DNA of 64,000 nucleotides from Patulibacter minatonensis DSM 18081. Lineage in GTDB: Bacteria; Actinomycetota; Thermoleophilia; Solirubrobacterales; Solirubrobacteraceae. Positions 1-64,000 of the stretch are shown one piece after another. The stretch lies in assembly GCF_000519325.1 (NCBI RefSeq), contig NZ_KI912613.1:1477317-1541316 (forward strand). Direction: 5' to 3'. A program made the position numbers and the translations under genes. Numbering within the stretch: position 1 is the first letter of the stretch; every line of letters begins with the position of its first letter. Under the pieces are notes generated by a model. It was not told the origin of the DNA, ran no database searches, and saw nothing but the letters and a program-made list of their open reading frames with translations.

Positions 1-445
1 ACCCGGTCAGCAGACCGACCAGGCCACCCGCGACCAGCAGCTTGCCGAGGGGCACGTCGGGGCAGGGAAGCTCGTCGCCGGCCTGCTCGGAGCACGCGCG
101 CCTCCAGGTCATGATCCCGGCGATCGCCATCACGGGCACGAAGGCGAGGATCAGCGCCGGGCCGCTGACCTCCTGGTTCAGGATCGTGCCGAGGAGCGAT
201 CCGGCGGCGGCGGGGAGCGAGAACAGGATCGCCAGGCGCCAGCAGACGTTGCCGCCGCGCGCCGGCGCGCCCGCACCGACCGAGGCGGCGAGCGCGACGA
301 CGATCAGGGACGCGGTCGAGGCGGGCGTGACGTGCTCGCCGAGGACGTAGACCAGGACGGGGAGGGCGAGGATCGCGCCGCCGCCCCCGACGGTCCCGAC
401 GATCAGCCCGATCACCAGGCCGAACGGGATCGCCAGCAGCGTCAC
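1..445 (-). CDS. TauE/SafE family sulfite/organosulfur exporter (N-terminal part, cut by window edge)
   Basis: Integral membrane permease of the TauE/SafE (DUF81) family, which exports sulfite, sulfonates or other small sulfur anions. The GTG start at 445 follows a GGAGG-type ribosome site about 8 bases away. It opens with a hydrophobic helix carrying the glycine-rich stretch GTVGGGGAIL and then PVLVYVLG, typical of the first half-repeat of the family. About 148 residues are present and the rest lies left of the window. It begins 38 bases after the stop of the persulfide dioxygenase gene on the same strand, so it is the third gene of the ArsR operon. Export of sulfite made by that enzyme is the likely role; substrate is inferred from context only. 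Confidence 0.82.
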   Translation of the reverse strand, partial: MTLLAIPFGLVIGLIVGTVGGGGAILALPVLVYVLGEHVTPASTASLIVVALAASVGAGAPARGGNVCWRLAILFSLPAAAGSLLGTILNQEVSGPALILAFVPVMAIAGIMTWRRACSEQAGDELPCPDVPLGKLLVAGGLVGLLTG

Positions 446-483
446 CGGGTCCTCCCGCCGCGGCGCGCGGGCCGGGTCGGCAT

Positions 484-1878
484 CTAGGCCGGCGTCTCGG
501 CGGTGCGCAGCTCGTGACCGAGACGCCCCCACTTCGGGACGCCACCGTCGACGACGTGGACCACGTCGCGTCCGCCGTGGCGGACCACGAGGCTCGCGGC
601 GGTCGCCGCGCGCTGGCCGGAGCCGCAGATCACCGCGACCGGGAGGTCCGGATCGAGGTCCTGCGGCCACGACGTGATGTCGTGCCAGGTCGTCAGCGCC
701 GAGCCGGGGATGTGGCCGGCGTCGTACTCCTCCGCGTCCCGGACGTCGAGGATCTGGAGGTCCGGCGTCGCGGCCCAGTGGTCCTCGAACGCGTCGAGCG
801 ACACCCGCTCGATGGTCCCGACAGGGCGCTTCTCCTGTCGCCACGAGGTCATGCCGCCGTGGAGGTAGCCGCCGAGCTTGCGGATACCGACGGCGAGCGC
901 GAGCTTGCCGGCCCGGTGGCCGTCCTCGTCGTCGCGGCCGATCAGGACGATCTCCTGCTCCCGGTCCGCCAGCCACGCCAGCTTGGACCCGAACCCTGCC
1001 CGGTGCATCGGGGCGCAGATCGCGCCGGGGATGTGCGCCTCGTCGAACTGCAGGTCCGTGCGGACGTCGACCAGGAGCGCGCCCGCGGAGCGCTTGAGCT
1101 CGACCTGCTGCGGGGTCAGCGGCAGCAGCTGCACCCCCTCGGTGACCAGTGGCCCGCGGTTGAGCTCCACGATCGCCTGGAAGTTCGGCGGCTGCGGGCC
1201 GAGCTTCGCCAGCGCCTGGTCCACGAACTCCTGCTCGTCCTCGATCCGGAGCGTCGGGTTGGCACGGCGCTCGTAGCCGATCGTCGAGGACACCTTCATG
1301 TCCATCCCGGGGCCGCCGCACATCGAGCCGCCGAGGTGGCCGGGCCAGACCTCGACCTCCGGCGGCAGCACCAGCAGCCGGTCCTTGAGCGACCGGAAGA
1401 TGCCGCGGGCGCCCTCGGCCTTCTCGATCGCGAGGTCCGGACGCGCGACGTCGTTCACGAAGAGCGTGTCGCCGGTCAGGACGGCCCACGGCTCGTCGCT
1501 GCGCTTCGTGTCGATGAGCGCGAAGGCGGTGTGCTCCGGCCGGTGGCCGGGGGTGTGGATCGCGCGGACCGTGAGGCCGCCGAGCGCGAACTCGTCGCCG
1601 TCGTCGAACGGCTGATGGTCGTAGGACGGCACGGCGAGCCGGTGCACGTGGATCGTCGCCCCGGTCGCGACCGCGAGACGGCCGTGGCCGGAGACGTGAT
1701 CGGCGTGGTTGTGGGTCTCGAAGACGTGCTCGATCGACACGCCCATGTACCGCGCGAGGTCGAGGTACTCGTCGATCTCGAACCGGGGGTCCACGACGGC
1801 CGCGACGCCCTCCTGCTCGTCCCCGATCAGGTAGCTGGCGCACCCGAGATCGTCGTGGGTGATCTGGCGGAAGATCAT
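484..1878 (-). CDS. Persulfide dioxygenase-like MBL hydrolase fused to two rhodanese domains
   Basis: A 464-residue cytoplasmic protein. The N-terminal metallo-beta-lactamase domain (about 1-240) carries the metal motif HxHxDH at residues 56-61 (HNHADH), followed by THE-type and DTLF motifs as in ETHE1/Blh persulfide dioxygenases, which oxidise glutathione or other low-molecular-weight persulfide to sulfite. Two rhodanese domains follow. The first (about 265-355) lacks the catalytic Cys: IGRDD stands where CxxG is expected. The second (about 370-460) keeps an active-site loop, VICGSGQRA. The ATG at 1878 overlaps the stop of the upstream ArsR gene (ATGA), indicating translational coupling. This is the usual bigR-blh type sulfide detoxification arrangement. 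Confidence 0.9.
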   Translation of the reverse strand: MIFRQITHDDLGCASYLIGDEQEGVAAVVDPRFEIDEYLDLARYMGVSIEHVFETHNHADHVSGHGRLAVATGATIHVHRLAVPSYDHQPFDDGDEFALGGLTVRAIHTPGHRPEHTAFALIDTKRSDEPWAVLTGDTLFVNDVARPDLAIEKAEGARGIFRSLKDRLLVLPPEVEVWPGHLGGSMCGGPGMDMKVSSTIGYERRANPTLRIEDEQEFVDQALAKLGPQPPNFQAIVELNRGPLVTEGVQLLPLTPQQVELKRSAGALLVDVRTDLQFDEAHIPGAICAPMHRAGFGSKLAWLADREQEIVLIGRDDEDGHRAGKLALAVGIRKLGGYLHGGMTSWRQEKRPVGTIERVSLDAFEDHWAATPDLQILDVRDAEEYDAGHIPGSALTTWHDITSWPQDLDPDLPVAVICGSGQRAATAASLVVRHGGRDVVHVVDGGVPKWGRLGHELRTAETPA

Positions 1879-2228
1879 GCGGTCTGCTCCCGGGTGGCGG
1901 GATCGAGGATCTCCGCGAGCTCGTCGAGGTGCTGGCGGAGACCGCCGCAGACCAGCTCGCAGATCGCGAAGACGGATTCGTCGGCGATCGCGTAGTACAC
2001 CGTCGTGCCCTCCTTCGTGCGGGACACGATCCCGGCGCGATGGAGGATCCCCAGGTGCTTGGACGCGTTCTGCTGGGTGGCCCCGAGCGCCTCGCGGAGC
2101 TGTCCGACCGACGCCGGGCCGTCGCGGAGGTGGTCCAGCAGGCGGATCCGCGTCGGATCGCCGATGACGCGGAAGCGCTCGGCGATCACCTCGGCCAGCG
2201 CCTCCGGGATCGGATGGGTGAACTCCAT
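1875..2228 (-). CDS. ArsR/SmtB-family repressor, BigR/SqrR-like persulfide sensor
   Basis: A 117-residue winged-helix repressor. The recognition region (about 38-62) includes SVGQLREALGATQQNASKHL, and the beta wing reads GTTVYYAI. Two cysteines lie close together in the C-terminal helix (C90 and C94, CELVC), a possible thiol switch. BigR/SqrR regulators sense persulfide by Cys chemistry, but with a different cysteine spacing, so the mechanism here is inferred. It is first in an operon with the MBL-rhodanese protein and the TauE exporter. A 22-bp palindrome covers its own promoter, indicating autorepression. No ribosome site precedes the ATG, and a TATAGT -10 lies 6 bases upstream, so the mRNA is probably leaderless. 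Confidence 0.88.
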   Translation of the reverse strand: MEFTHPIPEALAEVIAERFRVIGDPTRIRLLDHLRDGPASVGQLREALGATQQNASKHLGILHRAGIVSRTKEGTTVYYAIADESVFAICELVCGGLRQHLDELAEILDPATREQTA

Positions 2229-2232
2229 GAAG

Positions 2233-2254
2233 CAACTATACAGCTACACAGTTG
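2233..2254. promoter_or_regulatory. Palindromic operator overlapping the arsR/bigR-like promoter
   Basis: A near-perfect 22-bp palindrome with arms CAACT and AGTTG around a central AGCT; mismatches are only purine/purine or pyrimidine/pyrimidine swaps. It stands out as AT-rich in GC-rich surroundings. On the minus strand it overlaps a promoter with -35 TTGCAA, 16-bp spacing and -10 TATAGT, the latter ending 6 bases before the ATG at 2228. A repressor bound here would block RNA polymerase. The size and symmetry fit an ArsR-family dimer. Confidence 0.8.
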
Positions 2255-2326
2255 TATTGCAATCTCGGCGTGTCATGGGCCTCGGCGTCGAGCCCGGGCC
2301 CACGCCGCTCGCCGCCGGGGAGGACC

Positions 2327-3133
2327 TCAGCGCGAGCACGCCCCGGCCCGCGAGACGGCCCGGGCGATGGCGTCCACGTCGTCGGAGGCGCCGACCCGCT
2401 CGGCCGCGGTCGAGCCGCGGGCGACGACGTAGACCGAGGGGGTCGCGTCGGTGCCGAGCCGCGCGACGAGCCGGTCGTCGGCGGCCGCGAGCGCGCGGCG
2501 GTCCGACGACGCGCGGGCGGGGGTCCGGGCGGCGGACGTCCCCGGAGCCGCGTCGGCGACGCTCCGGAGGAGCGACGGGGTGGCCCACTCCTCCCGTGTC
2601 GATCCCTGGTTCCAGAACGCCAGCTGCACGAAGCCCCAAAAGCGACCGTCGGCGGCGAGCCCGTACGCGGTCCGGCGCGCGACGGCGCCGTCGGTCGTGC
2701 CCCGCGCGGCGTCGCGGAAGTTCACGAGCACCATCCGCAGGTTCGCGCGGCCCGTCCGCACGAGCCGCCGGACGATCTCGGGCTGCGTCTCGATCGCGTG
2801 CTCCTTGCAGCTCGGGCACTTCAGGTCGGACACCTCCACGATCGTCGCGGGGGCGTCGCGGCGGCCGAGCACGGTTCCCCGTCGGCCGAGTCCCCGCAGC
2901 AGCGCGGTGGTCTCGTCCGCGCCGCGGATCACGACCCCTCGGACCATCGTCCGCGACCCGTCGGCCGCAGGGTCCCGCTTGAACGACCCCGCCGCCACCA
3001 CCCCACCGACGACGAGCACCACGACGCCGAACGCCACGACGAGCAGCCGCAGGCGGCGGCGAGCGTCGGACGGCGACGGTCGGTCGCTCCTCGCCGGAGG
3101 GCCCGTCGGCGGCGGGCGGCGCGATCGATCCAT
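2327..3133 (-). CDS. Membrane-anchored DsbA-like thioredoxin-fold protein
   Basis: A 268-residue protein with an N-terminal transmembrane segment (about 29-48), so the thioredoxin domain faces outside the cytoplasm. The active site CPSC is at residues 106-109 (DLKCPSCKEH), matching the DsbA/thioredoxin_4 family of disulfide oxidoreductases. A cis-Pro-like TPSVYV follows near residue 238. I chose the ATG at 3133; an in-frame ATG at 3169 would add 12 residues. It is divergent from the TDT transporter at 3238. An inverted repeat (CATTCCG at 3167-3173 and CGGAATG at 3194-3200) lies between the two. Role: extracytoplasmic disulfide formation or thiol handling; partner unknown. Confidence 0.8.
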   Translation of the reverse strand: MDRSRRPPPTGPPARSDRPSPSDARRRLRLLVVAFGVVVLVVGGVVAAGSFKRDPAADGSRTMVRGVVIRGADETTALLRGLGRRGTVLGRRDAPATIVEVSDLKCPSCKEHAIETQPEIVRRLVRTGRANLRMVLVNFRDAARGTTDGAVARRTAYGLAADGRFWGFVQLAFWNQGSTREEWATPSLLRSVADAAPGTSAARTPARASSDRRALAAADDRLVARLGTDATPSVYVVARGSTAAERVGASDDVDAIARAVSRAGACSR

Positions 3134-3237
3134 GTCCGGCGCGTGCCCGGCCGCCGGCCTCCGAAGCATTCCGTTCAGGCATATGAGCGACGCCGGAATG
3201 ACTGGTGGACGGGCGTCTCGCAGCGCACGCTGTCTCC

Positions 3238-4386
3238 ATGGCCACCACGACGAGCGCCCACCGGATGACCACCCAGCGCACCACGTCGGGCCGCACGTTC
3301 CTGCGCGAGCTCGAGCACCGCGGCGAGACGTTCGCGCACATCGGTCCCAACTGGTTCGCGTCCGTCATGGGCACCGGGATCGTCGCCAACGCCGCCGCCC
3401 TCCTGCCCCGCCAGGTCACCGGACTGCACGAGTTCGCCGTCGGCGTCTGGGTGATCGCCGCTCTCTGGCTGGCCGTCCTGACCGCGATCACCGCGGTCCA
3501 CTGGATCCGCCACACCGACAACGCGAAGGCCCACGCATCGAACCCCGCGATGGCCCCCTTCTACGGCGCGCCCCCGATGGCGCTGATGACCGTCGGCGCC
3601 GGCGCGCTGCTGGTCGGCCACGACGTCATCGGGCAGCCCGCCGCGATCGTCGTCGCGTTCGTGTTGTGGAGCGCCGGCACCCTCGGCGGCCTGGCGTCCA
3701 GCGCCCTGGTCCCCTACTGGCTCTTCACCCGTCGCGAGGTCGGCGTCGAGCACACCTTCGCGACCTGGCTCATGCCCGTCGTCCCGCCGATGGTCTCGGC
3801 CGCCACCGGCGCCGCGCTGATCCAGCACCTGCCCGCCGGGCAGGCTCGCGAGGCGATGCTGCTGGCCTGCTACGCGATGTTCGGGCTCAGCCTCCTCGCG
3901 TCGCTCGTCATCATCACGCTCGTCTGGGGCCGCCTGGCCTACGAGGGGACCGGACCTACCGCCACCGTCCCCACCCTGTTCATCGTCCTCGGGCCTCTCG
4001 GCCAGTCGATCACCGCCGCCAACCTCCTGGGCAACCAGGCACACCTCGCCATCGCCGCGCCGTACTCGACCGGCTTCAAGGCGATGGGCGTCCTCTACGG
4101 CGCCCCCGTCTTCGGCTTCGCGATGCTCTGGCTCGTGATCGCCACCGCCCTGGTCGTCCGTGCGGCCCGGCAGGGCCTGGGCTTCTCGCTCACCTGGTGG
4201 AGCTTCACCTTCCCCGTCGGCACCGTCGTCACCGGCACCTCGCTGCTGGCGAAGGACACCGGCCTGGACGCCCTGGCCTGGATCGCCGTCGGCCTCTACG
4301 TGCTGCTGCTCGCCGCCTGGGGCACCGCCGCCGTCCGCACCGCTCACGGTGCGCTGCGGACCGGCACGCTGCTGCGGGCCGCCTGA
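3238..4386 (+). CDS. TDT family (TehA/SLAC1/Mae1-type) transporter
   Basis: A 382-residue integral membrane protein with about ten hydrophobic segments. The N-terminal motif NWFASVMGTGIVAN is diagnostic of the tellurite-resistance/dicarboxylate transporter (TDT) family, whose members carry malate or other anions, export sulfite, or act as anion channels. The nearby persulfide-to-sulfite operon makes sulfite one plausible substrate, but nothing in the sequence decides this. The ATG at 3238 is preferred over upstream in-frame starts because a CACGCT -10-like element sits exactly 6 bases before it, as for other leaderless genes here. It converges on the mutB gene, with only 49 bases between stops. 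Confidence 0.82.
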   Translation: MATTTSAHRMTTQRTTSGRTFLRELEHRGETFAHIGPNWFASVMGTGIVANAAALLPRQVTGLHEFAVGVWVIAALWLAVLTAITAVHWIRHTDNAKAHASNPAMAPFYGAPPMALMTVGAGALLVGHDVIGQPAAIVVAFVLWSAGTLGGLASSALVPYWLFTRREVGVEHTFATWLMPVVPPMVSAATGAALIQHLPAGQAREAMLLACYAMFGLSLLASLVIITLVWGRLAYEGTGPTATVPTLFIVLGPLGQSITAANLLGNQAHLAIAAPYSTGFKAMGVLYGAPVFGFAMLWLVIATALVVRAARQGLGFSLTWWSFTFPVGTVVTGTSLLAKDTGLDALAWIAVGLYVLLLAAWGTAAVRTAHGALRTGTLLRAA

Positions 4387-4435
4387 CGCCGACGACACCT
4401 CGGGAGCAGGCGGCCGGCGTCGGAGCGCGGGACGC

Positions 4436-6763
4436 TCAGCCCGCGGTCCCGGCCTCCGCCTCGGCCGCCGGCGCGGCGTCCTGGTCCGCGACGCCCTGCG
4501 GGTCGATCGTGTCGACCGCGGCGGCCTTCGCGGCCGGGCCCTCCGTCGGGACCTCGAGGTCGAGGCGCTCCATCAGGAGGCGCAGCAGGCCGCCGGCCGC
4601 CGTGCCGATGACGGTGCCGGGCGGGTAGATCGCGTCGGCGCCGCCGGCGCGCAGCTCGTCGAAGTCCTGCGGCGGGATGACGCCGCCTGCGACGACGAGG
4701 ACGTCCTCGCGGCCGGCCTCGTCGAGCGCCTTGCGGAGCTGCGGCACGAGCGTCAGGTGACCGGCCGCCAGGGACGACGCACCGACGACGTGGACGTCGG
4801 CCTCGATCGCCTGGCGGGCGACCTCCTCCGGCGTCTGGAACAGCGGTCCGATGTCGACGTCGAAGCCGAGGTCCGCGAACGCCGTCGCGATGACCTTCTG
4901 GCCGCGGTCGTGCCCGTCCTGGCCCATCTTCGCCACGAGGATGCGGGGGCGGCGGCCCTCCTGCTCCTCGAAGTTCTCGACGAGCGCCTTCGTGTCGTTG
5001 AACGTCTGGCTCATCGTGCCGACCTCGCTGCGGTAGACGCCCGAGATCGTGCGGATCTGGGCCGTGTGGCGCCCGAAGACCTTCTCGAGCGCGTCCGAGA
5101 TCTCGCCGACCGACGCGTGCGCGCGGGCGGCGTTCACGGCGAGGGCGAGGAGGTTGCCCTCGTCGGCGCTCGCGCCGGTGGACTTGCGCCCGGCACCCTC
5201 GGTCAGGGCCTCCAGCGCGGCCTGCACCTTCGGCTCGTCGCGCTCGGCGCGCAGCTTCTCGAGCTTCTCGATCTGGCGTGCGCGGACCTCGGCGTTCTCG
5301 ACCTTCAGGACGTCGATCTGCTCGTCGACCTCGGGCTGGAACTTGTTGACGCCGACGAGGGTCTGCTGGCCGGAGTCGATGCGCGCCTGCGTGCGGGCGG
5401 CGGACTCCTCGATGCGGAGCTTCGGGACGCCGGCGTCGATCGCCTTCGTCATCCCGCCGAGCTCCTCGATCTCGGCGATGTGCGCGAGCGCCTTCGTCGC
5501 GAGCTCCTGCGTCAGCTTCTCGACGTAGTAGGAGCCGCCCCACGGGTCGATGACGTCCGTCGTGCCGGTCTCCTGCTGGAGGAACAGCTGCGTGTTGCGG
5601 GCGATGCGCGCCGAGAAGTCGGTCGGCAGCGCGAGGGCCTCGTCCAGCGCGTTGGTGTGCAGCGACTGCGTGTGGCCCTGCGTGGAGGCCATCGCCTCGA
5701 CGCAGGTGCGCACGACGTTGTTGTAGACGTCCTGCGCGGCCAGCGACCAGCCGGAGGTCTGGCAGTGCGTGCGCAGCGAGAGCGACTTCGGGTTCTCGGG
5801 CTGGAACTGCTCCTGGAGGAGCTTCGCCCAGATGAGGCGCCCGGCCCGCATCTTCGCGACCTCCATGAAGAAGTTCATGCCGGTGGCCCAGAAGAACGAC
5901 AGGCGCGGGGCGAAGCGGTCGACCTTCATGCCCGCGTCGAGGCCCGCGCGGATGTACTCGATGCCGTCGGCGATCGTGTACCCGAGCTCGAGGTCGGCCG
6001 AGGCCCCGGCCTCCTGCATGTGGTACCCGGAGATCGAGATCGAGTTGAACTTCGGCATCTCCTGCGAGGTGAAGGAGAAGATGTCCGAGATGATCCGCAT
6101 CGACGGGGCCGGCGGATAGATGTAGGTGTTCCGGACCATGAACTCCTTCAGCACGTCGTTCTGGATCGTGCCGGAGAGCTTCGCGACGTCGACGCCCTGC
6201 TCCTCGCCCGCGACGATGAAGAGCGCGAGGATCGGCAGCACCGCGCCGTTCATCGTCATCGACACCGACATCTTGTCGAGGGGGATCCCGTCGAAGAGGG
6301 TCCGCATGTCGAGGATCGAGTCGATCGCCACGCCGGCCATGCCGACGTCTCCCGCGACGCGCGGGTTGTCGGAGTCGTAGCCGCGGTGGGTGGCCAGGTC
6401 GAACGCGATCGACAGGCCCTTCTGGCCGGCCGCGAGGTTGCGGCGGTAGAACGCGTTGGAGAGCTCGGCCGTCGAGAAGCCGGCGTACTGGCGCACGGTC
6501 CACGGCTGGTTCACGTACATCGTCGGGTACGGGCCGCGCAGGAACGGCGCGAAGCCCGGCCGGGTGTTCAGGTGGTCGACGTCGGCGATCGCCTCGGAGC
6601 CGTACGAGGGCTCGAGGTCGATGCCCTCCGGCGCGGCGAAGCGCAGGTCCTCGACCGGGCGACCGGCGGCCGCGGCGGCGGCGTCCTCGATCGCGGCGGC
6701 CGTGACGGGCTCCTGCTCGACGTCGCCGAGGGTGGCCTGCGAGAGGTCCGGGATGCTGCTCAT
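4436..6763 (-). CDS. mutB: Methylmalonyl-CoA mutase large (catalytic) subunit
   Basis: A 775-residue adenosylcobalamin enzyme that interconverts methylmalonyl-CoA and succinyl-CoA in propionate metabolism. The TIM-barrel domain (about 40-560) includes [16 protein letters not shown] and [17 protein letters not shown], typical of the family. The C-terminal cobalamin domain (about 600-740) has the DxHxxG motif with the lower-ligand His (GQDGHDRGQ), then [11 protein letters not shown]. An Ala/Glu-rich tail of about 35 residues follows. The ATG at 6763 overlaps the stop of the small-subunit gene (ATGA). No MeaB/ArgK chaperone gene is adjacent. The two cobalamin riboswitch operons in the window fit a B12-using cell. 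Confidence 0.96.
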
Positions 6764-9021
6764 CGCGCGGTCTCCGTCCGGGTGGTGACAGGTCGGTCGA
6801 GCGTCTTCAGCGCGTCGCCGAGGATCTCGATCATGTCCACGCCCTGCTTGACGCCGCGGTCGGCGCCGAGCGCCTGGGCCTGCTCGTCGTTCCCGCCGAC
6901 GAGGTAGACGACCTTCGCGCCCGCGTCGCGCAGCGAGGTGATCGCCGCCTGCAGCGCGTCGTCCTCGGCCTTGGGCCCGCCGGCGACCGCGGCCAGCACG
7001 GCGCCGTCGGCCTTGAGGAGCTCGCCCGCGGCGGACGGGTCGTCGAGCGGGTCGGACTGGATCGTGGCGAGCCCGCCGACGCCGAAGAAGTTCTGCGCCC
7101 ACGTGGCCTGCGCGGCGTGCGCGGCGAGGGGGCCGAGGCCGGCGAGGAAGACGCGCGGGCCGTCGTCGGTGACCTCGGCGCCCTGGACGCCCGAGGCGGT
7201 CGCGGGGGAGTCGTCGCCGGGACCGCCGGCGTCCGAGTCGTTGGCGGCGGGGACGTCGGCGGCGTCCGGCTCGCCGCCCGGACCGGCCGGCACCGGCTTC
7301 CCGGCAGCCGCGGCGCGCAGCTCCTCGAACGGCTCGGCGTCGCGGCGCGTCGGCAGGCCGGTCGCGTCGAGGTCCGTCACGGGGCCCCAGCCGGCGAGCG
7401 TGGCGAGCTCGTCGATCCGGGCGCCCGCCTCGGCGGCGGAGAGCAGGTGCGACAGGAGCTGGTCGCCGTCGGCCTCGTCGACCGACGGGCGGTCCAGGGC
7501 GCCGGCGGGCAGGTCGCCGCGTTCGCCGAGGCGATCGTTCTCGGTGCGGACGAACGACGCGCGGTCCACGGGCTCCGGGTGCACCTTGTCGTCGGCCAGC
7601 AGCGGGAAGACGTTGACGCCCGTCATCTCGCGCTTCCGGCGCGCGAGCTCACCGCGGCGGCGGTCGGCCTGCTCGGCGAGGTCGGCGGCGAAGGCATCGG
7701 CGGTCAGCGCGGCGAGCGCGCCACCGGCGCCCTCGATCTCGGTGACCTTCGACCACGCCTCGCGGGCGAGCGCGTCGGTCAGCGACTCGACGTACCAGGA
7801 GCCGCCGGCCGGATCGGCGACGCGGCGCAGCGCCGACTCCTCCTGCAGCACGAGCTGGGTGTTGCGCGCGATGCGGCGGCCCAGGCCACCGGGCGCGGCG
7901 GCACCGACCGCGTCGGCGACGACGGCGTCGAACGGCGTGACGGTCAGGCCCTCGGCGCCACCGACCGCGGCCGCGAAGCCGGCGGTCGTCGCGCGCAGCA
8001 TGTTCGACCAGGGGTCGATGCCGGCGAGCATGCGGTCGCTCGTGCGGGCGGTGAGGAACGATCGGCGGCCCTCCTCGGGGACGCCGGAGAGCTCGAGCAC
8101 GCGGGCCCAGAGGCGGCGGAAGGCGCGCAGCTTGGCGATCTCGCCGAACTGGTTCGTGCCGACCGTGAGCGTGAACTCGATCTGCGTCGCGGCGCGGGCC
8201 GGCTGCAGTCCGGCCTGCTCGGCGGCGCGGAGGTAGGCGACGCCGGTGGTGATCGCGATCGCGAGCTCGCGCACCGGGGTGGCGCCGGCGTTGACGTAGG
8301 CGCGGGTGTCGACGGCGAGCGCCCGGACCTGCGGGAACGTCTCGGCGACCTCGGCGGCCAGGCGGCCGGCGGTGGCGATCGCGTCGGCGGGGTCCTGCGG
8401 GAGGGCACCCTCGGCGGCGAGCGTGCCGAGCGGGTCGATGCGGAGCGAGCCGATGGCGTCGGCGTCCGCCACGCCGCGGCGGCGCAGCAGGGCGAGCAGG
8501 AGCGCGCCGGTGGAGATGGCCTGGGCGCCGCCGTCGACGGCGATCGGGGCGAGCTCGACGAAGACGCCCTCCAGCACGGTCTCGAGGTCGTCGACCGTCG
8601 AGATCATCGTGCCGTCGACGCCACGGGTGGCGGCGAACGCGTCGGAGCCGGGGGCGTGGCCGCCGCGCGCGGCGCGGTCGGGGCGCAGCTCGATGGCGGT
8701 CGCGCCGCCCTCGAGGTCCTCCATCAGGGCCTTGTTCGCGGCGCGGCGGTCGGGGTGCGCCTGCTGCTGGCGGATCTCCCAGGCGGCCTGGTCCTCGCCC
8801 GTGCCGGAGTTCGTGCCCCGGACGAACGGAGCGAGGCCCGGGACGCCGCCCGGATCGCTGGCCAGCGCATCCTCGCGCGTGTAGAGCCAGTTGACCTCGA
8901 TGCCGTCCTCGGTGCGGGACCGGGTCGGCGTGTCGTCCGGCGCCTTCGCGGCCTTCAGCGCCGCGGCGCGCCACTCGTCGTCGGGAACCGGTGGGAAGTC
9001 GGCAGCCAGGGGCTCGGTCAT
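6760..9021 (-). CDS. mutA: Methylmalonyl-CoA mutase small subunit
   Basis: A 753-residue paralogue of the large subunit that forms the heterodimer. It keeps the mutase barrel, for example LYTREDAL near residue 50, [18 protein letters not shown] and [18 protein letters not shown]. The C-terminal flavodoxin-like domain (about 620-750) lacks DxHxxG, as expected for a subunit that does not bind cobalamin. A Gly/Asp/Ala-rich linker (about 565-620) is longer than usual. The ATG at 9021 is preceded by GGAG at a good distance; an upstream in-frame extension is not supported. It is first in the mutAB operon. A minus-strand TAGGGT element near 9071-9076 may be its -10. Confidence 0.95.
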
Positions 9022-9317
9022 TCGCGGCACTCCATCGAGGGTTGCGACACGGCGTCGCAGACCCGGGACCCTATCCCTCGGCGGTTGCACGATGCACGCC
9101 GACTACCACGCCGGGACGACGGCACCCGCGACCGCGCCGCGGTCGACCCCGCAACGGGTGAGGCGCGCCCCCCGGACGGTGGAGATCGGGTCGGCGGGTG
9201 CGGCGCGGCCGGGCGGACCCGTCCCCGCCGTGGCGGCGGCACCATCGGGTCCCTGTTCTTCCACGTGGCGCGGCACGGTCCACCGGCCGACGAGCGGGAG
9301 CGTCGCGTGCCGGCCGC
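9022..9317 (-). promoter_or_regulatory. Intergenic region upstream of mutAB
   Basis: A 296-base gap between the mutA start and the end of the next minus-strand gene. I see no convincing gene. It holds the mutA ribosome site, a possible -10 (TAGGGT on the minus strand near 9071-9076), and a small inverted repeat (TGCGAC 9043-9048, GTCGCA 9054-9059) between that element and the start codon, where a repressor could bind. The remainder shows nothing I can assign. Confidence 0.35.
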
Positions 9318-10718
9318 TCATCGCACCCGCACGGTCCGGCGGACGTCGACCGGCGCGTGGTCGACGCGCAGCCGCAGCCGCAGCCGCGTTGCGCCCATCG
9401 GGACCGATGCGTGCGGGGCGACGACCGCGACGGTCCCCCGGCCGCGGAAGGTCCGGGTGGTCGTCCGGCCACCCGCGCGGACCTGGAGCCGCAGCACGCA
9501 CCGGCCCGCGCAGCGCACGCGGCCGAGGGTCAGCCGGGACCCCGTCCGGGCGGCGACCGCGCGTAGCCGGACCCGCGGCGTCGCCGCGAGCCCCACGGGT
9601 GTCCGGGAGAGCGGACCGACGACGACCGCGGGGCCCGCGACCGGGAGCGCCCGGAGCGTCGGGTCGTCCTCGGAGAGCGTCCGCGTGCCGAAGGTCGTCC
9701 CGTGGCGCTCGAAGGCGCCGACGTACCACCCGAGCAGCCCGCGGCCGAGTCTCGCGCGGCCCCGGACGGCGGTCGCCAGGTCGTTCACGCTCGCGCGGGA
9801 GAGGAGCCGGCACCGCGGCCCGTCCGCGCGCGTCGGGCATGCGCGCAGGCCGGTGGCGACGAGGCCGCCCTGCGGCGCGTCGGGCCAGGTGCCGGGGGTC
9901 GCGCGGACGACACCGCCCTCGACGAGCCGGCCCCGGACCGCGGGCGGTACCCCGGCGCGGGCGGGCGGGACGGGGCCGACGAGCAGGCCGAGCGCGACGG
10001 TCGGCGACGCCGTCGGCGCGGGGTCCTCCGGCACGGTGCCGAACGGCGGCGGGATCAGCGGCGCGCCGCCGAGGATCGGGTCCGGCCCGTAGTGGTGGTC
10101 GACGGCGCCGAAGTACCAGCCGGCGTAGGCCGGGTCGACGGTGAACGGCCCGCCGACCCGGGAGACCGAGCGGCAGTCCGTCGCGTCTGCGGTCCGGCAG
10201 GCCCGGACCTCGCCCTGGTCGACGTCGTCGCCCCACCCGCCGCCCCAGGTCCCGGCGACCGGGGTGACGACCTTCCCGATCCGCAGCTCGCCGCCGAGCT
10301 GCGGCGGCGTGACGAGCGTCGCCCGGCCCCGCCACGCGGACGAACGCGCGGTGCGTGGCGTGCCGTCGATCGTGGCGGCGACCTCGAACGTCGTCCCCTC
10401 CGTGGTCGGCCCGGGCGTCAGGATCCGCTCGGTGCCGATCACCGGACCGCACTCCGGGTCGCACGCCCGCCACGTCACCGGCGCGTCGCGCTGCTCGGTG
10501 GTCGCGACCAGCACCGGATCGCCCGACCGGTCGAGCTGCCGCTGGAGCACCGCGACGCCGTAGCCCGGGGGCGGTGGAAGGGGGATAGCGGGGGCGGCCG
10601 ACGCGGACGTGGTCGCGAGGGCGAGGGCTGCGACCCCGGAGGTCACGGCGACGACGACCCTGGCGGCCAGGGCGGTGCTCCCGACGGGGGCGACGGTCGC
10701 GGCGGCCGATGAGCGCAT
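9318..10718 (-). CDS. Secreted hypothetical protein with Ig-like C-terminus
   Basis: A 466-residue protein I cannot assign to a named family. A signal peptide (about 1-40, ending in SASAAP) is followed by a proline-rich linker and two repeats with paired cysteines. Each repeat has a CDPEC or ACP type pair followed by a GWYFGA/GWYVGAFE motif (about 100-220 and 280-400), so the mature protein looks internally duplicated. The last 90 residues are strand-forming with alternating Arg/Val, as in other exported proteins of this window. The start at 10718 is supported by a TACCGT -10 element 7 bases upstream; a start at 10862 would add an implausible Arg-rich leader. Probably cell-surface or released. 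Confidence 0.72.
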   Translation of the reverse strand: MRSSAAATVAPVGSTALAARVVVAVTSGVAALALATTSASAAPAIPLPPPPGYGVAVLQRQLDRSGDPVLVATTEQRDAPVTWRACDPECGPVIGTERILTPGPTTEGTTFEVAATIDGTPRTARSSAWRGRATLVTPPQLGGELRIGKVVTPVAGTWGGGWGDDVDQGEVRACRTADATDCRSVSRVGGPFTVDPAYAGWYFGAVDHHYGPDPILGGAPLIPPPFGTVPEDPAPTASPTVALGLLVGPVPPARAGVPPAVRGRLVEGGVVRATPGTWPDAPQGGLVATGLRACPTRADGPRCRLLSRASVNDLATAVRGRARLGRGLLGWYVGAFERHGTTFGTRTLSEDDPTLRALPVAGPAVVVGPLSRTPVGLAATPRVRLRAVAARTGSRLTLGRVRCAGRCVLRLQVRAGGRTTTRTFRGRGTVAVVAPHASVPMGATRLRLRLRVDHAPVDVRRTVRVR

Positions 10719-10850
10719 GTCCGCCACGGTACGGCGTCCGCGGGCGGTCGGCGAGCGGCGGTGCGCCCGCCCGCCACACGCACCCGCCGACGTGGCGCGC
10801 TCCCGCTCATCCGGGGCGGTCGCCGCCGACCGGGGTACCGTGTTCGCGTC

Positions 10851-10895
10851 GTGACCGAGCACCGCCCCCAGGCCGCGGCCGCCACCTCGTCGTGA
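10851..10895 (+). CDS. Possible 14-codon leader ORF overlapping the flippase-like gene
   Basis: A short reading frame, GTG to TGA, encodes VTEHRPQAAAATSS. Its TGA overlaps the GTG start of the next gene (GTGA). A TACCGT -10-like element at 10836-10841 ends 9 bases before its GTG, so the transcript would begin almost at this codon. Ribosomes finishing here could reinitiate on the main gene. It may equally be untranslated leader. Confidence 0.35.
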   Translation: MTEHRPQAAAATSS

Positions 10896-11929
10896 CCGAC
10901 CACCCGTCGCCGGCCGACCCGGCGGACGTCCTGCCGGGTGGCTCGGCCGCGGACACGACCGCGGATCCGACGACCGCCGCGCCCTCGAGGTGGTCCCGCG
11001 TGAAGGCGTGGATGGGGCGCCACCAGAAGGGGATCGTCGTCGGTGGGTCGCTCCTGACCGCCGGGATCATCCTGGCGCTCCTGTGGAGCCGGCGGCACGA
11101 GTTCGCGACGGCGATCACCGACGCGTCCCCCGAGGTCCTCATCGCCGCGTCCCTGCTCCAGGTCCTGGGCCTCGTCGGGCGCAGCGAGTCGTGGCACCAG
11201 GCGGTGCGCGGCGCCGGCGCGCTGGTGTCGCGGCGCGTGCTGTTCCGGGCGTCGGCGATGCAGGTGCTGGGCTCGATCATCAACGGGCAGCTCGGGGTGG
11301 CGATGCGGATCGCCGCCCTGCGCCGATCGGCCCCGGAGGTGACGCCGAAGATCCCGACGCTCGTCGCCGCGGAGTTCCCGATCGTCGCGGTGGAGCTGAT
11401 GTTCGCGGCGCTCGCGTCGTTCACCCTCGTCGGCCCGCTCGGCATCCCGTGGTGGTCGCCGCTGGCCGCGTTCGCGCTCGCCGCGCTCCTGGGCTGGTGG
11501 ATGCAACGCCTGTCGCACAAGTCCACCCACGACCTCTGGGCCGGGCTGACCGTGCTGCGTCAACCCCGCGGCGCGGCGCTCCTGACCGGCGCCCTCTTCG
11601 CGTCGATCATGTGCCAGGTCCTCCGCAACTGGATGCTGCTGCGCGCGGTCGGCGTCGACGCGTCGATCTGGGACGGCGCGGCGGTACTGATCGCCGTCGC
11701 CACCCTCGCGCAGCTCCCGACCGGACCCGCCGCCGGTGCCGCGGCCGCCGTCCTGATCCTCGGCAGCGACGGCGTCGCCGCCGCCGCGGCCGCAGGCGTC
11801 CTGACCACGGTGACGGGCACCATCGGCGGCCTGATCTTCGCCGCCTGGTCCGGCGCCGACCAGCTGTGGGCCCACCGCCGCTCGCGACGGACCGGGCTGC
11901 CGGGGCCGCCGGGGGCCGGGACGGCGTAG
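10892..11929 (+). CDS. Flippase-like integral membrane protein (LPG synthetase TM / UPF0104 type)
   Basis: A 345-residue membrane protein. A polar N-terminal tail of about 35 residues is followed by about eight hydrophobic segments. The pattern of two helices, the WHQAVRGAG segment, a long polar stretch, then helices rich in Gly/Ala ending in TGTIGGLIFA, resembles the lysylphosphatidylglycerol synthase transmembrane region/flippase-like family. Members move or modify membrane lipids, but no catalytic domain is present here. The GTG start at 10892 overlaps the end of a 14-codon upstream ORF. It is divergent from the secreted protein ending at 9318. No other lipid genes are adjacent, so the substrate is unknown. 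Confidence 0.65.
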   Translation: MTDHPSPADPADVLPGGSAADTTADPTTAAPSRWSRVKAWMGRHQKGIVVGGSLLTAGIILALLWSRRHEFATAITDASPEVLIAASLLQVLGLVGRSESWHQAVRGAGALVSRRVLFRASAMQVLGSIINGQLGVAMRIAALRRSAPEVTPKIPTLVAAEFPIVAVELMFAALASFTLVGPLGIPWWSPLAAFALAALLGWWMQRLSHKSTHDLWAGLTVLRQPRGAALLTGALFASIMCQVLRNWMLLRAVGVDASIWDGAAVLIAVATLAQLPTGPAAGAAAAVLILGSDGVAAAAAAGVLTTVTGTIGGLIFAAWSGADQLWAHRRSRRTGLPGPPGAGTA

Positions 11930-11944
11930 GGCGGGCCCACCGAC

Positions 11945-12255
11945 GGTCCCGAGGTCGGGCCACCAGGCTGCCCGGGGTTCGACGTCGGTTCGTCGCGTCG
12001 GGCGTGACGGAGGACCATCGGCGTGGGATGGGCCTGGGGGTCGGGTGCGGTTCGTCACGTGGGGCGTGACATCGGACCATCGGCGTGGGATGGGCCTGGG
12101 GGTCGGGTGCGGTTCGTCGCGTGGGGCGTGACGTCGGACCATCGACGTGGCGTGGGCCGGAGGTCGGGAGCGGTTTGTTGCGCAGGGCGCGACATCGGAC
12201 CATCGGCGTGGGATGGGCCTGGGGGTCGGGTGCGGTTTGTCGCGTGCCGTGCCAT
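11945..12255. repeat. 62-bp tandem repeat array, about five units
   Basis: Units start with GGACCATCGGCGTGGGATGG at 12012 and 12074, and in variant form at 12136 and 12197, giving spacings of 62, 62 and 61 bases. A degenerate unit precedes them from about 11945. Unit ends include GTGGGGCGTGAC. Because 62 is not a multiple of 3, the frames through it are by-products. There are no unique spacers. It fills the gap between the end of the flippase-like gene and the next minus-strand gene. Confidence 0.85.
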
Positions 12256-12288
12256 GGAAGGCCGTCCGCCGCCCACCCACGCCGCGCC

Positions 12289-12760
12289 TCAGCAGCCGCG
12301 CCCGCGCCGCCCGCGCACCGAGATCACGCTCACGCCGTCCCGGACCCGGGCGGCGAACCGCGTCGATCGCGGGTAGCCGGGCGCTCGCCGTCCCTCCTGG
12401 ACGAGGCACGCCACCTGGTTCCCGACGGTCGCCGACGACACGACCTTCCGTCCGCGGACGAAGGCCGGGACGTGGATCGCGTCCCGCTGGCCGAACACCC
12501 CCTCGCCGTCCGGCCACGACGCCCCGGTGTCCTCCTCGGCGCTCGCACGGGCGGAGTAGTCGGGCAGCACGGACACGCGGTCCCACTCGCGCGCGACGAC
12601 CCCGAGGTCGAACGGCCGGCCCTTCGCCGCGGCGCGCCGGGCCGCGGGGCTCGAACTGATCGTCCTGGTCGGCACCCCCGAGGTCGCGGAGACCCGAGAC
12701 GGCGGCGACCGCTGCGAGGCCGATGGCGGCGACGGCGGCGAGGGCGACGACCGCGATCAC
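12289..12760 (-). pseudogene. Small membrane-anchored hypothetical protein, apparently frameshifted
   Basis: A GTG start at 12760 opens a frame with a clear transmembrane segment of Ile/Val/Ala/Leu, then GLRDLGGADQDDQFEP. Around 12640-12665 the high-GC third-position pattern moves to another frame, which continues from AARRAAAKGRPFDLG to a TGA at 12289. Either the gene has lost or gained a base, or the second part is a separate 128-residue ORF starting at GTG 12675. The second part has two cysteines and no family I recognise. Sequencing error cannot be excluded. Confidence 0.45.
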
Positions 12761-12817
12761 CGCCCCGGCGGCCCGCCGATCCTGGGGCGCTGCGCCACGG
12801 GAGAGGACGTCGAAGGC

Positions 12818-13597
12818 TCAGACCGCCCAGTTGAGGTCGAGCGCCACGACGGATCCGGTCGGGAGCCGGACGCGCAGCTTCGTGTAGAAGAGCCGCCCGC
12901 CGTCGGTCTTGATCGTCGTCGCGGTGACCGTCACCTTCACGCGCGTCCGCGACGTCCTCTGGCCCTTCACGACCGCGGCCGTGCCGGTGCCCGTCGCCCT
13001 CGACGTGCCCCAGCGCTTCCACGTCATCCCGCGCAGGTCGAAGCCCGTGCCGGACTGCTGCGGCCGGAACGTCTCGATCGGGACGCGACCCCGGACGAGG
13101 CAGCGGCTCGGCTTCCGGCGTTGGACCATCAGGACCATGGCGCCGTCGTTCGGGTAGCAGCCGAGCGTCGTCCGGCTCTTCGCGTCGCTCGGGGCGGAGG
13201 ACGGGGTGCACGCGGCCAGGTCGGCGCCGACGTCGTTCGGGACGGCGGCGTCGGCGCACGACTCCAGCGCCTCGGGCCGGCCCGGGATCACCGGCAGCCA
13301 CGGCCCCAGCGTCCCCGCGGCGCTGCGGGCGACCACGAACCCGCTGCCGGCCGGCGCGCACCCGGCGGGCAGCGGGTCGATCGGCTGGATCCGCACGTAC
13401 GCGGCGCCGTCGCCGGAGGCGGTCGACACGAGGTACGCCGAGCAGCGCGGACCGACGGCGGGCGCGGCCCCGAGGTCGCGGTTGACCGCGGCCTCCTCGG
13501 CCGCGGTGGCGGGGCGGTTGGCCTGCGCGGCCGGCGCGGCGGCGAGGAGGACGAGGCCGGCGCCGAGCACGCCGAGGGACAGCCTGGGACGGGACAT
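12818..13597 (-). CDS. Secreted hypothetical protein
   Basis: A 259-residue protein with a classical signal peptide (1-26, ending AAQAN). The mature part has six cysteines and a C-terminal half rich in beta strands, such as RVKVTVTATTIKTDGG and FYTKLRVRLP, ending in ALDLNWAV. I recognise no family. It lies just downstream of the B12-importer ATPase gene on the same strand, but it has its own promoter: TAGGCT at 13604-13609, exactly 6 bases before the ATG and overlapping the ATPase stop codon. It is therefore probably leaderless and not part of that operon, although read-through is possible. Confidence 0.75.
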   Translation of the reverse strand: MSRPRLSLGVLGAGLVLLAAAPAAQANRPATAAEEAAVNRDLGAAPAVGPRCSAYLVSTASGDGAAYVRIQPIDPLPAGCAPAGSGFVVARSAAGTLGPWLPVIPGRPEALESCADAAVPNDVGADLAACTPSSAPSDAKSRTTLGCYPNDGAMVLMVQRRKPSRCLVRGRVPIETFRPQQSGTGFDLRGMTWKRWGTSRATGTGTAAVVKGQRTSRTRVKVTVTATTIKTDGGRLFYTKLRVRLPTGSVVALDLNWAV

Positions 13598-13606
13598 GGA
13601 CGCAGC

Positions 13607-14413
13607 CTAGACCGGGCGGGCCTGCGCGGTGACCGGTGTCGTGACCGGCAGCCCCGGCTCGAACCGCACCGCCGGCACCCCGCCCGGACCGTCGTGGGTG
13701 ACCACCGCGCGGACCCGATAGACGTCGGCGATCAGCTCGGGCGTCAGGACCTCGGTCGGCGTGCCCGTGGCGACGACCCGGCCGGCGGCGAGGACGACGA
13801 GGTGGTCGCAGAACATCGCCGCGAGGTTCAGGTCGTGGAGCGCCACCACCGACGTCACCGGCAGCCGGCGGACGAGGGCGAGGAGCTCGAGCTGGTGGTG
13901 GACGTCGAGGTGGTTGGTCGGCTCGTCGAGCAGGAGCTCCTGCGGCTCTTGGGCGAGCGCGCGGGCGATGTGGACGCGCTGCCGCTCGCCCCCGGAGAGC
14001 GTGTGCCACGACCGCTCCTCCGCGCCGGTCAGCCCGGTCCGCTCGAGCGCGAGCGTCACGGCCTCGCGGTCGCCGGTGCCCTCGGGCCCCCACGCCGTGC
14101 GGTGCGGGATCCGGCCCAGGCGGACGACGTCGAGCACCCGCAGGTCGACCTCGGTGGTCGCGTGCTGCTCGACGACGGCGACCCGGCGGGCGACCTCGCG
14201 ACGGCGCAGTGTCCCGAGGTCCCGGCCGTCGAGCAGGACCGACCCCGAGGATGGACGCCGCACGCCGGCGAGCAGCCGCAGCAGCGACGACTTGCCCGAG
14301 CCGTTCGGCCCGAGCAGCCCGAGCGTCGCGCCCGGCCGGACGTCGAGCGTCACGCCGTCGACGATCGTCCTCCCGCCGACGCCCCACGAGACGTCGCGGG
14401 CCTGGAGGCTCAT
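13607..14413 (-). CDS. btuD: ABC transporter ATP-binding protein of the B12/siderophore class
   Basis: A 268-residue cytoplasmic ATPase of the FecE/BtuD type. Walker A is GPNGSGKSS (about 36-44), the signature is LSGGERQRVHIARAL (about 138-152), Walker B is LLLDEPTNHLD, and the switch is ALHDLN. It powers the FecCD permease encoded 182 bases upstream. The cobalamin riboswitch at the head of this gene series makes B12 or a corrinoid the likely substrate, which is the reason for the symbol. A strong hairpin lies between this gene and the permease. It is the only ABC ATPase gene in the window; the siderophore importer at 38-42.7 kb has none. Confidence 0.88.
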   Translation of the reverse strand: MSLQARDVSWGVGGRTIVDGVTLDVRPGATLGLLGPNGSGKSSLLRLLAGVRRPSSGSVLLDGRDLGTLRRREVARRVAVVEQHATTEVDLRVLDVVRLGRIPHRTAWGPEGTGDREAVTLALERTGLTGAEERSWHTLSGGERQRVHIARALAQEPQELLLDEPTNHLDVHHQLELLALVRRLPVTSVVALHDLNLAAMFCDHLVVLAAGRVVATGTPTEVLTPELIADVYRVRAVVTHDGPGGVPAVRFEPGLPVTTPVTAQARPV

Positions 14414-14500
14414 GCCCGGGTCCCGTTCCGGCGCCGGGGCACATCGGCGACGGGCGTCGCGGTGGCACGCCCGGCACGACGTGCCGGCCGCGTGGACGTG

Positions 14501-14547
14501 AGGGTTGGCACCTTCGCCACGCCTACGGTGGCGAACGTACCAACCCT
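14501..14547. repeat. 20-bp inverted repeat between permease and ATPase genes
   Basis: Arms at 14501-14520 and 14528-14547 match at 18 of 20 positions around a 7-base loop (GCCTACG). Arm ends are AGGGTTGG and CCAACCCT. A smaller inverted repeat (GGCACG and CGTGCC, about 14464-14486) is next to it. In RNA this is a very strong hairpin inside the btuC-btuD gap. No T-run follows, so it could stabilise the mRNA, attenuate, or be a dispersed REP-like element. Confidence 0.7.
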
Positions 14548-14594
14548 CCGTCCGATCGCCCGCGGGGCCCCGGCCGTTCCGCCGGCCCCGCCCG

Positions 14595-15704
14595 TCACGC
14601 CGGCCCCTTCCGCCGGTAGAGGATCACCGCGAACGCCGGCACGCCGACCAGTGCCGTGACGACGCCGACCGGCAGCTCCTGCGGGTCGAAGACGGTGCGC
14701 GCGACGGTGTCGACCCAGACGAGGAAGATCGCGCCGATCAACGCCGTGGTCGGCAGCAGCACGCGGTGCCCGGGGCCGACGACCGCGCGGGCGGCGTGGG
14801 GGAGGACCAGGCCGACGAAGCCGATCGCCCCGGCCGCGCTGACGAGCGTCGCGGTGATTAGCGCGGTGACGACGAGCAGCAGCAGGCGGATCCAGCGGAC
14901 CGGGATCCCCAGCGACGCGGCGGCGTCCTCCCCGAACGCGAACGCGTCGAGCGCCGGGGCGACCGCCAGGCAGACCACGAGGCCGACCAGGCAGACCGCG
15001 CCGCACAGGGCGACGTCGTTCCAGCCCGCCCCTCCGAGCGACCCGAGCAGCCAGAAGAGGACGCCGCGGGTCTGCTCGGCGTCGGCGGACGAGGTGACGA
15101 TGAACGACGTGAGCGCCGAGAACAGCTGCGTCGCCGCGACGCCCGCGAGCACGACGCGGTCGGGCGTCGACCCGGCGCCGGCGGCCAGCAGCAGGACGAC
15201 CGTGAACGCGACGACCGCCCCGATGAACGCGCCCCCGGACAGTCCGACGATCCCGCCGCCGATGCCGAGCACGACGACGAGCACCGCACCGGTCGACGCC
15301 CCCGACGAGATGCCGAGGACGAACGGATCGGCGAGCGGGTTGCGCAGCAGCGACTGCATGATCGCGCCGCAGATCGCCAGACCGGCACCGCAGATCGCGG
15401 CCAGCAGGGTCCGCGGCAGGCGCAGGTCCCAGACGATCCCGTCGCGGATCCGCGTGACCCCGGCGTCGCCCAGACCGAGGTGCTGGCCGACGATCCCGAA
15501 CACGTCGCTCACGGCGAGGTCGGCCGGGCCGATCGTGATGGCGATCGCGATCGACAGGACGAGCACGCCGATGCCGACGGCCGCCAGGGCCGAGCCGGTC
15601 AGGCGCCGGCGGGCGCGGCGGGCCGGACCCGCACCTGCGCCGCCGGGTCCCGCCCCGCCGCCCGGCGCCGGGCCGTCTCCCGGTCCCGACCCGGGGACCG
15701 GCAC
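14595..15704 (-). CDS. btuC: FecCD/BtuC-family ABC permease
   Basis: A 369-residue inner-membrane permease with about ten transmembrane segments after a Gly/Pro/Ala-rich N-terminal tail of about 30 residues. Family motifs include LRLPRTLLAAICGAGLAICG, LLRNPLADPFVLGISSGA and the C-terminal GAIGFVGLVLPHAARAVVG. The GTG at 15704 is used because no better start is in frame; translation could begin further inside the polar tail. It is 50 bases downstream of the second binding-protein gene, in the series that starts at the cobalamin riboswitch, so the substrate is most likely B12 or cobinamide. Confidence 0.88.
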   Translation of the reverse strand: MPVPGSGPGDGPAPGGGAGPGGAGAGPARRARRRLTGSALAAVGIGVLVLSIAIAITIGPADLAVSDVFGIVGQHLGLGDAGVTRIRDGIVWDLRLPRTLLAAICGAGLAICGAIMQSLLRNPLADPFVLGISSGASTGAVLVVVLGIGGGIVGLSGGAFIGAVVAFTVVLLLAAGAGSTPDRVVLAGVAATQLFSALTSFIVTSSADAEQTRGVLFWLLGSLGGAGWNDVALCGAVCLVGLVVCLAVAPALDAFAFGEDAAASLGIPVRWIRLLLLVVTALITATLVSAAGAIGFVGLVLPHAARAVVGPGHRVLLPTTALIGAIFLVWVDTVARTVFDPQELPVGVVTALVGVPAFAVILYRRKGPA

Positions 15705-15754
15705 CGGGCGGACGCCATCGCCGATCCCGCGATCCCCCGCTGCGACCGCCTCGC

Positions 15755-16834
15755 TCAGCGGACCAGCCCCAGCTTCCGGATGCCGGCCGAGACCTTCTCG
15801 GCGCCGTCGACGGTGCGGATCGACGGGTTCATGTCGGCGCCGTTCAGGATCACGTAGCGCCTCTTCCGCACCGCGGTGAGGCGCTTCGTGACCGGATCGC
15901 TCTCGAGGAACCGGATCTTGTCGGCGAGCTTGTCACCCGTCTGGGACTTCCGCTGGAGGTCGCCGAGGACGAGGACCGTCGGGTCGCGGTCCAGCACGGT
16001 CTCCCAGCCGACCTGCGGGAACTCGTCCTTCGTGTCGGCGAAGACGTTCCGCACGCCCGCGGTGCGCGAGATGATCCCCGACGAGCCGCAGCAGCCGGCG
16101 ACGTACGGCGACTCGGTGTTCGCGAACCAGTAGGCGATCGAGATCTCCTCCGGGTCACGCGACGCGTTGGCGGCGCGGACCTTCTCGAGGCGCCGCTCGA
16201 GGTCGGCGACGAGCGCCTCGCCCTTCGGCCGCACGTCGAAGATCTGCGCCAGCTGGCGGATCTCGGTGGAGATCGTGGAGAGCTGCAGCGGCTTGCTGCG
16301 GGGCCCGTCGCCGCTCTCGTCGTCGCGGTTCTCGCAGTGCGACGGCGCCAGGTAGGTCGGGACGCCGAGCTTCGCGAAGCGGTCGCGGCGGTCCGGGTCG
16401 TCGCCGTTCAGCGCGTAGGCGAACGACGCCGACACGAGGTCCGGCTCGGTCTTCAGGATGCGCTCGTACGACACCGCGTCGTCGCCGAGACGCGGCACCT
16501 TCGCGTTCGCCGCGGCGAGGTTCGGCCGGATCCTGTCGGTCCACGTCGCGGTGCCCACCATGCGGTCGGCCAGGCCGAGCGACAGGAGGATCTCGGTCGA
16601 CCCCTGGTTGACGGAGACGGCGCGCCCCGGCGCGGCCTTCACGGTCACGTCGCGGCCGCAGTTGTTGCGCAGGGTGAGCGGGTAGGTCGTGCGCTCGGCG
16701 CCGCCGGACGCGCCCGCGGTGTCGGTGGCGGCGAGCGCGCCGGTCGTCGACGGCCCGTCGTCCGACCCGCAGGCCGTCAGTCCGAGGGCGACCACGGACG
16801 CGACGACGAGGGGCAGGACCCGAAGGGAGCTCAT
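15755..16834 (-). CDS. BtuF-like substrate-binding lipoprotein (second copy)
   Basis: A 359-residue lipoprotein of the helical-backbone metal/corrinoid receptor family. The signal peptide ends in lipobox LTAC. The two lobes are joined by a long helix (about 190-215). The motif AGCCG near residue 235 is shared with the paralogue at 17676-18758, as are GWETVLDRDPTVLVLGDL and LTAVRKRRYVI. Its ATG overlaps the stop of the methyltransferase gene (ATGA). Delivery of a corrinoid to the BtuC-like permease is inferred from the riboswitch; binding-site residues cannot be read directly. An upstream in-frame extension is antisense-style noise. Confidence 0.86.
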   Translation of the reverse strand: MSSLRVLPLVVASVVALGLTACGSDDGPSTTGALAATDTAGASGGAERTTYPLTLRNNCGRDVTVKAAPGRAVSVNQGSTEILLSLGLADRMVGTATWTDRIRPNLAAANAKVPRLGDDAVSYERILKTEPDLVSASFAYALNGDDPDRRDRFAKLGVPTYLAPSHCENRDDESGDGPRSKPLQLSTISTEIRQLAQIFDVRPKGEALVADLERRLEKVRAANASRDPEEISIAYWFANTESPYVAGCCGSSGIISRTAGVRNVFADTKDEFPQVGWETVLDRDPTVLVLGDLQRKSQTGDKLADKIRFLESDPVTKRLTAVRKRRYVILNGADMNPSIRTVDGAEKVSAGIRKLGLVR

Positions 16835-17679
16835 CGGCGCCCCAGCACGACGTGGTCGTCGAGCAGCTGCCAGACGCTGCCGACCGTGGTGAACCCCGCC
16901 TGCGCGAGCGCGGCGAGGTGCAGGTCGACCGCGGTGGGCGGGTTCGGCGGCCGGTCGGCGAACCGGCGCTCGCGCTCCTGCGCCAGGGCGTCGACGCCCG
17001 GCAGAACGCGGACCTCGTCCCACCAGGCGTCCCACGTCGGGGCGCCGGCGGCGAAGGCCGCGCGCTGGGTGGCCTCGTCGTGCGCCTCGGCGATCCGTCG
17101 CAGCTCGGGGTGGCGGTCGTCGAAGCGGAAGTGGTCGGCGTTCAGCAGCACGCCGCCGTCGGCGAGCAGGTCGTGCGCCTCGCGGTAGACGCGCAGCAGC
17201 TCGTCCGCGCGCAGCCAGTGCAGCGCGGTGCTCGAGACGACGGCGTGGGGCCGGGCGCCGTTCAGCGCGTCCGCCAGCCGGGCCGACCAGCCGGGCACGG
17301 CGAGGTCGACGTCGACGAGCGTCAGGCGGCCGCCGGCGTCGCCCAGCACGCCGTGGGCGACGTGCAGCAGCAGCGGGTCGAGATCGACGCCGATCACCCG
17401 CGCGCCGGGGAAGCGGTCGAGCATCCGGGCCGACAGCGACCCCGGCCCGCAGGCGAGGTCGACGACGAGCGGCTCCTCTCCGACGGTCAGCCCGAGGACG
17501 TCGAGCAGCGCGTCGAAGCGCGCCTCACGCCCCGCGATGTACGCGGCCTGCTGGGCGTCCCAGCGGTCGAGGATCGCCGGGTCGATCGTGGCGGCCGGGG
17601 TGTCGGTGCCCGTGGAGGTGCGGCCGTCCGGCGTTCCCGTCGGGGACGACGCACCGGCCCGTGCGGACTGCGCGCTCAT
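16831..17679 (-). CDS. Class I SAM-dependent methyltransferase
   Basis: A 282-residue soluble Rossmann-fold methyltransferase. Motif I is VVDLACGPGSLS (about residues 72-83), the acidic loop is VIGVDLDPLLL, and the later motifs include SSTALHWL and GGVLLNADHF. It is closest in style to the methyltransferase 11/25 (trans-aconitate/UbiE-like) group; no substrate motif is evident. It overlaps both neighbours by 4 bases and lies between two paralogous binding lipoproteins under one cobalamin riboswitch. Co-regulation suggests a link to corrinoids, but a general housekeeping substrate is possible. Confidence 0.82.
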   Translation of the reverse strand: MSAQSARAGASSPTGTPDGRTSTGTDTPAATIDPAILDRWDAQQAAYIAGREARFDALLDVLGLTVGEEPLVVDLACGPGSLSARMLDRFPGARVIGVDLDPLLLHVAHGVLGDAGGRLTLVDVDLAVPGWSARLADALNGARPHAVVSSTALHWLRADELLRVYREAHDLLADGGVLLNADHFRFDDRHPELRRIAEAHDEATQRAAFAAGAPTWDAWWDEVRVLPGVDALAQERERRFADRPPNPPTAVDLHLAALAQAGFTTVGSVWQLLDDHVVLGRR

Positions 17680-18758
17680 CCCGCCAGCCCCAGCTTCCGC
17701 AGCCCGGCCGCGATCTTCTCCGTCGCGTCGACGTTGCGGATGGACTGGTCCATCTCGGAGCCCGTGACGATGACGTAGCGCTTCTTCCGCACCGCCGTGA
17801 GGCGCCGGGCGACCGGGTTCTTCTCGAGGAACGCGATCTTCGCCTTCGCGCTGTCGCCGTCGTCGCCGCGGGTCAGGTCAGCGAGGACGAGGACGGTCGG
17901 GTCGCGCTCGAGGATGGTCTCCCAGCCGACGGTCGGGAACAGCTGCTTGGAGTCCCCGAACGCGTTCTTCGCGCCGAGCTCGCGGGTGACGATCCCGGCC
18001 GCGCCGCAGCAGCCCGCGAAGTACGGGGTCTTCGTGTTCGCGTACCACCAGCCGAGCGAGACGTCCTTCGCGGAGACGCCGCCGGTGGCCTTCGCCATGC
18101 GCGCCTTCAGCGTGTCGATCAGCGTCGTGCCGCGGGACTGGACGTCGAAGATGCGCGCCATGTCGCGGATCTCGGCGTAGGTGTCCTCCATCGTCTGCGG
18201 CCGCGACTGCGTCGACTCCTGGCCCTTGCACTCCGCGACGGACTGGTACGTCGGCACGCCGAGCTTCTCGAAGCGGTCGCGCGAGGCGATGCCCTCGGCG
18301 GAGAACGTGTAGTCGAACGTCGAGTAGACGAGGTCGGGCTCGGTCTTCAGGACGCGCTCGAACGACGGGAAGTCGTCGGCCAGGCGCGGGACCCGTGCGT
18401 TGGCCTTCGCGAGGCTCGGGAGGACCGGGTCGCTCCACGACGCGGTGCCGGCCATCGAGCCCTGAACGCCGAGCGACAGCAGCGTCTCGATCGCCGGCTG
18501 GGCGACGGCGACGGCGCGCTTCGGCGCGGCGTCGAACGTCTCCTTCCGGCCGCAGTTGACGACGGTCAGCGGGTAGGTCGTGCGGGGGCCGGAGGCGGCG
18601 CTCGTGCCGGTCGACGCGGTGGTCGCGTCGTCGTCCGACGAGCCGCAGGCGGCGAGGACGAGCGCGCTGGTCGCGGCGACGGCGAGGGCGCTCGCCCGGC
18701 GGAGCGGTGAGCGACGGTCGACACGGGTCGACGCGGGAACGACGGTGCGTGGTGTCAC
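17676..18758 (-). CDS. BtuF-like substrate-binding lipoprotein (first copy, riboswitch-proximal)
   Basis: A 360-residue lipoprotein with lipobox LAAC after an unusually long N-terminal region. The fold is that of class III binding proteins (FepB/BtuF). It shares the rare AGCCG motif and the tail LTAVRKKRYVIVTGSEMD with the second copy, so the two arose by duplication. The GTG at 18758 follows GAAGGA. It is the first gene after the cobalamin riboswitch, 87 bases from the aptamer's 3' end. Its role is capture of B12 or a precursor outside the membrane; the reason for two receptors is unknown. Confidence 0.88.
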   Translation of the reverse strand: MTPRTVVPASTRVDRRSPLRRASALAVAATSALVLAACGSSDDDATTASTGTSAASGPRTTYPLTVVNCGRKETFDAAPKRAVAVAQPAIETLLSLGVQGSMAGTASWSDPVLPSLAKANARVPRLADDFPSFERVLKTEPDLVYSTFDYTFSAEGIASRDRFEKLGVPTYQSVAECKGQESTQSRPQTMEDTYAEIRDMARIFDVQSRGTTLIDTLKARMAKATGGVSAKDVSLGWWYANTKTPYFAGCCGAAGIVTRELGAKNAFGDSKQLFPTVGWETILERDPTVLVLADLTRGDDGDSAKAKIAFLEKNPVARRLTAVRKKRYVIVTGSEMDQSIRNVDATEKIAAGLRKLGLAG

Positions 18759-18844
18759 GCGGTGGTCCTTCGATCAGAGGGCCCGTTCGCGGGGTCCGGT
18801 TGGCGATCCGGCCGGCGACGTGCGGAGCACGCCGGGGGCCGCGA

Positions 18845-18997
18845 GCCGGCAGGTCTTCGGACTCGGGTTCGTCCGGGCGGGGCGCCTTCCCGGATCCGTG
18901 GATCCAGTGGCATGGTGCCCCGCCCGTCCCCCTCACCGCTGCGCGTCAGTTCCGGTCTTCCACCGGATTCCCTGACCCACGATCGTGGGTACGACCA
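18845..18997 (-). promoter_or_regulatory. Cobalamin (adenosylcobalamin-class) riboswitch upstream of the B12 importer genes
   Basis: Read on the minus strand, the leader contains CAGGGAATCCGGTGG near the 5' side, GACGCGCAGCGGTGAGG, GCCACTGG, and the 3' block GAGTCCGAAGACCTGCCGGC. These are the conserved cobalamin-aptamer elements in the right order. A GC-rich hairpin (GGCGTGC/GCACG-type arms, about 18800-18830) lies between the aptamer and the GTG at 18758 and could act as expression platform. A possible -10, TATCGT, is at 19010-19015. High B12 should switch off the downstream genes. Confidence 0.93.
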
Positions 18998-19104
18998 GCT
19001 CGCGGCGGCACGATACCGGACGGCATTCGCGGGGCACCCGGGCACCGGCGCCGATCACCGGGGCGCCGCGCCGCGTGGCAGGGGCGTCGACCGCCGGCCC
19101 GGCG

Positions 19105-19407
19105 CTACAGCAGCGATCGGGGCAGGACCGGCTCGCCCCGCCGACGCCGCACGACCGCGAGCACGATCACGACGACGAGCGCGACGACGGTCAGGGATGC
19201 GAAGTCCTCGACGTCGGTGAGCACGCTCAGGGCCATGCCACCGATCCCGAACCAGATCGCGACCTCCTGCCCGCGTTCCAGCGGACCGACGGACGACCTC
19301 GTTCCGCGCTCGCGGTAGACCCGCACCAGGTTCAGGGCGATCCCGAGGAGGACGGCGACCGCGGCGACCTGGAAGACGACGCCGGACACGGAGGCGGTCG
19401 GGAGCAT
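19105..19407 (-). CDS. Small membrane protein of unknown function
   Basis: A 100-residue protein with three hydrophobic stretches (about 8-28, 49-63 and 69-86) and an Arg-rich end (RRRRGEP). Codon use fits a real gene and it has a clean ATG and stop. No family is recognisable. It is divergent from the patatin-like gene at 19533 and sits just upstream of the cobalamin-riboswitch region on the same strand, but about 90 bases separate it from that promoter, so a functional link is not shown. Confidence 0.6.
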   Translation of the reverse strand: MLPTASVSGVVFQVAAVAVLLGIALNLVRVYRERGTRSSVGPLERGQEVAIWFGIGGMALSVLTDVEDFASLTVVALVVVIVLAVVRRRRGEPVLPRSLL

Positions 19408-19532
19408 GGGCGACCGGTGCCCGGGCGGCGGCAGGAGGGGCCCCCGGCGGTCGACGAACCACCCGGATGTCGGGGTGACGGAGGACGCTCCACGTCACGC
19501 ACCGGACGGCACACGTCGCCTACCGTCGGAGG

Positions 19533-20390
19533 ATGCAACGCGCGCTCGTCCTCGGTGCCGGTGGCCTCGCGGCCATCGCCTGGGAGACCGGACTGCTCGC
19601 GGGGCTGCGCGCGCACGGCGTCGATCTGACCGGCGCGGACCTCGTCGTCGGGACCTCCGCCGGATCGACCGTCGCGGCGCAGCTCGGCGGACTGCGCGAC
19701 CTCGACGAGCTCGTCGCCGCCCAGCTGGACCCCGCGACGAGCGAGCTGACACCCGACCGCGACCCCGCACGGATCGCCGAGCGCGCGGCGATCTGGGAGA
19801 CCCTCGCGGACACCGGCGGCGACCCCCTTCCGGCCCGCCGCCGGATGGGCGAGATCGCGCTGGCCACGCCGACCGTCGACGAGGCCACGCGCCGGGCGGT
19901 GATCGTCGCCCGCCTCGCCGGCGTCGACTGGCCGACCCGCCCGCTGCTGGTCCCGGCGGTCGACGCGGTCACGGGCGAGCGCGTCGTCCTCGACCGCGAC
20001 TCGGGTGTCCCCCTGGTCGACGCCGTCGCGGCGAGCTGCGCGGTCCCCGGCATGTGGCCGCCGGTGACGATCGGCGAGCGCCGCTACGTCGACGGCGGCG
20101 TCCACTCGGGGACGAACGTGGACCTCGCGCTCGCGGCCGACCTCGTCGTCGTGCTGCAGGCCGGCGACGCGCGGCCCGACGACGCCGGCGCGGCCGACGC
20201 GCTGCCCGCCGGCGACCGCCGGCGACTCCTGGTGCTGAGGCCCGACGACGCGTTCGTCGCGGCCCGCGGCGAGGACCCGCTGGACCCGGCCGTGCGACCG
20301 GGGTGCGTCCGGGCCGGGCTGGCGCAGGCCGCCCGGGTGGCCCCCAGGGTGCGGACACGCTGGGACGCGGTGGCTGCGGCACGACGCTGA
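19533..20390 (+). CDS. Patatin-like phospholipase
   Basis: A 285-residue serine acyl hydrolase of the patatin/RssA family. The oxyanion loop GAGGL (8-12), nucleophile elbow GTSAGS (40-45, Ser42) and catalytic Asp in YVDGGVHSG (about 190) form the Ser-Asp dyad. No signal peptide or membrane segment is visible, so it is probably cytoplasmic and acts on lipid acyl esters. A TACCGT -10 element ends 6 bases before the ATG, and the intervening CGGAGG could also act as a ribosome site. It is a single-gene unit between two small membrane proteins. Confidence 0.87.
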   Translation: MQRALVLGAGGLAAIAWETGLLAGLRAHGVDLTGADLVVGTSAGSTVAAQLGGLRDLDELVAAQLDPATSELTPDRDPARIAERAAIWETLADTGGDPLPARRRMGEIALATPTVDEATRRAVIVARLAGVDWPTRPLLVPAVDAVTGERVVLDRDSGVPLVDAVAASCAVPGMWPPVTIGERRYVDGGVHSGTNVDLALAADLVVVLQAGDARPDDAGAADALPAGDRRRLLVLRPDDAFVAARGEDPLDPAVRPGCVRAGLAQAARVAPRVRTRWDAVAAARR

Positions 20391-20409
20391 TCGCGCGGGC
20401 CGCCCGGTC

Positions 20410-20802
20410 CTAGAAGGCGGTGTCCTTCAGGAGCCCCAGGACGCTGGCCGCGGGGTAGCCGACGATCGCGAAGACGATCGCCCCGGTGGTGATCGCGACG
20501 TAGTCGGCCGTGAGTCGGCCCGGCTCGGGGCGACCGGGCCGCGCGGCCAGCCGGACGCCGACGTGGCAGGCGACGACGACGGCCGCGAGCGCCACGACGG
20601 CGAGGCCCCAGGTGCTCGCGCTCTGGCCGGGCGAGGCCGCGACGAGGACCGCGAGGAAGGCCGCGCCCCCGGCCAGCGCGCCGGCGACCCGGACCCGGCC
20701 GACGGAGCGCCGTGCGAGCCGGGCCTTCCAGGCCTCCAGCTCGCGGTCCTCGGCGGCCTGGGCAGCGGCGGCGCCCGCGGTCGGCGTGCTCGGTGCGGTC
20801 AC
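20410..20802 (-). CDS. Small membrane protein of unknown function
   Basis: A 130-residue protein with an acidic/alanine-rich N-terminus (about 1-40) and four hydrophobic segments (about 45-62, 68-84, 100-115 and a short final one). No family is recognisable. The GTG start at 20802 is chosen because a TACGCT -10 element lies exactly 6 bases upstream, implying a leaderless message. The stop is close to the end of the converging patatin gene. It is divergent from the alcohol dehydrogenase; a CRP-type palindrome lies between them. Confidence 0.62.
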   Translation of the reverse strand: MTAPSTPTAGAAAAQAAEDRELEAWKARLARRSVGRVRVAGALAGGAAFLAVLVAASPGQSASTWGLAVVALAAVVVACHVGVRLAARPGRPEPGRLTADYVAITTGAIVFAIVGYPAASVLGLLKDTAF

Positions 20803-20899
20803 GCCCGAAGCGTACGGGAGGCCGGGTGGCGGGATCGGGGACTCTCCGTCCCGGGCCGCCCCGCGGTCCGTCCGTGCGGCGGGCACGCACGGGCCTCCG

Positions 20900-20915
20900 C
20901 GTGACCACCGTCACG
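20900..20915. promoter_or_regulatory. CRP/FNR-type palindrome upstream of the alcohol dehydrogenase
   Basis: CGTGAC-CACC-GTCACG, a perfect 6-bp inverted repeat, contains the GTGA-N6-TCAC core used by CRP/GlxR-family regulators. It is 34 bases upstream of a weak -10 (TAGCAG at 20950-20955) which in turn is 6 bases before the alcohol dehydrogenase ATG. The position suits an activator. Confidence 0.45.
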
Positions 20916-20961
20916 TACTCCGTCACGGTCGATCCCCCCGTCCACCGGGTAGCAGCGACCC

Positions 20962-22014
20962 ATGAGCACCACTGCCAGCGCCTACGGCGCCACGTCCGTC
21001 TCCGAGCCCCTCGAGGCGCTCACCATCGAGCGCCGCGACCTCGGTCCGAAGGACGTCCACATCGACATCAAGTTCTGCGGGATCTGCCACTCCGACATCC
21101 ACTTCGCCCGCGGCGAGTGGGGCGACATCGAGTATCCGCTCGTGCCGGGCCACGAGATCGCGGGCATCGTCGAGGCCGTCGGCGACGAGGTCACGACGTT
21201 CCGGGTCGGCGACCGCGTCGGCGTCGGCTGCCTCGTGAACTCCTGCGGCGAGTGCTCGAGCTGTGAGCGCGGCGAGGAGCAGTACTGCATCCCCGGCTCC
21301 ACGCAGACCTACGGCATGAAGGACGCCGACGGCACGACGACCCAGGGCGGCTACTCGAGCGACGTCGTGGTCGTCGAGGACTTCGTCCTGCGGATCCCCG
21401 ACGGCCTCGAGCTCGACCAGGCCGCGCCGCTCCTCTGCGCCGGCATCACGACGTACTCGCCGCTGCACCACTGGGAGGCCGGGCCCGGCAAGAGGATCGC
21501 GGTCGTCGGCTTCGGCGGGCTCGGCCACATGGCCGTCAAGCTCGCCCACGCCATGGGCGCCGAGGTCACCGTCCTCTCGCAGACGCTGAGCAAGGAGGAG
21601 GACGGCAAGCGCCTGGGCGCCGACCACTACTACGCCACGCAGGACGACGCGACGTTCGAGGAGCTCCAGGGGCGCTTCGACCTCATCATCAACACCGTCA
21701 GCGCGAAGCTCGAGATCGACCGGTTCCTCGGGCTGCTCACGATCGACGGGACGCTCGTCAACGTCGGCGCGCCGCCGGAGCCGCTCCCGGTCTCCGCGTT
21801 CAACCTGATCTTCGGGCGCAAGTCGTTCGCGGGCTCCGCGATCGGCGGCATCCGTGAGACCCAGGAGATGCTCGACTTCTGCGCCGAGAAGGGCATCGCG
21901 CCGGAGATCGAGACGATCGGCGTCGACGACATCAACGACGCCTGGGAGCGCGTCCTGAAGTCCGACGTCCGCTACCGCTTCGTGATCGACAACTCGACGC
22001 TGGCCGAGGTGTAG
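20962..22014 (+). CDS. Zinc-dependent NAD(P) alcohol dehydrogenase (YahK/cinnamyl-alcohol type)
   Basis: A 350-residue medium-chain dehydrogenase. It has the catalytic zinc residues CGICHSD (about 39-45) and PGHE (about 63-66), the four-cysteine structural zinc cluster within [15 protein letters not shown] (about 95-110), and the cofactor loop GFGGLGH (about 180-186). It matches the broad aldehyde-reductase group that reduces aldehydes with NADPH in the cytoplasm. It is monocistronic. A CRP-like palindrome and a weak TAGCAG -10 precede it. The true substrate cannot be read from the sequence. Confidence 0.92.
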
Positions 22015-22140
22015 GTCGGAGGGCCCCCGGCGCTCGTCGACCGCCCGTCGATCGGCGACGCCGGGCGGCCTGCCTGCGCGCCATCGGCACGACCGGCAGC
22101 GACGCTCGCCCGACGGACGCCCCGGCGGTACCGTCGCCGG

Positions 22141-23031
<891 letters not shown>

Positions 23032-23130
23032 GGCCCGCCGACGCGGCTGACGGACGAGACGCGGCCGTCGGGCGCCCGCGGCGGTCGACGACCGGGGGTC
23101 CGTACGTGGGTCGTCGCGGGCCGCGGCGGG

Positions 23131-23679
23131 TCAGCCTGCGAGCTCGGCGAGCCCGAACGCGAACCCGGGCAGCAGCGGCGACTCGAGCGTCCCGCCGGCC
23201 GCGACCTCGAGGGTTCTCCGCCCGCCGTCCTGCGCCCGGACGATCGTCGCGCCCGTCGGGTCCGTCCGCACGAGCCAGACCTCGCGGGCCCCGGCGGCGA
23301 GGTAGCGGTCGAGCTTGACCTCGGCGTCGTAGCGGGCGGTGCTGGGCGAGGCGACCTCGACGACCAGGTCGCCGGCCGGCCACGGACGCTCGCGGTCCGA
23401 CGGCAGCCCGCGGTCGGCGGCGTACCACTGCAGGTCGGGGCCGAAGATCGTGTCCGGCCCGATGTCGGTGTCGATCGGGAGCAGCACCTGCCCGCGGTCG
23501 GGTGCCGCACGCGACCAGAACACCAGGGCCGTGAGGATGTTCACGACGGCCTTCTGGTGCACCGGCAGCGGGTCGTTCATCGTGACGAGCTCACCGTCGA
23601 GCAGCTCGAACCGGACCCCGGGCGGCGACTCGGGAAGGGCGAGGTACTCCTCCCGGGTGAAGCGGGCGGCGATCGTCAT
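23131..23679 (-). CDS. Uma2 (DUF820) family putative endonuclease
   Basis: A 182-residue protein of the PD-(D/E)xK-fold Uma2 family. It has RFELLDGELV near the N-terminus, PDLQWYA, and the core VVEVASPSTARYDAEVKLDRYLAAGAREVWLV, which contains the conserved E-x-S-P-S-T and D-x-x-x-K nuclease-fold residues. Function of the family is poorly known. The ATG at 23679 is favoured because a TACGAT -10-like element (23690-23695) overlaps the alternative ATG at 23691. It is monocistronic and borders the repeat-rich tract to its right. Confidence 0.82.
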   Translation of the reverse strand: MTIAARFTREEYLALPESPPGVRFELLDGELVTMNDPLPVHQKAVVNILTALVFWSRAAPDRGQVLLPIDTDIGPDTIFGPDLQWYAADRGLPSDRERPWPAGDLVVEVASPSTARYDAEVKLDRYLAAGAREVWLVRTDPTGATIVRAQDGGRRTLEVAAGGTLESPLLPGFAFGLAELAG

Positions 23680-23800
23680 CGTGCTGGTCATCGTAGGCGC
23701 GGGGTCGGGGACTGTCCACGCGCCGATCGTGGCCCGGGCGGACGTGCCGGGACCAGGGGCGAACGGTGCCGAAAGCGTGACGAGGGCGTGCCGGGGGAGG

Positions 23801-23887
23801 GGAGGACCGGCCGTGGGTGCGGATGACCGGCCGTGGGTGCGGATGACCGGCCGTGGGTGCGGATGACCGGCCGTGGGTGCGGATGAC
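23801..23887. repeat. 20-bp tandem repeat, four units
   Basis: Unit GGATGACCGGCCGTGGGTGC occurs three times exactly at 23821-23880, with a one-base variant at 23801-23820 and a 7-base remnant after. There are no spacers. It is followed by a run of ten C residues (23891-23899 region) that may be prone to slippage. Confidence 0.9.
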
Positions 23888-23936
23888 GTGCCCCCCCCCG
23901 CGCACCGAGACGCGGCCCGCCGTCGCCGACCGCCTC

Positions 23937-24120
23937 GACGAACGCTGAAAGGCACGCCAGGTCGGGGACGGACGTGCGCCCGGCGTTCGTTGATGCGCTC
24001 CCGGCGCAGGAAGGCACGCCACCTCGTGGCACGGACCGCGCCGGCGTTCGTTCCTGCGCTGTGACCGCAGGAACGAACGCCGGCCCACCGCCGACCCGGG
24101 CGTGGCGCGCTTTCCTGCGC
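23937..24120. repeat. Mosaic of inverted and direct repeats with a perfect 18-bp hairpin
   Basis: CCGGCGTTCGTTCCTGCG (24041-24058) and its exact reverse complement (24066-24083) face each other across 7 bases. Related pieces recur: GGCGTTCGTT at about 23982, AAGGCACGCCA at about 23950 and 24011, and a reverse-oriented copy with TTTCCTGCGC near 24111. This looks like a shuffled dispersed repeat rather than coding sequence. Confidence 0.75.
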
Positions 24121-24169
24121 TCGCCGCTCGCCGCTCGCCGCTCGCCGCTCGCCGCTCGCCGCTCGCCGC
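24121..24169. repeat. 7-bp microsatellite, seven units
   Basis: TCGCCGC repeated seven times without error, about 50 bases upstream of the NfeD-like gene's -10 element. Copy number of such tracts often varies between strains by slippage. Confidence 0.92.
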
Positions 24170-24231
24170 CCTCGGCCGATCGGCCCGGAGTGGTCGTCGT
24201 GGCGCGTTCCCGCGCCTAGACTGGCTCGAGG

Positions 24232-24459
24232 ATGGCCGACCACACCCTCGCCGGCAAGATCGGCCGCGTCACCGGACCCGTCCGGACCGGGCGGCTCGGC
24301 GAGGTCATGCTCGCCGTCGGCGACCGCGTCGAGGCGTACTACGCCGTCGCGTACGACGGCGAGGAGTCCATCGAGCGCGGCGCCGAGTGCGTCGTCGTCG
24401 AACCCCACCCGCAGCTCTCCCGCACCGTGCTCGTCACGGCGTACCCCGGCTCGCCCTGA
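24232..24459 (+). CDS. Short NfeD-like OB-fold protein
   Basis: A 75-residue soluble protein with a beta-barrel pattern, GKIGRVTGPVRTGRLGEV then GDRVEAYYAVAYDG and GAECVVVE, resembling the C-terminal OB domain of NfeD proteins without the membrane part. NfeD domains accompany flotillins, and here the gene sits 24 bases ahead of a flotillin gene on the same strand. A TAGACT element at 24217-24222 lies 9 bases before the ATG and is probably the promoter of the pair. It probably assists flotillin assembly at the membrane. Confidence 0.7.
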   Translation: MADHTLAGKIGRVTGPVRTGRLGEVMLAVGDRVEAYYAVAYDGEESIERGAECVVVEPHPQLSRTVLVTAYPGSP

Positions 24460-24483
24460 GCCCCGACCACCAGGAACCGTCCC

Positions 24484-26088
24484 ATGCCCGTCCTCGCGTC
24501 CGTCCCCGTCTGGGTCTATCCCGTCGCCGCCCTGGCGATCCTCGTCGTCCTCGGCGTGATCCTGGCGTTCTCCGTCTACCAGGTGCCCAAGGGCAACGAG
24601 GCGCTGATCATCACCGGCGCGGGCTCGAAGGGCGACAACCAGCCGAAGTCCGACGACCCGAACGCCCCGGTCGTCGAGGCGACGATGAACTTCAAGGTCG
24701 TCACCTCCGGCGGCTCGATCGTGATCCCCGTGCTGCAGCGCGCGCAGCGGCTGTCGCTCGAGTCGCGCACCGTCGACCTCGGCGAGAACAACGCGGGCCT
24801 GCACTGCGTCTCCAAGCAGGCGATCCCCGTCGAGGTCGAGGCCGTGATGGCGTTCAAGGTCGGCAACGACCGCGCGTCGATCGCCAACGCCGTGACCCGC
24901 TTCCAGGACACGCCCGACGACGTCATCAAGCGCACGATCAAGGACATCGCCCACGGTCATCTGCGCACCGTGGTCGGCGGGCTGACGGTCGAGGCCCTGA
25001 TCGCCGACCGCAACGCCCTGACCGACGAGGTCCGCGACGCCACCGCGGTCGAGATGCAGAAGCTCGGGCTCGTCATCGACTCCTTCCAGGTCAAGGACAT
25101 CCGCGACCCGCAGGGCTCGCAGGAGGGCTACATCCGGAACCTCGGCAAGCCGCAGGCCGCCGCCGTCGCCGCGGCCGCCCGCATCGCCGCCGCCGAGCGC
25201 GAGCAGGAGGCCGCGGAGCGCGAGGCCGCTGCCGCCGCGAAGGCCGCGGAGGCCAAGCGCGACTCCGACGTCCGCCGTGCCGCCGCGCAGGCCGAGACCG
25301 ACCGGGCGCAGCAGGAGGCCGCGCAGGCCGGCCCGCTGGCCGAGGCGAAGGCCCGTCAGGCCGTCGTCGAGGCCGACACCCGCGCCGCCGAGCTCGAGGC
25401 GAACCTCGAGGAGCAGCGACTGCAGACGACCGTCCGCAAGCCCGCCGACGCCCGGGCGTACGAGCAGGTCACGAACGCCAACGCCGCCCGCGAGGCGTCG
25501 ATCGCCGCCGCCGAGGCCGAGGCGCAGAAGACCCGGCTGGACGCCAACGTCCGTGCGGAGGCCACGAAGCTCGATGCCTCCGCCCGCGCCGAGGCGACGA
25601 AGCTCGACGCGTCCGCCCGCGCCGAGGCGACCCAGAAGAACGGCATCGCCGACGCCGAGGCGACGAAGGCCCGGCTGCTCGCCGAGGCCGAGGGCACCAG
25701 GGAGAAGGGCCTCGCCGAGGCCGCGGGCATCGAGGCCCGACAGAAGGCGCTCGCCGAGAACGCCGAGGGGGTCGTCGCCCAGCAGATCGCGGAGCAGCTG
25801 CCGGCGATCGTCTCCGCCGCCGCACGCCAGTACGAGAACGTCGGCAGCCTCACCGTCCTCGACGGCGCCGAGGGCCTGAACCGCGGGCTGCTCTCCACGG
25901 TCGGCGTCGCCTCGGCGATCATGCCGATCGCGAAGAGCCTCTTCGAGGCGACGAACGACGTCGCGAAGGCCGTCGTGACCGACCAGCCGGCGGAGCGGCG
26001 CGCCGCTCCGCCGAAGCCCGCCGCCGAGCCGAAGGGCTTCCGGACGACCGCGCCGGCGCGCCCGAAGGACGGGCCGGAGAAGGACTGA
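24484..26088 (+). CDS. Flotillin-like SPFH/PHB-domain membrane protein
   Basis: A 534-residue protein that scaffolds membrane microdomains. An N-terminal membrane anchor (about 9-30) is followed by the SPFH domain (about 35-230, with QVPKGNEALIITGAG and VEAVMAFKVG). A long Ala/Glu/Lys-rich coiled coil (about 230-440) contains a threefold RAEATKLDASA-type repeat, and a final globular segment with a Pro/Lys tail ends the protein. Length and order match the YuaG/FloT class. It forms an operon with the NfeD-like gene. Repeats within the coiled coil may vary by recombination. Confidence 0.93.
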   Translation: MPVLASVPVWVYPVAALAILVVLGVILAFSVYQVPKGNEALIITGAGSKGDNQPKSDDPNAPVVEATMNFKVVTSGGSIVIPVLQRAQRLSLESRTVDLGENNAGLHCVSKQAIPVEVEAVMAFKVGNDRASIANAVTRFQDTPDDVIKRTIKDIAHGHLRTVVGGLTVEALIADRNALTDEVRDATAVEMQKLGLVIDSFQVKDIRDPQGSQEGYIRNLGKPQAAAVAAAARIAAAEREQEAAEREAAAAAKAAEAKRDSDVRRAAAQAETDRAQQEAAQAGPLAEAKARQAVVEADTRAAELEANLEEQRLQTTVRKPADARAYEQVTNANAAREASIAAAEAEAQKTRLDANVRAEATKLDASARAEATKLDASARAEATQKNGIADAEATKARLLAEAEGTREKGLAEAAGIEARQKALAENAEGVVAQQIAEQLPAIVSAAARQYENVGSLTVLDGAEGLNRGLLSTVGVASAIMPIAKSLFEATNDVAKAVVTDQPAERRAAPPKPAAEPKGFRTTAPARPKDGPEKD

Positions 26089-26147
26089 CCACCACCGGTC
26101 CGGAACGGTCGTCCCATTTCGGGGCGGACCGCGGGTACGGTGCCCGC

Positions 26148-26531
26148 ATGAGCACGGACACGACCGAGGTCGACACCTACCTGAAGGTCATCGCGGGCGT
26201 GCGGATCGCCTACGGCGTCGCGTCGTTCGCGGCGCCGGCGGTCGCGATCGCGCTCGTCGGCGTGAAGTCGACCGAGGACTCGCGCCAGACGAACTACTTC
26301 CTGGGCAGCCGCGACATCGCCCTCGGGATCCACGCCCTGGTGGCGATCCGGAACGGCACGCAGAGGGACGCCGTCCTCGTCAACCAGCTCTGCGAGGTCG
26401 TCGACAGCGTGATCGCCGCGCAGGACATCGCCCGGCGCGGCAGGGTCACGGCGGCGGGGGCGTTCGCGGTCGTGTTCAACGTCTCGCAACACGCCGCCTG
26501 GATCAGGTCGCGGCTGCTGTTGAAGGGCTGA
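26148..26531 (+). CDS. Small integral membrane protein (DUF4267-like)
   Basis: A 127-residue protein with about four hydrophobic segments (about 12-38, 55-68, 80-95 and 100-122). The fold outline, with AGVRIAYGVASFAAP and FLGSRDIALGIHALVAI, resembles DUF4267-type membrane proteins; function unknown. The ATG at 26148 is supported by TACGGT (26136-26141) exactly 6 bases upstream, suggesting its own leaderless transcript independent of the flotillin operon 59 bases upstream. Confidence 0.68.
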   Translation: MSTDTTEVDTYLKVIAGVRIAYGVASFAAPAVAIALVGVKSTEDSRQTNYFLGSRDIALGIHALVAIRNGTQRDAVLVNQLCEVVDSVIAAQDIARRGRVTAAGAFAVVFNVSQHAAWIRSRLLLKG

Positions 26532-26611
26532 CGCGAGAGTCCTGGACCGCGGGGCGGCGGGTGCGCGACGGTCGCGTCCCGCCGGCGCGGGGCGCGACGC
26601 CGTCGTCCAGC

Positions 26612-26625
26612 GGGCCTTCGGGCCC
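26612..26625 (-). terminator. Short hairpin at the end of the GH5 gene
   Basis: GGGCC and GGCCC pair around a TTCG loop, overlapping the GH5 stop codon. There is no T-run, as is common for GC-rich genomes. It may serve both the GH5 gene and the converging membrane-protein gene. Confidence 0.4.
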
Positions 26626-28052
26626 TACCGCACCCGCAGCGACGCGCCGACGGCGGCCGAGCGGTTGCCGGCGGCGTCGGTCGCGCGGAGGCTGACGCGG
26701 TAGCGACCGCGGGCCGGGCGGCGCTTCAGCAGCGTGATCGTGCGGGTCCCCTTCGCGAGCTGCCGCGTCACCACGGTCGAGCTCCCGCCGCGGCGGGTGA
26801 GGGTGGCGCGGACGGTGGCGGCCTCGTCGAGCTTCAGGCGAACCGTCATCACCCGGCGGGTGCGGCCCAGCCGCACGCGGGTGACCTTCGGCGCCCGGCG
26901 GTCTCCCGCCGCCCCGCCGGCCAGGGCGTCCAGGTGGCTCTTCAGCGCCGTGCCGTTCGGGGCGTTCGGCGTGCCCTCGACGTCCTTGATCAGGGCGAGA
27001 CCGGAGCAGGCCGGGTTCGCCTGCTCGTCCGGCTGGAGCACGACCCACTGCCACGCGACGTACCCGACCCCGTGCGCGTCGGCCCACGACATGTACCGGC
27101 GGTCGTGGTCCTCCTTGCAGTCGGTCTCGCCGAACTCGCCGGTGACCACCGGGACCTTCGCGGCGACCGGGGCGATCTCGGCGTCCCAGCACGCCTGGGT
27201 GTTGCAGCGCTGGCCGCCGTAGTTGTGGAAGGCGGCGACGAGCTGGTCGTCGTCGGGCCGGTGGTCGAGCCAGCCGCGGAGGTCGTTCGCGTAGTCGAGA
27301 CCGCCCAGGAGGATCGGCTGGCGCGCGCCGGCGGCACGGATCGCGCCGACGAGCGGCTGCATCCCGACGATCAGGAACGTCCGCTTGTCGAACGCCTGGG
27401 CGTTCTCGTTCTGCCGCGCGCCGGGGCAGCCGCCGTCACGCCAGCAGCCCCAGTCCAGCGTGAGCGACGTGCCGTCGCCGAGGTCCTGCGAGAACGGCTC
27501 GTTGAACGCGTCGAAGAGGACCGACGGGTCGTCCTTGAAGCGCTGGGCGACGGAGCTCCAGAAGACCGGGGAGCGCTCGTCGGCCATCATCCGCTGGCCG
27601 TCCGCCTGGACGCCGTCGGGGCCGCTCCAGTGGAGGTCGAGGATCACGGCCAGGCCGGCGGCGTGGAGCTTCCCGACCCAGGCGGCGACGGCGTCCTGGT
27701 ACGCCTGCGGGGTGATCCCGCCGGTGGGTTCGCCATCGTCGCCGAGCCAGCAGTCCTGGTTCAGCGGGAGGCGGACGACGTTGGTGTGCCACGACGCGAT
27801 CAGTCGCGCCTGCTCGTCGGTCGGACCGACGCTCGTCGCGCTCGCCGTGTTGGAGGTGCCGTAACCGTAGTGGCAGGCGTACTCGAAGCTCGGCCAGTTG
27901 ACGCCCCGCGGGACGAACGTCCTCCCGGTCGTGGTGTCGACGAGGCGGTTGCCGTCGACCTTCGGGGCCGGGGCCGCGGACGATGAACCGGCGGCGAGGA
28001 GCAGCGCGGTGACCGCGCAGGAGAGGAGGGTGGCGGTGCGGCGGAAGAACAT
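26625..28052 (-). CDS. Secreted glycoside hydrolase family 5 (endoglucanase-like) with C-terminal Ig-like domain
   Basis: A 475-residue exported enzyme. A signal peptide (1-27) precedes a GH5 TIM barrel (about 35-350). The N-terminal FVPRGVNWPSFE is typical of GH5. The acid/base Glu is in FDAFNEPF (about 190) and the nucleophile Glu in VVTGEFGE (about 303). A C-terminal strand-rich domain (about 385-475, with VTRVRLGRTRRVMTVRLKL and DAAGNRSAAVGASLRVR) is of the Fn3/Ig type. It probably cleaves beta-glucans outside the cell; the exact bond is not decided by sequence. CAGGCT lies 6 bases before the ATG, suggesting a leaderless mRNA. It is divergent from the metE riboswitch. Confidence 0.9.
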   Translation of the reverse strand: MFFRRTATLLSCAVTALLLAAGSSSAAPAPKVDGNRLVDTTTGRTFVPRGVNWPSFEYACHYGYGTSNTASATSVGPTDEQARLIASWHTNVVRLPLNQDCWLGDDGEPTGGITPQAYQDAVAAWVGKLHAAGLAVILDLHWSGPDGVQADGQRMMADERSPVFWSSVAQRFKDDPSVLFDAFNEPFSQDLGDGTSLTLDWGCWRDGGCPGARQNENAQAFDKRTFLIVGMQPLVGAIRAAGARQPILLGGLDYANDLRGWLDHRPDDDQLVAAFHNYGGQRCNTQACWDAEIAPVAAKVPVVTGEFGETDCKEDHDRRYMSWADAHGVGYVAWQWVVLQPDEQANPACSGLALIKDVEGTPNAPNGTALKSHLDALAGGAAGDRRAPKVTRVRLGRTRRVMTVRLKLDEAATVRATLTRRGGSSTVVTRQLAKGTRTITLLKRRPARGRYRVSLRATDAAGNRSAAVGASLRVR

Positions 28053-28210
28053 GGGTGGAGCCTGCCGGGGGCCGGATGAAGCCCGGATGAATGCGGCCCG
28101 GGCAGGATCGCACCGCCCGGCGTCGCCGTGGGGTGGGTTTCCCGCTTCGCACCGTCGCGCTCGAATCCGCGTCTGTGTCGCCCGTCACGCGGACCCCGCG
28201 CTAGCGTCCC

Positions 28211-28395
28211 GGGTGGAGTCGATCCACCCCGAACCGTCGGGGTCAGGGAATCCGGTGCGAATCCGGGACTGACGCGCAGCGGTGAGGATGCGGATCGTGG
28301 CCACGACGCCACTGGGTTCCCGCAGACCGTTCGTCTGCGGGCCTGGGAAGGCGGCCGCGATCGAGCGCATCCGAGTCCGAAGACCTGTCGACTCT
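28211..28395 (+). promoter_or_regulatory. Cobalamin riboswitch upstream of metE
   Basis: Conserved aptamer blocks appear in order: GGTCAGGGAATCCGGTGCGA, GACTGACGCGCAGCGGTGAG, GCCACTGG, CCTGGGAAGGCGG, and GAGTCCGAAGACCTG. The P1 stem side starts with GGTGGAGTCGATCCACC. A possible -10, TAGCGT, is just upstream (about 28203). The region from the aptamer to the ATG at 28472 (about 76 bases) would hold the expression platform. It matches the common use of B12 to turn off the B12-independent methionine synthase. Confidence 0.95.
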
Positions 28396-28471
28396 GCACC
28401 ACGGGGCCACCCCGCAGGTGCTTCTGACAACCGTGGCCGCGCGTAACGGCCATCGCAGAAGGAGACAGAAG

Positions 28472-30936
28472 ATGGCACGCACCGCTGTGCTCGGATTCCC
28501 CCGCATCGGCGCCGACCGCGAGCTGAAGGTCGCGCTCGAGGCCCACTGGGCCGGACGACTCTCGGCCGAGGAGCTGCAGCAGACCGCCCGCGGCCTGCGC
28601 ACCCAGAACCTCGGTCGCGCCCGCCAGGCCGGGATCGACGTCCTGCCGATCGGCGACCAGGCGCTCTACGACCACGTCCTCGACGCGGCCGAGCTCGTCG
28701 GCCTCGTCGCCGAGCGCCACGGCGGCGCGTCGTCCGGCGAGGCCGCGTCCGCCGGGGCCACGGCCTCGCGCGACACCTCGTCCTCCGGGGCCGGCTCGGC
28801 GACCGGCGCCCCGCTCCCCGCCGACGCGAGCGTCGTCGACTCCGAGGAGGCGCTGCGCCGCCACTTCCTCGCCTGCCGCGGCGACGCCGACACCACGCCA
28901 CTCGAGATGACGAAGTGGCTGGACACGAACTACCACTACCTCGTCCCCGAGATCCGGGCCGACCAGACCTTCGCGCTCCGGCCGGGCCGCTGGCTCGCCC
29001 ACCTGCGCGAGGCCCGCACCGACGCCGGCGGCACCGCCGGCCCGACGCTGCGCCCGGTCGTCCTCGGTCCGCTGTCGCTCCTGCTGCTCGGCAAGGCCGC
29101 CGCGGGCGTCGACCGCCTGGCGCTCCTGCCGGCGCTCGTCGAGGTCTACGGGCGGTTCCTCGACCTGCTCGCCGCCGAGGGCGTGGAGGAGGTCCAGCTC
29201 GACGAGCCGTCCTCGTCCAGGAGCGCACCGCCGCCGAGCTCGACGCGTTCGAGCAGGCCTACGGCGCGCTGACGGCGGGGGCCGCCGCAGGCGTCCGTGA
29301 CGCCGACGGTGCCGCCGCGACGCCCGAGGGGACCCGCCCCGGCATCGCTCTGGCGACGTACTTCGACCGCCTCGACGCCGACGTCCTGCGCCGGATCTCC
29401 GCGCTGCCGCTGGCGGAGCTCCACGTCGACCTCGTCCGCGCGCCCCAGCAGCTCGACGCCGTGCTCGACGCGCTGCCCGCCGGCGCGCGCCTGTCGGCCG
29501 GGGTGGTCGACGGGCGCAACGTCTGGGCGACCGACCCCGACCGCGCGCTGGACCAGCTCGATCGGATCGTCGACCGCCTGGGCGCGGGCCGCCTGACGAT
29601 CGCGCCGTCGTGCTCGCTCCTGCACGCCCCGTACCGGGTGTCGCGCGAGACCGGGATCGACGAGGAGGTCCGCTCCTGGCTGGCGTTCGGCGAGGAGAAG
29701 CTCGACGAGCTCGCGCTGCTGCACCGCGCACTGCAGGCCGACGCCGCGGGTCGCGACCAGCTGCTGCAGGAGTCGCGGGCCCGGATCGCGTCGCGTCGCT
29801 CGTCGCCGCGCACGAACGACCACGCGGTCCGCTCGCGCGCCGCGGCCGTCACGCAGGCGGACCACGACCGGCCGGCGCCGATCGCCGACCGGCTCGCCGC
29901 GCAGCGCCGGCGCCTCGGCCTGCCGCTGCTGCCGACCACGACGATCGGGTCGTACCCGCAGACGACGAAGATCCGCAACATGCGCCGGCGCCGGCGCGCC
30001 GGGGACATCGACGCCGCGACGTACGAGGACTTCCTGAAGTCCGAGATCGACGACGTCGTCCGCATCCAGGAGGAGCTCGACCTCGACGTCCTCGTGCACG
30101 GCGAGCCCGAGCGCAACGACATGGTCGAGTACTTCGGCGAGCAGCTGGAGGGCTTCGCGTTCTCCGCGTACGGCTGGGTCCAGTCGTACGGCAGCCGCTG
30201 CGTGAAGCCGCCGATCCTCTTCGGCGACGTCTCCCGCCCCGAGCCGATGACGGTCTCCTGGTGGGAGTACGCGCAGTCGCGGACCAGCAGGCCGATGAAG
30301 GGCATGCTCACCGGCCCGGTGACGATCCTGCAGTGGTCGTTCGTGCGCGACGACCAGCCGCGGCAGGAGACCTGCCGACAGATCGGCCTGGCGATCCAGG
30401 ACGAGGTCGTCGACCTCGAGGCCGCCGGCTGCGCCGTGATCCAGGTCGACGAGGCCGCGCTGCGCGAGGGCCTCCCGCTGCGGGGGGAGGACCAGGACGA
30501 CTACGTGCGCTGGGCCGTCGACTGCTTCCGGCTGACCTCCGCGCCGGCCCGCCCGGACACCCAGATCCACACGCACATGTGCTACTCGGAGTTCAACGAG
30601 ATGATCGAGCACATCGCGCGCCTGGACGCCGACGTGCTGTCGATCGAGGCGTCGCGCTCCGGCATGGAGCTCCTGGAGGTCTTCTCCGGGTTCGACTACC
30701 CGGGGGAGATCGGCCCCGGCGTCTACGACATCCACGCCCCGCGCGTGCCGTCGGTGGAGGAGATCGAGCAGTTGCTGCGGGACGCCCAGCGGTACCTGAC
30801 GGTCGAGCAGCTGTGGGTCAACCCGGACTGCGGCCTGAAGACCCGCGGCTGGGAGGAGACGCGCGCGGCGCTGCGGAACCTCGTCGAGGCCGCTCGCCGG
30901 CGGCGCGTCGAGATCGGGCAGCCGGTGCCGGCGTGA
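28472..30936 (+). CDS. metE: B12-independent methionine synthase, with an apparent frameshift near 29207
   Basis: Transfers a methyl group from 5-methyl-THF-polyglutamate to homocysteine using zinc. The start (ATG 28472, ribosome site AAGGAG) opens an N-terminal barrel beginning ARTAVLGFPRIGADRELK. A Ser/Ala/Gly-rich insert of about 40 residues (about 90-130) is not typical of the family. At 29207-29209 the frame changes by one base: VQLDEP should continue as VLVQERTAAELDAF but a G appears to be missing. The rest is intact to 30936, including THMCYSEFNE and NPDCGLKTRG with zinc ligands. The joined product would be about 821 residues. It could be a sequencing error, a true mutation, or programmed; the first is most likely because the 3' half shows no decay. 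Confidence 0.9.
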
Positions 30937-31898
30937 GCACCGTCCTCGACCGCCTGCCGGCGCTCGCCACCACGGGCGTCGGCAGTCTGCCGTTCGACGA
31001 TCGGCGGGCGGCGGTCCGCCACGCCACGCGGGCCTACGGGATCCCGTTCTGCCCGCAGCTGCCGCGGCACGACGGCGACATGGTCCGCGAGTGGCTCGGC
31101 GCCGAGTGGTCGGCGGCGCCGTGCGGCTGGACGACCGAGCGCGACCGCGAGCGCCCGGCGGCGTGGGACGCGTTCGTCGCGGCCGTCGCCGACCGGGCGC
31201 CCGAGCACCGGGTCGTGAAGCTCCAGGCGACCGGACCGGTGACCCTGGCGGTCGCGATGGAGCGCGCGGCCGGCCGTCCCGGCGTCGGTGCCGACGTCAT
31301 CGGCCTGGCGACCGAGATCGCCGGATGGCTGGCGTCGAACGTCGCGGGGCAGGTCGCCCGCATGCGCGACCTCGACCTCGACCTCGACGTGCTGCTCCTC
31401 GTCGACGAGCCGGGGCTCGCGCACGCGGCGATCGGCGGCGGGGACGTGTGGGACCCGCTCCGCGGCGCGGCCGCTGCGTGGGGGCTCCACGTGTGCTCGT
31501 CGGTGCCGTGGGGGCTGGTGCGCGACGCGGCGCCGGACGTCCTCTCGTTCGACGCCACCAGGTACCCGGTGGACCCCGAGGGCGCCGCGGTGCTGGCGGA
31601 CCTCGTCGACGGCGGCGGCCGGATCGCCTGGGGGGCGGTCGACCCGGTGCGTCCCGACACGGAGGCCGCCGTCGCCGCCCGGCTGGCGGCGTGCATCGGC
31701 GCGGTGAGCGCGGCGGGCCCGTCGGTCCGCACGCTCGTCGAGCACAGCCTGGTGACCCCGTCGTGCGGCACGGGCCGGCTCGGCGCCGACCGCGAGCGGC
31801 TCCTGGCGTGCGTGGTCGACGCGGCCGCCGAGGACGCCAGGCGGTCCTGGCGGTCGTGGCCGCGGCCGGAGAGCGCGGCGGCGCGGGCGCGGGGCTGA
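30933..31898 (+). CDS. Core-MetE-like methyltransferase (short methionine synthase homologue)
   Basis: A 321-residue TIM-barrel protein corresponding only to the catalytic half of MetE. It keeps the zinc-site pattern: HVCSSVPWG (His-x-Cys) and VTPSCGTGRLG (final Cys), plus the N-terminal TTGVGSLPFDD. Archaeal and some bacterial core-MetE proteins take methyl groups from methyl-corrinoid proteins rather than methyl-THF. The GTG start overlaps the metE stop (GTGA), so both are made from one riboswitch-controlled mRNA. Function is inferred; it could be an accessory or alternative methyl-transfer enzyme. Confidence 0.8.
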   Translation: MSTVLDRLPALATTGVGSLPFDDRRAAVRHATRAYGIPFCPQLPRHDGDMVREWLGAEWSAAPCGWTTERDRERPAAWDAFVAAVADRAPEHRVVKLQATGPVTLAVAMERAAGRPGVGADVIGLATEIAGWLASNVAGQVARMRDLDLDLDVLLLVDEPGLAHAAIGGGDVWDPLRGAAAAWGLHVCSSVPWGLVRDAAPDVLSFDATRYPVDPEGAAVLADLVDGGGRIAWGAVDPVRPDTEAAVAARLAACIGAVSAAGPSVRTLVEHSLVTPSCGTGRLGADRERLLACVVDAAAEDARRSWRSWPRPESAAARARG

Positions 31899-31914
31899 GG
31901 GCCGGGCGGCGCGC

Positions 31915-32044
31915 CTCGGGGGCGGCGGGCGGCTCCGGGGGCGGCGGCGCCCCGGGGGCCGCGAGTGCGCTCGGGGCGGGTGGCGCGCTCGGGGCGGGCG
32001 GCGCGCCTCGGGGGCGGCCGGCGCGCCTCGGGGGCGGCGGCGAG
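31915..32044. repeat. Degenerate GC-rich direct repeats
   Basis: Repeated blocks of the type GGCGCGCCTCGGGGGCGG and GGCGCGCTCGGGGCGGG follow the core-MetE gene. They are irregular in length. No coding signal is visible; the tract resembles slippage-generated intergenic sequence. Confidence 0.6.
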
Positions 32045-32050
32045 CGGGAG

Positions 32051-32148
32051 ACCCGACAGTGAAAACCCCCCGGCGATCGACTGTCGGGTTCCCCGCCGTG
32101 GAGACGGGAGACCCGACAGTCGATCGAGCGGACGCGTTCACTGTCGGG
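32051..32148. repeat. Concentric double inverted repeat (four ACTGTCGGG elements)
   Basis: The outer arms ACCCGACAGTGAA (32051-32063) and TTCACTGTCGGG (32137-32148) and the inner arms CGATCGACTGTCGGGT (32074-32089) and ACCCGACAGTCGATCG (32111-32126) share the same centre near 32100. GGGAGACCCGACAGT is also directly repeated 60 bases apart. It lies between the 3' ends of the core-MetE gene and the converging gene at 32156, so it could form a cruciform or a two-way terminator, or bind a recombinase or regulator. Confidence 0.8.
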
Positions 32149-32155
32149 CGACCCG

Positions 32156-32860
32156 TCACCCGCGCTGTCGGTTCAACGCCTCGGGGAGCTCCTCGACCAG
32201 GCCGCTCAGCACGGCGAAGACCTGCTCGCGCCGGACCCGCACCTTGGAGCCGAGGGGCATCGACGGCGCATCGTCCAGGATCGACTGCAGCCGTTCGATG
32301 TGCTCGGTCACCGGACGCAGCGTGCGCCGCTGCTCGTCGGAGACGATCGCCGACGCACCGATGCGGAGCGCCTCGACCAGCTGCTGGAACGCGGCCGGGT
32401 CGAGTCGGACCTGGTCGGTCAGCGGCACCTGCGGAGCCTCGAACACCAGGTCGTCGATCGCGTCGATCGCATCGAAGGCCGAGCGGATGAGCTCGCCGCC
32501 GGCGGTGGCCTCGGCCGGCGAGACCGATGCCTCGTCGTCGGCGGGGCGCCTCCAGGTCGCTTCGCGGATCGCGTCCAGTGCCGTGATCGTCTCCACCAGG
32601 GAGATCCGGACCTCGTCGCGGAACGGCACCCGTCTCGCCCGATCGGCGACGCGCTCGAGCGCGTGGAGCGCGAGCGTCACCGGGCCGTCGGGACGCTCGG
32701 CCTCCTCGGCGACGACGGGGGCGGCCGCGCGACGAAGGTCGTCCAGTGCGGACCGGAACGCCCGAGGATCGATCCGCCGGGCCGACGACATTCCTGATGT
32801 CGGCGCGCCGAGGACGAGGGCCTCGAGCGCATCGAGGGACGCGTCGGTGGGGCGGGGCAT
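32156..32860 (-). CDS. Helical repeat protein of unknown function (four tandem copies of a short domain)
   Basis: A 234-residue soluble protein built from about four repeats of roughly 50 residues. Each is of the type L-x-x-(I/L)-x-x-(A/V)-x-x-A-P-x-x-P-(L/F)-x-x-x-V-R-x-(D/R)-x-x-x-(F/V)-x-x-x-L-x-x-L-R. Clear copies contain LVLGAPTSGMSSARRIDPRAF, VPFRDEVRISLVET, APQVPLTDQVRLDPAAFQQL and APSMPLGSKVRVRREQVFAV. The unit resembles a short helical hairpin found singly in actinobacterial DivIVA-neighbourhood proteins; that link is from memory and uncertain. TACGCT ends 6 bases before the ATG, implying a leaderless mRNA. Confidence 0.65.
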   Translation of the reverse strand: MPRPTDASLDALEALVLGAPTSGMSSARRIDPRAFRSALDDLRRAAAPVVAEEAERPDGPVTLALHALERVADRARRVPFRDEVRISLVETITALDAIREATWRRPADDEASVSPAEATAGGELIRSAFDAIDAIDDLVFEAPQVPLTDQVRLDPAAFQQLVEALRIGASAIVSDEQRRTLRPVTEHIERLQSILDDAPSMPLGSKVRVRREQVFAVLSGLVEELPEALNRQRG

Positions 32861-32899
32861 CGCGGGAGCGTAGTCCCGCCGACGCCCGCCCCGCGGTCC

Positions 32900-34357
32900 T
32901 TACCGCCGCCCCGGCGCCTTCGGCGCGAGCTTCGTCAGCCCGTCGTGCCCGGCCTCGGTCTGCTCGCCCTTGTTCACGACGTAGGCGGTGCCGCCGGCCA
33001 GCGTGACGCTGTTCGGGCTCGGGCCGACCTCGACGTTGGCGAGGACCTTGCCGTCGCGCGGGGCGAGGACGCTCACGGAGCGCGCGAGCCGGTTGGCGAC
33101 GAAGACGCGACCCGTGATCGGGTCCGCCGCGACGCTCAGGGCCGCGGTGCCGGTGGGGCGCTTCCAGAGGACCTTGCCGGTGCGGCCGTCGAACGCGCGG
33201 ACGTCGCCGGTGATGGGGCCGGCGGTGTAGACCTGGCCGCGGACCGGGTCGACGCCGACGCCCGTGGTCTGCAGCTGGCCGGTCGACCACGTGCCGGCGA
33301 CGCGGTCCTGGCGCGTGTCGATCGCGACGAGGTTCCCGCCGTAGTACGTGGTCGTGTAGAGCCGCTGGTGGACGGGGTCGAGCGCCAGGCTGACCGGGCC
33401 GGACGCTGTGCCGGTCGGGATCGCGCCGATCTTCCTGAACGTCTTCGCGTCGAAGATCTGGACCTCGTCGGCGAGGAACGCGGACACGTACACCCGATCG
33501 CGCAACGGATCGACGACGGCGTCGCGGGCGTGGGCGACCCCGTCGATCGTCGCGAGACGCTTGCCGGTCGCCTGGTTCCACACCGACACCTCGTCGGCGA
33601 CGGTGTCGGTCGTCCAGAGCGTGTTGCGGCGGTCGTCGACGGCGACCCCGAAGGGCGACTGCCCGCCGTCGGCCTTCGCGTCGATCGTGCGGCGGACCTT
33701 CAGCGTGCGACGGTCGAGCAGCTGGAGCTTCGACGCGACGACGTCGTAGACCGCGTTGAACTCCGCGTTCGTCACCCAGAGGCCGTCCTGCCTCAGGCTG
33801 TAGCGCACCTGGTACGCGCCGTTCTGCAGCTGGGTCCGGGACGCGCCGAAGCTCCCGGCACCGAAGAACGGGACGTCCGGCGCGGCGATGAACGTGTCGG
33901 TGACCTTCGCGGTCGCGCCGTCCGCGGCGGTGGCGACGATCTCGTGGTCGCCGAGCGGCGCGTCGGCAGGGATGCGGACGGTCGCCGTGAATGCGCCGGA
34001 CGCGTCGGCGGCGATCGGCGCGGTCGACGGCAGTGCGGTCCCGTCGGCGGCGACCGAGATCGTCGACCCGGGCGCGAACCCGGTGCCGCTGACCGTGGCG
34101 TCGTGGCCGACGGCGAGCCCGCCGAGGGACGAGGTGATCGAGACCGCCGGGGGCGCGGCGGCCGTGGCTGCGGCTGCGGGCGCGTCGTCCGCGGCAGAGG
34201 CCGGTGCTGCGACGAGCGCGGGACCGCCGACGACGAGCGCGGCCGTCGCCAGGGCCGTGGCACCGCGGCGGGCCGAGGATGACGGGACCGACGGGACGGG
34301 GCGCGCGGGAGACGACGCGCCGACCTGGCGGGCCGACCGGGGGGACGAGAGGATCAT
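32900..34357 (-). CDS. Secreted IPT/Ig-domain plus beta-propeller protein under an iron box
   Basis: A 485-residue exported protein. A long Tat/Sec-like signal region (1-55, ending APASAAD) precedes an IPT/TIG-like Ig domain (about 80-165, with VSGTGFAPGSTISVAADG). It is followed by a YVTN/NHL-type beta-propeller of six or seven blades (about 185-470), with repeated phrases such as FGVAVDDRRNTLWTTDTVADEV, VVDPLRDRVYVSAFLADEV and SLALDPVHQRLYTTTYYGGN. The ATG at 34357 has AGGAG. An iron box at 34375-34388 lies between the promoter and start. A surface role during iron shortage is inferred; ligand unknown. Confidence 0.82.
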   Translation of the reverse strand: MILSSPRSARQVGASSPARPVPSVPSSSARRGATALATAALVVGGPALVAAPASAADDAPAAAATAAAPPAVSITSSLGGLAVGHDATVSGTGFAPGSTISVAADGTALPSTAPIAADASGAFTATVRIPADAPLGDHEIVATAADGATAKVTDTFIAAPDVPFFGAGSFGASRTQLQNGAYQVRYSLRQDGLWVTNAEFNAVYDVVASKLQLLDRRTLKVRRTIDAKADGGQSPFGVAVDDRRNTLWTTDTVADEVSVWNQATGKRLATIDGVAHARDAVVDPLRDRVYVSAFLADEVQIFDAKTFRKIGAIPTGTASGPVSLALDPVHQRLYTTTYYGGNLVAIDTRQDRVAGTWSTGQLQTTGVGVDPVRGQVYTAGPITGDVRAFDGRTGKVLWKRPTGTAALSVAADPITGRVFVANRLARSVSVLAPRDGKVLANVEVGPSPNSVTLAGGTAYVVNKGEQTEAGHDGLTKLAPKAPGRR

Positions 34358-34374
34358 GGGGAGTTCTCCTGCGG

Positions 34375-34388
34375 TGTAGGGTTGCCTA
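34375..34388. promoter_or_regulatory. DtxR/IdeR-like iron box, site 1
   Basis: On the minus strand TTAGG-CAAC-CCTAC. It overlaps a possible TACTTT -10 and the transcription start region of the propeller gene and lies 18-31 bases before its ATG. An overlapping TGCCTA/TAGGCA palindrome extends the symmetry. It matches the first 14 bases of the known TTAGGTTAGCCTAA iron-box pattern at both half-sites. Confidence 0.65.
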
Positions 34389-34603
34389 AAAGTAGGCAGA
34401 CCGAACACTAGCGCGGACGGCGTCTGCAATACAGCCGTGGCGGGTTGCCGCTCGCCCCGCCGAAGGCGTCCTGTGTGTCCGCCCTTCCCGTGCGATGCCG
34501 CGGACGGCAGGCGACGCCGGGCGACCTGGCCGACGTCGAGGCCGGGAGATGCCGGAGACCGACGGCCTCCTCGTCTCCTCGCCGAGGCTGCCGGAACGGC
34601 GCA

Positions 34604-34625
34604 GGGCCCCGGATCACCGGGGCCC
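34604..34625 (-). terminator. GC hairpin ending the LPPGGxV operon
   Basis: A perfect 9-bp stem, GGGCCCCGG and CCGGGGCCC, with loop ATCA, lies 56 bases past the stop of the gene at 34681. The T-tract is absent, as usual at this GC content. The 34358-34603 stretch beyond it shows no gene. Confidence 0.65.
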
Positions 34626-34680
34626 CGCGTGGTGGCCGACCCGAGTCGGCGGAGGGCTCGGGTGTGCGCCCGGACGACGC

Positions 34681-36381
34681 TCAGCCGCGCAGCGTCACGG
34701 TCTTCGTGAACGCCTTGCCGCCCTTGGGGGCGACGCGGACGACGACCTTGACCTTCTTCAGCTTCTTGACCAGCGCGCGACCCTCCTTGGTCAGCTTCAG
34801 GGAGACGGCGCTCTTCTCCTTCGCCGTGCCGGCCTTCAGCGACACCGTGACGGCCTTCACGAGCGTCACGATCTTCGTCTTCCGCGAGCCGGGGACCTTG
34901 ACCTTGCTCTTCGTCTTCACGGACACGGCGGCCTTCGTCGCGACGCTCGGCCGGACGAGTGACAGCGTGACTTTGCCGGCCTTCGTGGCCTTCAGCGACG
35001 AGGACGAGACCCTGGCGGCGCGCGGCTTCACCGGGTCGGCGGGCTTGACCGGGGTCGTCGGGACGGTCGGCGTGGTAGCCGTCGTCGTCGGGGTGGTGGG
35101 GGTCGTGTCGGGCGTCGTCACGACCGGGTCCGGCACGAACTCGGTGACCTCGAAGGAGCGCTCCTCGACCTTCTGCGGGAAGTCGCTGCCGGCCCGGAAC
35201 CCGGTCCACAGCACGACCTTGTGCGTGCCGAGCGACGTCCCGGCGGGGATCGGCAGCGCGCCGGACAGCGTGCCGTCGTCGTTCGCGCGGACGTGGAACG
35301 GCGTGCCGGTGCCATCGATGCGGGCCGTGACGGTCTGGCCGTCACCGGTGTTGCCGGTGCCGCCCGCGACGTAGAAGGGCGTCTTCTGCAGGCCGGTACC
35401 CGTCAGTGCGACCGAGCGGCCACGCTGGCCGGAGGCCGCGACCGTCACCGAACGCGCGGGCGAGGCGGTGTCGACCGCGTACGGAGCGACGACGCTGCGC
35501 GGCGAGCCGGTGTTGCCCTCGGAGTTCTGGATCGACCCGGCGAGGAAGCGGAGCCAGTGTGCGCCGTTCGCGTACGGCGAGATCCCGTTCGCGCCCGGGG
35601 TGTCAGGCAGATCGAGGTAGCCGGAGGCGGCCCCGGTGTCGTCGGTCTGGATCGTGGTCCACGTGCCGTTCGGGAACGTCGTACCCGGCAGGTTCTGGTC
35701 GTCGACCTTGACGCCGACGACCTGCTTCGGGCTGAACCCGGCGATGCGGTACGGGATGCGCGACCCCGGGACGAGCGACGGGATGTCGACGTACGGCGCC
35801 TGGGCCCCCCAGCCCACGGGCTGGTCGGCCGGCGGAGCGACGAAGACGTTGTTCACGATCGCGGTCTGAGCGGGCCCGGTGGCACGGATGAGGAAGTCCG
35901 CGTGGATGCTCCGCGGAGCGTCGCCGATCAGCCGGATGTGGTGCTTGCCGGACTGGACCTTCGACGCGTCCGCGGCGCGGGTGGTCTTGAGGTCGATCGA
36001 GCTGTTGATGGAGCCCGTCCCGTCGGCCGTCACCCAGGCGAAGCCGTCATCGGTGTTCGCCGCGCCTCCCGGAGGGACGGTCGGCTGCGTCGTCGGCCGG
36101 ATAGCGCCGTCGTCGAGCTTGACGACGAGGACCTCGTTCGCGTTGAAGCCGGCGCCGGTGAACGACACGACGCCCGTCGACGCGTCGCCGGTCACCGGCG
36201 TCTTGACGAACGTCGTGGTGACGCTCAGCGTCGCGGTGCCTCGCGTCTCGACCGGCCCACCCGGCGGCAGTGCCAGCGCGACGGTCGCCCAGACGGCGGC
36301 CAGCACGATGAGGACCGACGTCGTCGCGGCGACCATCAGTCGTCGTGATCGGAACGCGGCGGGCGCGGGTGCGTGCTGCAT
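34681..36381 (-). CDS. Secreted LPPGGxV-family protein, large member
   Basis: A 566-residue exported protein of no known family. After the signal peptide (about 12-38) the mature chain begins LPPGGPV, a start shared with the next two genes. Two or three Ig-like units follow. They contain SFTGAGFNANEVLVVKLDDG, GKHHIRLIGDAP and GAHWLRFLAGS; the H-x-(L/I)-R-(F/L) motif recurs in the sister proteins. A Thr/Pro linker (about 410-450) leads to a Lys-rich C-terminal strand domain (about 455-566). It is the last gene of an operon starting at 37844, behind iron box 2, 12 bases after the preceding stop, with GAGGAG before its ATG. Probably a wall-associated protein made under iron limitation; function unknown. 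Confidence 0.78.
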   Translation of the reverse strand: MQHAPAPAAFRSRRLMVAATTSVLIVLAAVWATVALALPPGGPVETRGTATLSVTTTFVKTPVTGDASTGVVSFTGAGFNANEVLVVKLDDGAIRPTTQPTVPPGGAANTDDGFAWVTADGTGSINSSIDLKTTRAADASKVQSGKHHIRLIGDAPRSIHADFLIRATGPAQTAIVNNVFVAPPADQPVGWGAQAPYVDIPSLVPGSRIPYRIAGFSPKQVVGVKVDDQNLPGTTFPNGTWTTIQTDDTGAASGYLDLPDTPGANGISPYANGAHWLRFLAGSIQNSEGNTGSPRSVVAPYAVDTASPARSVTVAASGQRGRSVALTGTGLQKTPFYVAGGTGNTGDGQTVTARIDGTGTPFHVRANDDGTLSGALPIPAGTSLGTHKVVLWTGFRAGSDFPQKVEERSFEVTEFVPDPVVTTPDTTPTTPTTTATTPTVPTTPVKPADPVKPRAARVSSSSLKATKAGKVTLSLVRPSVATKAAVSVKTKSKVKVPGSRKTKIVTLVKAVTVSLKAGTAKEKSAVSLKLTKEGRALVKKLKKVKVVVRVAPKGGKAFTKTVTLRG

Positions 36382-36393
36382 GGTGCTCCTCAG

Positions 36394-37413
36394 CTACTTC
36401 TTGGTGGTCTTGGTCGGCTTCAGGACGACCTTGGCGGTCGTCGGCGTGCCGCCGTTCGGGGTGATCGTCACGACGGCGTCCAGGCGCGCCCGCGTGCGGA
36501 GGACGCTGCGGCCGGTGGTCGTGAGCTTCAGGCGCAGGCTCTGGGAGACCTGGCCCGTGAGGGAGTAGGGGCGGCCCGAGACGAGGGTCCGGACCTTCGA
36601 GCCCTTGCGACCCTTCACCGCGAGCTTCGCGGCACTCCGGATCGTGATCTTGCCCTTGCCGACCGCCGCGGTGCGACGGACCTGCAGGGTCGCGACGGTG
36701 CCCTTGACGGCGACGGTCGAGCTGCGGACCTTCGCCAGGCCGCTGAGGACGACCGGGGTCGTCGTGCCCGGGGTGGTGGGGCCGCCCGGGGTCGTCGTGC
36801 CGGGGGTCGTCGTGGTGCCGCCGGGGGTCGTGGTCGTCCCACCCGGGGTCGACGTGGGCGGCAGGACGCCGGTGTCCGACCCGACGACGGTTCCGATGCT
36901 CGGCGCCGCGGCCTTGCCGCCGGTGCCGCACGTGCTGTCGATCGCGATGTCGCGGGCGATGCTGCGCTCGCTGCCGTTCGGGTGCGCCCACGTGCCGGTC
37001 AGGACCCGGAGCCAGTGCTGCTTGCTCGTGTCGCAGAGGTTCGCGTCCGCACCCTGGGCGACCGCCGGGATCTTGTCGTCGGCGCTCGCCTTCGTCGCGT
37101 AGGCCGCGCGATCGGTCGCGATCTCGCCGCAGTACGTCCCGCTCGCGTCGGGCTGGAACTGGCCGATGCCCCGACTCCCGAAGTCGTCGAACTTCACCTG
37201 GAACTGCTGCGGCGCCGCCCCGTCCTTGGTGACGAAGCCGCGGACGCAGAACTGGACCTTGCCCTCGCGGAGCGCGGCGCTCGTGATCTCGAGGCTGCCG
37301 GCGGGCGTGCCGAGCTTGTCGACCGCCCCGCCCGGCGGCAGGGCCACGGCGGTGGTGGCGCCGGCCAGGGCGAGCCCGGCCGAGGCGCCGACGACGAGGG
37401 TGCGGCGGCGCAC
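36394..37413 (-). CDS. Secreted LPPGGxV-family protein, middle member
   Basis: A 339-residue exported protein. The signal peptide (1-24) is followed directly by LPPGGAVDKLG. A domain of about 150 residues has four cysteines (FCVRG, TYCGEI, NLCDT and DSTCGT) and the shared KQHWLRVLTGTW motif. A Thr/Pro/Gly linker built from TPGGTTT repeats (about 195-225) follows, then a basic Ig-like domain (about 230-339). The GTG at 37413 is 2 bases past the upstream stop, so translation is coupled. The same operon and iron box 2 apply. Not recognised from any named family. Confidence 0.77.
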   Translation of the reverse strand: MRRRTLVVGASAGLALAGATTAVALPPGGAVDKLGTPAGSLEITSAALREGKVQFCVRGFVTKDGAAPQQFQVKFDDFGSRGIGQFQPDASGTYCGEIATDRAAYATKASADDKIPAVAQGADANLCDTSKQHWLRVLTGTWAHPNGSERSIARDIAIDSTCGTGGKAAAPSIGTVVGSDTGVLPPTSTPGGTTTTPGGTTTTPGTTTPGGPTTPGTTTPVVLSGLAKVRSSTVAVKGTVATLQVRRTAAVGKGKITIRSAAKLAVKGRKGSKVRTLVSGRPYSLTGQVSQSLRLKLTTTGRSVLRTRARLDAVVTITPNGGTPTTAKVVLKPTKTTKK

Positions 37414-37415
37414 GA

Positions 37416-37844
37416 TCAGCGGACCTTGAACGACTTGCTCTTGATGCTCGTCGCCGGCTTCGAGGCGAGGAAGCGCAGCGTGTGGCGGCCCTTGGCGACC
37501 GGCCGCGGGATGGTGACGTAGCCCGAGAACCGCTTGTTGCGGATCGGGATCTGGGCCAGGATGTCGCGGTCGTCGAGCTTGATCGTCACGACCTTGCCGT
37601 TGCCGGTGCGGGAGCCCTGGGCCTTCCAGTTGCGACCCGTGACCTTGATCCGGCCGCCGCGCTTGACGCTCGTGGTCGACAACGTCACCGAGGCGCCGTT
37701 GGACCGGCTGACGGCACCACCCGGCGGGACCGCCTCGGACGACGCCGCGGGGAGGAGGACGAGCGCGGCGGTCACGCCGCCGGCGGCGATGGTCGACAGG
37801 AGCGCCGTGCGGCGGGTGGCGGTGGTGCGGAGCGTGGTGGTCAT
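37416..37844 (-). CDS. Secreted LPPGGxV-family protein, small member
   Basis: A 142-residue exported protein and first gene of the operon. The signal peptide (about 1-37) is followed by VPPGGAVSRSNG and a single Ig-like domain (RIKVTGRNWKAQ, VVTIKLDDRDILAQIPI, GRHTLRFLASKPAT). It corresponds to one unit of the large member. It has no cysteines in the mature part. The start at ATG 37844 leaves a leader of about 150 bases to the iron box at 38024-38037, which is shared with the divergent siderophore-import operon. Confidence 0.77.
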   Translation of the reverse strand: MTTTLRTTATRRTALLSTIAAGGVTAALVLLPAASSEAVPPGGAVSRSNGASVTLSTTSVKRGGRIKVTGRNWKAQGSRTGNGKVVTIKLDDRDILAQIPIRNKRFSGYVTIPRPVAKGRHTLRFLASKPATSIKSKSFKVR

Positions 37845-38023
37845 GCGGTCTCTGGTCGGTGCTGGTGCGGGACGGCGGAGCGCCTGCTGGTGCGGTCCGT
37901 TCCGCGCGGCGCCGGCGGTCTCCGGGAGGCCCGCGGGACGACCGTGTGGCGCGTCCGCGTTCGCCTGAGACGGAGAGCGCCACGATGCGGACCGCGACGA
38001 TAGCATCAATTTGGGTATCCTAG

Positions 38024-38037
38024 TTAGGTCCTCCTTA
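38024..38037. promoter_or_regulatory. DtxR/IdeR-like iron box, site 2 (divergent promoter region)
   Basis: TTAGG-TCCT-CCTTA lies in an AT-rich patch between the LPPGGxV operon (minus) and the siderophore importer (plus). A TATCCT at 38016-38021 and a minus-strand TATCGT at 37997-38002 are candidate -10 elements on the two sides. A further CCTAG/TTAGG overlap suggests two dimers could bind. Confidence 0.7.
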
Positions 38038-38084
38038 GATGAATCTGGCGGGGGTCGCCCACCCGTCCCGACGTCCGGAATCCC

Positions 38085-39116
38085 GTGCTGCTCCACCGCC
38101 CGAATCGATCATCGGCCGCGCTCTCCCGCCCGTTCCTGCTGCTCCTCGCGCTCGCCGCGGTGCTCGGTCTGGCCGCCTGCGGGTCCTCGGACGCCGGCGG
38201 TGTCGAGGGCGGAACGCGCAGCTACACCGACGCCCGCGGCACGAAGCTCGAGCTGCCCGCGCGACCGCAGCGGATCGTCGCGCTCAGCGAGCCGACCCTC
38301 GACGCCGCCGTCGCCCTGGGCGCCAAGCCGATCGCGACGACCGCCGGCCGCGGGCAGGGCACGATCGCCGCGTACCTGCAGCAGCGCGCCGGGAACATCA
38401 CGAGCGTCGGCATCCTCGGCCAGCCCAACATCGAGCGGATCGCCGCGCTGCGACCCGACGTCATCCTCATCGACGGCACGGCGACCCCGGACGACTCGAT
38501 CGTCGACAAGCTCTCGAAGTTCGCCCCCACCGTCTTCGTGTCGAAGAACGGCGCGGACTGGAAGCAGGCGTTCGTGCAGACCGCCGACGTGCTCGGCCGG
38601 CAGGACGAGGGCAAGAAGCTGACCCAGGCCTACGACGACCGGATCGCGTCGATCAGGGCGAAACTCGGGAAGAACGCCGGCGCGGAGATCTCGATCGTCC
38701 GCTGGGGCGGCATCGGCCTGCCGGCGGTCCTGAAGTCCGAGCTCGCCGCGCCCCGGGTGCTGAACGACCTCGGTCTGACGCGCCCGTCGTTCCAGCGCGG
38801 CCGCGGCCCGGGCCACACCGTGCCGGTCAGCCTCGAGCGGATCGACGCGCTCGACGGCGACTGGATCTTCTTCGGCGCGCTGGGCTCCGGCGGCGCCGGT
38901 GGCGGCGTGTCGGAGACGCCGGCCGACGTCGCGTCCGCGAAGAAGGCGATCGGCTACGCCAAGGACACCCCCGGGTTCACGGACCTGAAGGCGTACAAGG
39001 CCGGGCACGTCGTGCCGGTCGACGGCTCCGCGTGGACGAGCGCCGGCGGCTACCTGGCCGAGCAGCTGGTGCTCGACGACATCGAGCGCACGCTGGCCGG
39101 CGGGGCCGCGCGGTGA
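38085..39116 (+). CDS. Ferric-siderophore-binding lipoprotein (FepB-like)
   Basis: A 343-residue class III binding protein with lipobox LAAC near residue 30. It starts its mature fold with TDARGTKLELPARPQRIVALSEPTLD, typical of iron-siderophore receptors. A long linking helix with IASIRAKLGKNAG lies near the middle. It is the first gene of a four-gene operon with an enterochelin-esterase homologue and two permeases, downstream of iron box 2. A ferric catecholate is the likely ligand from that context. The GTG start at 38085 gives a proper signal peptide. Confidence 0.9.
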   Translation: MLLHRPNRSSAALSRPFLLLLALAAVLGLAACGSSDAGGVEGGTRSYTDARGTKLELPARPQRIVALSEPTLDAAVALGAKPIATTAGRGQGTIAAYLQQRAGNITSVGILGQPNIERIAALRPDVILIDGTATPDDSIVDKLSKFAPTVFVSKNGADWKQAFVQTADVLGRQDEGKKLTQAYDDRIASIRAKLGKNAGAEISIVRWGGIGLPAVLKSELAAPRVLNDLGLTRPSFQRGRGPGHTVPVSLERIDALDGDWIFFGALGSGGAGGGVSETPADVASAKKAIGYAKDTPGFTDLKAYKAGHVVPVDGSAWTSAGGYLAEQLVLDDIERTLAGGAAR

Positions 39117-39135
39117 CCCTCGCCCCACGCCCCGC

Positions 39136-40539
39136 GTGACCGCGGCGCCCCGCCCACCCCGCTGGACGAAGGACCCGCCGCCGCAGGTCGTCCCGTCGCC
39201 GCCCGTCGAGGCCCTGGCCGCCGACATCGCGGGCGGGGTCGACCCGGCGACCGCCACGGCGGCGTTCTGGGCGGCCGCCGAGATCCGCGGCACCCCGCTC
39301 GTGGACCGCGTCGTGGGCTCGACCGGCGAGCGGATCGTCACGTTCCTGTGGCGCGACCGCCACGGGGCGGGCGACGGCACCCGCGCGGTCGTCCTGATCG
39401 CCAACAAGCTGACCGACCCGTCGCTGCCCGCAGAGAGCGGGCTCGAGCGCCTGCAGGGCACCGACGTCTGGTGGCGCGCCTTCCGGCTGTCGTCCGCGTG
39501 GCGCGGCACCTATGCGCTGGCCGCCGACGACGGCGCGACGCCCGTCGAGGACGCGACGGAGGGTCCGCGCGCACGCTGGCGCGGGCTGGCGACCCGGGCG
39601 GCGGCGGACGTCCGCAACCCGCGCACGTTCCCGGGGAACCGGGGCGCGGCGCCGCTGTCGGTGCTCGAGCTCCCCGACGCGCCGCCCCAGCCGCACTCGA
39701 CCCTGCCCGCCGGGGCCGCACGCGGCGTCGTCGCGGAGGTCCGCGTCCCGACCCGGGTCCCGGGGGAGGTCCGGCGCGCGTGGGTGCACGTGCCGGCGAC
39801 CGCGGGTGGGTCCGCGATCCGGGCCGCGGCGGACGGGACCGGCGCCGACGGTGGGTCGGCCCGACCGGGCGCCGCCCGGCGGACGGACGCGGCCGAGCCC
39901 CACCGCCTCCTGGTCCTTCTCGACGGCGACGAGTGGACCGGACGCCGCGACGCGCCGACGATCCTCGACGCGCTGCACCACCACGGACTGATCCCGCCGA
40001 CGATCACGCTGATGGTCGACGGCGGCGGTGCGGACGCGCGGACCGCCGACACCGTGGCGGGTGCCCCGCACCTCGACCTCCTCACCGCCACGCTGCCCGA
40101 CTGGATGCGCGAGCGGTACCCGGTCGGCGGCGGGCGCGAGCACCTGGTGCTGGCCGGCCAGAGCCTCGGCGGCCTCGCCGTCCTGCGGGCCGCGTCGCAC
40201 GCGCCCGACCGGGTCGGGGCGGTCGTCGCGCAGTCCTCCTCGCTGTGGTGGGGCGGGCAGGAGGCCCCGGACGCCCCGCCGCCCACGGTCGAGGGGCTCC
40301 GCGCTCGGCCCCCGGTCGGCGTCCGTATCCACGCCCAGGTCGGCCGCGACGAGTGGGTCATCCTGCGCTCCCACCACGCCCTTCGCGCTGCGCTCGCCGA
40401 GGCCGGGGTCGAGCACGAGCTCCACGAGTACGAGGGCGGCCACGACGCGTTCTGCTGGCGTGGCGGCCTGGCCGAGGGCCTGATCCGGGTGCTCGGCACG
40501 ACGTCGCTGGACGACGCGACCGCGAGGCCCCGCCCGTGA
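39136..40539 (+). CDS. fes: Enterochelin (ferric-enterobactin) esterase, Fes-like
   Basis: A 467-residue cytoplasmic alpha/beta hydrolase that opens triserine trilactone siderophores to release iron. The N-terminal all-beta domain (about 50-200, with VTFLWRD and DVWWRAFRL) is followed by the esterase domain (about 215-460). The nucleophile elbow is GQSLGGLAVLRAA, and the catalytic His motif EGGHDAFCW closely matches E. coli Fes. A low-complexity insert (about 220-250) is unusual. The GTG start is 20 bases after the binding-protein stop, and the TGA overlaps the next GTG. It indicates that the imported siderophore is a catecholate serine lactone. Confidence 0.92.
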   Translation: MTAAPRPPRWTKDPPPQVVPSPPVEALAADIAGGVDPATATAAFWAAAEIRGTPLVDRVVGSTGERIVTFLWRDRHGAGDGTRAVVLIANKLTDPSLPAESGLERLQGTDVWWRAFRLSSAWRGTYALAADDGATPVEDATEGPRARWRGLATRAAADVRNPRTFPGNRGAAPLSVLELPDAPPQPHSTLPAGAARGVVAEVRVPTRVPGEVRRAWVHVPATAGGSAIRAAADGTGADGGSARPGAARRTDAAEPHRLLVLLDGDEWTGRRDAPTILDALHHHGLIPPTITLMVDGGGADARTADTVAGAPHLDLLTATLPDWMRERYPVGGGREHLVLAGQSLGGLAVLRAASHAPDRVGAVVAQSSSLWWGGQEAPDAPPPTVEGLRARPPVGVRIHAQVGRDEWVILRSHHALRAALAEAGVEHELHEYEGGHDAFCWRGGLAEGLIRVLGTTSLDDATARPRP

Positions 40540-41600
40540 GCGTCGCCGTCGACACCGTCGGTCGCCCGCCGCAGGAGCCGGCCGCCCCCGTGACGGGCCG
40601 CCGCGGGTGGGGCGTCCGGGCGATCGGGCTGCTCGCGGCGATCGTCGTCCTGCTGGCCGCGATGCTGGCGAGCCTGGCGCTCGGCGCCCGGTCGATCCCG
40701 CCGCACGAGGTCTGGCACGCGCTGTGGCACGACGCGACGACCGTCCCGGAGCGCCTCGTCCGCGAGGGCCGCGTGCCCCGGACGCTGCTCGGGCTGCTCG
40801 TCGGCGCGGCCCTCGGCGTGGCCGGTGCGCTGATGCAGGCGCTGACCAGGAACCCGCTCGCGGACCCCGGGCTGCTCGGCGTGAACGCCGGTGCGGCCAC
40901 CGCGGTCGTCATCGCGATGGCGACGCTCGGACTGACGACGCCCAGCGAGTACGTGTGGTTCGCGTTCCTCGGTGCCGCGGTCGTGTCGCTCGTCGTCTAC
41001 GCGCTGGGCGCCGGGGGAGGATCGGGGGCGTCGCCGGTGCGGCTCGCGCTCGCGGGCGTCGCGGTGACCGCCGCGCTGACCGCGTTCATCGCCGCGATGG
41101 TGCTGCTGAAGCCGCAGGTGTTCGAGCAGTTCCGCTACTGGGAGGTCGGCGCGCTGAGCGGGCGCGACGTGTCGCTCGTGCGGCAGATGGCCTGGTTCAT
41201 CGTCCCCGGCCTCGTGCTCGCGGTGCTGCTGACGCGATCGCTGAACGTCCTCGCGCTGGGCGACGACACCGGCCGGGCGCTCGGTGCCCGACCGGGGCGG
41301 ATCCGTGCGCTGTCGCTGCTCGCGATCACCGCGCTCAGCGGTGCCGCGACCGCCGCCGCCGGACCGATCGCGTTCGTCGGCCTGACCGTCCCGCACGTCG
41401 CGCGGGCGATCACGGGCCCCGACCAGCGGTGGATCGTCCCCTACTCGGCGGTCCTCGGCGCGGCGCTGCTCCTGACCGCCGACGTCATCGGGCGCCTGAT
41501 CGACCCGCCCGGCGAGGTCCAGGTCGCGGTCGTCACCGCGTTCATCGGCGCGCCGTTCTTCATCGCCCTCGTCAGCCGTCGCCGGATCGCGCAGCTGTGA
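40536..41600 (+). CDS. fepD: FecCD-family siderophore permease, first subunit
   Basis: A 354-residue permease with about nine or ten membrane segments. It shows GRVPRTLLGLLVGAALGVAG, ALTRNPLADPGLLGVNAGAA and GPIAFVGLTVPHVARAITG, the conserved FecCD blocks. The GTG overlaps the fes stop (GTGA) and its own stop overlaps the next GTG, so the two permeases are translated together as a heterodimer like FepD/FepG. No ATPase gene follows. Confidence 0.9.
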   Translation: MSVAVDTVGRPPQEPAAPVTGRRGWGVRAIGLLAAIVVLLAAMLASLALGARSIPPHEVWHALWHDATTVPERLVREGRVPRTLLGLLVGAALGVAGALMQALTRNPLADPGLLGVNAGAATAVVIAMATLGLTTPSEYVWFAFLGAAVVSLVVYALGAGGGSGASPVRLALAGVAVTAALTAFIAAMVLLKPQVFEQFRYWEVGALSGRDVSLVRQMAWFIVPGLVLAVLLTRSLNVLALGDDTGRALGARPGRIRALSLLAITALSGAATAAAGPIAFVGLTVPHVARAITGPDQRWIVPYSAVLGAALLLTADVIGRLIDPPGEVQVAVVTAFIGAPFFIALVSRRRIAQL

Positions 41601-42658
41601 GCGGGCGGCGCGTCGAGCTCCGTGGCGGCGTGATCCGCCTGCGCGGCGACCGGATCTCGCTGCGCGTCGACCCGCGATCGATGGTCGTCGGCGGGATCCT
41701 CCTCGTGCTCGCCGCGGTGGTCGGGGTCTTCGCGATCGGCACCGGAGACTTCGAGCTGTCGGTGGGGGAGGTCCTCGACACGATCGTGGGGAACGGACCC
41801 CCGGGCGCCGACGTGATCATCAGCGAGCTCCGCCTGCCGCGGCTGCTCGATGCCCTCTTCTGCGGCGCGGCGCTCGGGGTCGCCGGGGCGATCTTCCAGA
41901 GCCTCACCCGCAACCCGCTGGGCAGTCCCGACGTGATCGGCTTCACCCAGGGCGCGGCGGTCGGGGCGGTGCTCCAGATCGCCGTGTTCGGCGGCGGGAC
42001 GCTGGCGATCGCCGGCGGCGCGGTCTTCGGCGGCTTCGCGGTCGCGGCGGCGGTGATGCTGCTCGCGCAACGGGCCGGCGGCACGCAGGGGTACCGGATC
42101 GTGCTGATCGGGATCGGCTTCTCGACCCTGCTGGCGTCGACCACCGCGTTCCTGCTGACGAAGGTCTCGCTCGAGACGTCGCAGAGCGCCCGGCTGTGGC
42201 TCGTCGGCAGCCTCAACGGTCGGGGTTGGGAGCACGTCGTGCCCGTGGGGATCGCCCTCGCGGTGCTGGTGCCCTGCGCGCTGGTGGCCGGCCGCAGCCT
42301 GCGGATGCTCGAGATGGGCGACGACACCGCCGCGGCGCTCGGCGTGTCGACGGAACGCTCGCGCCTCGCGCTCGTCGCGGTCGGCGTGGCGCTCGCGGCG
42401 GTCGCGACCGCGTCGACCGGTCCCGTCGCGTTCGTGGCGCTCGCGGCGCCCCAGCTCGCCCGCCGACTGACCGGGGCGACGGGCCCGGGCCTGATCCCCT
42501 CGGCCCTGATGGGCGGCCTGCTCCTGGCGGCCAGCGACCTCGCCGCCCAGCGCGTGTTCCCGTCGACCCCGCTGCCGGTCGGCGTGATGACCGGCGCGGT
42601 CGGCGGCGTCTACCTCATGTGGTTGCTGTTCAACGAGTGGCACCAGCGCCGGCGCTGA
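41597..42658 (+). CDS. fepG: FecCD-family siderophore permease, second subunit
   Basis: A 353-residue permease and partner of the preceding gene. Conserved blocks include SELRLPRLLDALFCGAALG, LTRNPLGSPDVIGFTQGAA and GPVAFVALAAPQLARRLTG. The N-terminal polar region (about 1-28) is slightly longer than usual. It is last in the operon, with its stop 3 bases from the stop of the converging surface-protein gene. The ATP-binding subunit must be encoded elsewhere; the only FecE-type ATPase in the window belongs to the B12 operon at 13607. Confidence 0.9.
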   Translation: MSGRRVELRGGVIRLRGDRISLRVDPRSMVVGGILLVLAAVVGVFAIGTGDFELSVGEVLDTIVGNGPPGADVIISELRLPRLLDALFCGAALGVAGAIFQSLTRNPLGSPDVIGFTQGAAVGAVLQIAVFGGGTLAIAGGAVFGGFAVAAAVMLLAQRAGGTQGYRIVLIGIGFSTLLASTTAFLLTKVSLETSQSARLWLVGSLNGRGWEHVVPVGIALAVLVPCALVAGRSLRMLEMGDDTAAALGVSTERSRLALVAVGVALAAVATASTGPVAFVALAAPQLARRLTGATGPGLIPSALMGGLLLAASDLAAQRVFPSTPLPVGVMTGAVGGVYLMWLLFNEWHQRRR

Positions 42659-42661
42659 CCC

Positions 42662-45217
42662 TCAGCGCCGGATCCGCACCCGCACCGTCCGGACGCTCCT
42701 CGCCGTCCGCCCGCCGTCGCGCGTGAAGTGGACGACGACGCGGAGCGCGATCGTCTTCGACGCGAACCTCGCGCGTCGACCCTCGGCGGTGCGCACCAGG
42801 CGGAGCGTGACGCGGCCGCCCGCCTGCACCTTCGTCGGCGCCTGGCGGGCGTAGACGAAGCGGCCGCGCCCCGGGACGAGGACGCTCTTCGCGCGCGGGA
42901 GGGCGCGGTTCGACGGTCGGGTGTGGGTGGCCACGGCCTCGATGGTCCCGCCGCCCGGGACGGTCGTCGTCAGCGTCAGCCGCGCACCGATCCCGGAGGC
43001 GCTGATCCTCCCGAGCGGCAGCGCGCCCGGCGACGGGAGCTCGGTGGTCCCGCCGGCGGGACCGACCGTCGGGCCCGGGACCGGCACCGCGACGATCGGG
43101 TCCGTCTCGGCGGTCGTGGTGCGGAGCGGGCCGAGCTCGTTCGTCGCGGTCTCGACGACACGGAGCGTGGCGCCGACGTCGTCGGAGGACGTCGTGTAGG
43201 TCGGACCGGTCGCGCCCGTCACCGGCACGCAGCCCGCGGCGGTGCAGCGCTCCCACTGTTCGGTGACCGCGATCGTCGCGGTGCCCTCGTACGCGCCCGG
43301 CGTCACCGTGAACCGGCTGCCCGGGTTCCGCGACGCGTTCTCCGGGGTGATGACCGGCGGGGCGGTGCTGCGGACCGGGAACGCGACGCGGTAGTCGACG
43401 GTGCGCGCGGGGGAGACCACGCCGTCGGCCGCGACCTGCCGGACGGCGAACGTCCGGTCGCCGTCGGGCAGGCCGGTGAGGGTCGTCGGCGACGTGCAGG
43501 TCGCGAACGTCGCGCCGTCGTCGGAGCACTCGAAGCGCGCGACGTCGGCCTCGGTGCCGTCCCAGGTGAACCGCTGGGTCGCGTTCGTCTCCCCCGCGAC
43601 GGGCCCCGCGACGTCGGGGGCCTCCAGCGGCGGCCGGATCGCGTCGGTCGTCGAGGTGGGCGACGCGGTCGAGCCGGCCTCGTTCGTGCCGGTCCGGACG
43701 GCGCGCAGCCCGAAGCCGACGTCGTCGGGGGTGGCCGAGTAGGTGTCGCCGCTCGCGTCGGGGATCGTCGTGCACGAGCCGCCCTGGCAGCGCTCCCACG
43801 TGATCGCGGTGCTCAGCGGGGTGGTGCCGGTGAACGTCCCGCCCGCGACCGAGAAGCGGCTTCCCGCGCGACGGGACGGGTCGTCGGGGGTCAGCGTCGG
43901 CGACGTGGCGACGACGGGGACCCGGGCGACCCGGAACGTCCGCGACGCGACCGGCGACGTGACGTCGTCGACCGTCACCTGGCGCACCCGGAAGGTGTGG
44001 TCGCCGTCGGCGAGCGGGCCGCGCGTCGTGGGCGAGGTGCACGTCGTGTAGACGGTCGTGCTGTCGATCGAGCACTCCAGGCGCTTGACGTCGGGCTCCG
44101 TGCCGGCGAACGCGAACGTCCGGGAGGTCTCGCTCGGCGCCGTGGGGTCGCCGAGGGTCGGGGCGACCACCGGTGAACGACCGTCGACGGCCAGGGACAC
44201 GTCGCCGCCGGCGGCGTTCGGGGCGAGGTCGACCGACCCGGCCTGCGTCCCGGACGGCGGCCCGGCGTAGCGGAACGTGACCGTGCAGGTGTCGCCCGCC
44301 GGGAGGTCGGTCGGGCAGGTGTCGGTGAGCCCGAACGGCGCGCCGACGCTCGGCGAGCCGATCCGCAGGTCCTCGCTGCCCTCGTTGAACACGGTGACGA
44401 CCCGGGGCCCTCCGGTGGTGCGGCGCAGGCCGAAGTCGATGCTCGTGACGTCGAGGTCCGGGACCCCGGGCCCGGGCTTCAGGACGCGGAACGTGGCGGT
44501 CCGGTACGAGGACGGGTTGTCGGCGGCGTCGAGCGCGCGGACCTCGAAGGTGTGCGAGCCGGTCTGCAGCGTGGCGGTCGTGTAGCTCGTGCCGCAGGCG
44601 ACGTCGACGTCGTCCAGGCGGCACTCGTAGCGCGCGGCGCCCGGCGACGACCATGCGAACGCGGGCGTGGTGTCGGTCGTGTTCGCCGTCGGCTGCTGGG
44701 AGAACGTCGGCACCGGCGGCGGGAGCCGGTCGATCGTGCCGCGCACCGTCACCGTGATGCTGTTGCGGGGCTGGATGCCCGACCCGACGCCGGCGGTGAC
44801 CGAGTCGATCCGGGCGTCGCGCTCGAACGACGCGCCCTCGGCGAGGCCGGTGCCGGTCACGGCGATCGTGCAGTTCCGCGTCTGGTCGATCTCGATCTGC
44901 GTGCCGCCCTGGCTGTTGCAGTCCGTGAACCGCAGCGGGCTCTCCGGGAACGCCGAGATGTTCAGCCGCTCGCCCCCGCCGTCGGAGGTGTTGCGCAGGA
45001 CGAGCGTGCCGACCGACGCGTGGTCCGGGTTGAAGGGCCCGAGCTGGACGGGGTCGTTGTCGGCCGACAGGACGGCCCGGGCCGACGCCTGCGGGGCCGC
45101 GACGCCGGCGATCGCGAGGCCCAGGGTCAGGGAGCCGGCGACGAGTCCTGATCGGCGGGATCTCCGACCCCCGTCCCGGGGTGCGGGCAGGGGTCGTCGG
45201 GCGCATGGGGGACGCAT
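42662..45217 (-). CDS. Large secreted multi-domain Ig-like surface protein
   Basis: An 851-residue exported protein. A signal peptide (about 10-47) precedes choice-of-anchor D/ASPM-type beta domains (about 48-140 and 235-330, the latter VTSIDFGLRRTTGGPRVVTV). Between and after them come repeated Ig-like units with paired cysteines of the type RYECRLDD, LECSIDS and FECSDDG. These alternate with units ending RCxGxxCTxIP(D) (ERCQGGSCTTIPDAS, ERCTAAGCVPVTGA). The C-terminal 110 residues are Arg-rich strands. The start at ATG 45217 is chosen for the signal peptide. It converges on the siderophore operon. Probably an adhesin or wall component; no iron box found. Confidence 0.8.
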   Translation of the reverse strand: MRPPCARRPLPAPRDGGRRSRRSGLVAGSLTLGLAIAGVAAPQASARAVLSADNDPVQLGPFNPDHASVGTLVLRNTSDGGGERLNISAFPESPLRFTDCNSQGGTQIEIDQTRNCTIAVTGTGLAEGASFERDARIDSVTAGVGSGIQPRNSITVTVRGTIDRLPPPVPTFSQQPTANTTDTTPAFAWSSPGAARYECRLDDVDVACGTSYTTATLQTGSHTFEVRALDAADNPSSYRTATFRVLKPGPGVPDLDVTSIDFGLRRTTGGPRVVTVFNEGSEDLRIGSPSVGAPFGLTDTCPTDLPAGDTCTVTFRYAGPPSGTQAGSVDLAPNAAGGDVSLAVDGRSPVVAPTLGDPTAPSETSRTFAFAGTEPDVKRLECSIDSTTVYTTCTSPTTRGPLADGDHTFRVRQVTVDDVTSPVASRTFRVARVPVVATSPTLTPDDPSRRAGSRFSVAGGTFTGTTPLSTAITWERCQGGSCTTIPDASGDTYSATPDDVGFGLRAVRTGTNEAGSTASPTSTTDAIRPPLEAPDVAGPVAGETNATQRFTWDGTEADVARFECSDDGATFATCTSPTTLTGLPDGDRTFAVRQVAADGVVSPARTVDYRVAFPVRSTAPPVITPENASRNPGSRFTVTPGAYEGTATIAVTEQWERCTAAGCVPVTGATGPTYTTSSDDVGATLRVVETATNELGPLRTTTAETDPIVAVPVPGPTVGPAGGTTELPSPGALPLGRISASGIGARLTLTTTVPGGGTIEAVATHTRPSNRALPRAKSVLVPGRGRFVYARQAPTKVQAGGRVTLRLVRTAEGRRARFASKTIALRVVVHFTRDGGRTARSVRTVRVRIRR

Positions 45218-45310
45218 CCCGCGAAGGTCCCACACGAGCGTCTGCGCGTCATCACCCGAGTGGGTGATCCTGAGGCGCGACGACCGTTCATCGGCCGGAC
45301 ACCGCCCCGC

Positions 45311-45355
45311 TCCGTGTCGGGTTCGGTACCTCCGCGGTACACGATCCGACACGGA
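45311..45355. promoter_or_regulatory. 45-bp dyad between two surface-protein genes
   Basis: TCCGTGTCGG (45311-45320) faces CCGACACGGA (45346-45355). GTACC and GGTAC pair further inside, around TCCGC. It lies 94 bases upstream of the 42662-45217 gene start and 80 bases past the end of the 45435-49322 gene, so it could be an operator or a terminator. A separate small palindrome (ATCACCC/GGGTGAT, about 45255-45272) is nearer the start. Confidence 0.5.
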
Positions 45356-45434
45356 ACACCCGCCGGCCACGCCGCCCGCCGCGCGGCCGGGCCCGGGACC
45401 TCACGGCCCCGGACCCGCCACGCTCGTCCGGCGG

Positions 45435-48400
45435 TCAGCCGGTGACGCCGCCGGCCGGCGCGGCGGAGCGCGACGGCAGGATGCGGACCTTCGCCCGCGC
45501 GACGTCGGCCTTGACGCCGGTGGCGCGACCGGTGGCCTTCGTCTCGACGGTGCCCGGGCGGTTCAGCGCGCGGGCCTTGTAGGTGACCGCGGCCTTCTGG
45601 CCCGGGGCGAGGCGCTTGATCGTCCAGCAGCGCTGACCGTTCACCAGCGTCGCCTTCGGGTTGGAGGAGACGTACTTCAGGCCGGCCGGGATCGACTCGC
45701 AGACCCGGACGTTCCGGAGCGTGGTTCCGCCGTCGTTGCGCAGCCGGATCTTCACCGACAGCACCTGGCCCGGGCGCAGGGACTTCGCGCTCAGGACCTT
45801 CGTGACGACGAGCTCACCGGGCTCGGCGGCCGGGGTGTCCGGCTTGGCCGCGGCCTGCACGACGTAGGTCTTCGTGACCGTCGCCTTCTGCCCGAGCTGG
45901 TCGACGACGGTGACGCTCACCGTGTAGGTGCCCACCAGCTTCGTCGGCAGCGCGCCGCCCGCGGCGTACGGCACGACCGTGCCGTCGGGGAGCTTGATCG
46001 TCGCGTCGCACGAGGCCACGCCCGCCGGGGCGGTGCAGCCGACGTCGGCGGTCGCCTTGGCGCCGGCCGTCACCGGGGCGGACGGCACCGTCGCCGCGGC
46101 GACCGGGGGCCCGAACACCTCGTACGTCCGGGTGACCGTCTGCACGTTGCCGGCCTGGTCCTTGACCGTCGCGGTGATCGTGTGGACGCCCGGCGCCTGC
46201 GTCGGCAACGGGTCCCCGTTCTTGATCGGCACGTTCGTGCCGTCCGGCAGGGTCACCGAGGCGGCGCAGCTGTCGAGGCCACCGGGGGCGTCGCACCCGA
46301 ACGCGACGGGGGCCGAGGCACCCTGCGCCAGGCGCGTCCCGGCGTCCGGGCCGGTGATGGTGACCGACGGGGCACCCGGGACCACGTAGGTCTTCGTGAT
46401 GGTCTTCGTCTGGCCGATGTCGTCGACGACCTTCACCGTGACGGTGTAGGTGCCCACGGCGTTCGTCGGCAGCGTGCCGCCGTTGCTCAGCGGGACGACC
46501 GTGCCGTCCGGCCGCTTCACGGAGCCCTCGCACGTGTCGACGCCCGCCGGGGCGGTGCACGCGAACGCGGCCGTCGGCGTGGCGCCCTGCTTGACCGGGG
46601 CCGTCGGCACCGTGAGCGTCGCGTCCGGTCCGGCGAAGACCTCGTAGGTCCGGCTCACGGTCCGCGTCACGCCGACGTTGTCCTCGACCGTCGAGGTCAG
46701 CGTGTAGACGCCGGGCACCGCCGTCGGCAGCGGGTCGTCGTCGACGATGGCCGACGTCGTGCCGCCCGGGCGGGCGACGGTCGAGGTGCAGGACTTGACC
46801 CCGGCCTGCGCCGCGCAGTTCGCGTCGAACAGCGTCGTCGTCGAGCCGACGCCCAGGCGCGAGCCCGCGGCGGGGGAGACGATGACGACCGTCGGGGCGG
46901 TCGGGACCACGTAGGTCGCCGTCACCACCGTCGTCTGCCCGATCGTGTCGACGACCGTCGTGGTCACCGTGTAGGTGCCGGTCTGGTCCGTCGGCAGGTT
47001 GTTGCCGCTGGTGAACGGGCCCGTCGTGCCGTCGGGGCGCTGGATGGTCGTCGTGCAGGTCTGGATGCCCGCCGGCGCGTTGCACTCGAACGTCCCGGCG
47101 ACGCCGGCGTTCTGCCGGATCGGGGTCGTCGGCACCGTGATGGACGCGGTCGGGGCCGCGAAGACCTCGTACGTGCGGGTCGCGGTGGCCGTGCGGCCGA
47201 GGGCGTCGGTCACGGTCGCGGTGATCGTGTAGACGCCGGAGGTCCCGGTCGGCAGCGTGCCGCCGTCCGCGATCGAGGTCGCCGGGTCACCGGCGCGCTG
47301 GACGGTGGCGACGCACGGGTCCGTGGTCGCCGGTCCGCCCGGCGTCGTGCAGTCGAAGTCGACGGTCCCGACCGCGTCGACGCCGACGCGCGTGCCGGCG
47401 GCCGGGGTCGGGATCGTCACCGTCGGAGGCGCCGTGATGGTGAGGGAGCTGGTCGAGGTCGCGGGGCGGCCGTCGTAGTCGCTGTAGGTCACCGAGACCG
47501 GGTAGGTCCCCGGCGCCAGCGTGTTCGGGACGTCCGCCTCGCAGCGGTAGCCGGCCGCAGCGGAGCCGACGAGCGTGGCGGGGACGGCCAGCGGCCCGCC
47601 CGGCAGCGTGATCGTCGCCGTGCAGGGCGTCGCCGTGGCGGGCCCGGAGCCGGGCGACGTGACGGTGCCGACGAGCTTCGTGGCGTCCGGGGCCGGCGTG
47701 GCCAGCGTGATCGCCGGGGCGGCGGGCGTCGGGATCGTGCCCGGGCCGTTCGAGTCGACCTGGTTGGTGTCGACCGTCGTCGGCGCGCCGCCGGGCGTGT
47801 CGGGCAGGTACGACACCGAGGCCTTGTTGGTGATCGCGGTGCCGGCGGCGACGCCCGCGTTCACCTTCACGCGGAAGCGCACCGTCGCGACGTCGCCGTT
47901 CTGGAGCGTCCCGCCGGTCCCGCCGGTCGCGCCGCGGCCGATCCGGAAGGTCGTGGTGCCGCCGGCCGCCTCGGCCTGGTCGTCGGCCACCGCGTCGGTC
48001 TTGGCGCCCTCGACGGAGGCCTGCGGGTTGTCGACCACCTGCAGGGAGCCCGGCACGTAGGCGGTGTTCGCCGGCACCGCGTCCGTCACGGACACGTTCT
48101 GGGCGTCCGGGACGGCGGTCCCGACGCCGTCGCCGTTCGTCGTCTCGATCTCGTACTCGAGGACGTCACCGGCGACGACGTTCGCGCCCGGGTGCGTGAC
48201 GTTGCGGAAGCGCTTCGTCGTCTGGACGTCGTTGAGCAGCAGCGAGGTGGTGACGACGCCCGGGTAGTACTGGTCCTGGGTGGTGTCGAGCCGGATCGTG
48301 GCGCCGGTGGCCCCGTTCAGGATCCGCCCCTCGGGGACGGTGAACAGCTTGGAGTCGTACCCGAAGTTGTTGACGAACGCGGGGGTCCGGTCCGTCGAGG

Positions 48401-49322
48401 CGACGCCGAACCGCGAGATGCCGCCGTTGAACGAGTTGTTGATCGGCGTGGCGGCGTCGGACAGGCCGAAGGTGTCGTCCGCGCCGTTCAGTCGCGCGTG
48501 GTCGCCGGTGGTGCCGAGGTCGCCCTCGTAGGCGACGAAGCCCAGCCGGGCCCCGACCACGCCGGAGGCCGGGGCCTGGAAGCCGTCGATCGTGATCGTC
48601 TGTGGCGCGCCGTTGGCGATGACGGCGCTGCCGTTGAAGATCGTCAGGTTGCGCCGGGGCAGGGACGCGTCGCGGTAGGCCACGACCAGGGTCCACCCGC
48701 CGTGGTCGGCGTTGTCCCGCTGGCGCGAGACCGCGATGCCGCCGACGGTGTAGGCGCCGGAGCCACCGGCCTGGACGAGTGCCGTGACGTCCGCCGACGC
48801 CTGGAAGACGCCGTTGGTCGTGGTGTCGATGTCGGCCGCGTCGGCGGTGACGGTCGTGTACGCCCCGGTCCCGGCCTTGATCTTCGCGGTCCCGAACGTC
48901 GCCGCGGTGGCGCCGGTCAGGCGCGCGCCACCCCAGTACAACCGGGCGGTCTCGACGGTCGCGCCGGCCGGGACGTTCAGGTCCGCGGACGACGAGTTGT
49001 CGGTCGAGGCGTCGCCGTCCGTGTCGATGTAGACCATCGTGTTGCCGTAGCCGTTGTTGTTCAGCGGCCCGTTCGCCCCGGCGGCCCCGACGCCGTTCTG
49101 CGCGTCCGCGCACCCCGCCGTCGCGGTGGGGCACGTCACGAGCCCGTTGGCGGCGAACGTGATGTCGCCGCGGACGTTCGCGCCGTAGCGCTTGGTGAAC
49201 GGCGCGGCCTGCGCCGCTGAACCGAGGACGAGCAGCGTCGCCAGGGCGGCGACGAGTGCGGCGGTGGCGGTGGTCGCGCGTGCCGCCCGGGGTGGGCGTA
49301 CCGCGGAGGGTGTCGGGGTCAT
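45435..49322 (-). CDS. Giant secreted surface protein with alternating Ig-like repeats and a DUF11 end
   Basis: A 1295-residue exported protein. The signal peptide (about 15-42) is followed by a large N-terminal domain (about 43-440, opening FTKRYGANVRGDITFAANG and containing ARLYWGGARL). Isopeptide/DUF11-like domains (about 440-590) come next. Six Ig-like repeats of about 85 residues (about 660-1170) alternate between a type ending TRTYEVF and a type ending TYVVP, each with two cysteines. A DUF11 domain (about 1180-1260, VLSAKSLRPGQVLSVKIRLRN-like) and a basic tail follow. ATG 49322 has AGGAG. No sortase motif is seen at the C-terminus. Confidence 0.85.
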   Translation of the reverse strand: MTPTPSAVRPPRAARATTATAALVAALATLLVLGSAAQAAPFTKRYGANVRGDITFAANGLVTCPTATAGCADAQNGVGAAGANGPLNNNGYGNTMVYIDTDGDASTDNSSSADLNVPAGATVETARLYWGGARLTGATAATFGTAKIKAGTGAYTTVTADAADIDTTTNGVFQASADVTALVQAGGSGAYTVGGIAVSRQRDNADHGGWTLVVAYRDASLPRRNLTIFNGSAVIANGAPQTITIDGFQAPASGVVGARLGFVAYEGDLGTTGDHARLNGADDTFGLSDAATPINNSFNGGISRFGVASTDRTPAFVNNFGYDSKLFTVPEGRILNGATGATIRLDTTQDQYYPGVVTTSLLLNDVQTTKRFRNVTHPGANVVAGDVLEYEIETTNGDGVGTAVPDAQNVSVTDAVPANTAYVPGSLQVVDNPQASVEGAKTDAVADDQAEAAGGTTTFRIGRGATGGTGGTLQNGDVATVRFRVKVNAGVAAGTAITNKASVSYLPDTPGGAPTTVDTNQVDSNGPGTIPTPAAPAITLATPAPDATKLVGTVTSPGSGPATATPCTATITLPGGPLAVPATLVGSAAAGYRCEADVPNTLAPGTYPVSVTYSDYDGRPATSTSSLTITAPPTVTIPTPAAGTRVGVDAVGTVDFDCTTPGGPATTDPCVATVQRAGDPATSIADGGTLPTGTSGVYTITATVTDALGRTATATRTYEVFAAPTASITVPTTPIRQNAGVAGTFECNAPAGIQTCTTTIQRPDGTTGPFTSGNNLPTDQTGTYTVTTTVVDTIGQTTVVTATYVVPTAPTVVIVSPAAGSRLGVGSTTTLFDANCAAQAGVKSCTSTVARPGGTTSAIVDDDPLPTAVPGVYTLTSTVEDNVGVTRTVSRTYEVFAGPDATLTVPTAPVKQGATPTAAFACTAPAGVDTCEGSVKRPDGTVVPLSNGGTLPTNAVGTYTVTVKVVDDIGQTKTITKTYVVPGAPSVTITGPDAGTRLAQGASAPVAFGCDAPGGLDSCAASVTLPDGTNVPIKNGDPLPTQAPGVHTITATVKDQAGNVQTVTRTYEVFGPPVAAATVPSAPVTAGAKATADVGCTAPAGVASCDATIKLPDGTVVPYAAGGALPTKLVGTYTVSVTVVDQLGQKATVTKTYVVQAAAKPDTPAAEPGELVVTKVLSAKSLRPGQVLSVKIRLRNDGGTTLRNVRVCESIPAGLKYVSSNPKATLVNGQRCWTIKRLAPGQKAAVTYKARALNRPGTVETKATGRATGVKADVARAKVRILPSRSAAPAGGVTG

Positions 49323-49611
49323 GCTCGGGCTCCTGGGGAGAGCACGCCCCTCCTGGCGGGGCGGCTCCGTTCTCGACGAGGGACGGGGTGGCCGGGTGGG
49401 GGCCGTCGTCGCGAACCGTGGGGAGCGGCCGGCACGGCGGTGTTCCGATTTCGGACGCCACCCTAGGCGATTGCGGAGAGTCACACAAGGGTGGGGTGAG
49501 CGGTGGGGTGAGCGCGGGTGCGGACGGCGTCTCAGGAGCGGGTCGGGGGGCGACCCGGACCGCGTTCCCATGCGGCCGCCCCGGCGTGGTCACGATGTGG
49601 CGTCCATCCGC

Positions 49612-49625
49612 TTAGGGGCTCCTTA
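49612..49625. promoter_or_regulatory. DtxR/IdeR-like iron box, site 3
   Basis: TTAGG-GGCT-CCTTA, 72 bases upstream of the FMN-binding protein gene. It has the same half-sites and spacing as the other four boxes. No clear -10 can be placed, but the box would sit at the promoter of the flavin reductase operon. Confidence 0.65.
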
Positions 49626-49696
49626 CGGAGTGCCTGGGATCGTGGTCGGCGACCGGGCACGACCGCCCGGCCCCACGACCCCCACGACGCTCCCAG

Positions 49697-50203
49697 ATGC
49701 CCCGACTTCCCGACCGTCCGCTCGTCGCCGCCCTGCTCGCCATCGGGCTGGGTGCCGCGCTCAGCGCGGCCGCGTCGAACGACGACCCCGCCTCGGCCGG
49801 GAGCGGTGCGCCGCCCGGCGACACCGGTACCGCGTCCACCGCGGCCGCCCCGGCGTCAGGGGCCACCACGACCTCCGCGGGGGCGGCCCCGGCCGCGTCG
49901 TCCGGCACCTACGCCGACGGCACCTACGAGGCGTCCGGCTCGTACCAGTCGCCGGCGGGGAAGGAGACCGTGTCGGTGTCCCTGACCGTCGCCGGCGACC
50001 GCGTCACGGCGGTCGACGTGACGCCCGGGGCGAGCGGCGGGCCGTCGAAGCAGTTCCAGGACCAGTTCGTCGGCGGCATCGGGCAGGTCGTCGTCGGCCG
50101 TCCGCTGAGCTCCCTGCGGGTCGACGCCGTGGCCGGCTCGTCGCTGACCGGCGAGGGGTTCAACGAGGCCGCGGAGCGGATCCGGCAGGAGGCGGGCGCA
50201 TGA
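49697..50203 (+). CDS. Exported FMN-binding-domain protein
   Basis: A 168-residue protein with an N-terminal membrane anchor or signal (about 8-26) and a Ser/Thr/Ala/Gly linker (about 30-70). The C-terminal FMN-binding domain (about 70-168, GTYADGTYEASGSYQSPAG onward) follows. Near the end DAVAGSSLTGEGF resembles the Asp-x-x-x-Gly-(A/S)-(S/T)-x-(T/S) sequence that ApbE flavinylates on Thr/Ser in such domains; the match is imperfect. The stop overlaps the ATG of the reductase gene (ATGA). It probably carries electrons from that reductase to an extracytoplasmic acceptor, perhaps ferric iron or a cupredoxin. Confidence 0.8.
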   Translation: MPRLPDRPLVAALLAIGLGAALSAAASNDDPASAGSGAPPGDTGTASTAAAPASGATTTSAGAAPAASSGTYADGTYEASGSYQSPAGKETVSVSLTVAGDRVTAVDVTPGASGGPSKQFQDQFVGGIGQVVVGRPLSSLRVDAVAGSSLTGEGFNEAAERIRQEAGA

Positions 50204-51819
50204 GCACCGCGGAGGCCCCGGACGTCCGCGGGCAGGACCCGCTGCGCAGCACCGTCGGTGCGTTCTCCGAGGTGGCAGGCCGGCTGCTCGGGCCCCTCGA
50301 CCGGCGGCTCGGACGGATCCCGACGTACCGCCTGATCATCGCGTTGCTGTCGGCGCTCGTCGGCGTCTCGCTGGTGCTGTCGGTGACCGACGGCCTGCGT
50401 TACGACGTCGACCAGCTGCTCGCGAGCCTCGGGATCGCGGTCGGCGTGAGCTACGTCGCCAACCGGGCGATCGCGCCGCTCGCGCGCGTCCGTCCGCACG
50501 GGGAGTCGGCCGTGATCACGGGGCTGCTCCTGTACTTCCTCTTCTGGCCGACGACCGAGGGCGGCGACCTGCTCGTCCTCGCGGCGGCCGCGGTCGTCGC
50601 GACCGCGGCGAAGTACGTCCTCGCCGTGCGCGGCCGGCACGTGCTGAACCCGGCGGCCGCGGGTGCCGTCGCCGTCGGGGTCCTCGAGCTCGGCGCGACC
50701 CCGACGTGGTGGGTCGCGGGTGAGGAGCTCCGCTTCTACGTCCTGGCGGCGGCGCTCGTCCTGCTGCTGCGCACGCGGCGCTCGACGCTCGCGCTGACGT
50801 TCGTCCTGGTCGCCGGCGCGATCGTGGTCCTGCGCCTGACCGGCGACGGCGTCGCGACGGGCGACGCGATCGAGCAGGCGTTCACGTCGTACCCGATCGT
50901 GTTCCTCGCGGCGTTCATGCTCACCGAGCCCCTGACGCTCCCGCCGCGCCGGTGGCAGCAGCTCGGGATCGCGGTCCTCGTCGGGGTGCTGTTCGCCACG
51001 CCGTCGCTCCACGTGGGGTCGGTCGCGATGACGCCCGAGCTGGCCCTCGTCCTCGGCAACGTCGTCGCCTTCGCGTTCGGGCAGCGCCGGGGCGTGCGGC
51101 TGCGGTACCTCGGGCGTCAGCAGCTGGGCCCGTCGAGCTGGGAGTACCGGTTCGCCCCGGTGCGCCCGGTGTCGTTCTCCGCCGGGCAGTACGCCGAGCT
51201 CGTCCTGCCGCACGACGGCGCGGACGCCCGCGGGACGCGCCGGGTCTTCACGATCGCGTCCGCGCCGGCCGACCGGGAGACCGTGGCGTTCGGCGTGCGC
51301 GAGTCGCCGGAGGGCAGCAGCTACAAGCGGGCGCTCGCCGCGCTCACGCCCGGGACGACCCTGACCGCGGCGACGGTCGCCGGCGACTTCCTGCTGCCGC
51401 GCGACCGGTCGCGCCCCGTGCTGCTCGTTGCCGGCGGGATCGGCGTGACGCCGTTCGTCAGCCAGCTGCGGGACGAGACGGCGGCGGCCGCGGCCGGGCG
51501 GGCGGCGGAGGGCGTGCGCGACGTCGTGCTCGTCCTCGGGCTGGGCCCGGCGGAGGGCCTGCCGTACCGCGACGACCTGGTCGCCGCGGGCGTCCCCGTC
51601 GTGGTCGTCAGCCCCGAGCGGCCCGCGGACCTCCCCGCCGGCTGGACGCACGTCGCCGCCGGGCTGGTCACGCAGGAGGTCCTGCGCGGCGCGGTCCCGG
51701 ACGCGGCGTCGCGGTCGGCGCTCGTGTCGGGGCCGCCCGCGATGGTCGATGCGGTCCGCGGCGCGCTGCGGGCGCTCGGGGTCCGGCGGGTGAAGACCGA
51801 CCACTTCGCGGGGTACTGA
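50200..51819 (+). CDS. NqrB/RnfD-like membrane domain fused to ferredoxin-NADP reductase-like domain
   Basis: A 539-residue fusion. The N-terminal half (about 40-300) has about nine membrane segments of the NqrB/RnfD/RnfE type (GRHVLNPAAAGAVAVGVLELG). The C-terminal half (about 305-539) is a flavin reductase: FAD-binding barrel with RRVFTIASAP, NAD-binding domain with VLLVAGGIGVTPFVSQLRDE, and ending VKTDHFAGY as in this family. It would take electrons from NAD(P)H and send them across the membrane to the coupled FMN protein. Iron box 3 upstream suggests a task in iron assimilation such as ferric reduction; this is inference. Confidence 0.85.
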   Translation: MSTAEAPDVRGQDPLRSTVGAFSEVAGRLLGPLDRRLGRIPTYRLIIALLSALVGVSLVLSVTDGLRYDVDQLLASLGIAVGVSYVANRAIAPLARVRPHGESAVITGLLLYFLFWPTTEGGDLLVLAAAAVVATAAKYVLAVRGRHVLNPAAAGAVAVGVLELGATPTWWVAGEELRFYVLAAALVLLLRTRRSTLALTFVLVAGAIVVLRLTGDGVATGDAIEQAFTSYPIVFLAAFMLTEPLTLPPRRWQQLGIAVLVGVLFATPSLHVGSVAMTPELALVLGNVVAFAFGQRRGVRLRYLGRQQLGPSSWEYRFAPVRPVSFSAGQYAELVLPHDGADARGTRRVFTIASAPADRETVAFGVRESPEGSSYKRALAALTPGTTLTAATVAGDFLLPRDRSRPVLLVAGGIGVTPFVSQLRDETAAAAAGRAAEGVRDVVLVLGLGPAEGLPYRDDLVAAGVPVVVVSPERPADLPAGWTHVAAGLVTQEVLRGAVPDAASRSALVSGPPAMVDAVRGALRALGVRRVKTDHFAGY

Positions 51820-51930
51820 CCCGCGGGAGGCGCGCCGATCGGCTCGCGGGCGGGCGGGCCGCATGGCGCGCAGATCGGGTCGCGGTGGGTCGAGCGGCGG
51901 GGCCCGCGTCCGTGTGCGCCCCCGGCCGGG

Positions 51931-52362
51931 CTACCGCACCTTGATCTTCATCTTCATGTGCGGCAGGTGCGGGTCGCAGACCACGGTGTAGGTGCCCTTC
52001 TTCGAGAGGGTCCGGGAGTACGAGCCCGAGGACCGCAGGCCCGAGTCGAACCGCGTGGGGCCGGAGGCGGCGCGGGCGTTGTGGGTGCCGCGACCGGCCC
52101 AGACCCACTTGACCTTCGTGCCCTTCCTCACGCTGAGGTTCGACGGCACGAAGCGGTTGTCGACGATCTTCACCGTGGCCGTCCGCGCGGCGACGGTGAC
52201 GAGCGGCGAGGCGGAGTCGTCGTGGTGGGCGAGGTGGCCGGAGGTGACGGACGACGGGCCGGCGTCCGGCGCGGCGGACGCCGAGGTGCCGAGGACGGCG
52301 GCGCCTCCTGCGAACCCGGCGAGGACGACGACGGCGGTGGCTGCTGATCCGGCTGACGGCAT
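51931..52362 (-). CDS. Secreted plastocyanin-like cupredoxin
   Basis: A 143-residue exported blue-copper-type protein. The signal peptide (about 1-30) is followed by a His/Asp/Ser linker and the cupredoxin fold (about 55-143). Copper ligands are visible: His in GRGTHNARA and Cys/His/Met in VVCDPHLPHMKMK. The start at ATG 52362 is supported by CAGACT 6 bases upstream, and an iron box (52375-52388) abuts this -10. It is separate from but close to the reductase operon it converges with. Likely an extracytoplasmic electron carrier made when iron is low. Confidence 0.88.
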   Translation of the reverse strand: MPSAGSAATAVVVLAGFAGGAAVLGTSASAAPDAGPSSVTSGHLAHHDDSASPLVTVAARTATVKIVDNRFVPSNLSVRKGTKVKWVWAGRGTHNARAASGPTRFDSGLRSSGSYSRTLSKKGTYTVVCDPHLPHMKMKIKVR

Positions 52363-52368
52363 GCCCGG

Positions 52369-52388
52369 AGTCTGTCAGGTGCGCCTAA
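52369..52388 (-). promoter_or_regulatory. Cupredoxin promoter: -10 CAGACT with abutting iron box, site 4
   Basis: On the plus strand TCAGG-TGCG-CCTAA at 52375-52388 (minus strand TTAGG-CGCA-CCTGA). It lies immediately upstream of the minus-strand -10 (CAGACT, 52369-52374) and overlaps the stop codon of the NRPS gene. The position between -10 and -35 is the classic place for repression. Confidence 0.68.
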
Positions 52389-55300
52389 TTCGATGGAGCC
52401 AGCAACGGTGCGAGGACCGCCGCGATCCGCTCCACGTGCGGGGGCCGCAGGAGCTCGGCGTGCGTGCACGGCAGGGCGTGGACGTCGAGGCCGCCCCGGA
52501 CGTGGGCGCGCCAGCCGTCGACGTCGAGCCAGTCCTCCGGCCGCGGCGCGGCGGCGGCGAAGAAGACCGCCGATCCGTGGAACGGCCGGTGCTCGTGCGT
52601 CCGCATCGCCGCCGCGTTGCGGACGACGATGCCGACCATCGCGTTCAGCACGTCCTCGCCGAGGGACGCCAGGGCCGAGCCGTCGTCCCGGAGCGCCGCG
52701 ACGACGCGCTCCCGGGTGAGCGGCCCCGTACCGAGCCGTGCGGGGTCGTGGCCCGCCATGTTCAGGAGGGCGACGAGGGCGTCGGACTCCTCCGGGGCAG
52801 CGAGGTCGCGCCACTGGTCGCTCGGGTAGGCGTCGAGGAGCGCGAGCACGTCGACGTCCGCGCCATCGTCCTCCAGGAGCGCGGCGACGGCCTGGGCGAG
52901 GACCCCGCCGACCGACCAGCCGAGCAGCCGGTACGGCCCCTCCGGCTGCAACGCGCGGATCCGCCGGACGTGGTCCGCGGCCATCTCGTGGAGCGTGGTC
53001 GGCGGCGTGCCTGACCCGTCGAGGCCGACCGCCTGCAGGGCGACCACGGGCTGGTCGGCCGGGAGCAGGCGCGTGAGCCCGGCGTAGCACCAGCCGATCC
53101 CGCCGGCGGGATGGAGGCAGAAGAGCGGCGGCCGGTCCCCGCCCTGCCGGAGCGGCAGCACGACGTCGAGGGCTCCGGCCTCGTCCGGATCCTCGAGCCG
53201 CAGCGCGAGCGCGGCGGCGGTCGGGGCGGCGAAGAGCGCGCCGATCGAGACCTCGCGCCCGAGCGCCCGGCGCAGGCGCTGCGCGGCCTGTGCGGCGAGC
53301 AGCGAGTGGCCGCCGAGGAGGAAGAAGTCCTCGTCCGGCCCGACGCGGTCCCGGCCGAGCAGCTCGGCGAAGACGCCCGCCACGAGCTCCTCCGTCGGGG
53401 ACGCCGGGGGGCGGTCGTCCGTCGCCCCGGGAGCGACCGGCGCCTCGGGGGCGGGGAGCGCGGCGCGGTCGAGCTTGCCGCTGACGGTCAGCGGCAGGGC
53501 GTCGAGCCCGACGAACGCCGCGGGGACCATCGCGTCCGACAGGGCCTCGGCGAGCCGGCGACGGAGCGCCCCCGCGTCGCACGCCGAGGCGGGGACGACG
53601 TAGGCGACGAGCCGGGTGGTCGCCGCCCCGGCGATCCCGTCGACGCGCGCGACGACCGCGGCCTGCACGACCCCGGGGGCGGCGGTGAGGTGCGCCTCGA
53701 CCTCGCCGGTCTCGATCCGCTGCCCGCGGATCTTCACCTGGTGGTCCCGCCGGCCGAGGTACTCGATCGCGCCGTCGGGACGCCACCGCGCGAGGTCGCC
53801 GGTGCGGTAGGTCCGGCCCAGCGCCGGGTCGTCGACGAACGCCGCGTCCGTCAGGTCCGGGCGGCCGAGGTAGCCGGCGGCCAGCTGCACGCCCGACAGG
53901 TGGAGCTCGCCGGTGGCGCCGACCGGGACGGGACGGCGCTCCGCGCCGAGGACGTGGCACCCGGTGTTCCAGACCGGGCGGCCGATCGGGACGCCCGTCC
54001 CCGGCGCGTCGTCGGTGCAGTCCCAGTGCGTGACGTCGACCGCGGCCTCGGTCGGCCCGTAGAGGTTGTCCAGGCGCGTGCCCGGGAGGAGGGCGCGGAG
54101 GCGGTCGCGGAGGTCCCCGGGCAGGGCCTCGCCGCTGCAGACGACGCGCCGCAGGCCGGTGCACGCGGCGGCCGCGGGCTCGTCGACGAACAGCGCGAGC
54201 ATCGACGGGACGAAGTGGCAGACGGTGACGCCCGCCCCGGCGATCAGCTCGGCGAGCGCGCGGGGATCGCGGTGGGCCCCCGGGGGCGCGACCTCCAGCG
54301 GCACGCCGGCGATCAGCGGCCAGAAGAGCTCCCAGACGGAGACGTCGAAGCCGACCGGGGTCTTCTGGAGGATCCGGTCGCCGGGCCCGACGGGGAACGC
54401 GTCGTCCTGCCACAGGAGCCGGTTGACGATCGCCCCGTGCGGGACGACCACCCCCTTCGGGCGCCCGGTGGAGCCGGAGGTGTAGAGGACGTAGGCGGGG
54501 TCGCCGGCGCGGGCGACGCGGTCCGGTGCGTCGTCCGGGACGGGCACGGGCGGCGCCCCGTGCATCGCGGCCGGGACGGTGGCGGACGGGCCGCCGGCGA
54601 CGACCTCGTCGCGCGTGGCCCGGCCGACCGAACCGTCGGCGTCCCCGGACGGCCGCGCGAGCGGCAGCGCATCCGGCCACGGCACGAGGTCGTCCAGCGC
54701 GGGGTCGACGACGACCGCGACGGGCCGGGCGTCGTCGAGCATGCCCCGGAGCCGCGCGCCCGGCTGGTCCGGATCGAGGGGCAGGTAGGCCGCGCCGCTC
54801 TTCAGGACGCCGACGAGCGCGACGAGCAGGTCGACCGACCGCGGCACGGCGACCGCGACGATCTGGCCCGGTCCCGCGCCGCGCTCCCGCAGCGCCGTGG
54901 CCAGGACGTCGGCGCGCGCGTGGAGCTCCGCGTGGGTCACGGCGTGCTCGCCCAGCCGGACGGCCTCGGCGTCCGGGTGCGCGTCGCGGCAGCGGTCCAG
55001 CAGGTCGACGAGCGTCAGCGCGGGGTCGACGTCGCGGGCGGTGGCGTTCCAGCCCGCGATGCGCGCGAGCTCCTCGGGGGTCGTGAGCTCCAGGCCGTCG
55101 ACCGTCGGCCCCGGCGTGTCGCGGACCGGGCCGGCCGCGGGAGGCTCGCGACGTTCCCCGGCGGGCTCGGGGTGGGCGAGGACGGCCTCGGCGAACCGCC
55201 GGAGGACGACGGGGAACCGCTCCGCGTGCAGGCCGGTCTCGTCCGCGTCGTAGCGGCCGACGTTCGCCTCGACGTCCAGGCGCGGCGGGGCGTCGCCGCG

Positions 55301-56479
55301 GTCGTAAAGGTTGAACGAGAGGTCGTCGACCGGCCCGGCGCCGAGGGTGCGGACGACGGCGGGGACACCGGCGAAGTCGAGCGCGTAGTCGAACGGCAGC
55401 ACGTTGACCATCGGCCCGTGGAGCGCCCGTCCACCGCCGAGCGCCCCGATGGTGCGGCGGAGCTCCTCGCCGCGGAAGCGCTGGTGGCGCCGGAGGCCGC
55501 GCATCCCGTCCGTCACGGCGCGCACGACATCGGCGGGGCGGCTGCCCCCGTGCAGCGCGACCCGCAGCGGCAGCACGTTGACCATCGTCGCCGGGCTGCG
55601 GAGCGCGACGGGCCCGAGCCGGGCGAGCATCGGGACGCCGAGGACGATCTCCTCCGGGACCTCGTCGTCCTCATGGCCGGCGGTGGTCGCCATGCGCCGG
55701 ACGTAGGTCGCGACGGCCGCCATCGCGAGCTCCGGCCAGGTCGCGTCGACGGCGTCCGAGGCGTCGCGGAGCAGCGCCATCAGGTCGGCGTCGAGCGGCG
55801 CGCTGGCCCGGTGGACCTCGTGCCCGGTCGACTCGGGGCGGTCGGTGAGCGTCGTGATCCGGGGCGGGGCCGCGAACCGCGCGCGCCAGTGCTCGTCGTC
55901 GCGGCCGGCGGCGGGGGAGTCCCGGTAGGCGGACTCGACCTCGAGCGTCGCGGCCAGGGACGGGAACCACGCGGGCGGCGGTTCGTCGCCGCACGCCAGC
56001 GCCGAGTGGATCTCCGCGGCGCGGCGGGCGATCAGCGACAGGCCCATCGCGTCGGCGGCCAGGTGGTGGACGCGCTGGAACCACGCGGTCCGGTCGTCGG
56101 CGACGCGGAGGAGCGCCTCGTCGAACAGGCGGTCCGTCGCCAGGTCCAGCGGCCGGCGCCAGGCCGACCGCGTCCAGGCCAGGACGGCGGCGTCCGGGTC
56201 CTCCTCGTCGCGCAGGTCGACGACGGGGAGCGGCCAGTCGCCGGGCGCGTGCGGGCGCTGGACCGGCAGTTCGCCGTCCGTATCGAGCCGCACGTGCAGG
56301 CCTTCGGCCTCGTCGACCGCCGTCCGGATCGCGGACGCGAGCAGGTCGAGGTCGACGGGCCCGCGGAGCTCGAGGCACTCCGCGGTGATGAACGCGGCGC
56401 CTCCCTCGTCGAGCTGCTGCGCGAACCAGATGCCCGTCTGGGCGGCGGTCAGCGGGAGGGCGTCGCCCCCGGCGGTCAC
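52385..56479 (-). CDS. entF: EntF-like siderophore NRPS: condensation, Ser-adenylation, carrier and thioesterase domains
   Basis: A 1364-residue one-module synthetase. C domain about 1-420 (HHLAADAMG; the usual DG of HHxxxDG reads DA). A domain about 470-1000 with YTSGSTGRPKGV and GELHLSGVQLAAGYLGRPDLT. The ten specificity positions read D-V-W-H-V-S-L-V-D-K, the serine code of the EntF type. Carrier domain about 1026-1095 (LLGGHSLLA). Thioesterase about 1116-1364 with GWSVGG. It would join an acyl group to serine and cyclise the trimer. The GTG start at 56479 overlaps the ArCP stop (GTGA); an ATG at 56518 is less likely. It is in an operon behind iron box 5. Length and domain order match EntF. 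Confidence 0.93.
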   Translation of the reverse strand: MTAGGDALPLTAAQTGIWFAQQLDEGGAAFITAECLELRGPVDLDLLASAIRTAVDEAEGLHVRLDTDGELPVQRPHAPGDWPLPVVDLRDEEDPDAAVLAWTRSAWRRPLDLATDRLFDEALLRVADDRTAWFQRVHHLAADAMGLSLIARRAAEIHSALACGDEPPPAWFPSLAATLEVESAYRDSPAAGRDDEHWRARFAAPPRITTLTDRPESTGHEVHRASAPLDADLMALLRDASDAVDATWPELAMAAVATYVRRMATTAGHEDDEVPEEIVLGVPMLARLGPVALRSPATMVNVLPLRVALHGGSRPADVVRAVTDGMRGLRRHQRFRGEELRRTIGALGGGRALHGPMVNVLPFDYALDFAGVPAVVRTLGAGPVDDLSFNLYDRGDAPPRLDVEANVGRYDADETGLHAERFPVVLRRFAEAVLAHPEPAGERREPPAAGPVRDTPGPTVDGLELTTPEELARIAGWNATARDVDPALTLVDLLDRCRDAHPDAEAVRLGEHAVTHAELHARADVLATALRERGAGPGQIVAVAVPRSVDLLVALVGVLKSGAAYLPLDPDQPGARLRGMLDDARPVAVVVDPALDDLVPWPDALPLARPSGDADGSVGRATRDEVVAGGPSATVPAAMHGAPPVPVPDDAPDRVARAGDPAYVLYTSGSTGRPKGVVVPHGAIVNRLLWQDDAFPVGPGDRILQKTPVGFDVSVWELFWPLIAGVPLEVAPPGAHRDPRALAELIAGAGVTVCHFVPSMLALFVDEPAAAACTGLRRVVCSGEALPGDLRDRLRALLPGTRLDNLYGPTEAAVDVTHWDCTDDAPGTGVPIGRPVWNTGCHVLGAERRPVPVGATGELHLSGVQLAAGYLGRPDLTDAAFVDDPALGRTYRTGDLARWRPDGAIEYLGRRDHQVKIRGQRIETGEVEAHLTAAPGVVQAAVVARVDGIAGAATTRLVAYVVPASACDAGALRRRLAEALSDAMVPAAFVGLDALPLTVSGKLDRAALPAPEAPVAPGATDDRPPASPTEELVAGVFAELLGRDRVGPDEDFFLLGGHSLLAAQAAQRLRRALGREVSIGALFAAPTAAALALRLEDPDEAGALDVVLPLRQGGDRPPLFCLHPAGGIGWCYAGLTRLLPADQPVVALQAVGLDGSGTPPTTLHEMAADHVRRIRALQPEGPYRLLGWSVGGVLAQAVAALLEDDGADVDVLALLDAYPSDQWRDLAAPEESDALVALLNMAGHDPARLGTGPLTRERVVAALRDDGSALASLGEDVLNAMVGIVVRNAAAMRTHEHRPFHGSAVFFAAAAPRPEDWLDVDGWRAHVRGGLDVHALPCTHAELLRPPHVERIAAVLAPLLAPSN

Positions 56480-56733
56480 GAGCCCGCGGGCCGGCGCGTC
56501 GCGATCAGCCGCCACCACGCGGCGACCGTCGGGACGTCGGAGAGCTCCATCAGGTCGATCGAGACGCCGGCCTCGCGCAGGCGGCCGACGAACGCCATCG
56601 CCCGGACCGAGTCGAGCGCCCAGTCCAGGACGAGGTCGTCGCCGTCCGCGATCTCGTCGGCCGTCGCACCGACGAGCCCGGCGACGACGGCGCGCAGCTC
56701 GTCGGCGTCGGCGGGGAGCGCGGTGGCGCTCAT
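56476..56733 (-). CDS. Stand-alone aryl carrier protein (EntB C-terminal-domain-like)
   Basis: An 85-residue acyl carrier domain. The phosphopantetheine site is in DWALDSVRAM (Ser about 42), closely matching the GLDSVRMM sequence of EntB/DhbB aryl carrier domains. The tail PTVAAWWRL also matches. The isochorismatase half of EntB is absent. It would hold the aryl acid (2,3-dihydroxybenzoate or salicylate) and pass it to the condensation domain of the next gene, with which its stop overlaps. No aryl-AMP ligase gene is in the window. The ATG at 56733 is preferred over upstream starts by homology. Confidence 0.88.
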   Translation of the reverse strand: MSATALPADADELRAVVAGLVGATADEIADGDDLVLDWALDSVRAMAFVGRLREAGVSIDLMELSDVPTVAAWWRLIATRRPAGS

Positions 56734-56869
56734 GCGCGCGGGGCGACGGTCGTGCCCGCGCGGGTGCCGGCTGGACGGGCTGCGAGGGCTGATTGCGGCA
56801 TGCGGAGGGCGGTCGGCGGGAGGAGCGGCGGTGTCGCGACCCGCCGGCGCGGTCGGCGGCGGGTCGGAC

Positions 56870-56883
56870 TTAGGGGTACCTGA
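56870..56883. promoter_or_regulatory. DtxR/IdeR-like iron box, site 5 (siderophore assembly operon)
   Basis: TTAGG-GGTA-CCTGA, with ACAG following as in site 4 on the matching strand. It is 137 bases upstream of the ArCP start. A minus-strand TTGAAT (about 56889-56894) may be the -35. Confidence 0.68.
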
Positions 56884-56935
56884 CAGCGGCATTCAAGCAC
56901 AGGCGACAGCGTCGCCGTGCCCGCCCCGCGACGGG

Positions 56936-56963
56936 CGAGGGCCCGGCGTCCGCCGGGCCCTCG
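56936..56963 (-). terminator. Strong GC hairpin after the first PepSY-like gene
   Basis: CGAGGGCCCGGCG pairs with CGCCGGGCCCTCG around a tiny loop, at least 12 perfect pairs, 27 bases past the stop at 56990. It insulates the two-component block from the siderophore operon. Confidence 0.75.
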
Positions 56964-56989
56964 GTGCCTCGTCGCGGTGTCGTGCCGGG

Positions 56990-57562
56990 TCAGGCGGCGG
57001 GGTTCTCGCCGTCGCCGTCGCCCTGGTCGGCGCCCTGGCTCCCCTGGTCGCCGTGGTCGCCGTGGTCGGCCTTCTCGGTGCCGAGGACCTTGAACGCCTT
57101 GTCGAGGTGGACATCGACGACGCCGCCGTCCGTCTTCGTGACCTCGACGTCGTAGGCGATGCGGGACTCGTACGCCGGGTCGTGGGTGTCGCCCTTCTCC
57201 GGCTTGTCCGTCTTGTCCGCTGCGTCCGGCTTGTCGCCCTTCTCCGGGGTGTCCGCCTTGTCCGTCGCGTCCTTGGCGTCGGGGGTCTCCTTCGCGACCT
57301 CGGTGACCTTGCCGTCGACGGCGGCCAGGGCCGCCGTCTTCGCGGACGCCGCGTCGGTGCCGGTCACCTGGTCGGCGGCCTCGTTCCGGTCGCCGCCGGG
57401 CCCGTCGTTCGTCTCACCGTGCTCGGGGGCGGCCGTCTGCGCGGCGGTCGCCTTGCCGCTCGTCGACGGGCTGCCGGTCTGGGCGTTCGCGAACGCCGCG
57501 CCGCCCGCGCCGAGGCCCGCCAGCACGGCCGAGGTCATGAGGATCTGCTTGAACTTCGTCAT
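56990..57562 (-). CDS. Secreted PepSY-like protein, first copy
   Basis: A 190-residue exported protein. The signal peptide (1-28) is followed by a polar Thr/Ala linker and a PepSY-like unit split by a long Asp/Lys/Pro insert. AALAAVDGKVTEVAKETP opens it, and AYDVEVTKTDGGVVDVHLDKAFKVLGTE closes it. An Asp/Gly/His tail (GDHGDQGSQG) may bind metal. Unlike its neighbours it has a leader with a standard AAGGAG site before the ATG at 57562 and a possible TAGCTT -10 (about 57595-57600). A weak CTCAC/CTCAG repeat is farther upstream. It is just past the sensor kinase gene, suggesting a role as a periplasmic signal partner. Confidence 0.75.
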   Translation of the reverse strand: MTKFKQILMTSAVLAGLGAGGAAFANAQTGSPSTSGKATAAQTAAPEHGETNDGPGGDRNEAADQVTGTDAASAKTAALAAVDGKVTEVAKETPDAKDATDKADTPEKGDKPDAADKTDKPEKGDTHDPAYESRIAYDVEVTKTDGGVVDVHLDKAFKVLGTEKADHGDHGDQGSQGADQGDGDGENPAA

Positions 57563-57642
57563 CGTCCTGCTCCTTGGGGTTGGGTCGATCCGCAAGCTAC
57601 GGACGGCCGATTGGAGCGCTCTGAGCCTCCGTGAGAGGACGC

Positions 57643-59022
57643 TCATGTCGACGCCGGAGGCCCGCCCAGCGGCGTCATCCGCACCTCGACGACGGCCCCG
57701 GAGGACGTCGGCGGGACGGTCGAGGTCCACCCGTGGGCCTCGGCGATCGCCCGGACGATCGCGAGCCCGAGGCCGGCGTGGCCGCCCGTCCGCGAGTCGT
57801 CCGCCATCGCGAAGCGGTCGAAGGCGCGATCGACGAAGGCGGCGGGGAACCCGGGGCCGTCGTCGGCGACCGACAGGACGATCCCGCCGGCAGTGCGCCC
57901 GGCCGTCAGCCGCACCGCCCCCGTGGCGTACCGCAGCGCGTTCTCGACGAGGTTGTCGAGGAGCTGGTCGAGGCGCACCTCGTCGGCCTCGACGAACAGG
58001 TCGTCGTCCGTCCCGGCCGTGATCCGGAGCCCGTGCTGCTCCGCCCGCGGGGAGAACCGCCGGGCGCACGACGCGACCGCGATCCCGACGTCCAGCGGCT
58101 CGGCGCGCATGGGCAGGCGGTGCTGGTCCGCGCGAGCGAGGACGAGGAGGTCCTCGGCGAGTCGGACCACGCGCGCGTTCTGCGCCGCCAGCGACTCGAG
58201 GGTCTCGCGGTGCGCCTCCGGCGACCCGTCGGACCGCAGCGCGACCTGGAGCTCGGCGTCGATGATCGCCAGCGGCGTGCGGAGCTCGTGGCTCGCGTCG
58301 GCGACGAACCCGCGCTCGCGCTGCATCGCGTCGTCCAGGCGGTCGAGCATCGCGTTCAGGGTGTCCCCGAGCTCGGTGATCTCGTCGCCCCCGGGTGGCA
58401 CGCCGAGGCGGTCTGCGAGCGCGGAGCCCTCGATCGCGCGTGCCTGGCGGGTCATCGCGCGCACGGGCCGGAGCGCCGCGGCGGCCGCGAGGTACCCGGC
58501 GACGCTCGCGATCAGGAGCGCGACGGGCACGCCGATCGTGAGCTGCCGGCGGAGCTGGTCGACGGTGTCGTGGCGGGTCTCCAGGGACTGCCCGACGACC
58601 ACGACGACGTCGCGGTCGCCCGTTGCGGCGGCCAGGAGGCGGACAGGCGCGTGCTCGCCGCCGACGCGCACGTCGAGGAACAGCGGGTGCCTGCGGGCGG
58701 CGGCGAGCTGCCGCTGCGTCAGGAGGGAGGTGCGCGACGACGACGGGGTCGCGTGCAGGACCTGGTTCCGCTGGTCCAGGAGCTGCGTCGTGCTGGCGTC
58801 GTCGTCGCCGAGCCGGCCCGGGGAGCCGATGTCGCCACCGTCCGGTGACCCGTCCGCGAGCGCGCTGATGTCGGCGACGCGGGACTCGAGGCCCTGGTCG
58901 ATCGCGAGGTCCAGCTGCGCCTCGAGCCGGAGCACGAGGAAGACCGACAGCGCGAGGAGCAGGAGCGCCATCGCCGTCGCGAAGGCGAGGGTGACCCGGA
59001 CCCGCAGCGGGAGGTGGCGCAC
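57643..59022 (-). CDS. Sensor histidine kinase (EnvZ/CusS type), system 1
   Basis: A 459-residue membrane kinase. The first transmembrane helix (about 10-33) is followed by an extracytoplasmic sensor of about 130 residues, a second helix (about 160-180), HAMP (about 182-235), the H-box FVADASHELRTPLA (about 245), N-box NLVENALRYA and G-boxes DDGPGF and GHAGLGLAIV. The GTG at 59022 lies 5 bases past the response-regulator stop, so the two are translated in series. The sensor region shows no known ligand domain. It pairs with the regulator at 59028-59714. Confidence 0.93.
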   Translation of the reverse strand: MRHLPLRVRVTLAFATAMALLLLALSVFLVLRLEAQLDLAIDQGLESRVADISALADGSPDGGDIGSPGRLGDDDASTTQLLDQRNQVLHATPSSSRTSLLTQRQLAAARRHPLFLDVRVGGEHAPVRLLAAATGDRDVVVVVGQSLETRHDTVDQLRRQLTIGVPVALLIASVAGYLAAAAALRPVRAMTRQARAIEGSALADRLGVPPGGDEITELGDTLNAMLDRLDDAMQRERGFVADASHELRTPLAIIDAELQVALRSDGSPEAHRETLESLAAQNARVVRLAEDLLVLARADQHRLPMRAEPLDVGIAVASCARRFSPRAEQHGLRITAGTDDDLFVEADEVRLDQLLDNLVENALRYATGAVRLTAGRTAGGIVLSVADDGPGFPAAFVDRAFDRFAMADDSRTGGHAGLGLAIVRAIAEAHGWTSTVPPTSSGAVVEVRMTPLGGPPAST

Positions 59023-59027
59023 GGCGG

Positions 59028-59714
59028 TCAGCCGCTCGGGGCCGGGGCGCTGCGGATGCGGTAGCCCTCGCCCCGGACCGTCTGGATGGAGTCGGTGCCG
59101 AACGGCCGGTCGATCTTCTGCCGCAGGTAGCTGATGTAGACGTCGATGATGTTGGAGCGGTTCTCGTACTCGCTGCCCCAGGCGCGCTCCAGCAGCTCGT
59201 ACCGGTCGAGCACGGCGTCGGGCGCGGCCATCAGCGCGTAGAGGACCGAGTACTCCTTCGGCGAGAGGTCGATCGCGACGTCGCCGCGCCGCACCCGGTG
59301 CGACGCCGGGTCGAGCTCGAGGTCGCCGACGCGGAGCACGGTCGGCCGCTCGGCCCGGCCCCGGCGGGCCAGCGCGCGCAGCCGGGCGCTGAGCTCCGGG
59401 AGCGCGAACGGCTTGACGAGGTAGTCGTCCGCCCCGGCGTCGAGCCCGGCGACCCGGTCCTCGATCGCGTCGCGCGCGGTCAGCAGCAGCACCGGCGACC
59501 AGACGTCGTCCTCGCGCAGGCGCCGGCAGGTGGTGACGCCGTCGAGCCCGGGCATCATCACGTCGAGCACGATCGCGTCGTACCGCGTGGCCCCGGCCCG
59601 CCACAGCGCCTCGGTCCCGTCGTGCGCGACGTCGACGCTCAGGCCGTCCGCCGTCAGGCCCCGCCGGAGCAGCTCGGCCATCCGGCGCTCGTCGTCGACC
59701 ACGAGGACGCGCAC
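59028..59714 (-). CDS. OmpR-family response regulator, system 1
   Basis: A 228-residue transcription factor. The receiver domain (about 1-120) has the acidic pair DDE (8-10), phospho-acceptor Asp in IVLDVMMPG (about 51), and Lys in YLVKPF (about 101). The winged-helix domain (about 128-222) has LSPKEYSVLYALM and the recognition helix region NIIDVYISYLRQKID. The GTG at 59714 begins it. Upstream is an unusual promoter with an 11-bp direct repeat and a 13-codon ORF. It is about 65% similar by eye to the regulator of system 2, so the two may read similar sites. Confidence 0.94.
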   Translation of the reverse strand: MRVLVVDDERRMAELLRRGLTADGLSVDVAHDGTEALWRAGATRYDAIVLDVMMPGLDGVTTCRRLREDDVWSPVLLLTARDAIEDRVAGLDAGADDYLVKPFALPELSARLRALARRGRAERPTVLRVGDLELDPASHRVRRGDVAIDLSPKEYSVLYALMAAPDAVLDRYELLERAWGSEYENRSNIIDVYISYLRQKIDRPFGTDSIQTVRGEGYRIRSAPAPSG

Positions 59715-59758
59715 CGGTCAGGCCCGCGTGCGTCGGGCGGTGGCCCGCGGCCCGCAGA

Positions 59759-59800
59759 TCATCGGGAGCTTCGGCGACGGTGCGGGGGCGCGGTCTGCAT
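59759..59800 (-). CDS. Possible 13-residue leaderless peptide upstream of response regulator 1
   Basis: ATG to TGA encodes MQTAPPHRRRSSR. CACGGT, at the -10 position of the conserved promoter, ends exactly 6 bases before this ATG, the same geometry as for the real genes of this regulon. The frame ends 44 bases before the regulator start. It could be a regulatory leader peptide or simply the mark of the transcription start. Confidence 0.4.
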   Translation of the reverse strand: MQTAPPHRRRSSR

Positions 59801-59806
59801 GCGCGC

Positions 59807-59838
59807 ACCGTGGCGGACCGGCATGAGCCCGGGATGAG
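59807..59838 (-). promoter_or_regulatory. Direct-repeat promoter of response regulator 1
   Basis: Reading the minus strand: CTCATC (59838-59833), 5 bases, CTCATG (59827-59822), 9 bases, -10 CACGGT (59812-59807). Repeat period is 11 bp. The repeat takes the place of a -35 element, typical of OmpR-family activation. Confidence 0.72.
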
Positions 59839-59916
59839 AGCGACGCGACGCGTGGTCGGTCTCCGGACGTCGCCGGCTGCCGCGGGACCGTGCCCGGGCG
59901 CCCGCGAGCGTCGGTC

Positions 59917-59961
59917 GTGACCCCGCCGCCCGGCTCCCCCCGGGTCGGACGGCGGGGTCAC
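59917..59961 (-). terminator. Strong hairpin after the second PepSY-like gene
   Basis: GTGACCCCGCCG (59917-59928) pairs perfectly with CGGCGGGGTCAC (59950-59961), and CCCGG/CCGGG pair inside. It starts 3 bases past the stop codon on the minus strand. No T-run. Confidence 0.78.
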
Positions 59962-59964
59962 GGA

Positions 59965-60726
59965 CTACGGGCGCCCGGCCGGCTTCGCCGCGGCCAGGGC
60001 GCTCTTGACCTTGGCGGCGTCGACGCCGAGCTCCTTGGCGAGCGCCGTGGCCTCGGCGTCCTCGCGGGCGGTGTGCGCGGCCTCGAGGGCCTTCGTGACC
60101 TCCGCCTCGGTCTTGTCGGTCTTCTTCGCCAGCGCGGTCACGAGGGTCGAGTCGTCGCCGCCGGGACCGCCGTGGCCGCCATGGCCGCCCTGGCCGCCCT
60201 GGCCGCGCTGGGCATCGAAGACCGCCTGGACGTCCGTGGTGCTCGCGCCGAGCGCCTTGGCGATCGCCGTGATCTGGTCGCCCTTCTGGTCGTCCTTCGT
60301 GCCGCGGGTCGCCTCGAGGGCGGCCTGCAGCTTCGCCTCGGTCACGCCGAGCGTCTTGGCCAGCGCGGCGGTGTCGACGCCGTGGCCGCCCCGTCCGCCG
60401 TGGTCGCCGCCGCGACCGCCGAAGCCGCCGGCGTGCGTGCCGGTGACCTTGAAGTCCTTGTCGAGCTCGACCTCGACCTCGGTGCCGTCGGTCTTGCGGA
60501 CCTCGGCCTCGTACGTCCCGTCGTTCCGGCTCTGGATCCCGACGAGCGTGCTGCCCGGGTACTTCGCGAGCGCCGCGTCGGACGCGGAGGAGAAGGTGGT
60601 GGACGTCAGCGGTGTCGGGGCGCTGGAGGACGAGGTGGCGGCGTACGCGCCGCCGCCGATCCCGAGCACGCCGACCGCGGCGAGGACGACGGTCTTGGAC
60701 TTGAACGACTTGATCATGGGCGCCAT
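59965..60726 (-). CDS. Secreted PepSY-like protein with helical repeats, second copy
   Basis: A 253-residue exported protein. The signal peptide (about 1-33) is followed by a PepSY-like unit (about 45-95) with [15 protein letters not shown] and [22 protein letters not shown], matching the first copy at 56990. A Gly/His/Asp/Arg linker ([12 protein letters not shown]) and four tandem helical repeats of about 35-40 residues follow, each like [19 protein letters not shown], with more Gly/His between repeats 2 and 3. The start is ATG 60726 or, 9 bases later, ATG 60717. It is divergent from sensor kinase 2. Probably an envelope accessory of that system. Confidence 0.8.
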
Positions 60727-60787
60727 CCTGCGGCCGCCGCATGGGAGGACCCCGGCCGTTGGCTGAGATTCCGCTGGGAGCGGCGCT

Positions 60788-60819
60788 CTCACCTCGCGTT
60801 CATCGGGAGGCAGCAGACT
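60788..60819 (+). promoter_or_regulatory. Direct-repeat promoter of sensor kinase 2
   Basis: CTCACC (60788-60793), 5 bases, TTCATC (60799-60804), 9 bases, CAGACT -10 (60814-60819), then 6 bases to the GTG at 60826. It has the same dimensions as the other four sites. Confidence 0.72.
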
Positions 60820-60825
60820 GCACGG

Positions 60826-62217
60826 GTGCCCTTGCGCCCCGCACGCCTCTTCGCCCGGCTCCCGATCCGGATACGCGTCGCTGCGGCGTTCGCGCTCGTC
60901 ATGGCGGTCCTCCTGACCGTCGCGGGCGCGGGCCTGTACGTCGCGCTGGGCGCCACGCTGAAGTCCGGGGTCGACGACGGGCTGCGCACGCGGTCGTCGG
61001 ACGTCGCCGCGCTCGCCACCGACGCGGCCTCCGAGCCCCGCAGCGCGAGCCCGCTGACGGAGCGCGGCGAGACGGTCGCCCAGATCCTCGCGGTCGACGG
61101 CCGCGTGATGGACTCCTCGACCGCGCTCGGGACCCGGCGGCTCCTCACGCCCGCGCAGGTCCGCCGGGCGGCCGTGGGGCAGATCTTCGTCGAGCGGCCG
61201 ACGATCAGGCCCGTCGACGCCGACGACCGGACGCGGCTCCTGGCCCGCCCGATCACCGCGGCCGGGCAGCGCGTGATCGTCGTCGTCGGCGCCTCCCTGG
61301 AGCCGATCGAGGTGGCGCAGCACCGGCTCGCCAAGCTGCTCCTCGTCGGCGGACCGGTGCTCCTGCTGCTCGCGTCCGTCGCCGGCTACGGGGCCGCGGC
61401 CGGGGCGCTCCGCCCGATGGAGCGGATGCGGCGGGCGGCGTCGACGATCCGCACGGGGCGCTCGGGGACCCGCCTCGAGGTGCCGCCGGCGGGCGACGAG
61501 GTCTCGCGCCTCGCCGACACGCTGAACGGGATGCTCGACCGCCTCGACGACGCGTTCCGCCGCGAGCGCGCCTTCGTCGACGACGCGAGCCACGAGATGC
61601 GCACGCCGCTCGCGCTCGTGAAGGGCGAGCTCGAGCTCGCGATGCGCGACGGCGCCTCGTACGACGACCTGCGCGAGGCGATCGTCGCCGCGGCCGAGGA
61701 GAACGACCGGCTCGTGCGGCTCGCCGAGGACCTCCTCGTCCTCGCGCGCGCGGACGACGGCGCGATGCCGCCACGGGTCGAGGTGATCGTGCTGGACGAG
61801 CTCGTCGAGCAGGTCCGGGCGCGGATCGGCCCGACCGCCGACGCCCTCGCGCTCGACCCCGCCGCGTCCGGATGCGTGCTCCGCGGGGACGAGTCCCGGC
61901 TCGAGCGGGTGCTGACGAACCTCGTCCGCAACGCCCTGGACGCCGGCGCGACGCGCGTCGACGTGCAGGTCCGCGAGCTGGCGTCCGTCGTCGAGGTCCA
62001 CGTCCTCGACGACGGCCCGGGCTTCCCCGACGCGTTCCTCGCGCGGGCGTTCGAGCGCTTCGCCCGCGCGGACGAGGCCCGCGGCCGGGGCGGCACCGGC
62101 CTGGGGCTGGCGATCGTCCGGTCGACCGCCGAGGCGCACGGCGGCACGGCGGGGGCGGCGAACCGGCCGGAGGGCGGCGCCGACGTCTGGTTCGCCCTGC
62201 CGGCGGTCGCGGGCTGA
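60826..62217 (+). CDS. Sensor histidine kinase (EnvZ/CusS type), system 2
   Basis: A 463-residue membrane kinase. Transmembrane helices lie at about 15-38 and 165-188 with an extracytoplasmic domain between them (about 40-163). HAMP (about 190-240), H-box [14 protein letters not shown] (about 252), N-box [10 protein letters not shown] and G-boxes DDGPGF and [10 protein letters not shown] follow. The GTG start at 60826 is fixed by the promoter: a CAGACT -10 ends 6 bases before it, so the mRNA is leaderless. It is followed 50 bases later by its regulator, which has its own copy of the same promoter. The gene order kinase then regulator is the reverse of system 1. Confidence 0.93.
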
Positions 62218-62228
62218 GCGGCCGGCCT

Positions 62229-62260
62229 TTCATCCTGGTCTCATCTTGCGTCGTCAACGT
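62229..62260 (+). promoter_or_regulatory. Direct-repeat promoter of response regulator 2
   Basis: TTCATC (62229-62234), 5 bases, CTCATC (62240-62245), 9 bases, CAACGT -10 (62255-62260), then 7 bases to the ATG at 62268. Confidence 0.75.
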
Positions 62261-62267
62261 CGCGCCC

Positions 62268-62954
62268 ATGCGCGTACTGGTCGTCGAGGACGACGTGAAG
62301 ATGAGCGGTCTCCTGAAGCGCGGGCTGGCCGCGGACGGGCTCGTCGTCGACCTCGCGCGCGACGGGGAGCTCGGGCTGGAGATGGCGCGTTCGAGCGAGT
62401 ACGACGCGATCGTCCTCGACGTGATGCTCCCCGGTCGCGACGGCTTCGAGGTGTGCCGGGCCCTCCGCGAGGACGGCGTCTGGGCACCGGTGCTGATGCT
62501 GACCGCACGGGACTCCGTCGACGACCGCGTCCGGGGCCTGGACACGGGCGCGGACGACTACCTGACGAAGCCGTTCTCGTTCGTCGAGCTCGGCGCCCGG
62601 CTGCGGGCGCTCGCGCGGCGGGGCCCGATCGAGCGGCCCGCGACGATCACGGTCGGGGACCTCCACCTCGACCCCGCGACCCGCGGCGTCCGCCGGGGCG
62701 ACGTGGAGATCGAGCTCTCCCCGAAGGAGTTCGCGCTGCTCGAGACGTTCATGCGTCGCCCCGGCCGGGTGCTCGACCGCTACGCCCTGCTCGAGCACGC
62801 CTGGGACTACGGGTACGAGCGGCGATCGAACGTCGTCGAGGTGTACGTCCGCTACCTGCGCGAGAAGGTCGACCGCCCGTTCGGCGTCACCTCGATCGAG
62901 ACGGTCCGCGGCGCCGGGTACCGCCTGCGCCGCGACGGTGGCGCCGTCGCCTGA
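62268..62954 (+). CDS. OmpR-family response regulator, system 2
   Basis: A 228-residue regulator. The receiver (about 1-120) has phospho-acceptor Asp in IVLDVMLPG (about 51) and Lys in YLTKPFSF. The DNA-binding winged helix (about 128-222) has LSPKEFALLETFM and NVVEVYVRYLREKVD. Same length and closely similar to regulator 1. The leaderless start is fixed by CAACGT 7 bases upstream. It probably binds the CTCATC-N5-CTCATC repeats found here and at the next gene, giving autoregulation. Confidence 0.94.
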   Translation: MRVLVVEDDVKMSGLLKRGLAADGLVVDLARDGELGLEMARSSEYDAIVLDVMLPGRDGFEVCRALREDGVWAPVLMLTARDSVDDRVRGLDTGADDYLTKPFSFVELGARLRALARRGPIERPATITVGDLHLDPATRGVRRGDVEIELSPKEFALLETFMRRPGRVLDRYALLEHAWDYGYERRSNVVEVYVRYLREKVDRPFGVTSIETVRGAGYRLRRDGGAVA

Positions 62955-62983
62955 CCCGCCTCCCCGGGACCGCCGCCGGCGGA

Positions 62984-63015
62984 CTCATGGAGGACTCATC
63001 TGGGGTCGGCACGGT
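62984..63015 (+). promoter_or_regulatory. Direct-repeat promoter of the COG4705-like gene
   Basis: CTCATG (62984-62989), 5 bases, CTCATC (62995-63000), 9 bases, CACGGT -10 (63010-63015), then 7 bases to the ATG at 63023. Confidence 0.75.
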
Positions 63016-63022
63016 GGTGCGC

Positions 63023-63850
63023 ATGACGACGACCACCACCCACCCCGGAGCAGCCGCTTCGGCATCGCGCGGACGCGCGATGCTGAACAAGGTCCCCGAG
63101 GTCACCCTCTACTTCTGGATCATCAAGATCCTGGCGACGACGGTCGGCGAGACCGCGGCCGACTACCTGAACGTCAATCTGAACTTCGGGCTGACGAACA
63201 CGACGTACGTGACCGGAGCACTGCTGATCGCGATCCTCGTGGTCCAGTTCCGCCTACGGAAGTACGTCCCGGCCATCTACTGGCTGGCGATCGTGTTCAT
63301 CAGCGTGTTCGGCACGCTGATCACCGACAACCTGACCGACGCGGCGAACGTCCCCCTGCAGACGAGCACCATCGTCTTCGCCGTGATCCTCGCCGGCGTC
63401 TTCGCGACCTGGTTCGCCGTCGAGCGGACGCTGTCGATCCACTCGATCGTCACGAGCAAGCGCGAGGGCTTCTACTGGCTGACGATCCTCTTCACGTTCG
63501 CGCTGGGCACGGCCGCGGGCGACCTCTTCGCGGAGCAGATCGGCCTCGGCTTCTTCGTCTCCGCCCTCATCTTCGCCGGCGTCATCGCGATCATCACGGT
63601 CGCCCACCTGCGGTTCGGGCTGAACGCGGTCCTCGCCTTCTGGCTGGCCTACATCCTGACCCGCCCGCTGGGCGCGTCGATCGGCGACCTCCTGTCGCAG
63701 GCGAAGGCCGACGGCGGCCTCGGGCTCGGCACCACGGGGACGAGCTACATCTTCCTCGCGATCATCCTGGCGCTCGTCGTCTTCCTCACGAAGACGAAGC
63801 GCGACGTGATCGAGGTCCAGCGCGGCGAGCTGGACGCCGAGGCCGTCTGA
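63023..63850 (+). CDS. COG4705-like multi-pass membrane protein
   Basis: A 275-residue protein with about seven or eight transmembrane segments. It opens NKVPEVTLYFWIIKILATTV and GETAADYLNV, and a second half begins GFYWLTILFTFALGTAAGDLFAEQ, so it looks like a tandem duplication, as in COG4705 membrane proteins of unknown function. Such genes are often found beside two-component systems and may respond to membrane or metal stress; that is from memory. The leaderless promoter is identical in design to that of the regulator just upstream, so it is very likely a direct target. Confidence 0.82.
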   Translation: MTTTTTHPGAAASASRGRAMLNKVPEVTLYFWIIKILATTVGETAADYLNVNLNFGLTNTTYVTGALLIAILVVQFRLRKYVPAIYWLAIVFISVFGTLITDNLTDAANVPLQTSTIVFAVILAGVFATWFAVERTLSIHSIVTSKREGFYWLTILFTFALGTAAGDLFAEQIGLGFFVSALIFAGVIAIITVAHLRFGLNAVLAFWLAYILTRPLGASIGDLLSQAKADGGLGLGTTGTSYIFLAIILALVVFLTKTKRDVIEVQRGELDAEAV

Positions 63851-63924
63851 GCGACGCAGGGCCGGCAGGGCGGACGGCGGGCCGCGAGGCCCGTCGCGCC
63901 AGGTCGGTCCGAGCGCGCGCCGCT

Positions 63925-63956
63925 CTCATCGACGACTCATCTTCGGGTCCTACCGT
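63925..63956 (+). promoter_or_regulatory. Fifth direct-repeat promoter, for a gene beyond the window
   Basis: CTCATC (63925-63930), 5 bases, CTCATC (63936-63941), 9 bases, TACCGT -10 (63951-63956). This is the best match of the five. No start codon follows at 6-7 bases, so this transcript has a leader, and the gene is right of the window. Confidence 0.7.
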
Positions 63957-63963
63957 GGTCCGC

Positions 63964-63996
63964 GCCGTCGCTCGAACCTCCTTGACGAGCGACGGC
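63964..63996. repeat. 10-bp inverted repeat in the leader at the window's right edge
   Basis: GCCGTCGCTC (63964-63973) and GAGCGACGGC (63987-63996) pair perfectly around 13 bases. They would form a hairpin near the 5' end of the transcript from the promoter at 63925-63956. The loop contains CCTCC. Confidence 0.6.
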
Positions 63997-64000
63997 ACCC

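What the first reader, a model, noticed from the sequence alone, without database searches (positions are those of the whole stretch)
34681..37844. A new family of iron-linked secreted proteins sharing the mature start LPPGGxV
Three consecutive exported proteins of 142, 339 and 566 residues all begin their mature chain with (L/V)PPGGxV immediately after the signal peptide and share an H-x-L-R-(F/V)-L motif in Ig-like units, yet differ in length and tail. They form one operon divergent from a siderophore importer, with an iron box between. I know no named family with this signature. They might bind siderophore, haem or iron at the cell surface, or carry a defined N-terminal processing or anchoring signal.
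Basis: partly seen in the sequence, partly recalled or inferred. Interest (0 to 1): 0.75.

Follow-up and report, generated by a model that had tools for sequence, protein, structure and literature searches.

The report
Iron-starvation surface proteins beside siderophore genes
Three neighbouring exported proteins belong to an unnamed family of small immunoglobulin-like domains that, across actinobacteria, sits almost only beside genes that make and import catechol iron-scavenging molecules, so it is probably a missing surface part of that iron-uptake machinery.

Summary
P1, P2 and P3 (142, 339, 566 aa; minus strand, 37844-34681) form a tight operon, start their mature chains with VPPGGAV/LPPGGAV/LPPGGPV and share an Ig-like unit (K-x-D-D ... 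H-x-L-R). No Pfam or NCBIfam family covers them. One scan of 84,980 species gave 43 loci, all Actinomycetota. In 40 of 43 a catechol-siderophore gene lies in the stored flank (at most 10 kb); 0 of 20 random controls. In six whole genomes every profile hit lies at one locus. Among 399 genomes of the class, the family and the esterase Fes occur in the same four (one more has a weaker Fes). Iron-repressor-like boxes flank the genes; 9 of 16 box matches in the genome fall in one 73-kb stretch. Relatives often have C-terminal membrane anchors, and 11 proteins fuse the unit to a YncE-like beta-propeller; P4 next door is such a propeller. LPPGG reaches Corynebacterium, Cellulomonas and others but not Streptomyces, so the K-x-D-D/H-W-L-R unit is the better signature. 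Best model: iron-repressed envelope proteins that capture ferric catecholate and hand it to the FepB-type lipoprotein. Linkage is shown; binding is inferred and untested.

The parts
37416..37844 (-). P1: 142-aa exported protein, one Ig-like unit, mature start VPPGGAV (residue 38), motif KLDD...HTLRFL
   Evidence: (AlphaFold pLDDT 90, pTM 0.81 for the mature chain)
36394..37413 (-). P2: 339-aa exported protein, GTG start 2 bp after P1; mature start LPPGGAV (residue 25), motif KFDD...HWLRVL, Thr/Pro linker, Ig-like C-terminal tail
34681..36381 (-). P3: 566-aa exported protein, mature start LPPGGPV (residue 38), two unit copies (KLDD..HHIRLI; KVDD..HWLRFL), a further Ig-like stretch, Thr/Pro linker, Ig-like tail
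32900..34357 (-). P4: 485-aa exported protein, Ig-like domain plus YncE-like beta-propeller; probably part of the same iron system
   Evidence: 37% identity to the propeller beside the Streptomyces member; best PDB match E. coli YncE 3vgz, E 1.1e-17
38010..38037 (.). Iron-repressor-like box between P1 and the FepB gene: TTTGGGTATCCTAG + TTAGGTCCTCCTTA (two TTAGGN4CCTAA-like palindromes)
34376..34405 (.). Iron-repressor-like box in front of P4: GTAGGGTTGCCTAA + GTAGGCAGACCGAA
38085..39116 (+). Divergent FepB-type ferric-siderophore substrate-binding lipoprotein
   Evidence: (Peripla_BP_2, E 1.2e-24)
39136..40539 (+). Enterochelin esterase (Fes)
   Evidence: (Enterochelin_N E 8.1e-30; Esterase)
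40533..41600 (+). FecCD permease 1
   Evidence: E 8.8e-93
41597..42658 (+). FecCD permease 2
   Evidence: E 5.9e-79
52385..56518 (-). Siderophore NRPS (condensation, AMP-binding, carrier, thioesterase), homologous to the NRPS of the Streptomyces catechol clusters
56476..56892 (-). Carrier-protein ORF upstream of the NRPS, with a box match at 56870-56883

Best explanation
P1-P3 are envelope-located, iron-repressed accessory proteins of a catecholate (enterobactin-type) siderophore system. Their Ig-like units, marked by conserved Lys, His and Arg around K-x-D-D and H-W-L-R, most likely bind the ferric catecholate complex in the cell wall and pass it to the FepB-type lipoprotein. The FecCD permeases import it and Fes opens it. 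The YncE-like propeller P4 works in the same relay. The logic is like that of the NEAT (Isd) and HtaA haem relays, but with an unrelated sequence family and a different cargo. Shown: signal peptides, operon layout, conserved unit, siderophore gene linkage, iron-box-like sites, fusion to propellers, hydrophobic anchors in relatives. Inferred: ligand binding, handover, and the role of LPPGG.
For: Siderophore marker genes lie in the stored flank (at most 10 kb) at 40/43 homologous loci against 0/20 random loci. All profile hits lie at a single locus in each of six genomes of 3.3-10.1 Mb; five of the six loci carry siderophore markers. The same four of 399 class genomes have P1 and Fes, Fisher p 4.8e-9. 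A perfect 19/19 DtxR/DmdR-type box precedes the Streptomyces griseoviridis member. Box matches cluster in the own genome, 9 of 16 in 1.3% of it, p 1.3e-13. Units are fused to YncE-like propellers in 11 proteins. Corynebacterium and Nocardioides members have C-terminal hydrophobic stretches with Arg/Lys tails. Lys, His and Arg of the unit stay conserved (91, 83, 84%) in proteins that did not match the retrieval patterns. Precedent: a surface beta-propeller lipoprotein, XusB, binds ferric enterobactin in Bacteroides (PMC13142918); E. coli YncE is Fur-regulated (PMC5120174).
Against: No binding data exist. The fold is a common Ig/MG/Fn3-like sandwich also used for mere spacing or adhesion. The conserved residues may be structural. 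P1 itself has no anchor and could diffuse away. A monoderm SBP can take up siderophore without such proteins; passages found in a 2026 survey of actinomycete siderophore recognition name only the SBP (PMC13293324).
Confidence: 0.5

Rival explanations
1. Iron-starvation-induced surface adhesins or matrix proteins: the Ig-like units are spacers or stickers that help cells hold to surfaces or each other when iron is short, and only their regulation is shared with the siderophore genes.
For: Ig-like sandwiches with Thr/Pro linkers are typical of adhesins; unit number varies from 1 to 10; best folds are MG/Fn3-like modules; P2/P3 tails are a generic domain of other exported proteins.
Against: Mere co-regulation does not explain single-locus confinement in whole genomes, class-wide co-occurrence with Fes or the conserved K/H/R set.
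Confidence: 0.22
2. Siderophore retention or export helpers: the proteins hold newly secreted apo-siderophore near the cell (privatisation) or help it through the envelope, rather than importing the ferric form.
For: In Streptomyces the gene lies next to biosynthesis (dhbC-E-B-F) and Fes more than to an importer.
Against: In most other genera, including the window, the neighbour is the importer SBP (27/43 loci).
Confidence: 0.13
3. Haem-binding surface proteins (NEAT- or HtaA-like in function).
For: Ig-like fold, iron-box-like sites, exported.
Against: No NEAT or HtaA match; no Y-x-x-x-Y in P1-P3; neighbours are catechol biosynthesis and Fes, which do not act on haem.
Confidence: 0.05

Closest known systems
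NEAT-domain haem relays (Isd system of Staphylococcus)
   Same: Iron-repressed, exported Ig-like domains that hand an iron compound through a Gram-positive wall to an ABC lipoprotein (general knowledge; only proposed here)
   Different: No NEAT profile match, no Y-x-x-x-Y; gene neighbours point to catechol siderophores, not haem
HtaA/ChtA/HbpA surface haem proteins of Corynebacterium
   Same: DtxR-regulated surface proteins of actinobacteria; relatives of P1-P3 likewise end in a hydrophobic anchor
   Different: No HtaA domain match; linked to FepB/Fes/NRPS rather than hmuTUV
XusB of Bacteroides (surface beta-propeller that binds ferric enterobactin; PMC13142918)
   Same: Surface accessory protein for ferric enterobactin; a seven-bladed propeller, comparable to P4 and the fusion relatives
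   Different: Gram-negative lipoprotein with a TonB-dependent transporter; DUF4374 family; no Ig-like KxDD/HWLR unit
YncE of E. coli (iron-regulated periplasmic beta-propeller)
   Same: P4's propeller is closest to it among solved structures by sequence (3vgz); iron-regulated
   Different: P4 has an extra Ig domain and scores below the NCBIfam YncE cut-off (93 of 400 bits); no Ig partner of E. coli YncE is known to me
FepB/PBP2-type siderophore substrate-binding lipoproteins
   Same: Same gene context and presumed cargo
   Different: Bilobed SBP fold versus small beta-sandwich; P1 and P3 have no cysteine at all, so no lipobox

Membership tests
NEAT domain | Match to a NEAT profile | tested here: not met
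   No hit for P1-P3 or ten relatives in Pfam-A at E up to 1 and 0.1
NEAT domain | Haem-ligating Y-x-x-x-Y | tested here: not met
   Absent in P1-P3 and orthologues
HtaA haem-binding domain | Match to the HtaA profile | tested here: not met
   No hit
Neocarzinostatin PF00960 / PGS Ig-like NF058592 / DUF4469 | Curated score cut-off | tested here: not met
   P3 14.3 of 25 bits (PF00960); P1 13.8 of 22.6 (DUF4469); P4 14.7 and relative P0018 16.2 of 45 (NF058592)
YncE (NF052280), for P4 | Curated score cut-off of 400 bits | tested here: not met
   93.2 bits, E 1.3e-26: a YncE-like propeller, not YncE by that rule
YncE (NF052280), for P4 | Sequence relation to solved YncE | tested here: met
   3vgz E 1.1e-17 over residues 174-467
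Immunoglobulin-like beta-sandwich (fold level) | Beta-sandwich fold of P1 | tested here: met
   AlphaFold pLDDT 90, nine strands; Foldseek alpha2-macroglobulin domain 2p9r TM about 0.6, E 4.9e-4; VIA-align best Z 8.8, rmsd 2.4, 86 aligned, a common arrangement
New KxDD/HWLR unit family (this report) | Lys, His, Arg conserved outside the retrieval patterns | tested here: met
   91%, 83%, 84% in 70 units of proteins lacking both retrieval patterns
Ferric-catecholate-binding proteins | Ligand binding | not testable with these tools
   Needs protein and ligand

The most novel reading that the evidence does not exclude
A phylum-wide, so far undescribed cell-envelope relay for ferric catecholate siderophores in actinobacteria, built from Ig-like KxDD/HWLR units and YncE-type propellers, with the conserved LPPGG mature N-terminus acting as a docking or handover tail; it would also suggest a function for the orphan iron-regulated YncE propeller.
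Probability: 0.35. Interest if true: 0.85.

Novelty: new variant of a known kind. Interest (0 to 1): 0.64.

Why it matters
Gram-positive siderophore uptake is usually described as SBP plus ABC permease. A widespread, apparently iron-controlled exported family confined to catechol-siderophore loci suggests a missing extracellular step, comparable to the NEAT and HtaA haem relays. It also ties YncE-like propellers, orphan proteins in E. coli, to ferric catecholates, in line with the Bacteroides XusB propeller. Both ideas can be tested directly in Streptomyces.

Tried and rejected
Haem-binding (NEAT/HtaA): no profile match and no Y-x-x-x-Y. LPPGG as the sole family signature: rejected, since Streptomyces, Motilibacter and Spirilliplanes members share the unit without it. 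A DNA pattern for PPGGxV in the genome gave as many control as real hits, so the motif alone is not diagnostic. LPXTG anchoring: none in the proteins checked. Twin-arginine export: Z-R-R-x-hydrophobic fits P1-P3 but not most orthologues. P3 structure prediction with only three sequences was poor (pLDDT 57) and was not used, except that its tail is confidently folded. A profile search of solved structures with 40 units found nothing convincing (best E 0.0017). The classical 19-bp DtxR consensus scores only 13/19 in the window; the looser TTAGGN4CCTAA palindrome, found by comparing orthologous intergenic regions, fits better. NEAT and HtaA folds are also not in the fold lists, which excludes nothing. 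No literature on the family was found in the open-access library, which lacks most subscription papers. Weak hits of the phylum survey (28-44 bits) look like generic Ig domains and were not counted. No sigma-70 promoter or T-run terminator was found by consensus in the region.

Full report
Observation. The three ORFs exist exactly as stated. P1 (142 aa), P2 (339 aa, GTG start) and P3 (566 aa) follow each other on the minus strand with gaps of 2 and 12 bp. Their mature chains start VPPGGAV, LPPGGAV and LPPGGPV. A twelve-row alignment of their units and those of related genomes shows a common core, V-K-x-D-D ... G ... G-x-H-W-L-R-F-L-A ... S ... F-x-V. A profile from it finds P1, P2 and both P3 units at 91-121 bits; all other hits in the 5.5-Mb genome are at or below 21.5 bits. 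Of those weak hits, all but the weakest (E 3.7) are in P4 next door or in a 698-aa paralogue downstream of dhbB in a second siderophore locus.

Not a named family. Pfam-A and NCBIfam give only sub-threshold matches for P1-P3 and nothing that covers the unit across ten relatives (one multi-unit protein, P0012, passes the GEVED cut-off, and P0017 matches YncE below its cut-off). A profile of 40 units finds no convincing solved relative. AlphaFold predicts mature P1 with confidence (pLDDT 90, pTM 0.81) as a nine-strand beta-sandwich with a low-confidence LPPGG tip. Foldseek puts it nearest to an alpha2-macroglobulin domain. VIA-align gives Z up to 8.8 (rmsd 2.4, 86 aligned) to many unrelated sandwich proteins, so the fold says little about function.

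Orthologues. G004 and G036 carry the same P1-P2-P3 order divergent from a FepB-type SBP and Fes; in G036 a siderophore-interacting protein follows P3. A Patulibacter MAG carries P1, a P3 type and a DtxR-like regulator. Nearly all start [LIV]-P-P-x-G.

Reach. Most Streptomyces members have four or five units and no LPPGG.

Linkage to catechol siderophores. I compared neighbours with FepB, Fes, NRPS, DhbA/B/C/E and SIP by tblastn: 40 of 43 loci have a clear marker in the stored flank, against 0 of 20 random 20-kb stretches from six genomes (Fisher p about 1e-13). Of the three without a marker, two (L082, L093) are cut by contig ends. The Streptomyces griseoviridis locus has dhbC-dhbE-dhbB-NRPS, Fes, then divergently the four-unit protein and a YncE-like propeller. 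Because retrieval used only the unit, this is not circular. In six whole genomes every hit of the unit profile at E up to 0.01 lies at one locus. In an even sample of 399 genomes of the class, strong P1 homologues and Fes occur in the same four genomes, with one further, weaker Fes (p 4.8e-9). In an even phylum sample the family is rare: only the own genome and S. griseoviridis score strongly.

Iron control. S. griseoviridis has a perfect 19/19 DtxR-type box just upstream of the gene and another Streptomyces 18/19. In Solirubrobacterales the divergent intergenic regions hold neighbouring TTAGGN4CCTAA-like palindromes instead. In the window they lie at 38010-38037 and 34376-34405; seven matches in the window against 0.9 expected. 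Genome-wide there are 16 sites with at most one mismatch (control pattern 6), nine of them within 1511692-1584639, which holds this locus, the NRPS, a cupredoxin gene, the dhb genes and a flavin reductase (p 1.3e-13). Binding by a repressor was not tested.

Partners. P4 (32900-34357) has an Ig-like domain and a propeller whose best solved relative is E. coli YncE and which is 37% identical to the S. griseoviridis propeller. A YncE-like propeller lies at 25 of 43 loci, and 11 proteins carry unit and propeller in one chain. E. coli YncE is Fur-regulated (PMC5120174); the Bacteroides surface propeller XusB binds ferric enterobactin (PMC13142918). Corynebacterium and Nocardioides members end in a hydrophobic stretch with a basic tail; P2 and P3 end instead in a generic Ig-like tail of the order's exported proteins.

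Mechanism. I propose an iron-repressed envelope relay for ferric catecholates. Shown: signal peptides, operon layout, conserved unit, linkage, box-like sites, fusions, hydrophobic anchors in relatives. Inferred: binding, handover and the role of LPPGG. The Lys-His-Arg set is 83-91% conserved in 70 units from proteins that match neither retrieval pattern; a basic set would suit a trianionic ferric catecholate, but could be structural. Rivals are adhesion under iron starvation, siderophore retention or export, and haem binding, in falling order.

Known or new. The works-like comparison is to NEAT and HtaA relays; membership in either was tested by profile and not met. In a 2026 survey of actinomycete siderophore recognition a search for wall, accessory, Ig-like, propeller or surface proteins found nothing; it names the SBP (PMC13293324). 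Open-access searches found no description of this family, but subscription papers, including the original griseobactin work, could not be read.

Limits. Gene calls in loci come from a simple GC-frame script. HWLR and KxDD conservation in retrieved units is partly imposed by the scan patterns, which is why the split matters. Control loci come from six genomes only. Signal peptides were judged by eye.

Noticed in passing
window 34681-35020 and 36394-36735 (minus strand): The ~110-aa Ig-like C-terminal tail of P2 and P3 is a generic tail of exported proteins in this order: found on a GH5-like enzyme (L005) and repeat proteins (L008, L009), 5 strong copies in the own genome; possibly an envelope-retention domain.
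   Followed up: partly
G000:C1:1569654-1584639 (L036, L016): A second iron locus of the same genome: 997-aa Ig + YncE-like propeller protein, dhbA, dhbC, dhbB, a 698-aa Ig paralogue and an FMN reductase, with four TTAGGN4CCTAA-like boxes.
   Followed up: partly
window 51931-52362 (minus), box 52375-52388: A cupredoxin-like protein directly downstream of the siderophore NRPS has a box match about 12 bp before its predicted start; a copper protein in a siderophore regulon is unexpected.
   Followed up: no
window 45435-49571 (minus), box 49612-49625: A 1378-aa PKD/DUF11/Big surface protein has a box match about 40 bp upstream, so it may belong to the same iron regulon.
   Followed up: no
intergenic regions of window, L014, L015, L060-L062: Iron boxes in Solirubrobacterales look like two separate 14-bp palindromes side by side rather than the overlapping 19-bp DtxR/IdeR box of Streptomyces.
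   Followed up: partly
L063:8732-12229 (Motilibacter deserti): A protein with ten tandem units of the family directly after the siderophore NRPS.
   Followed up: no
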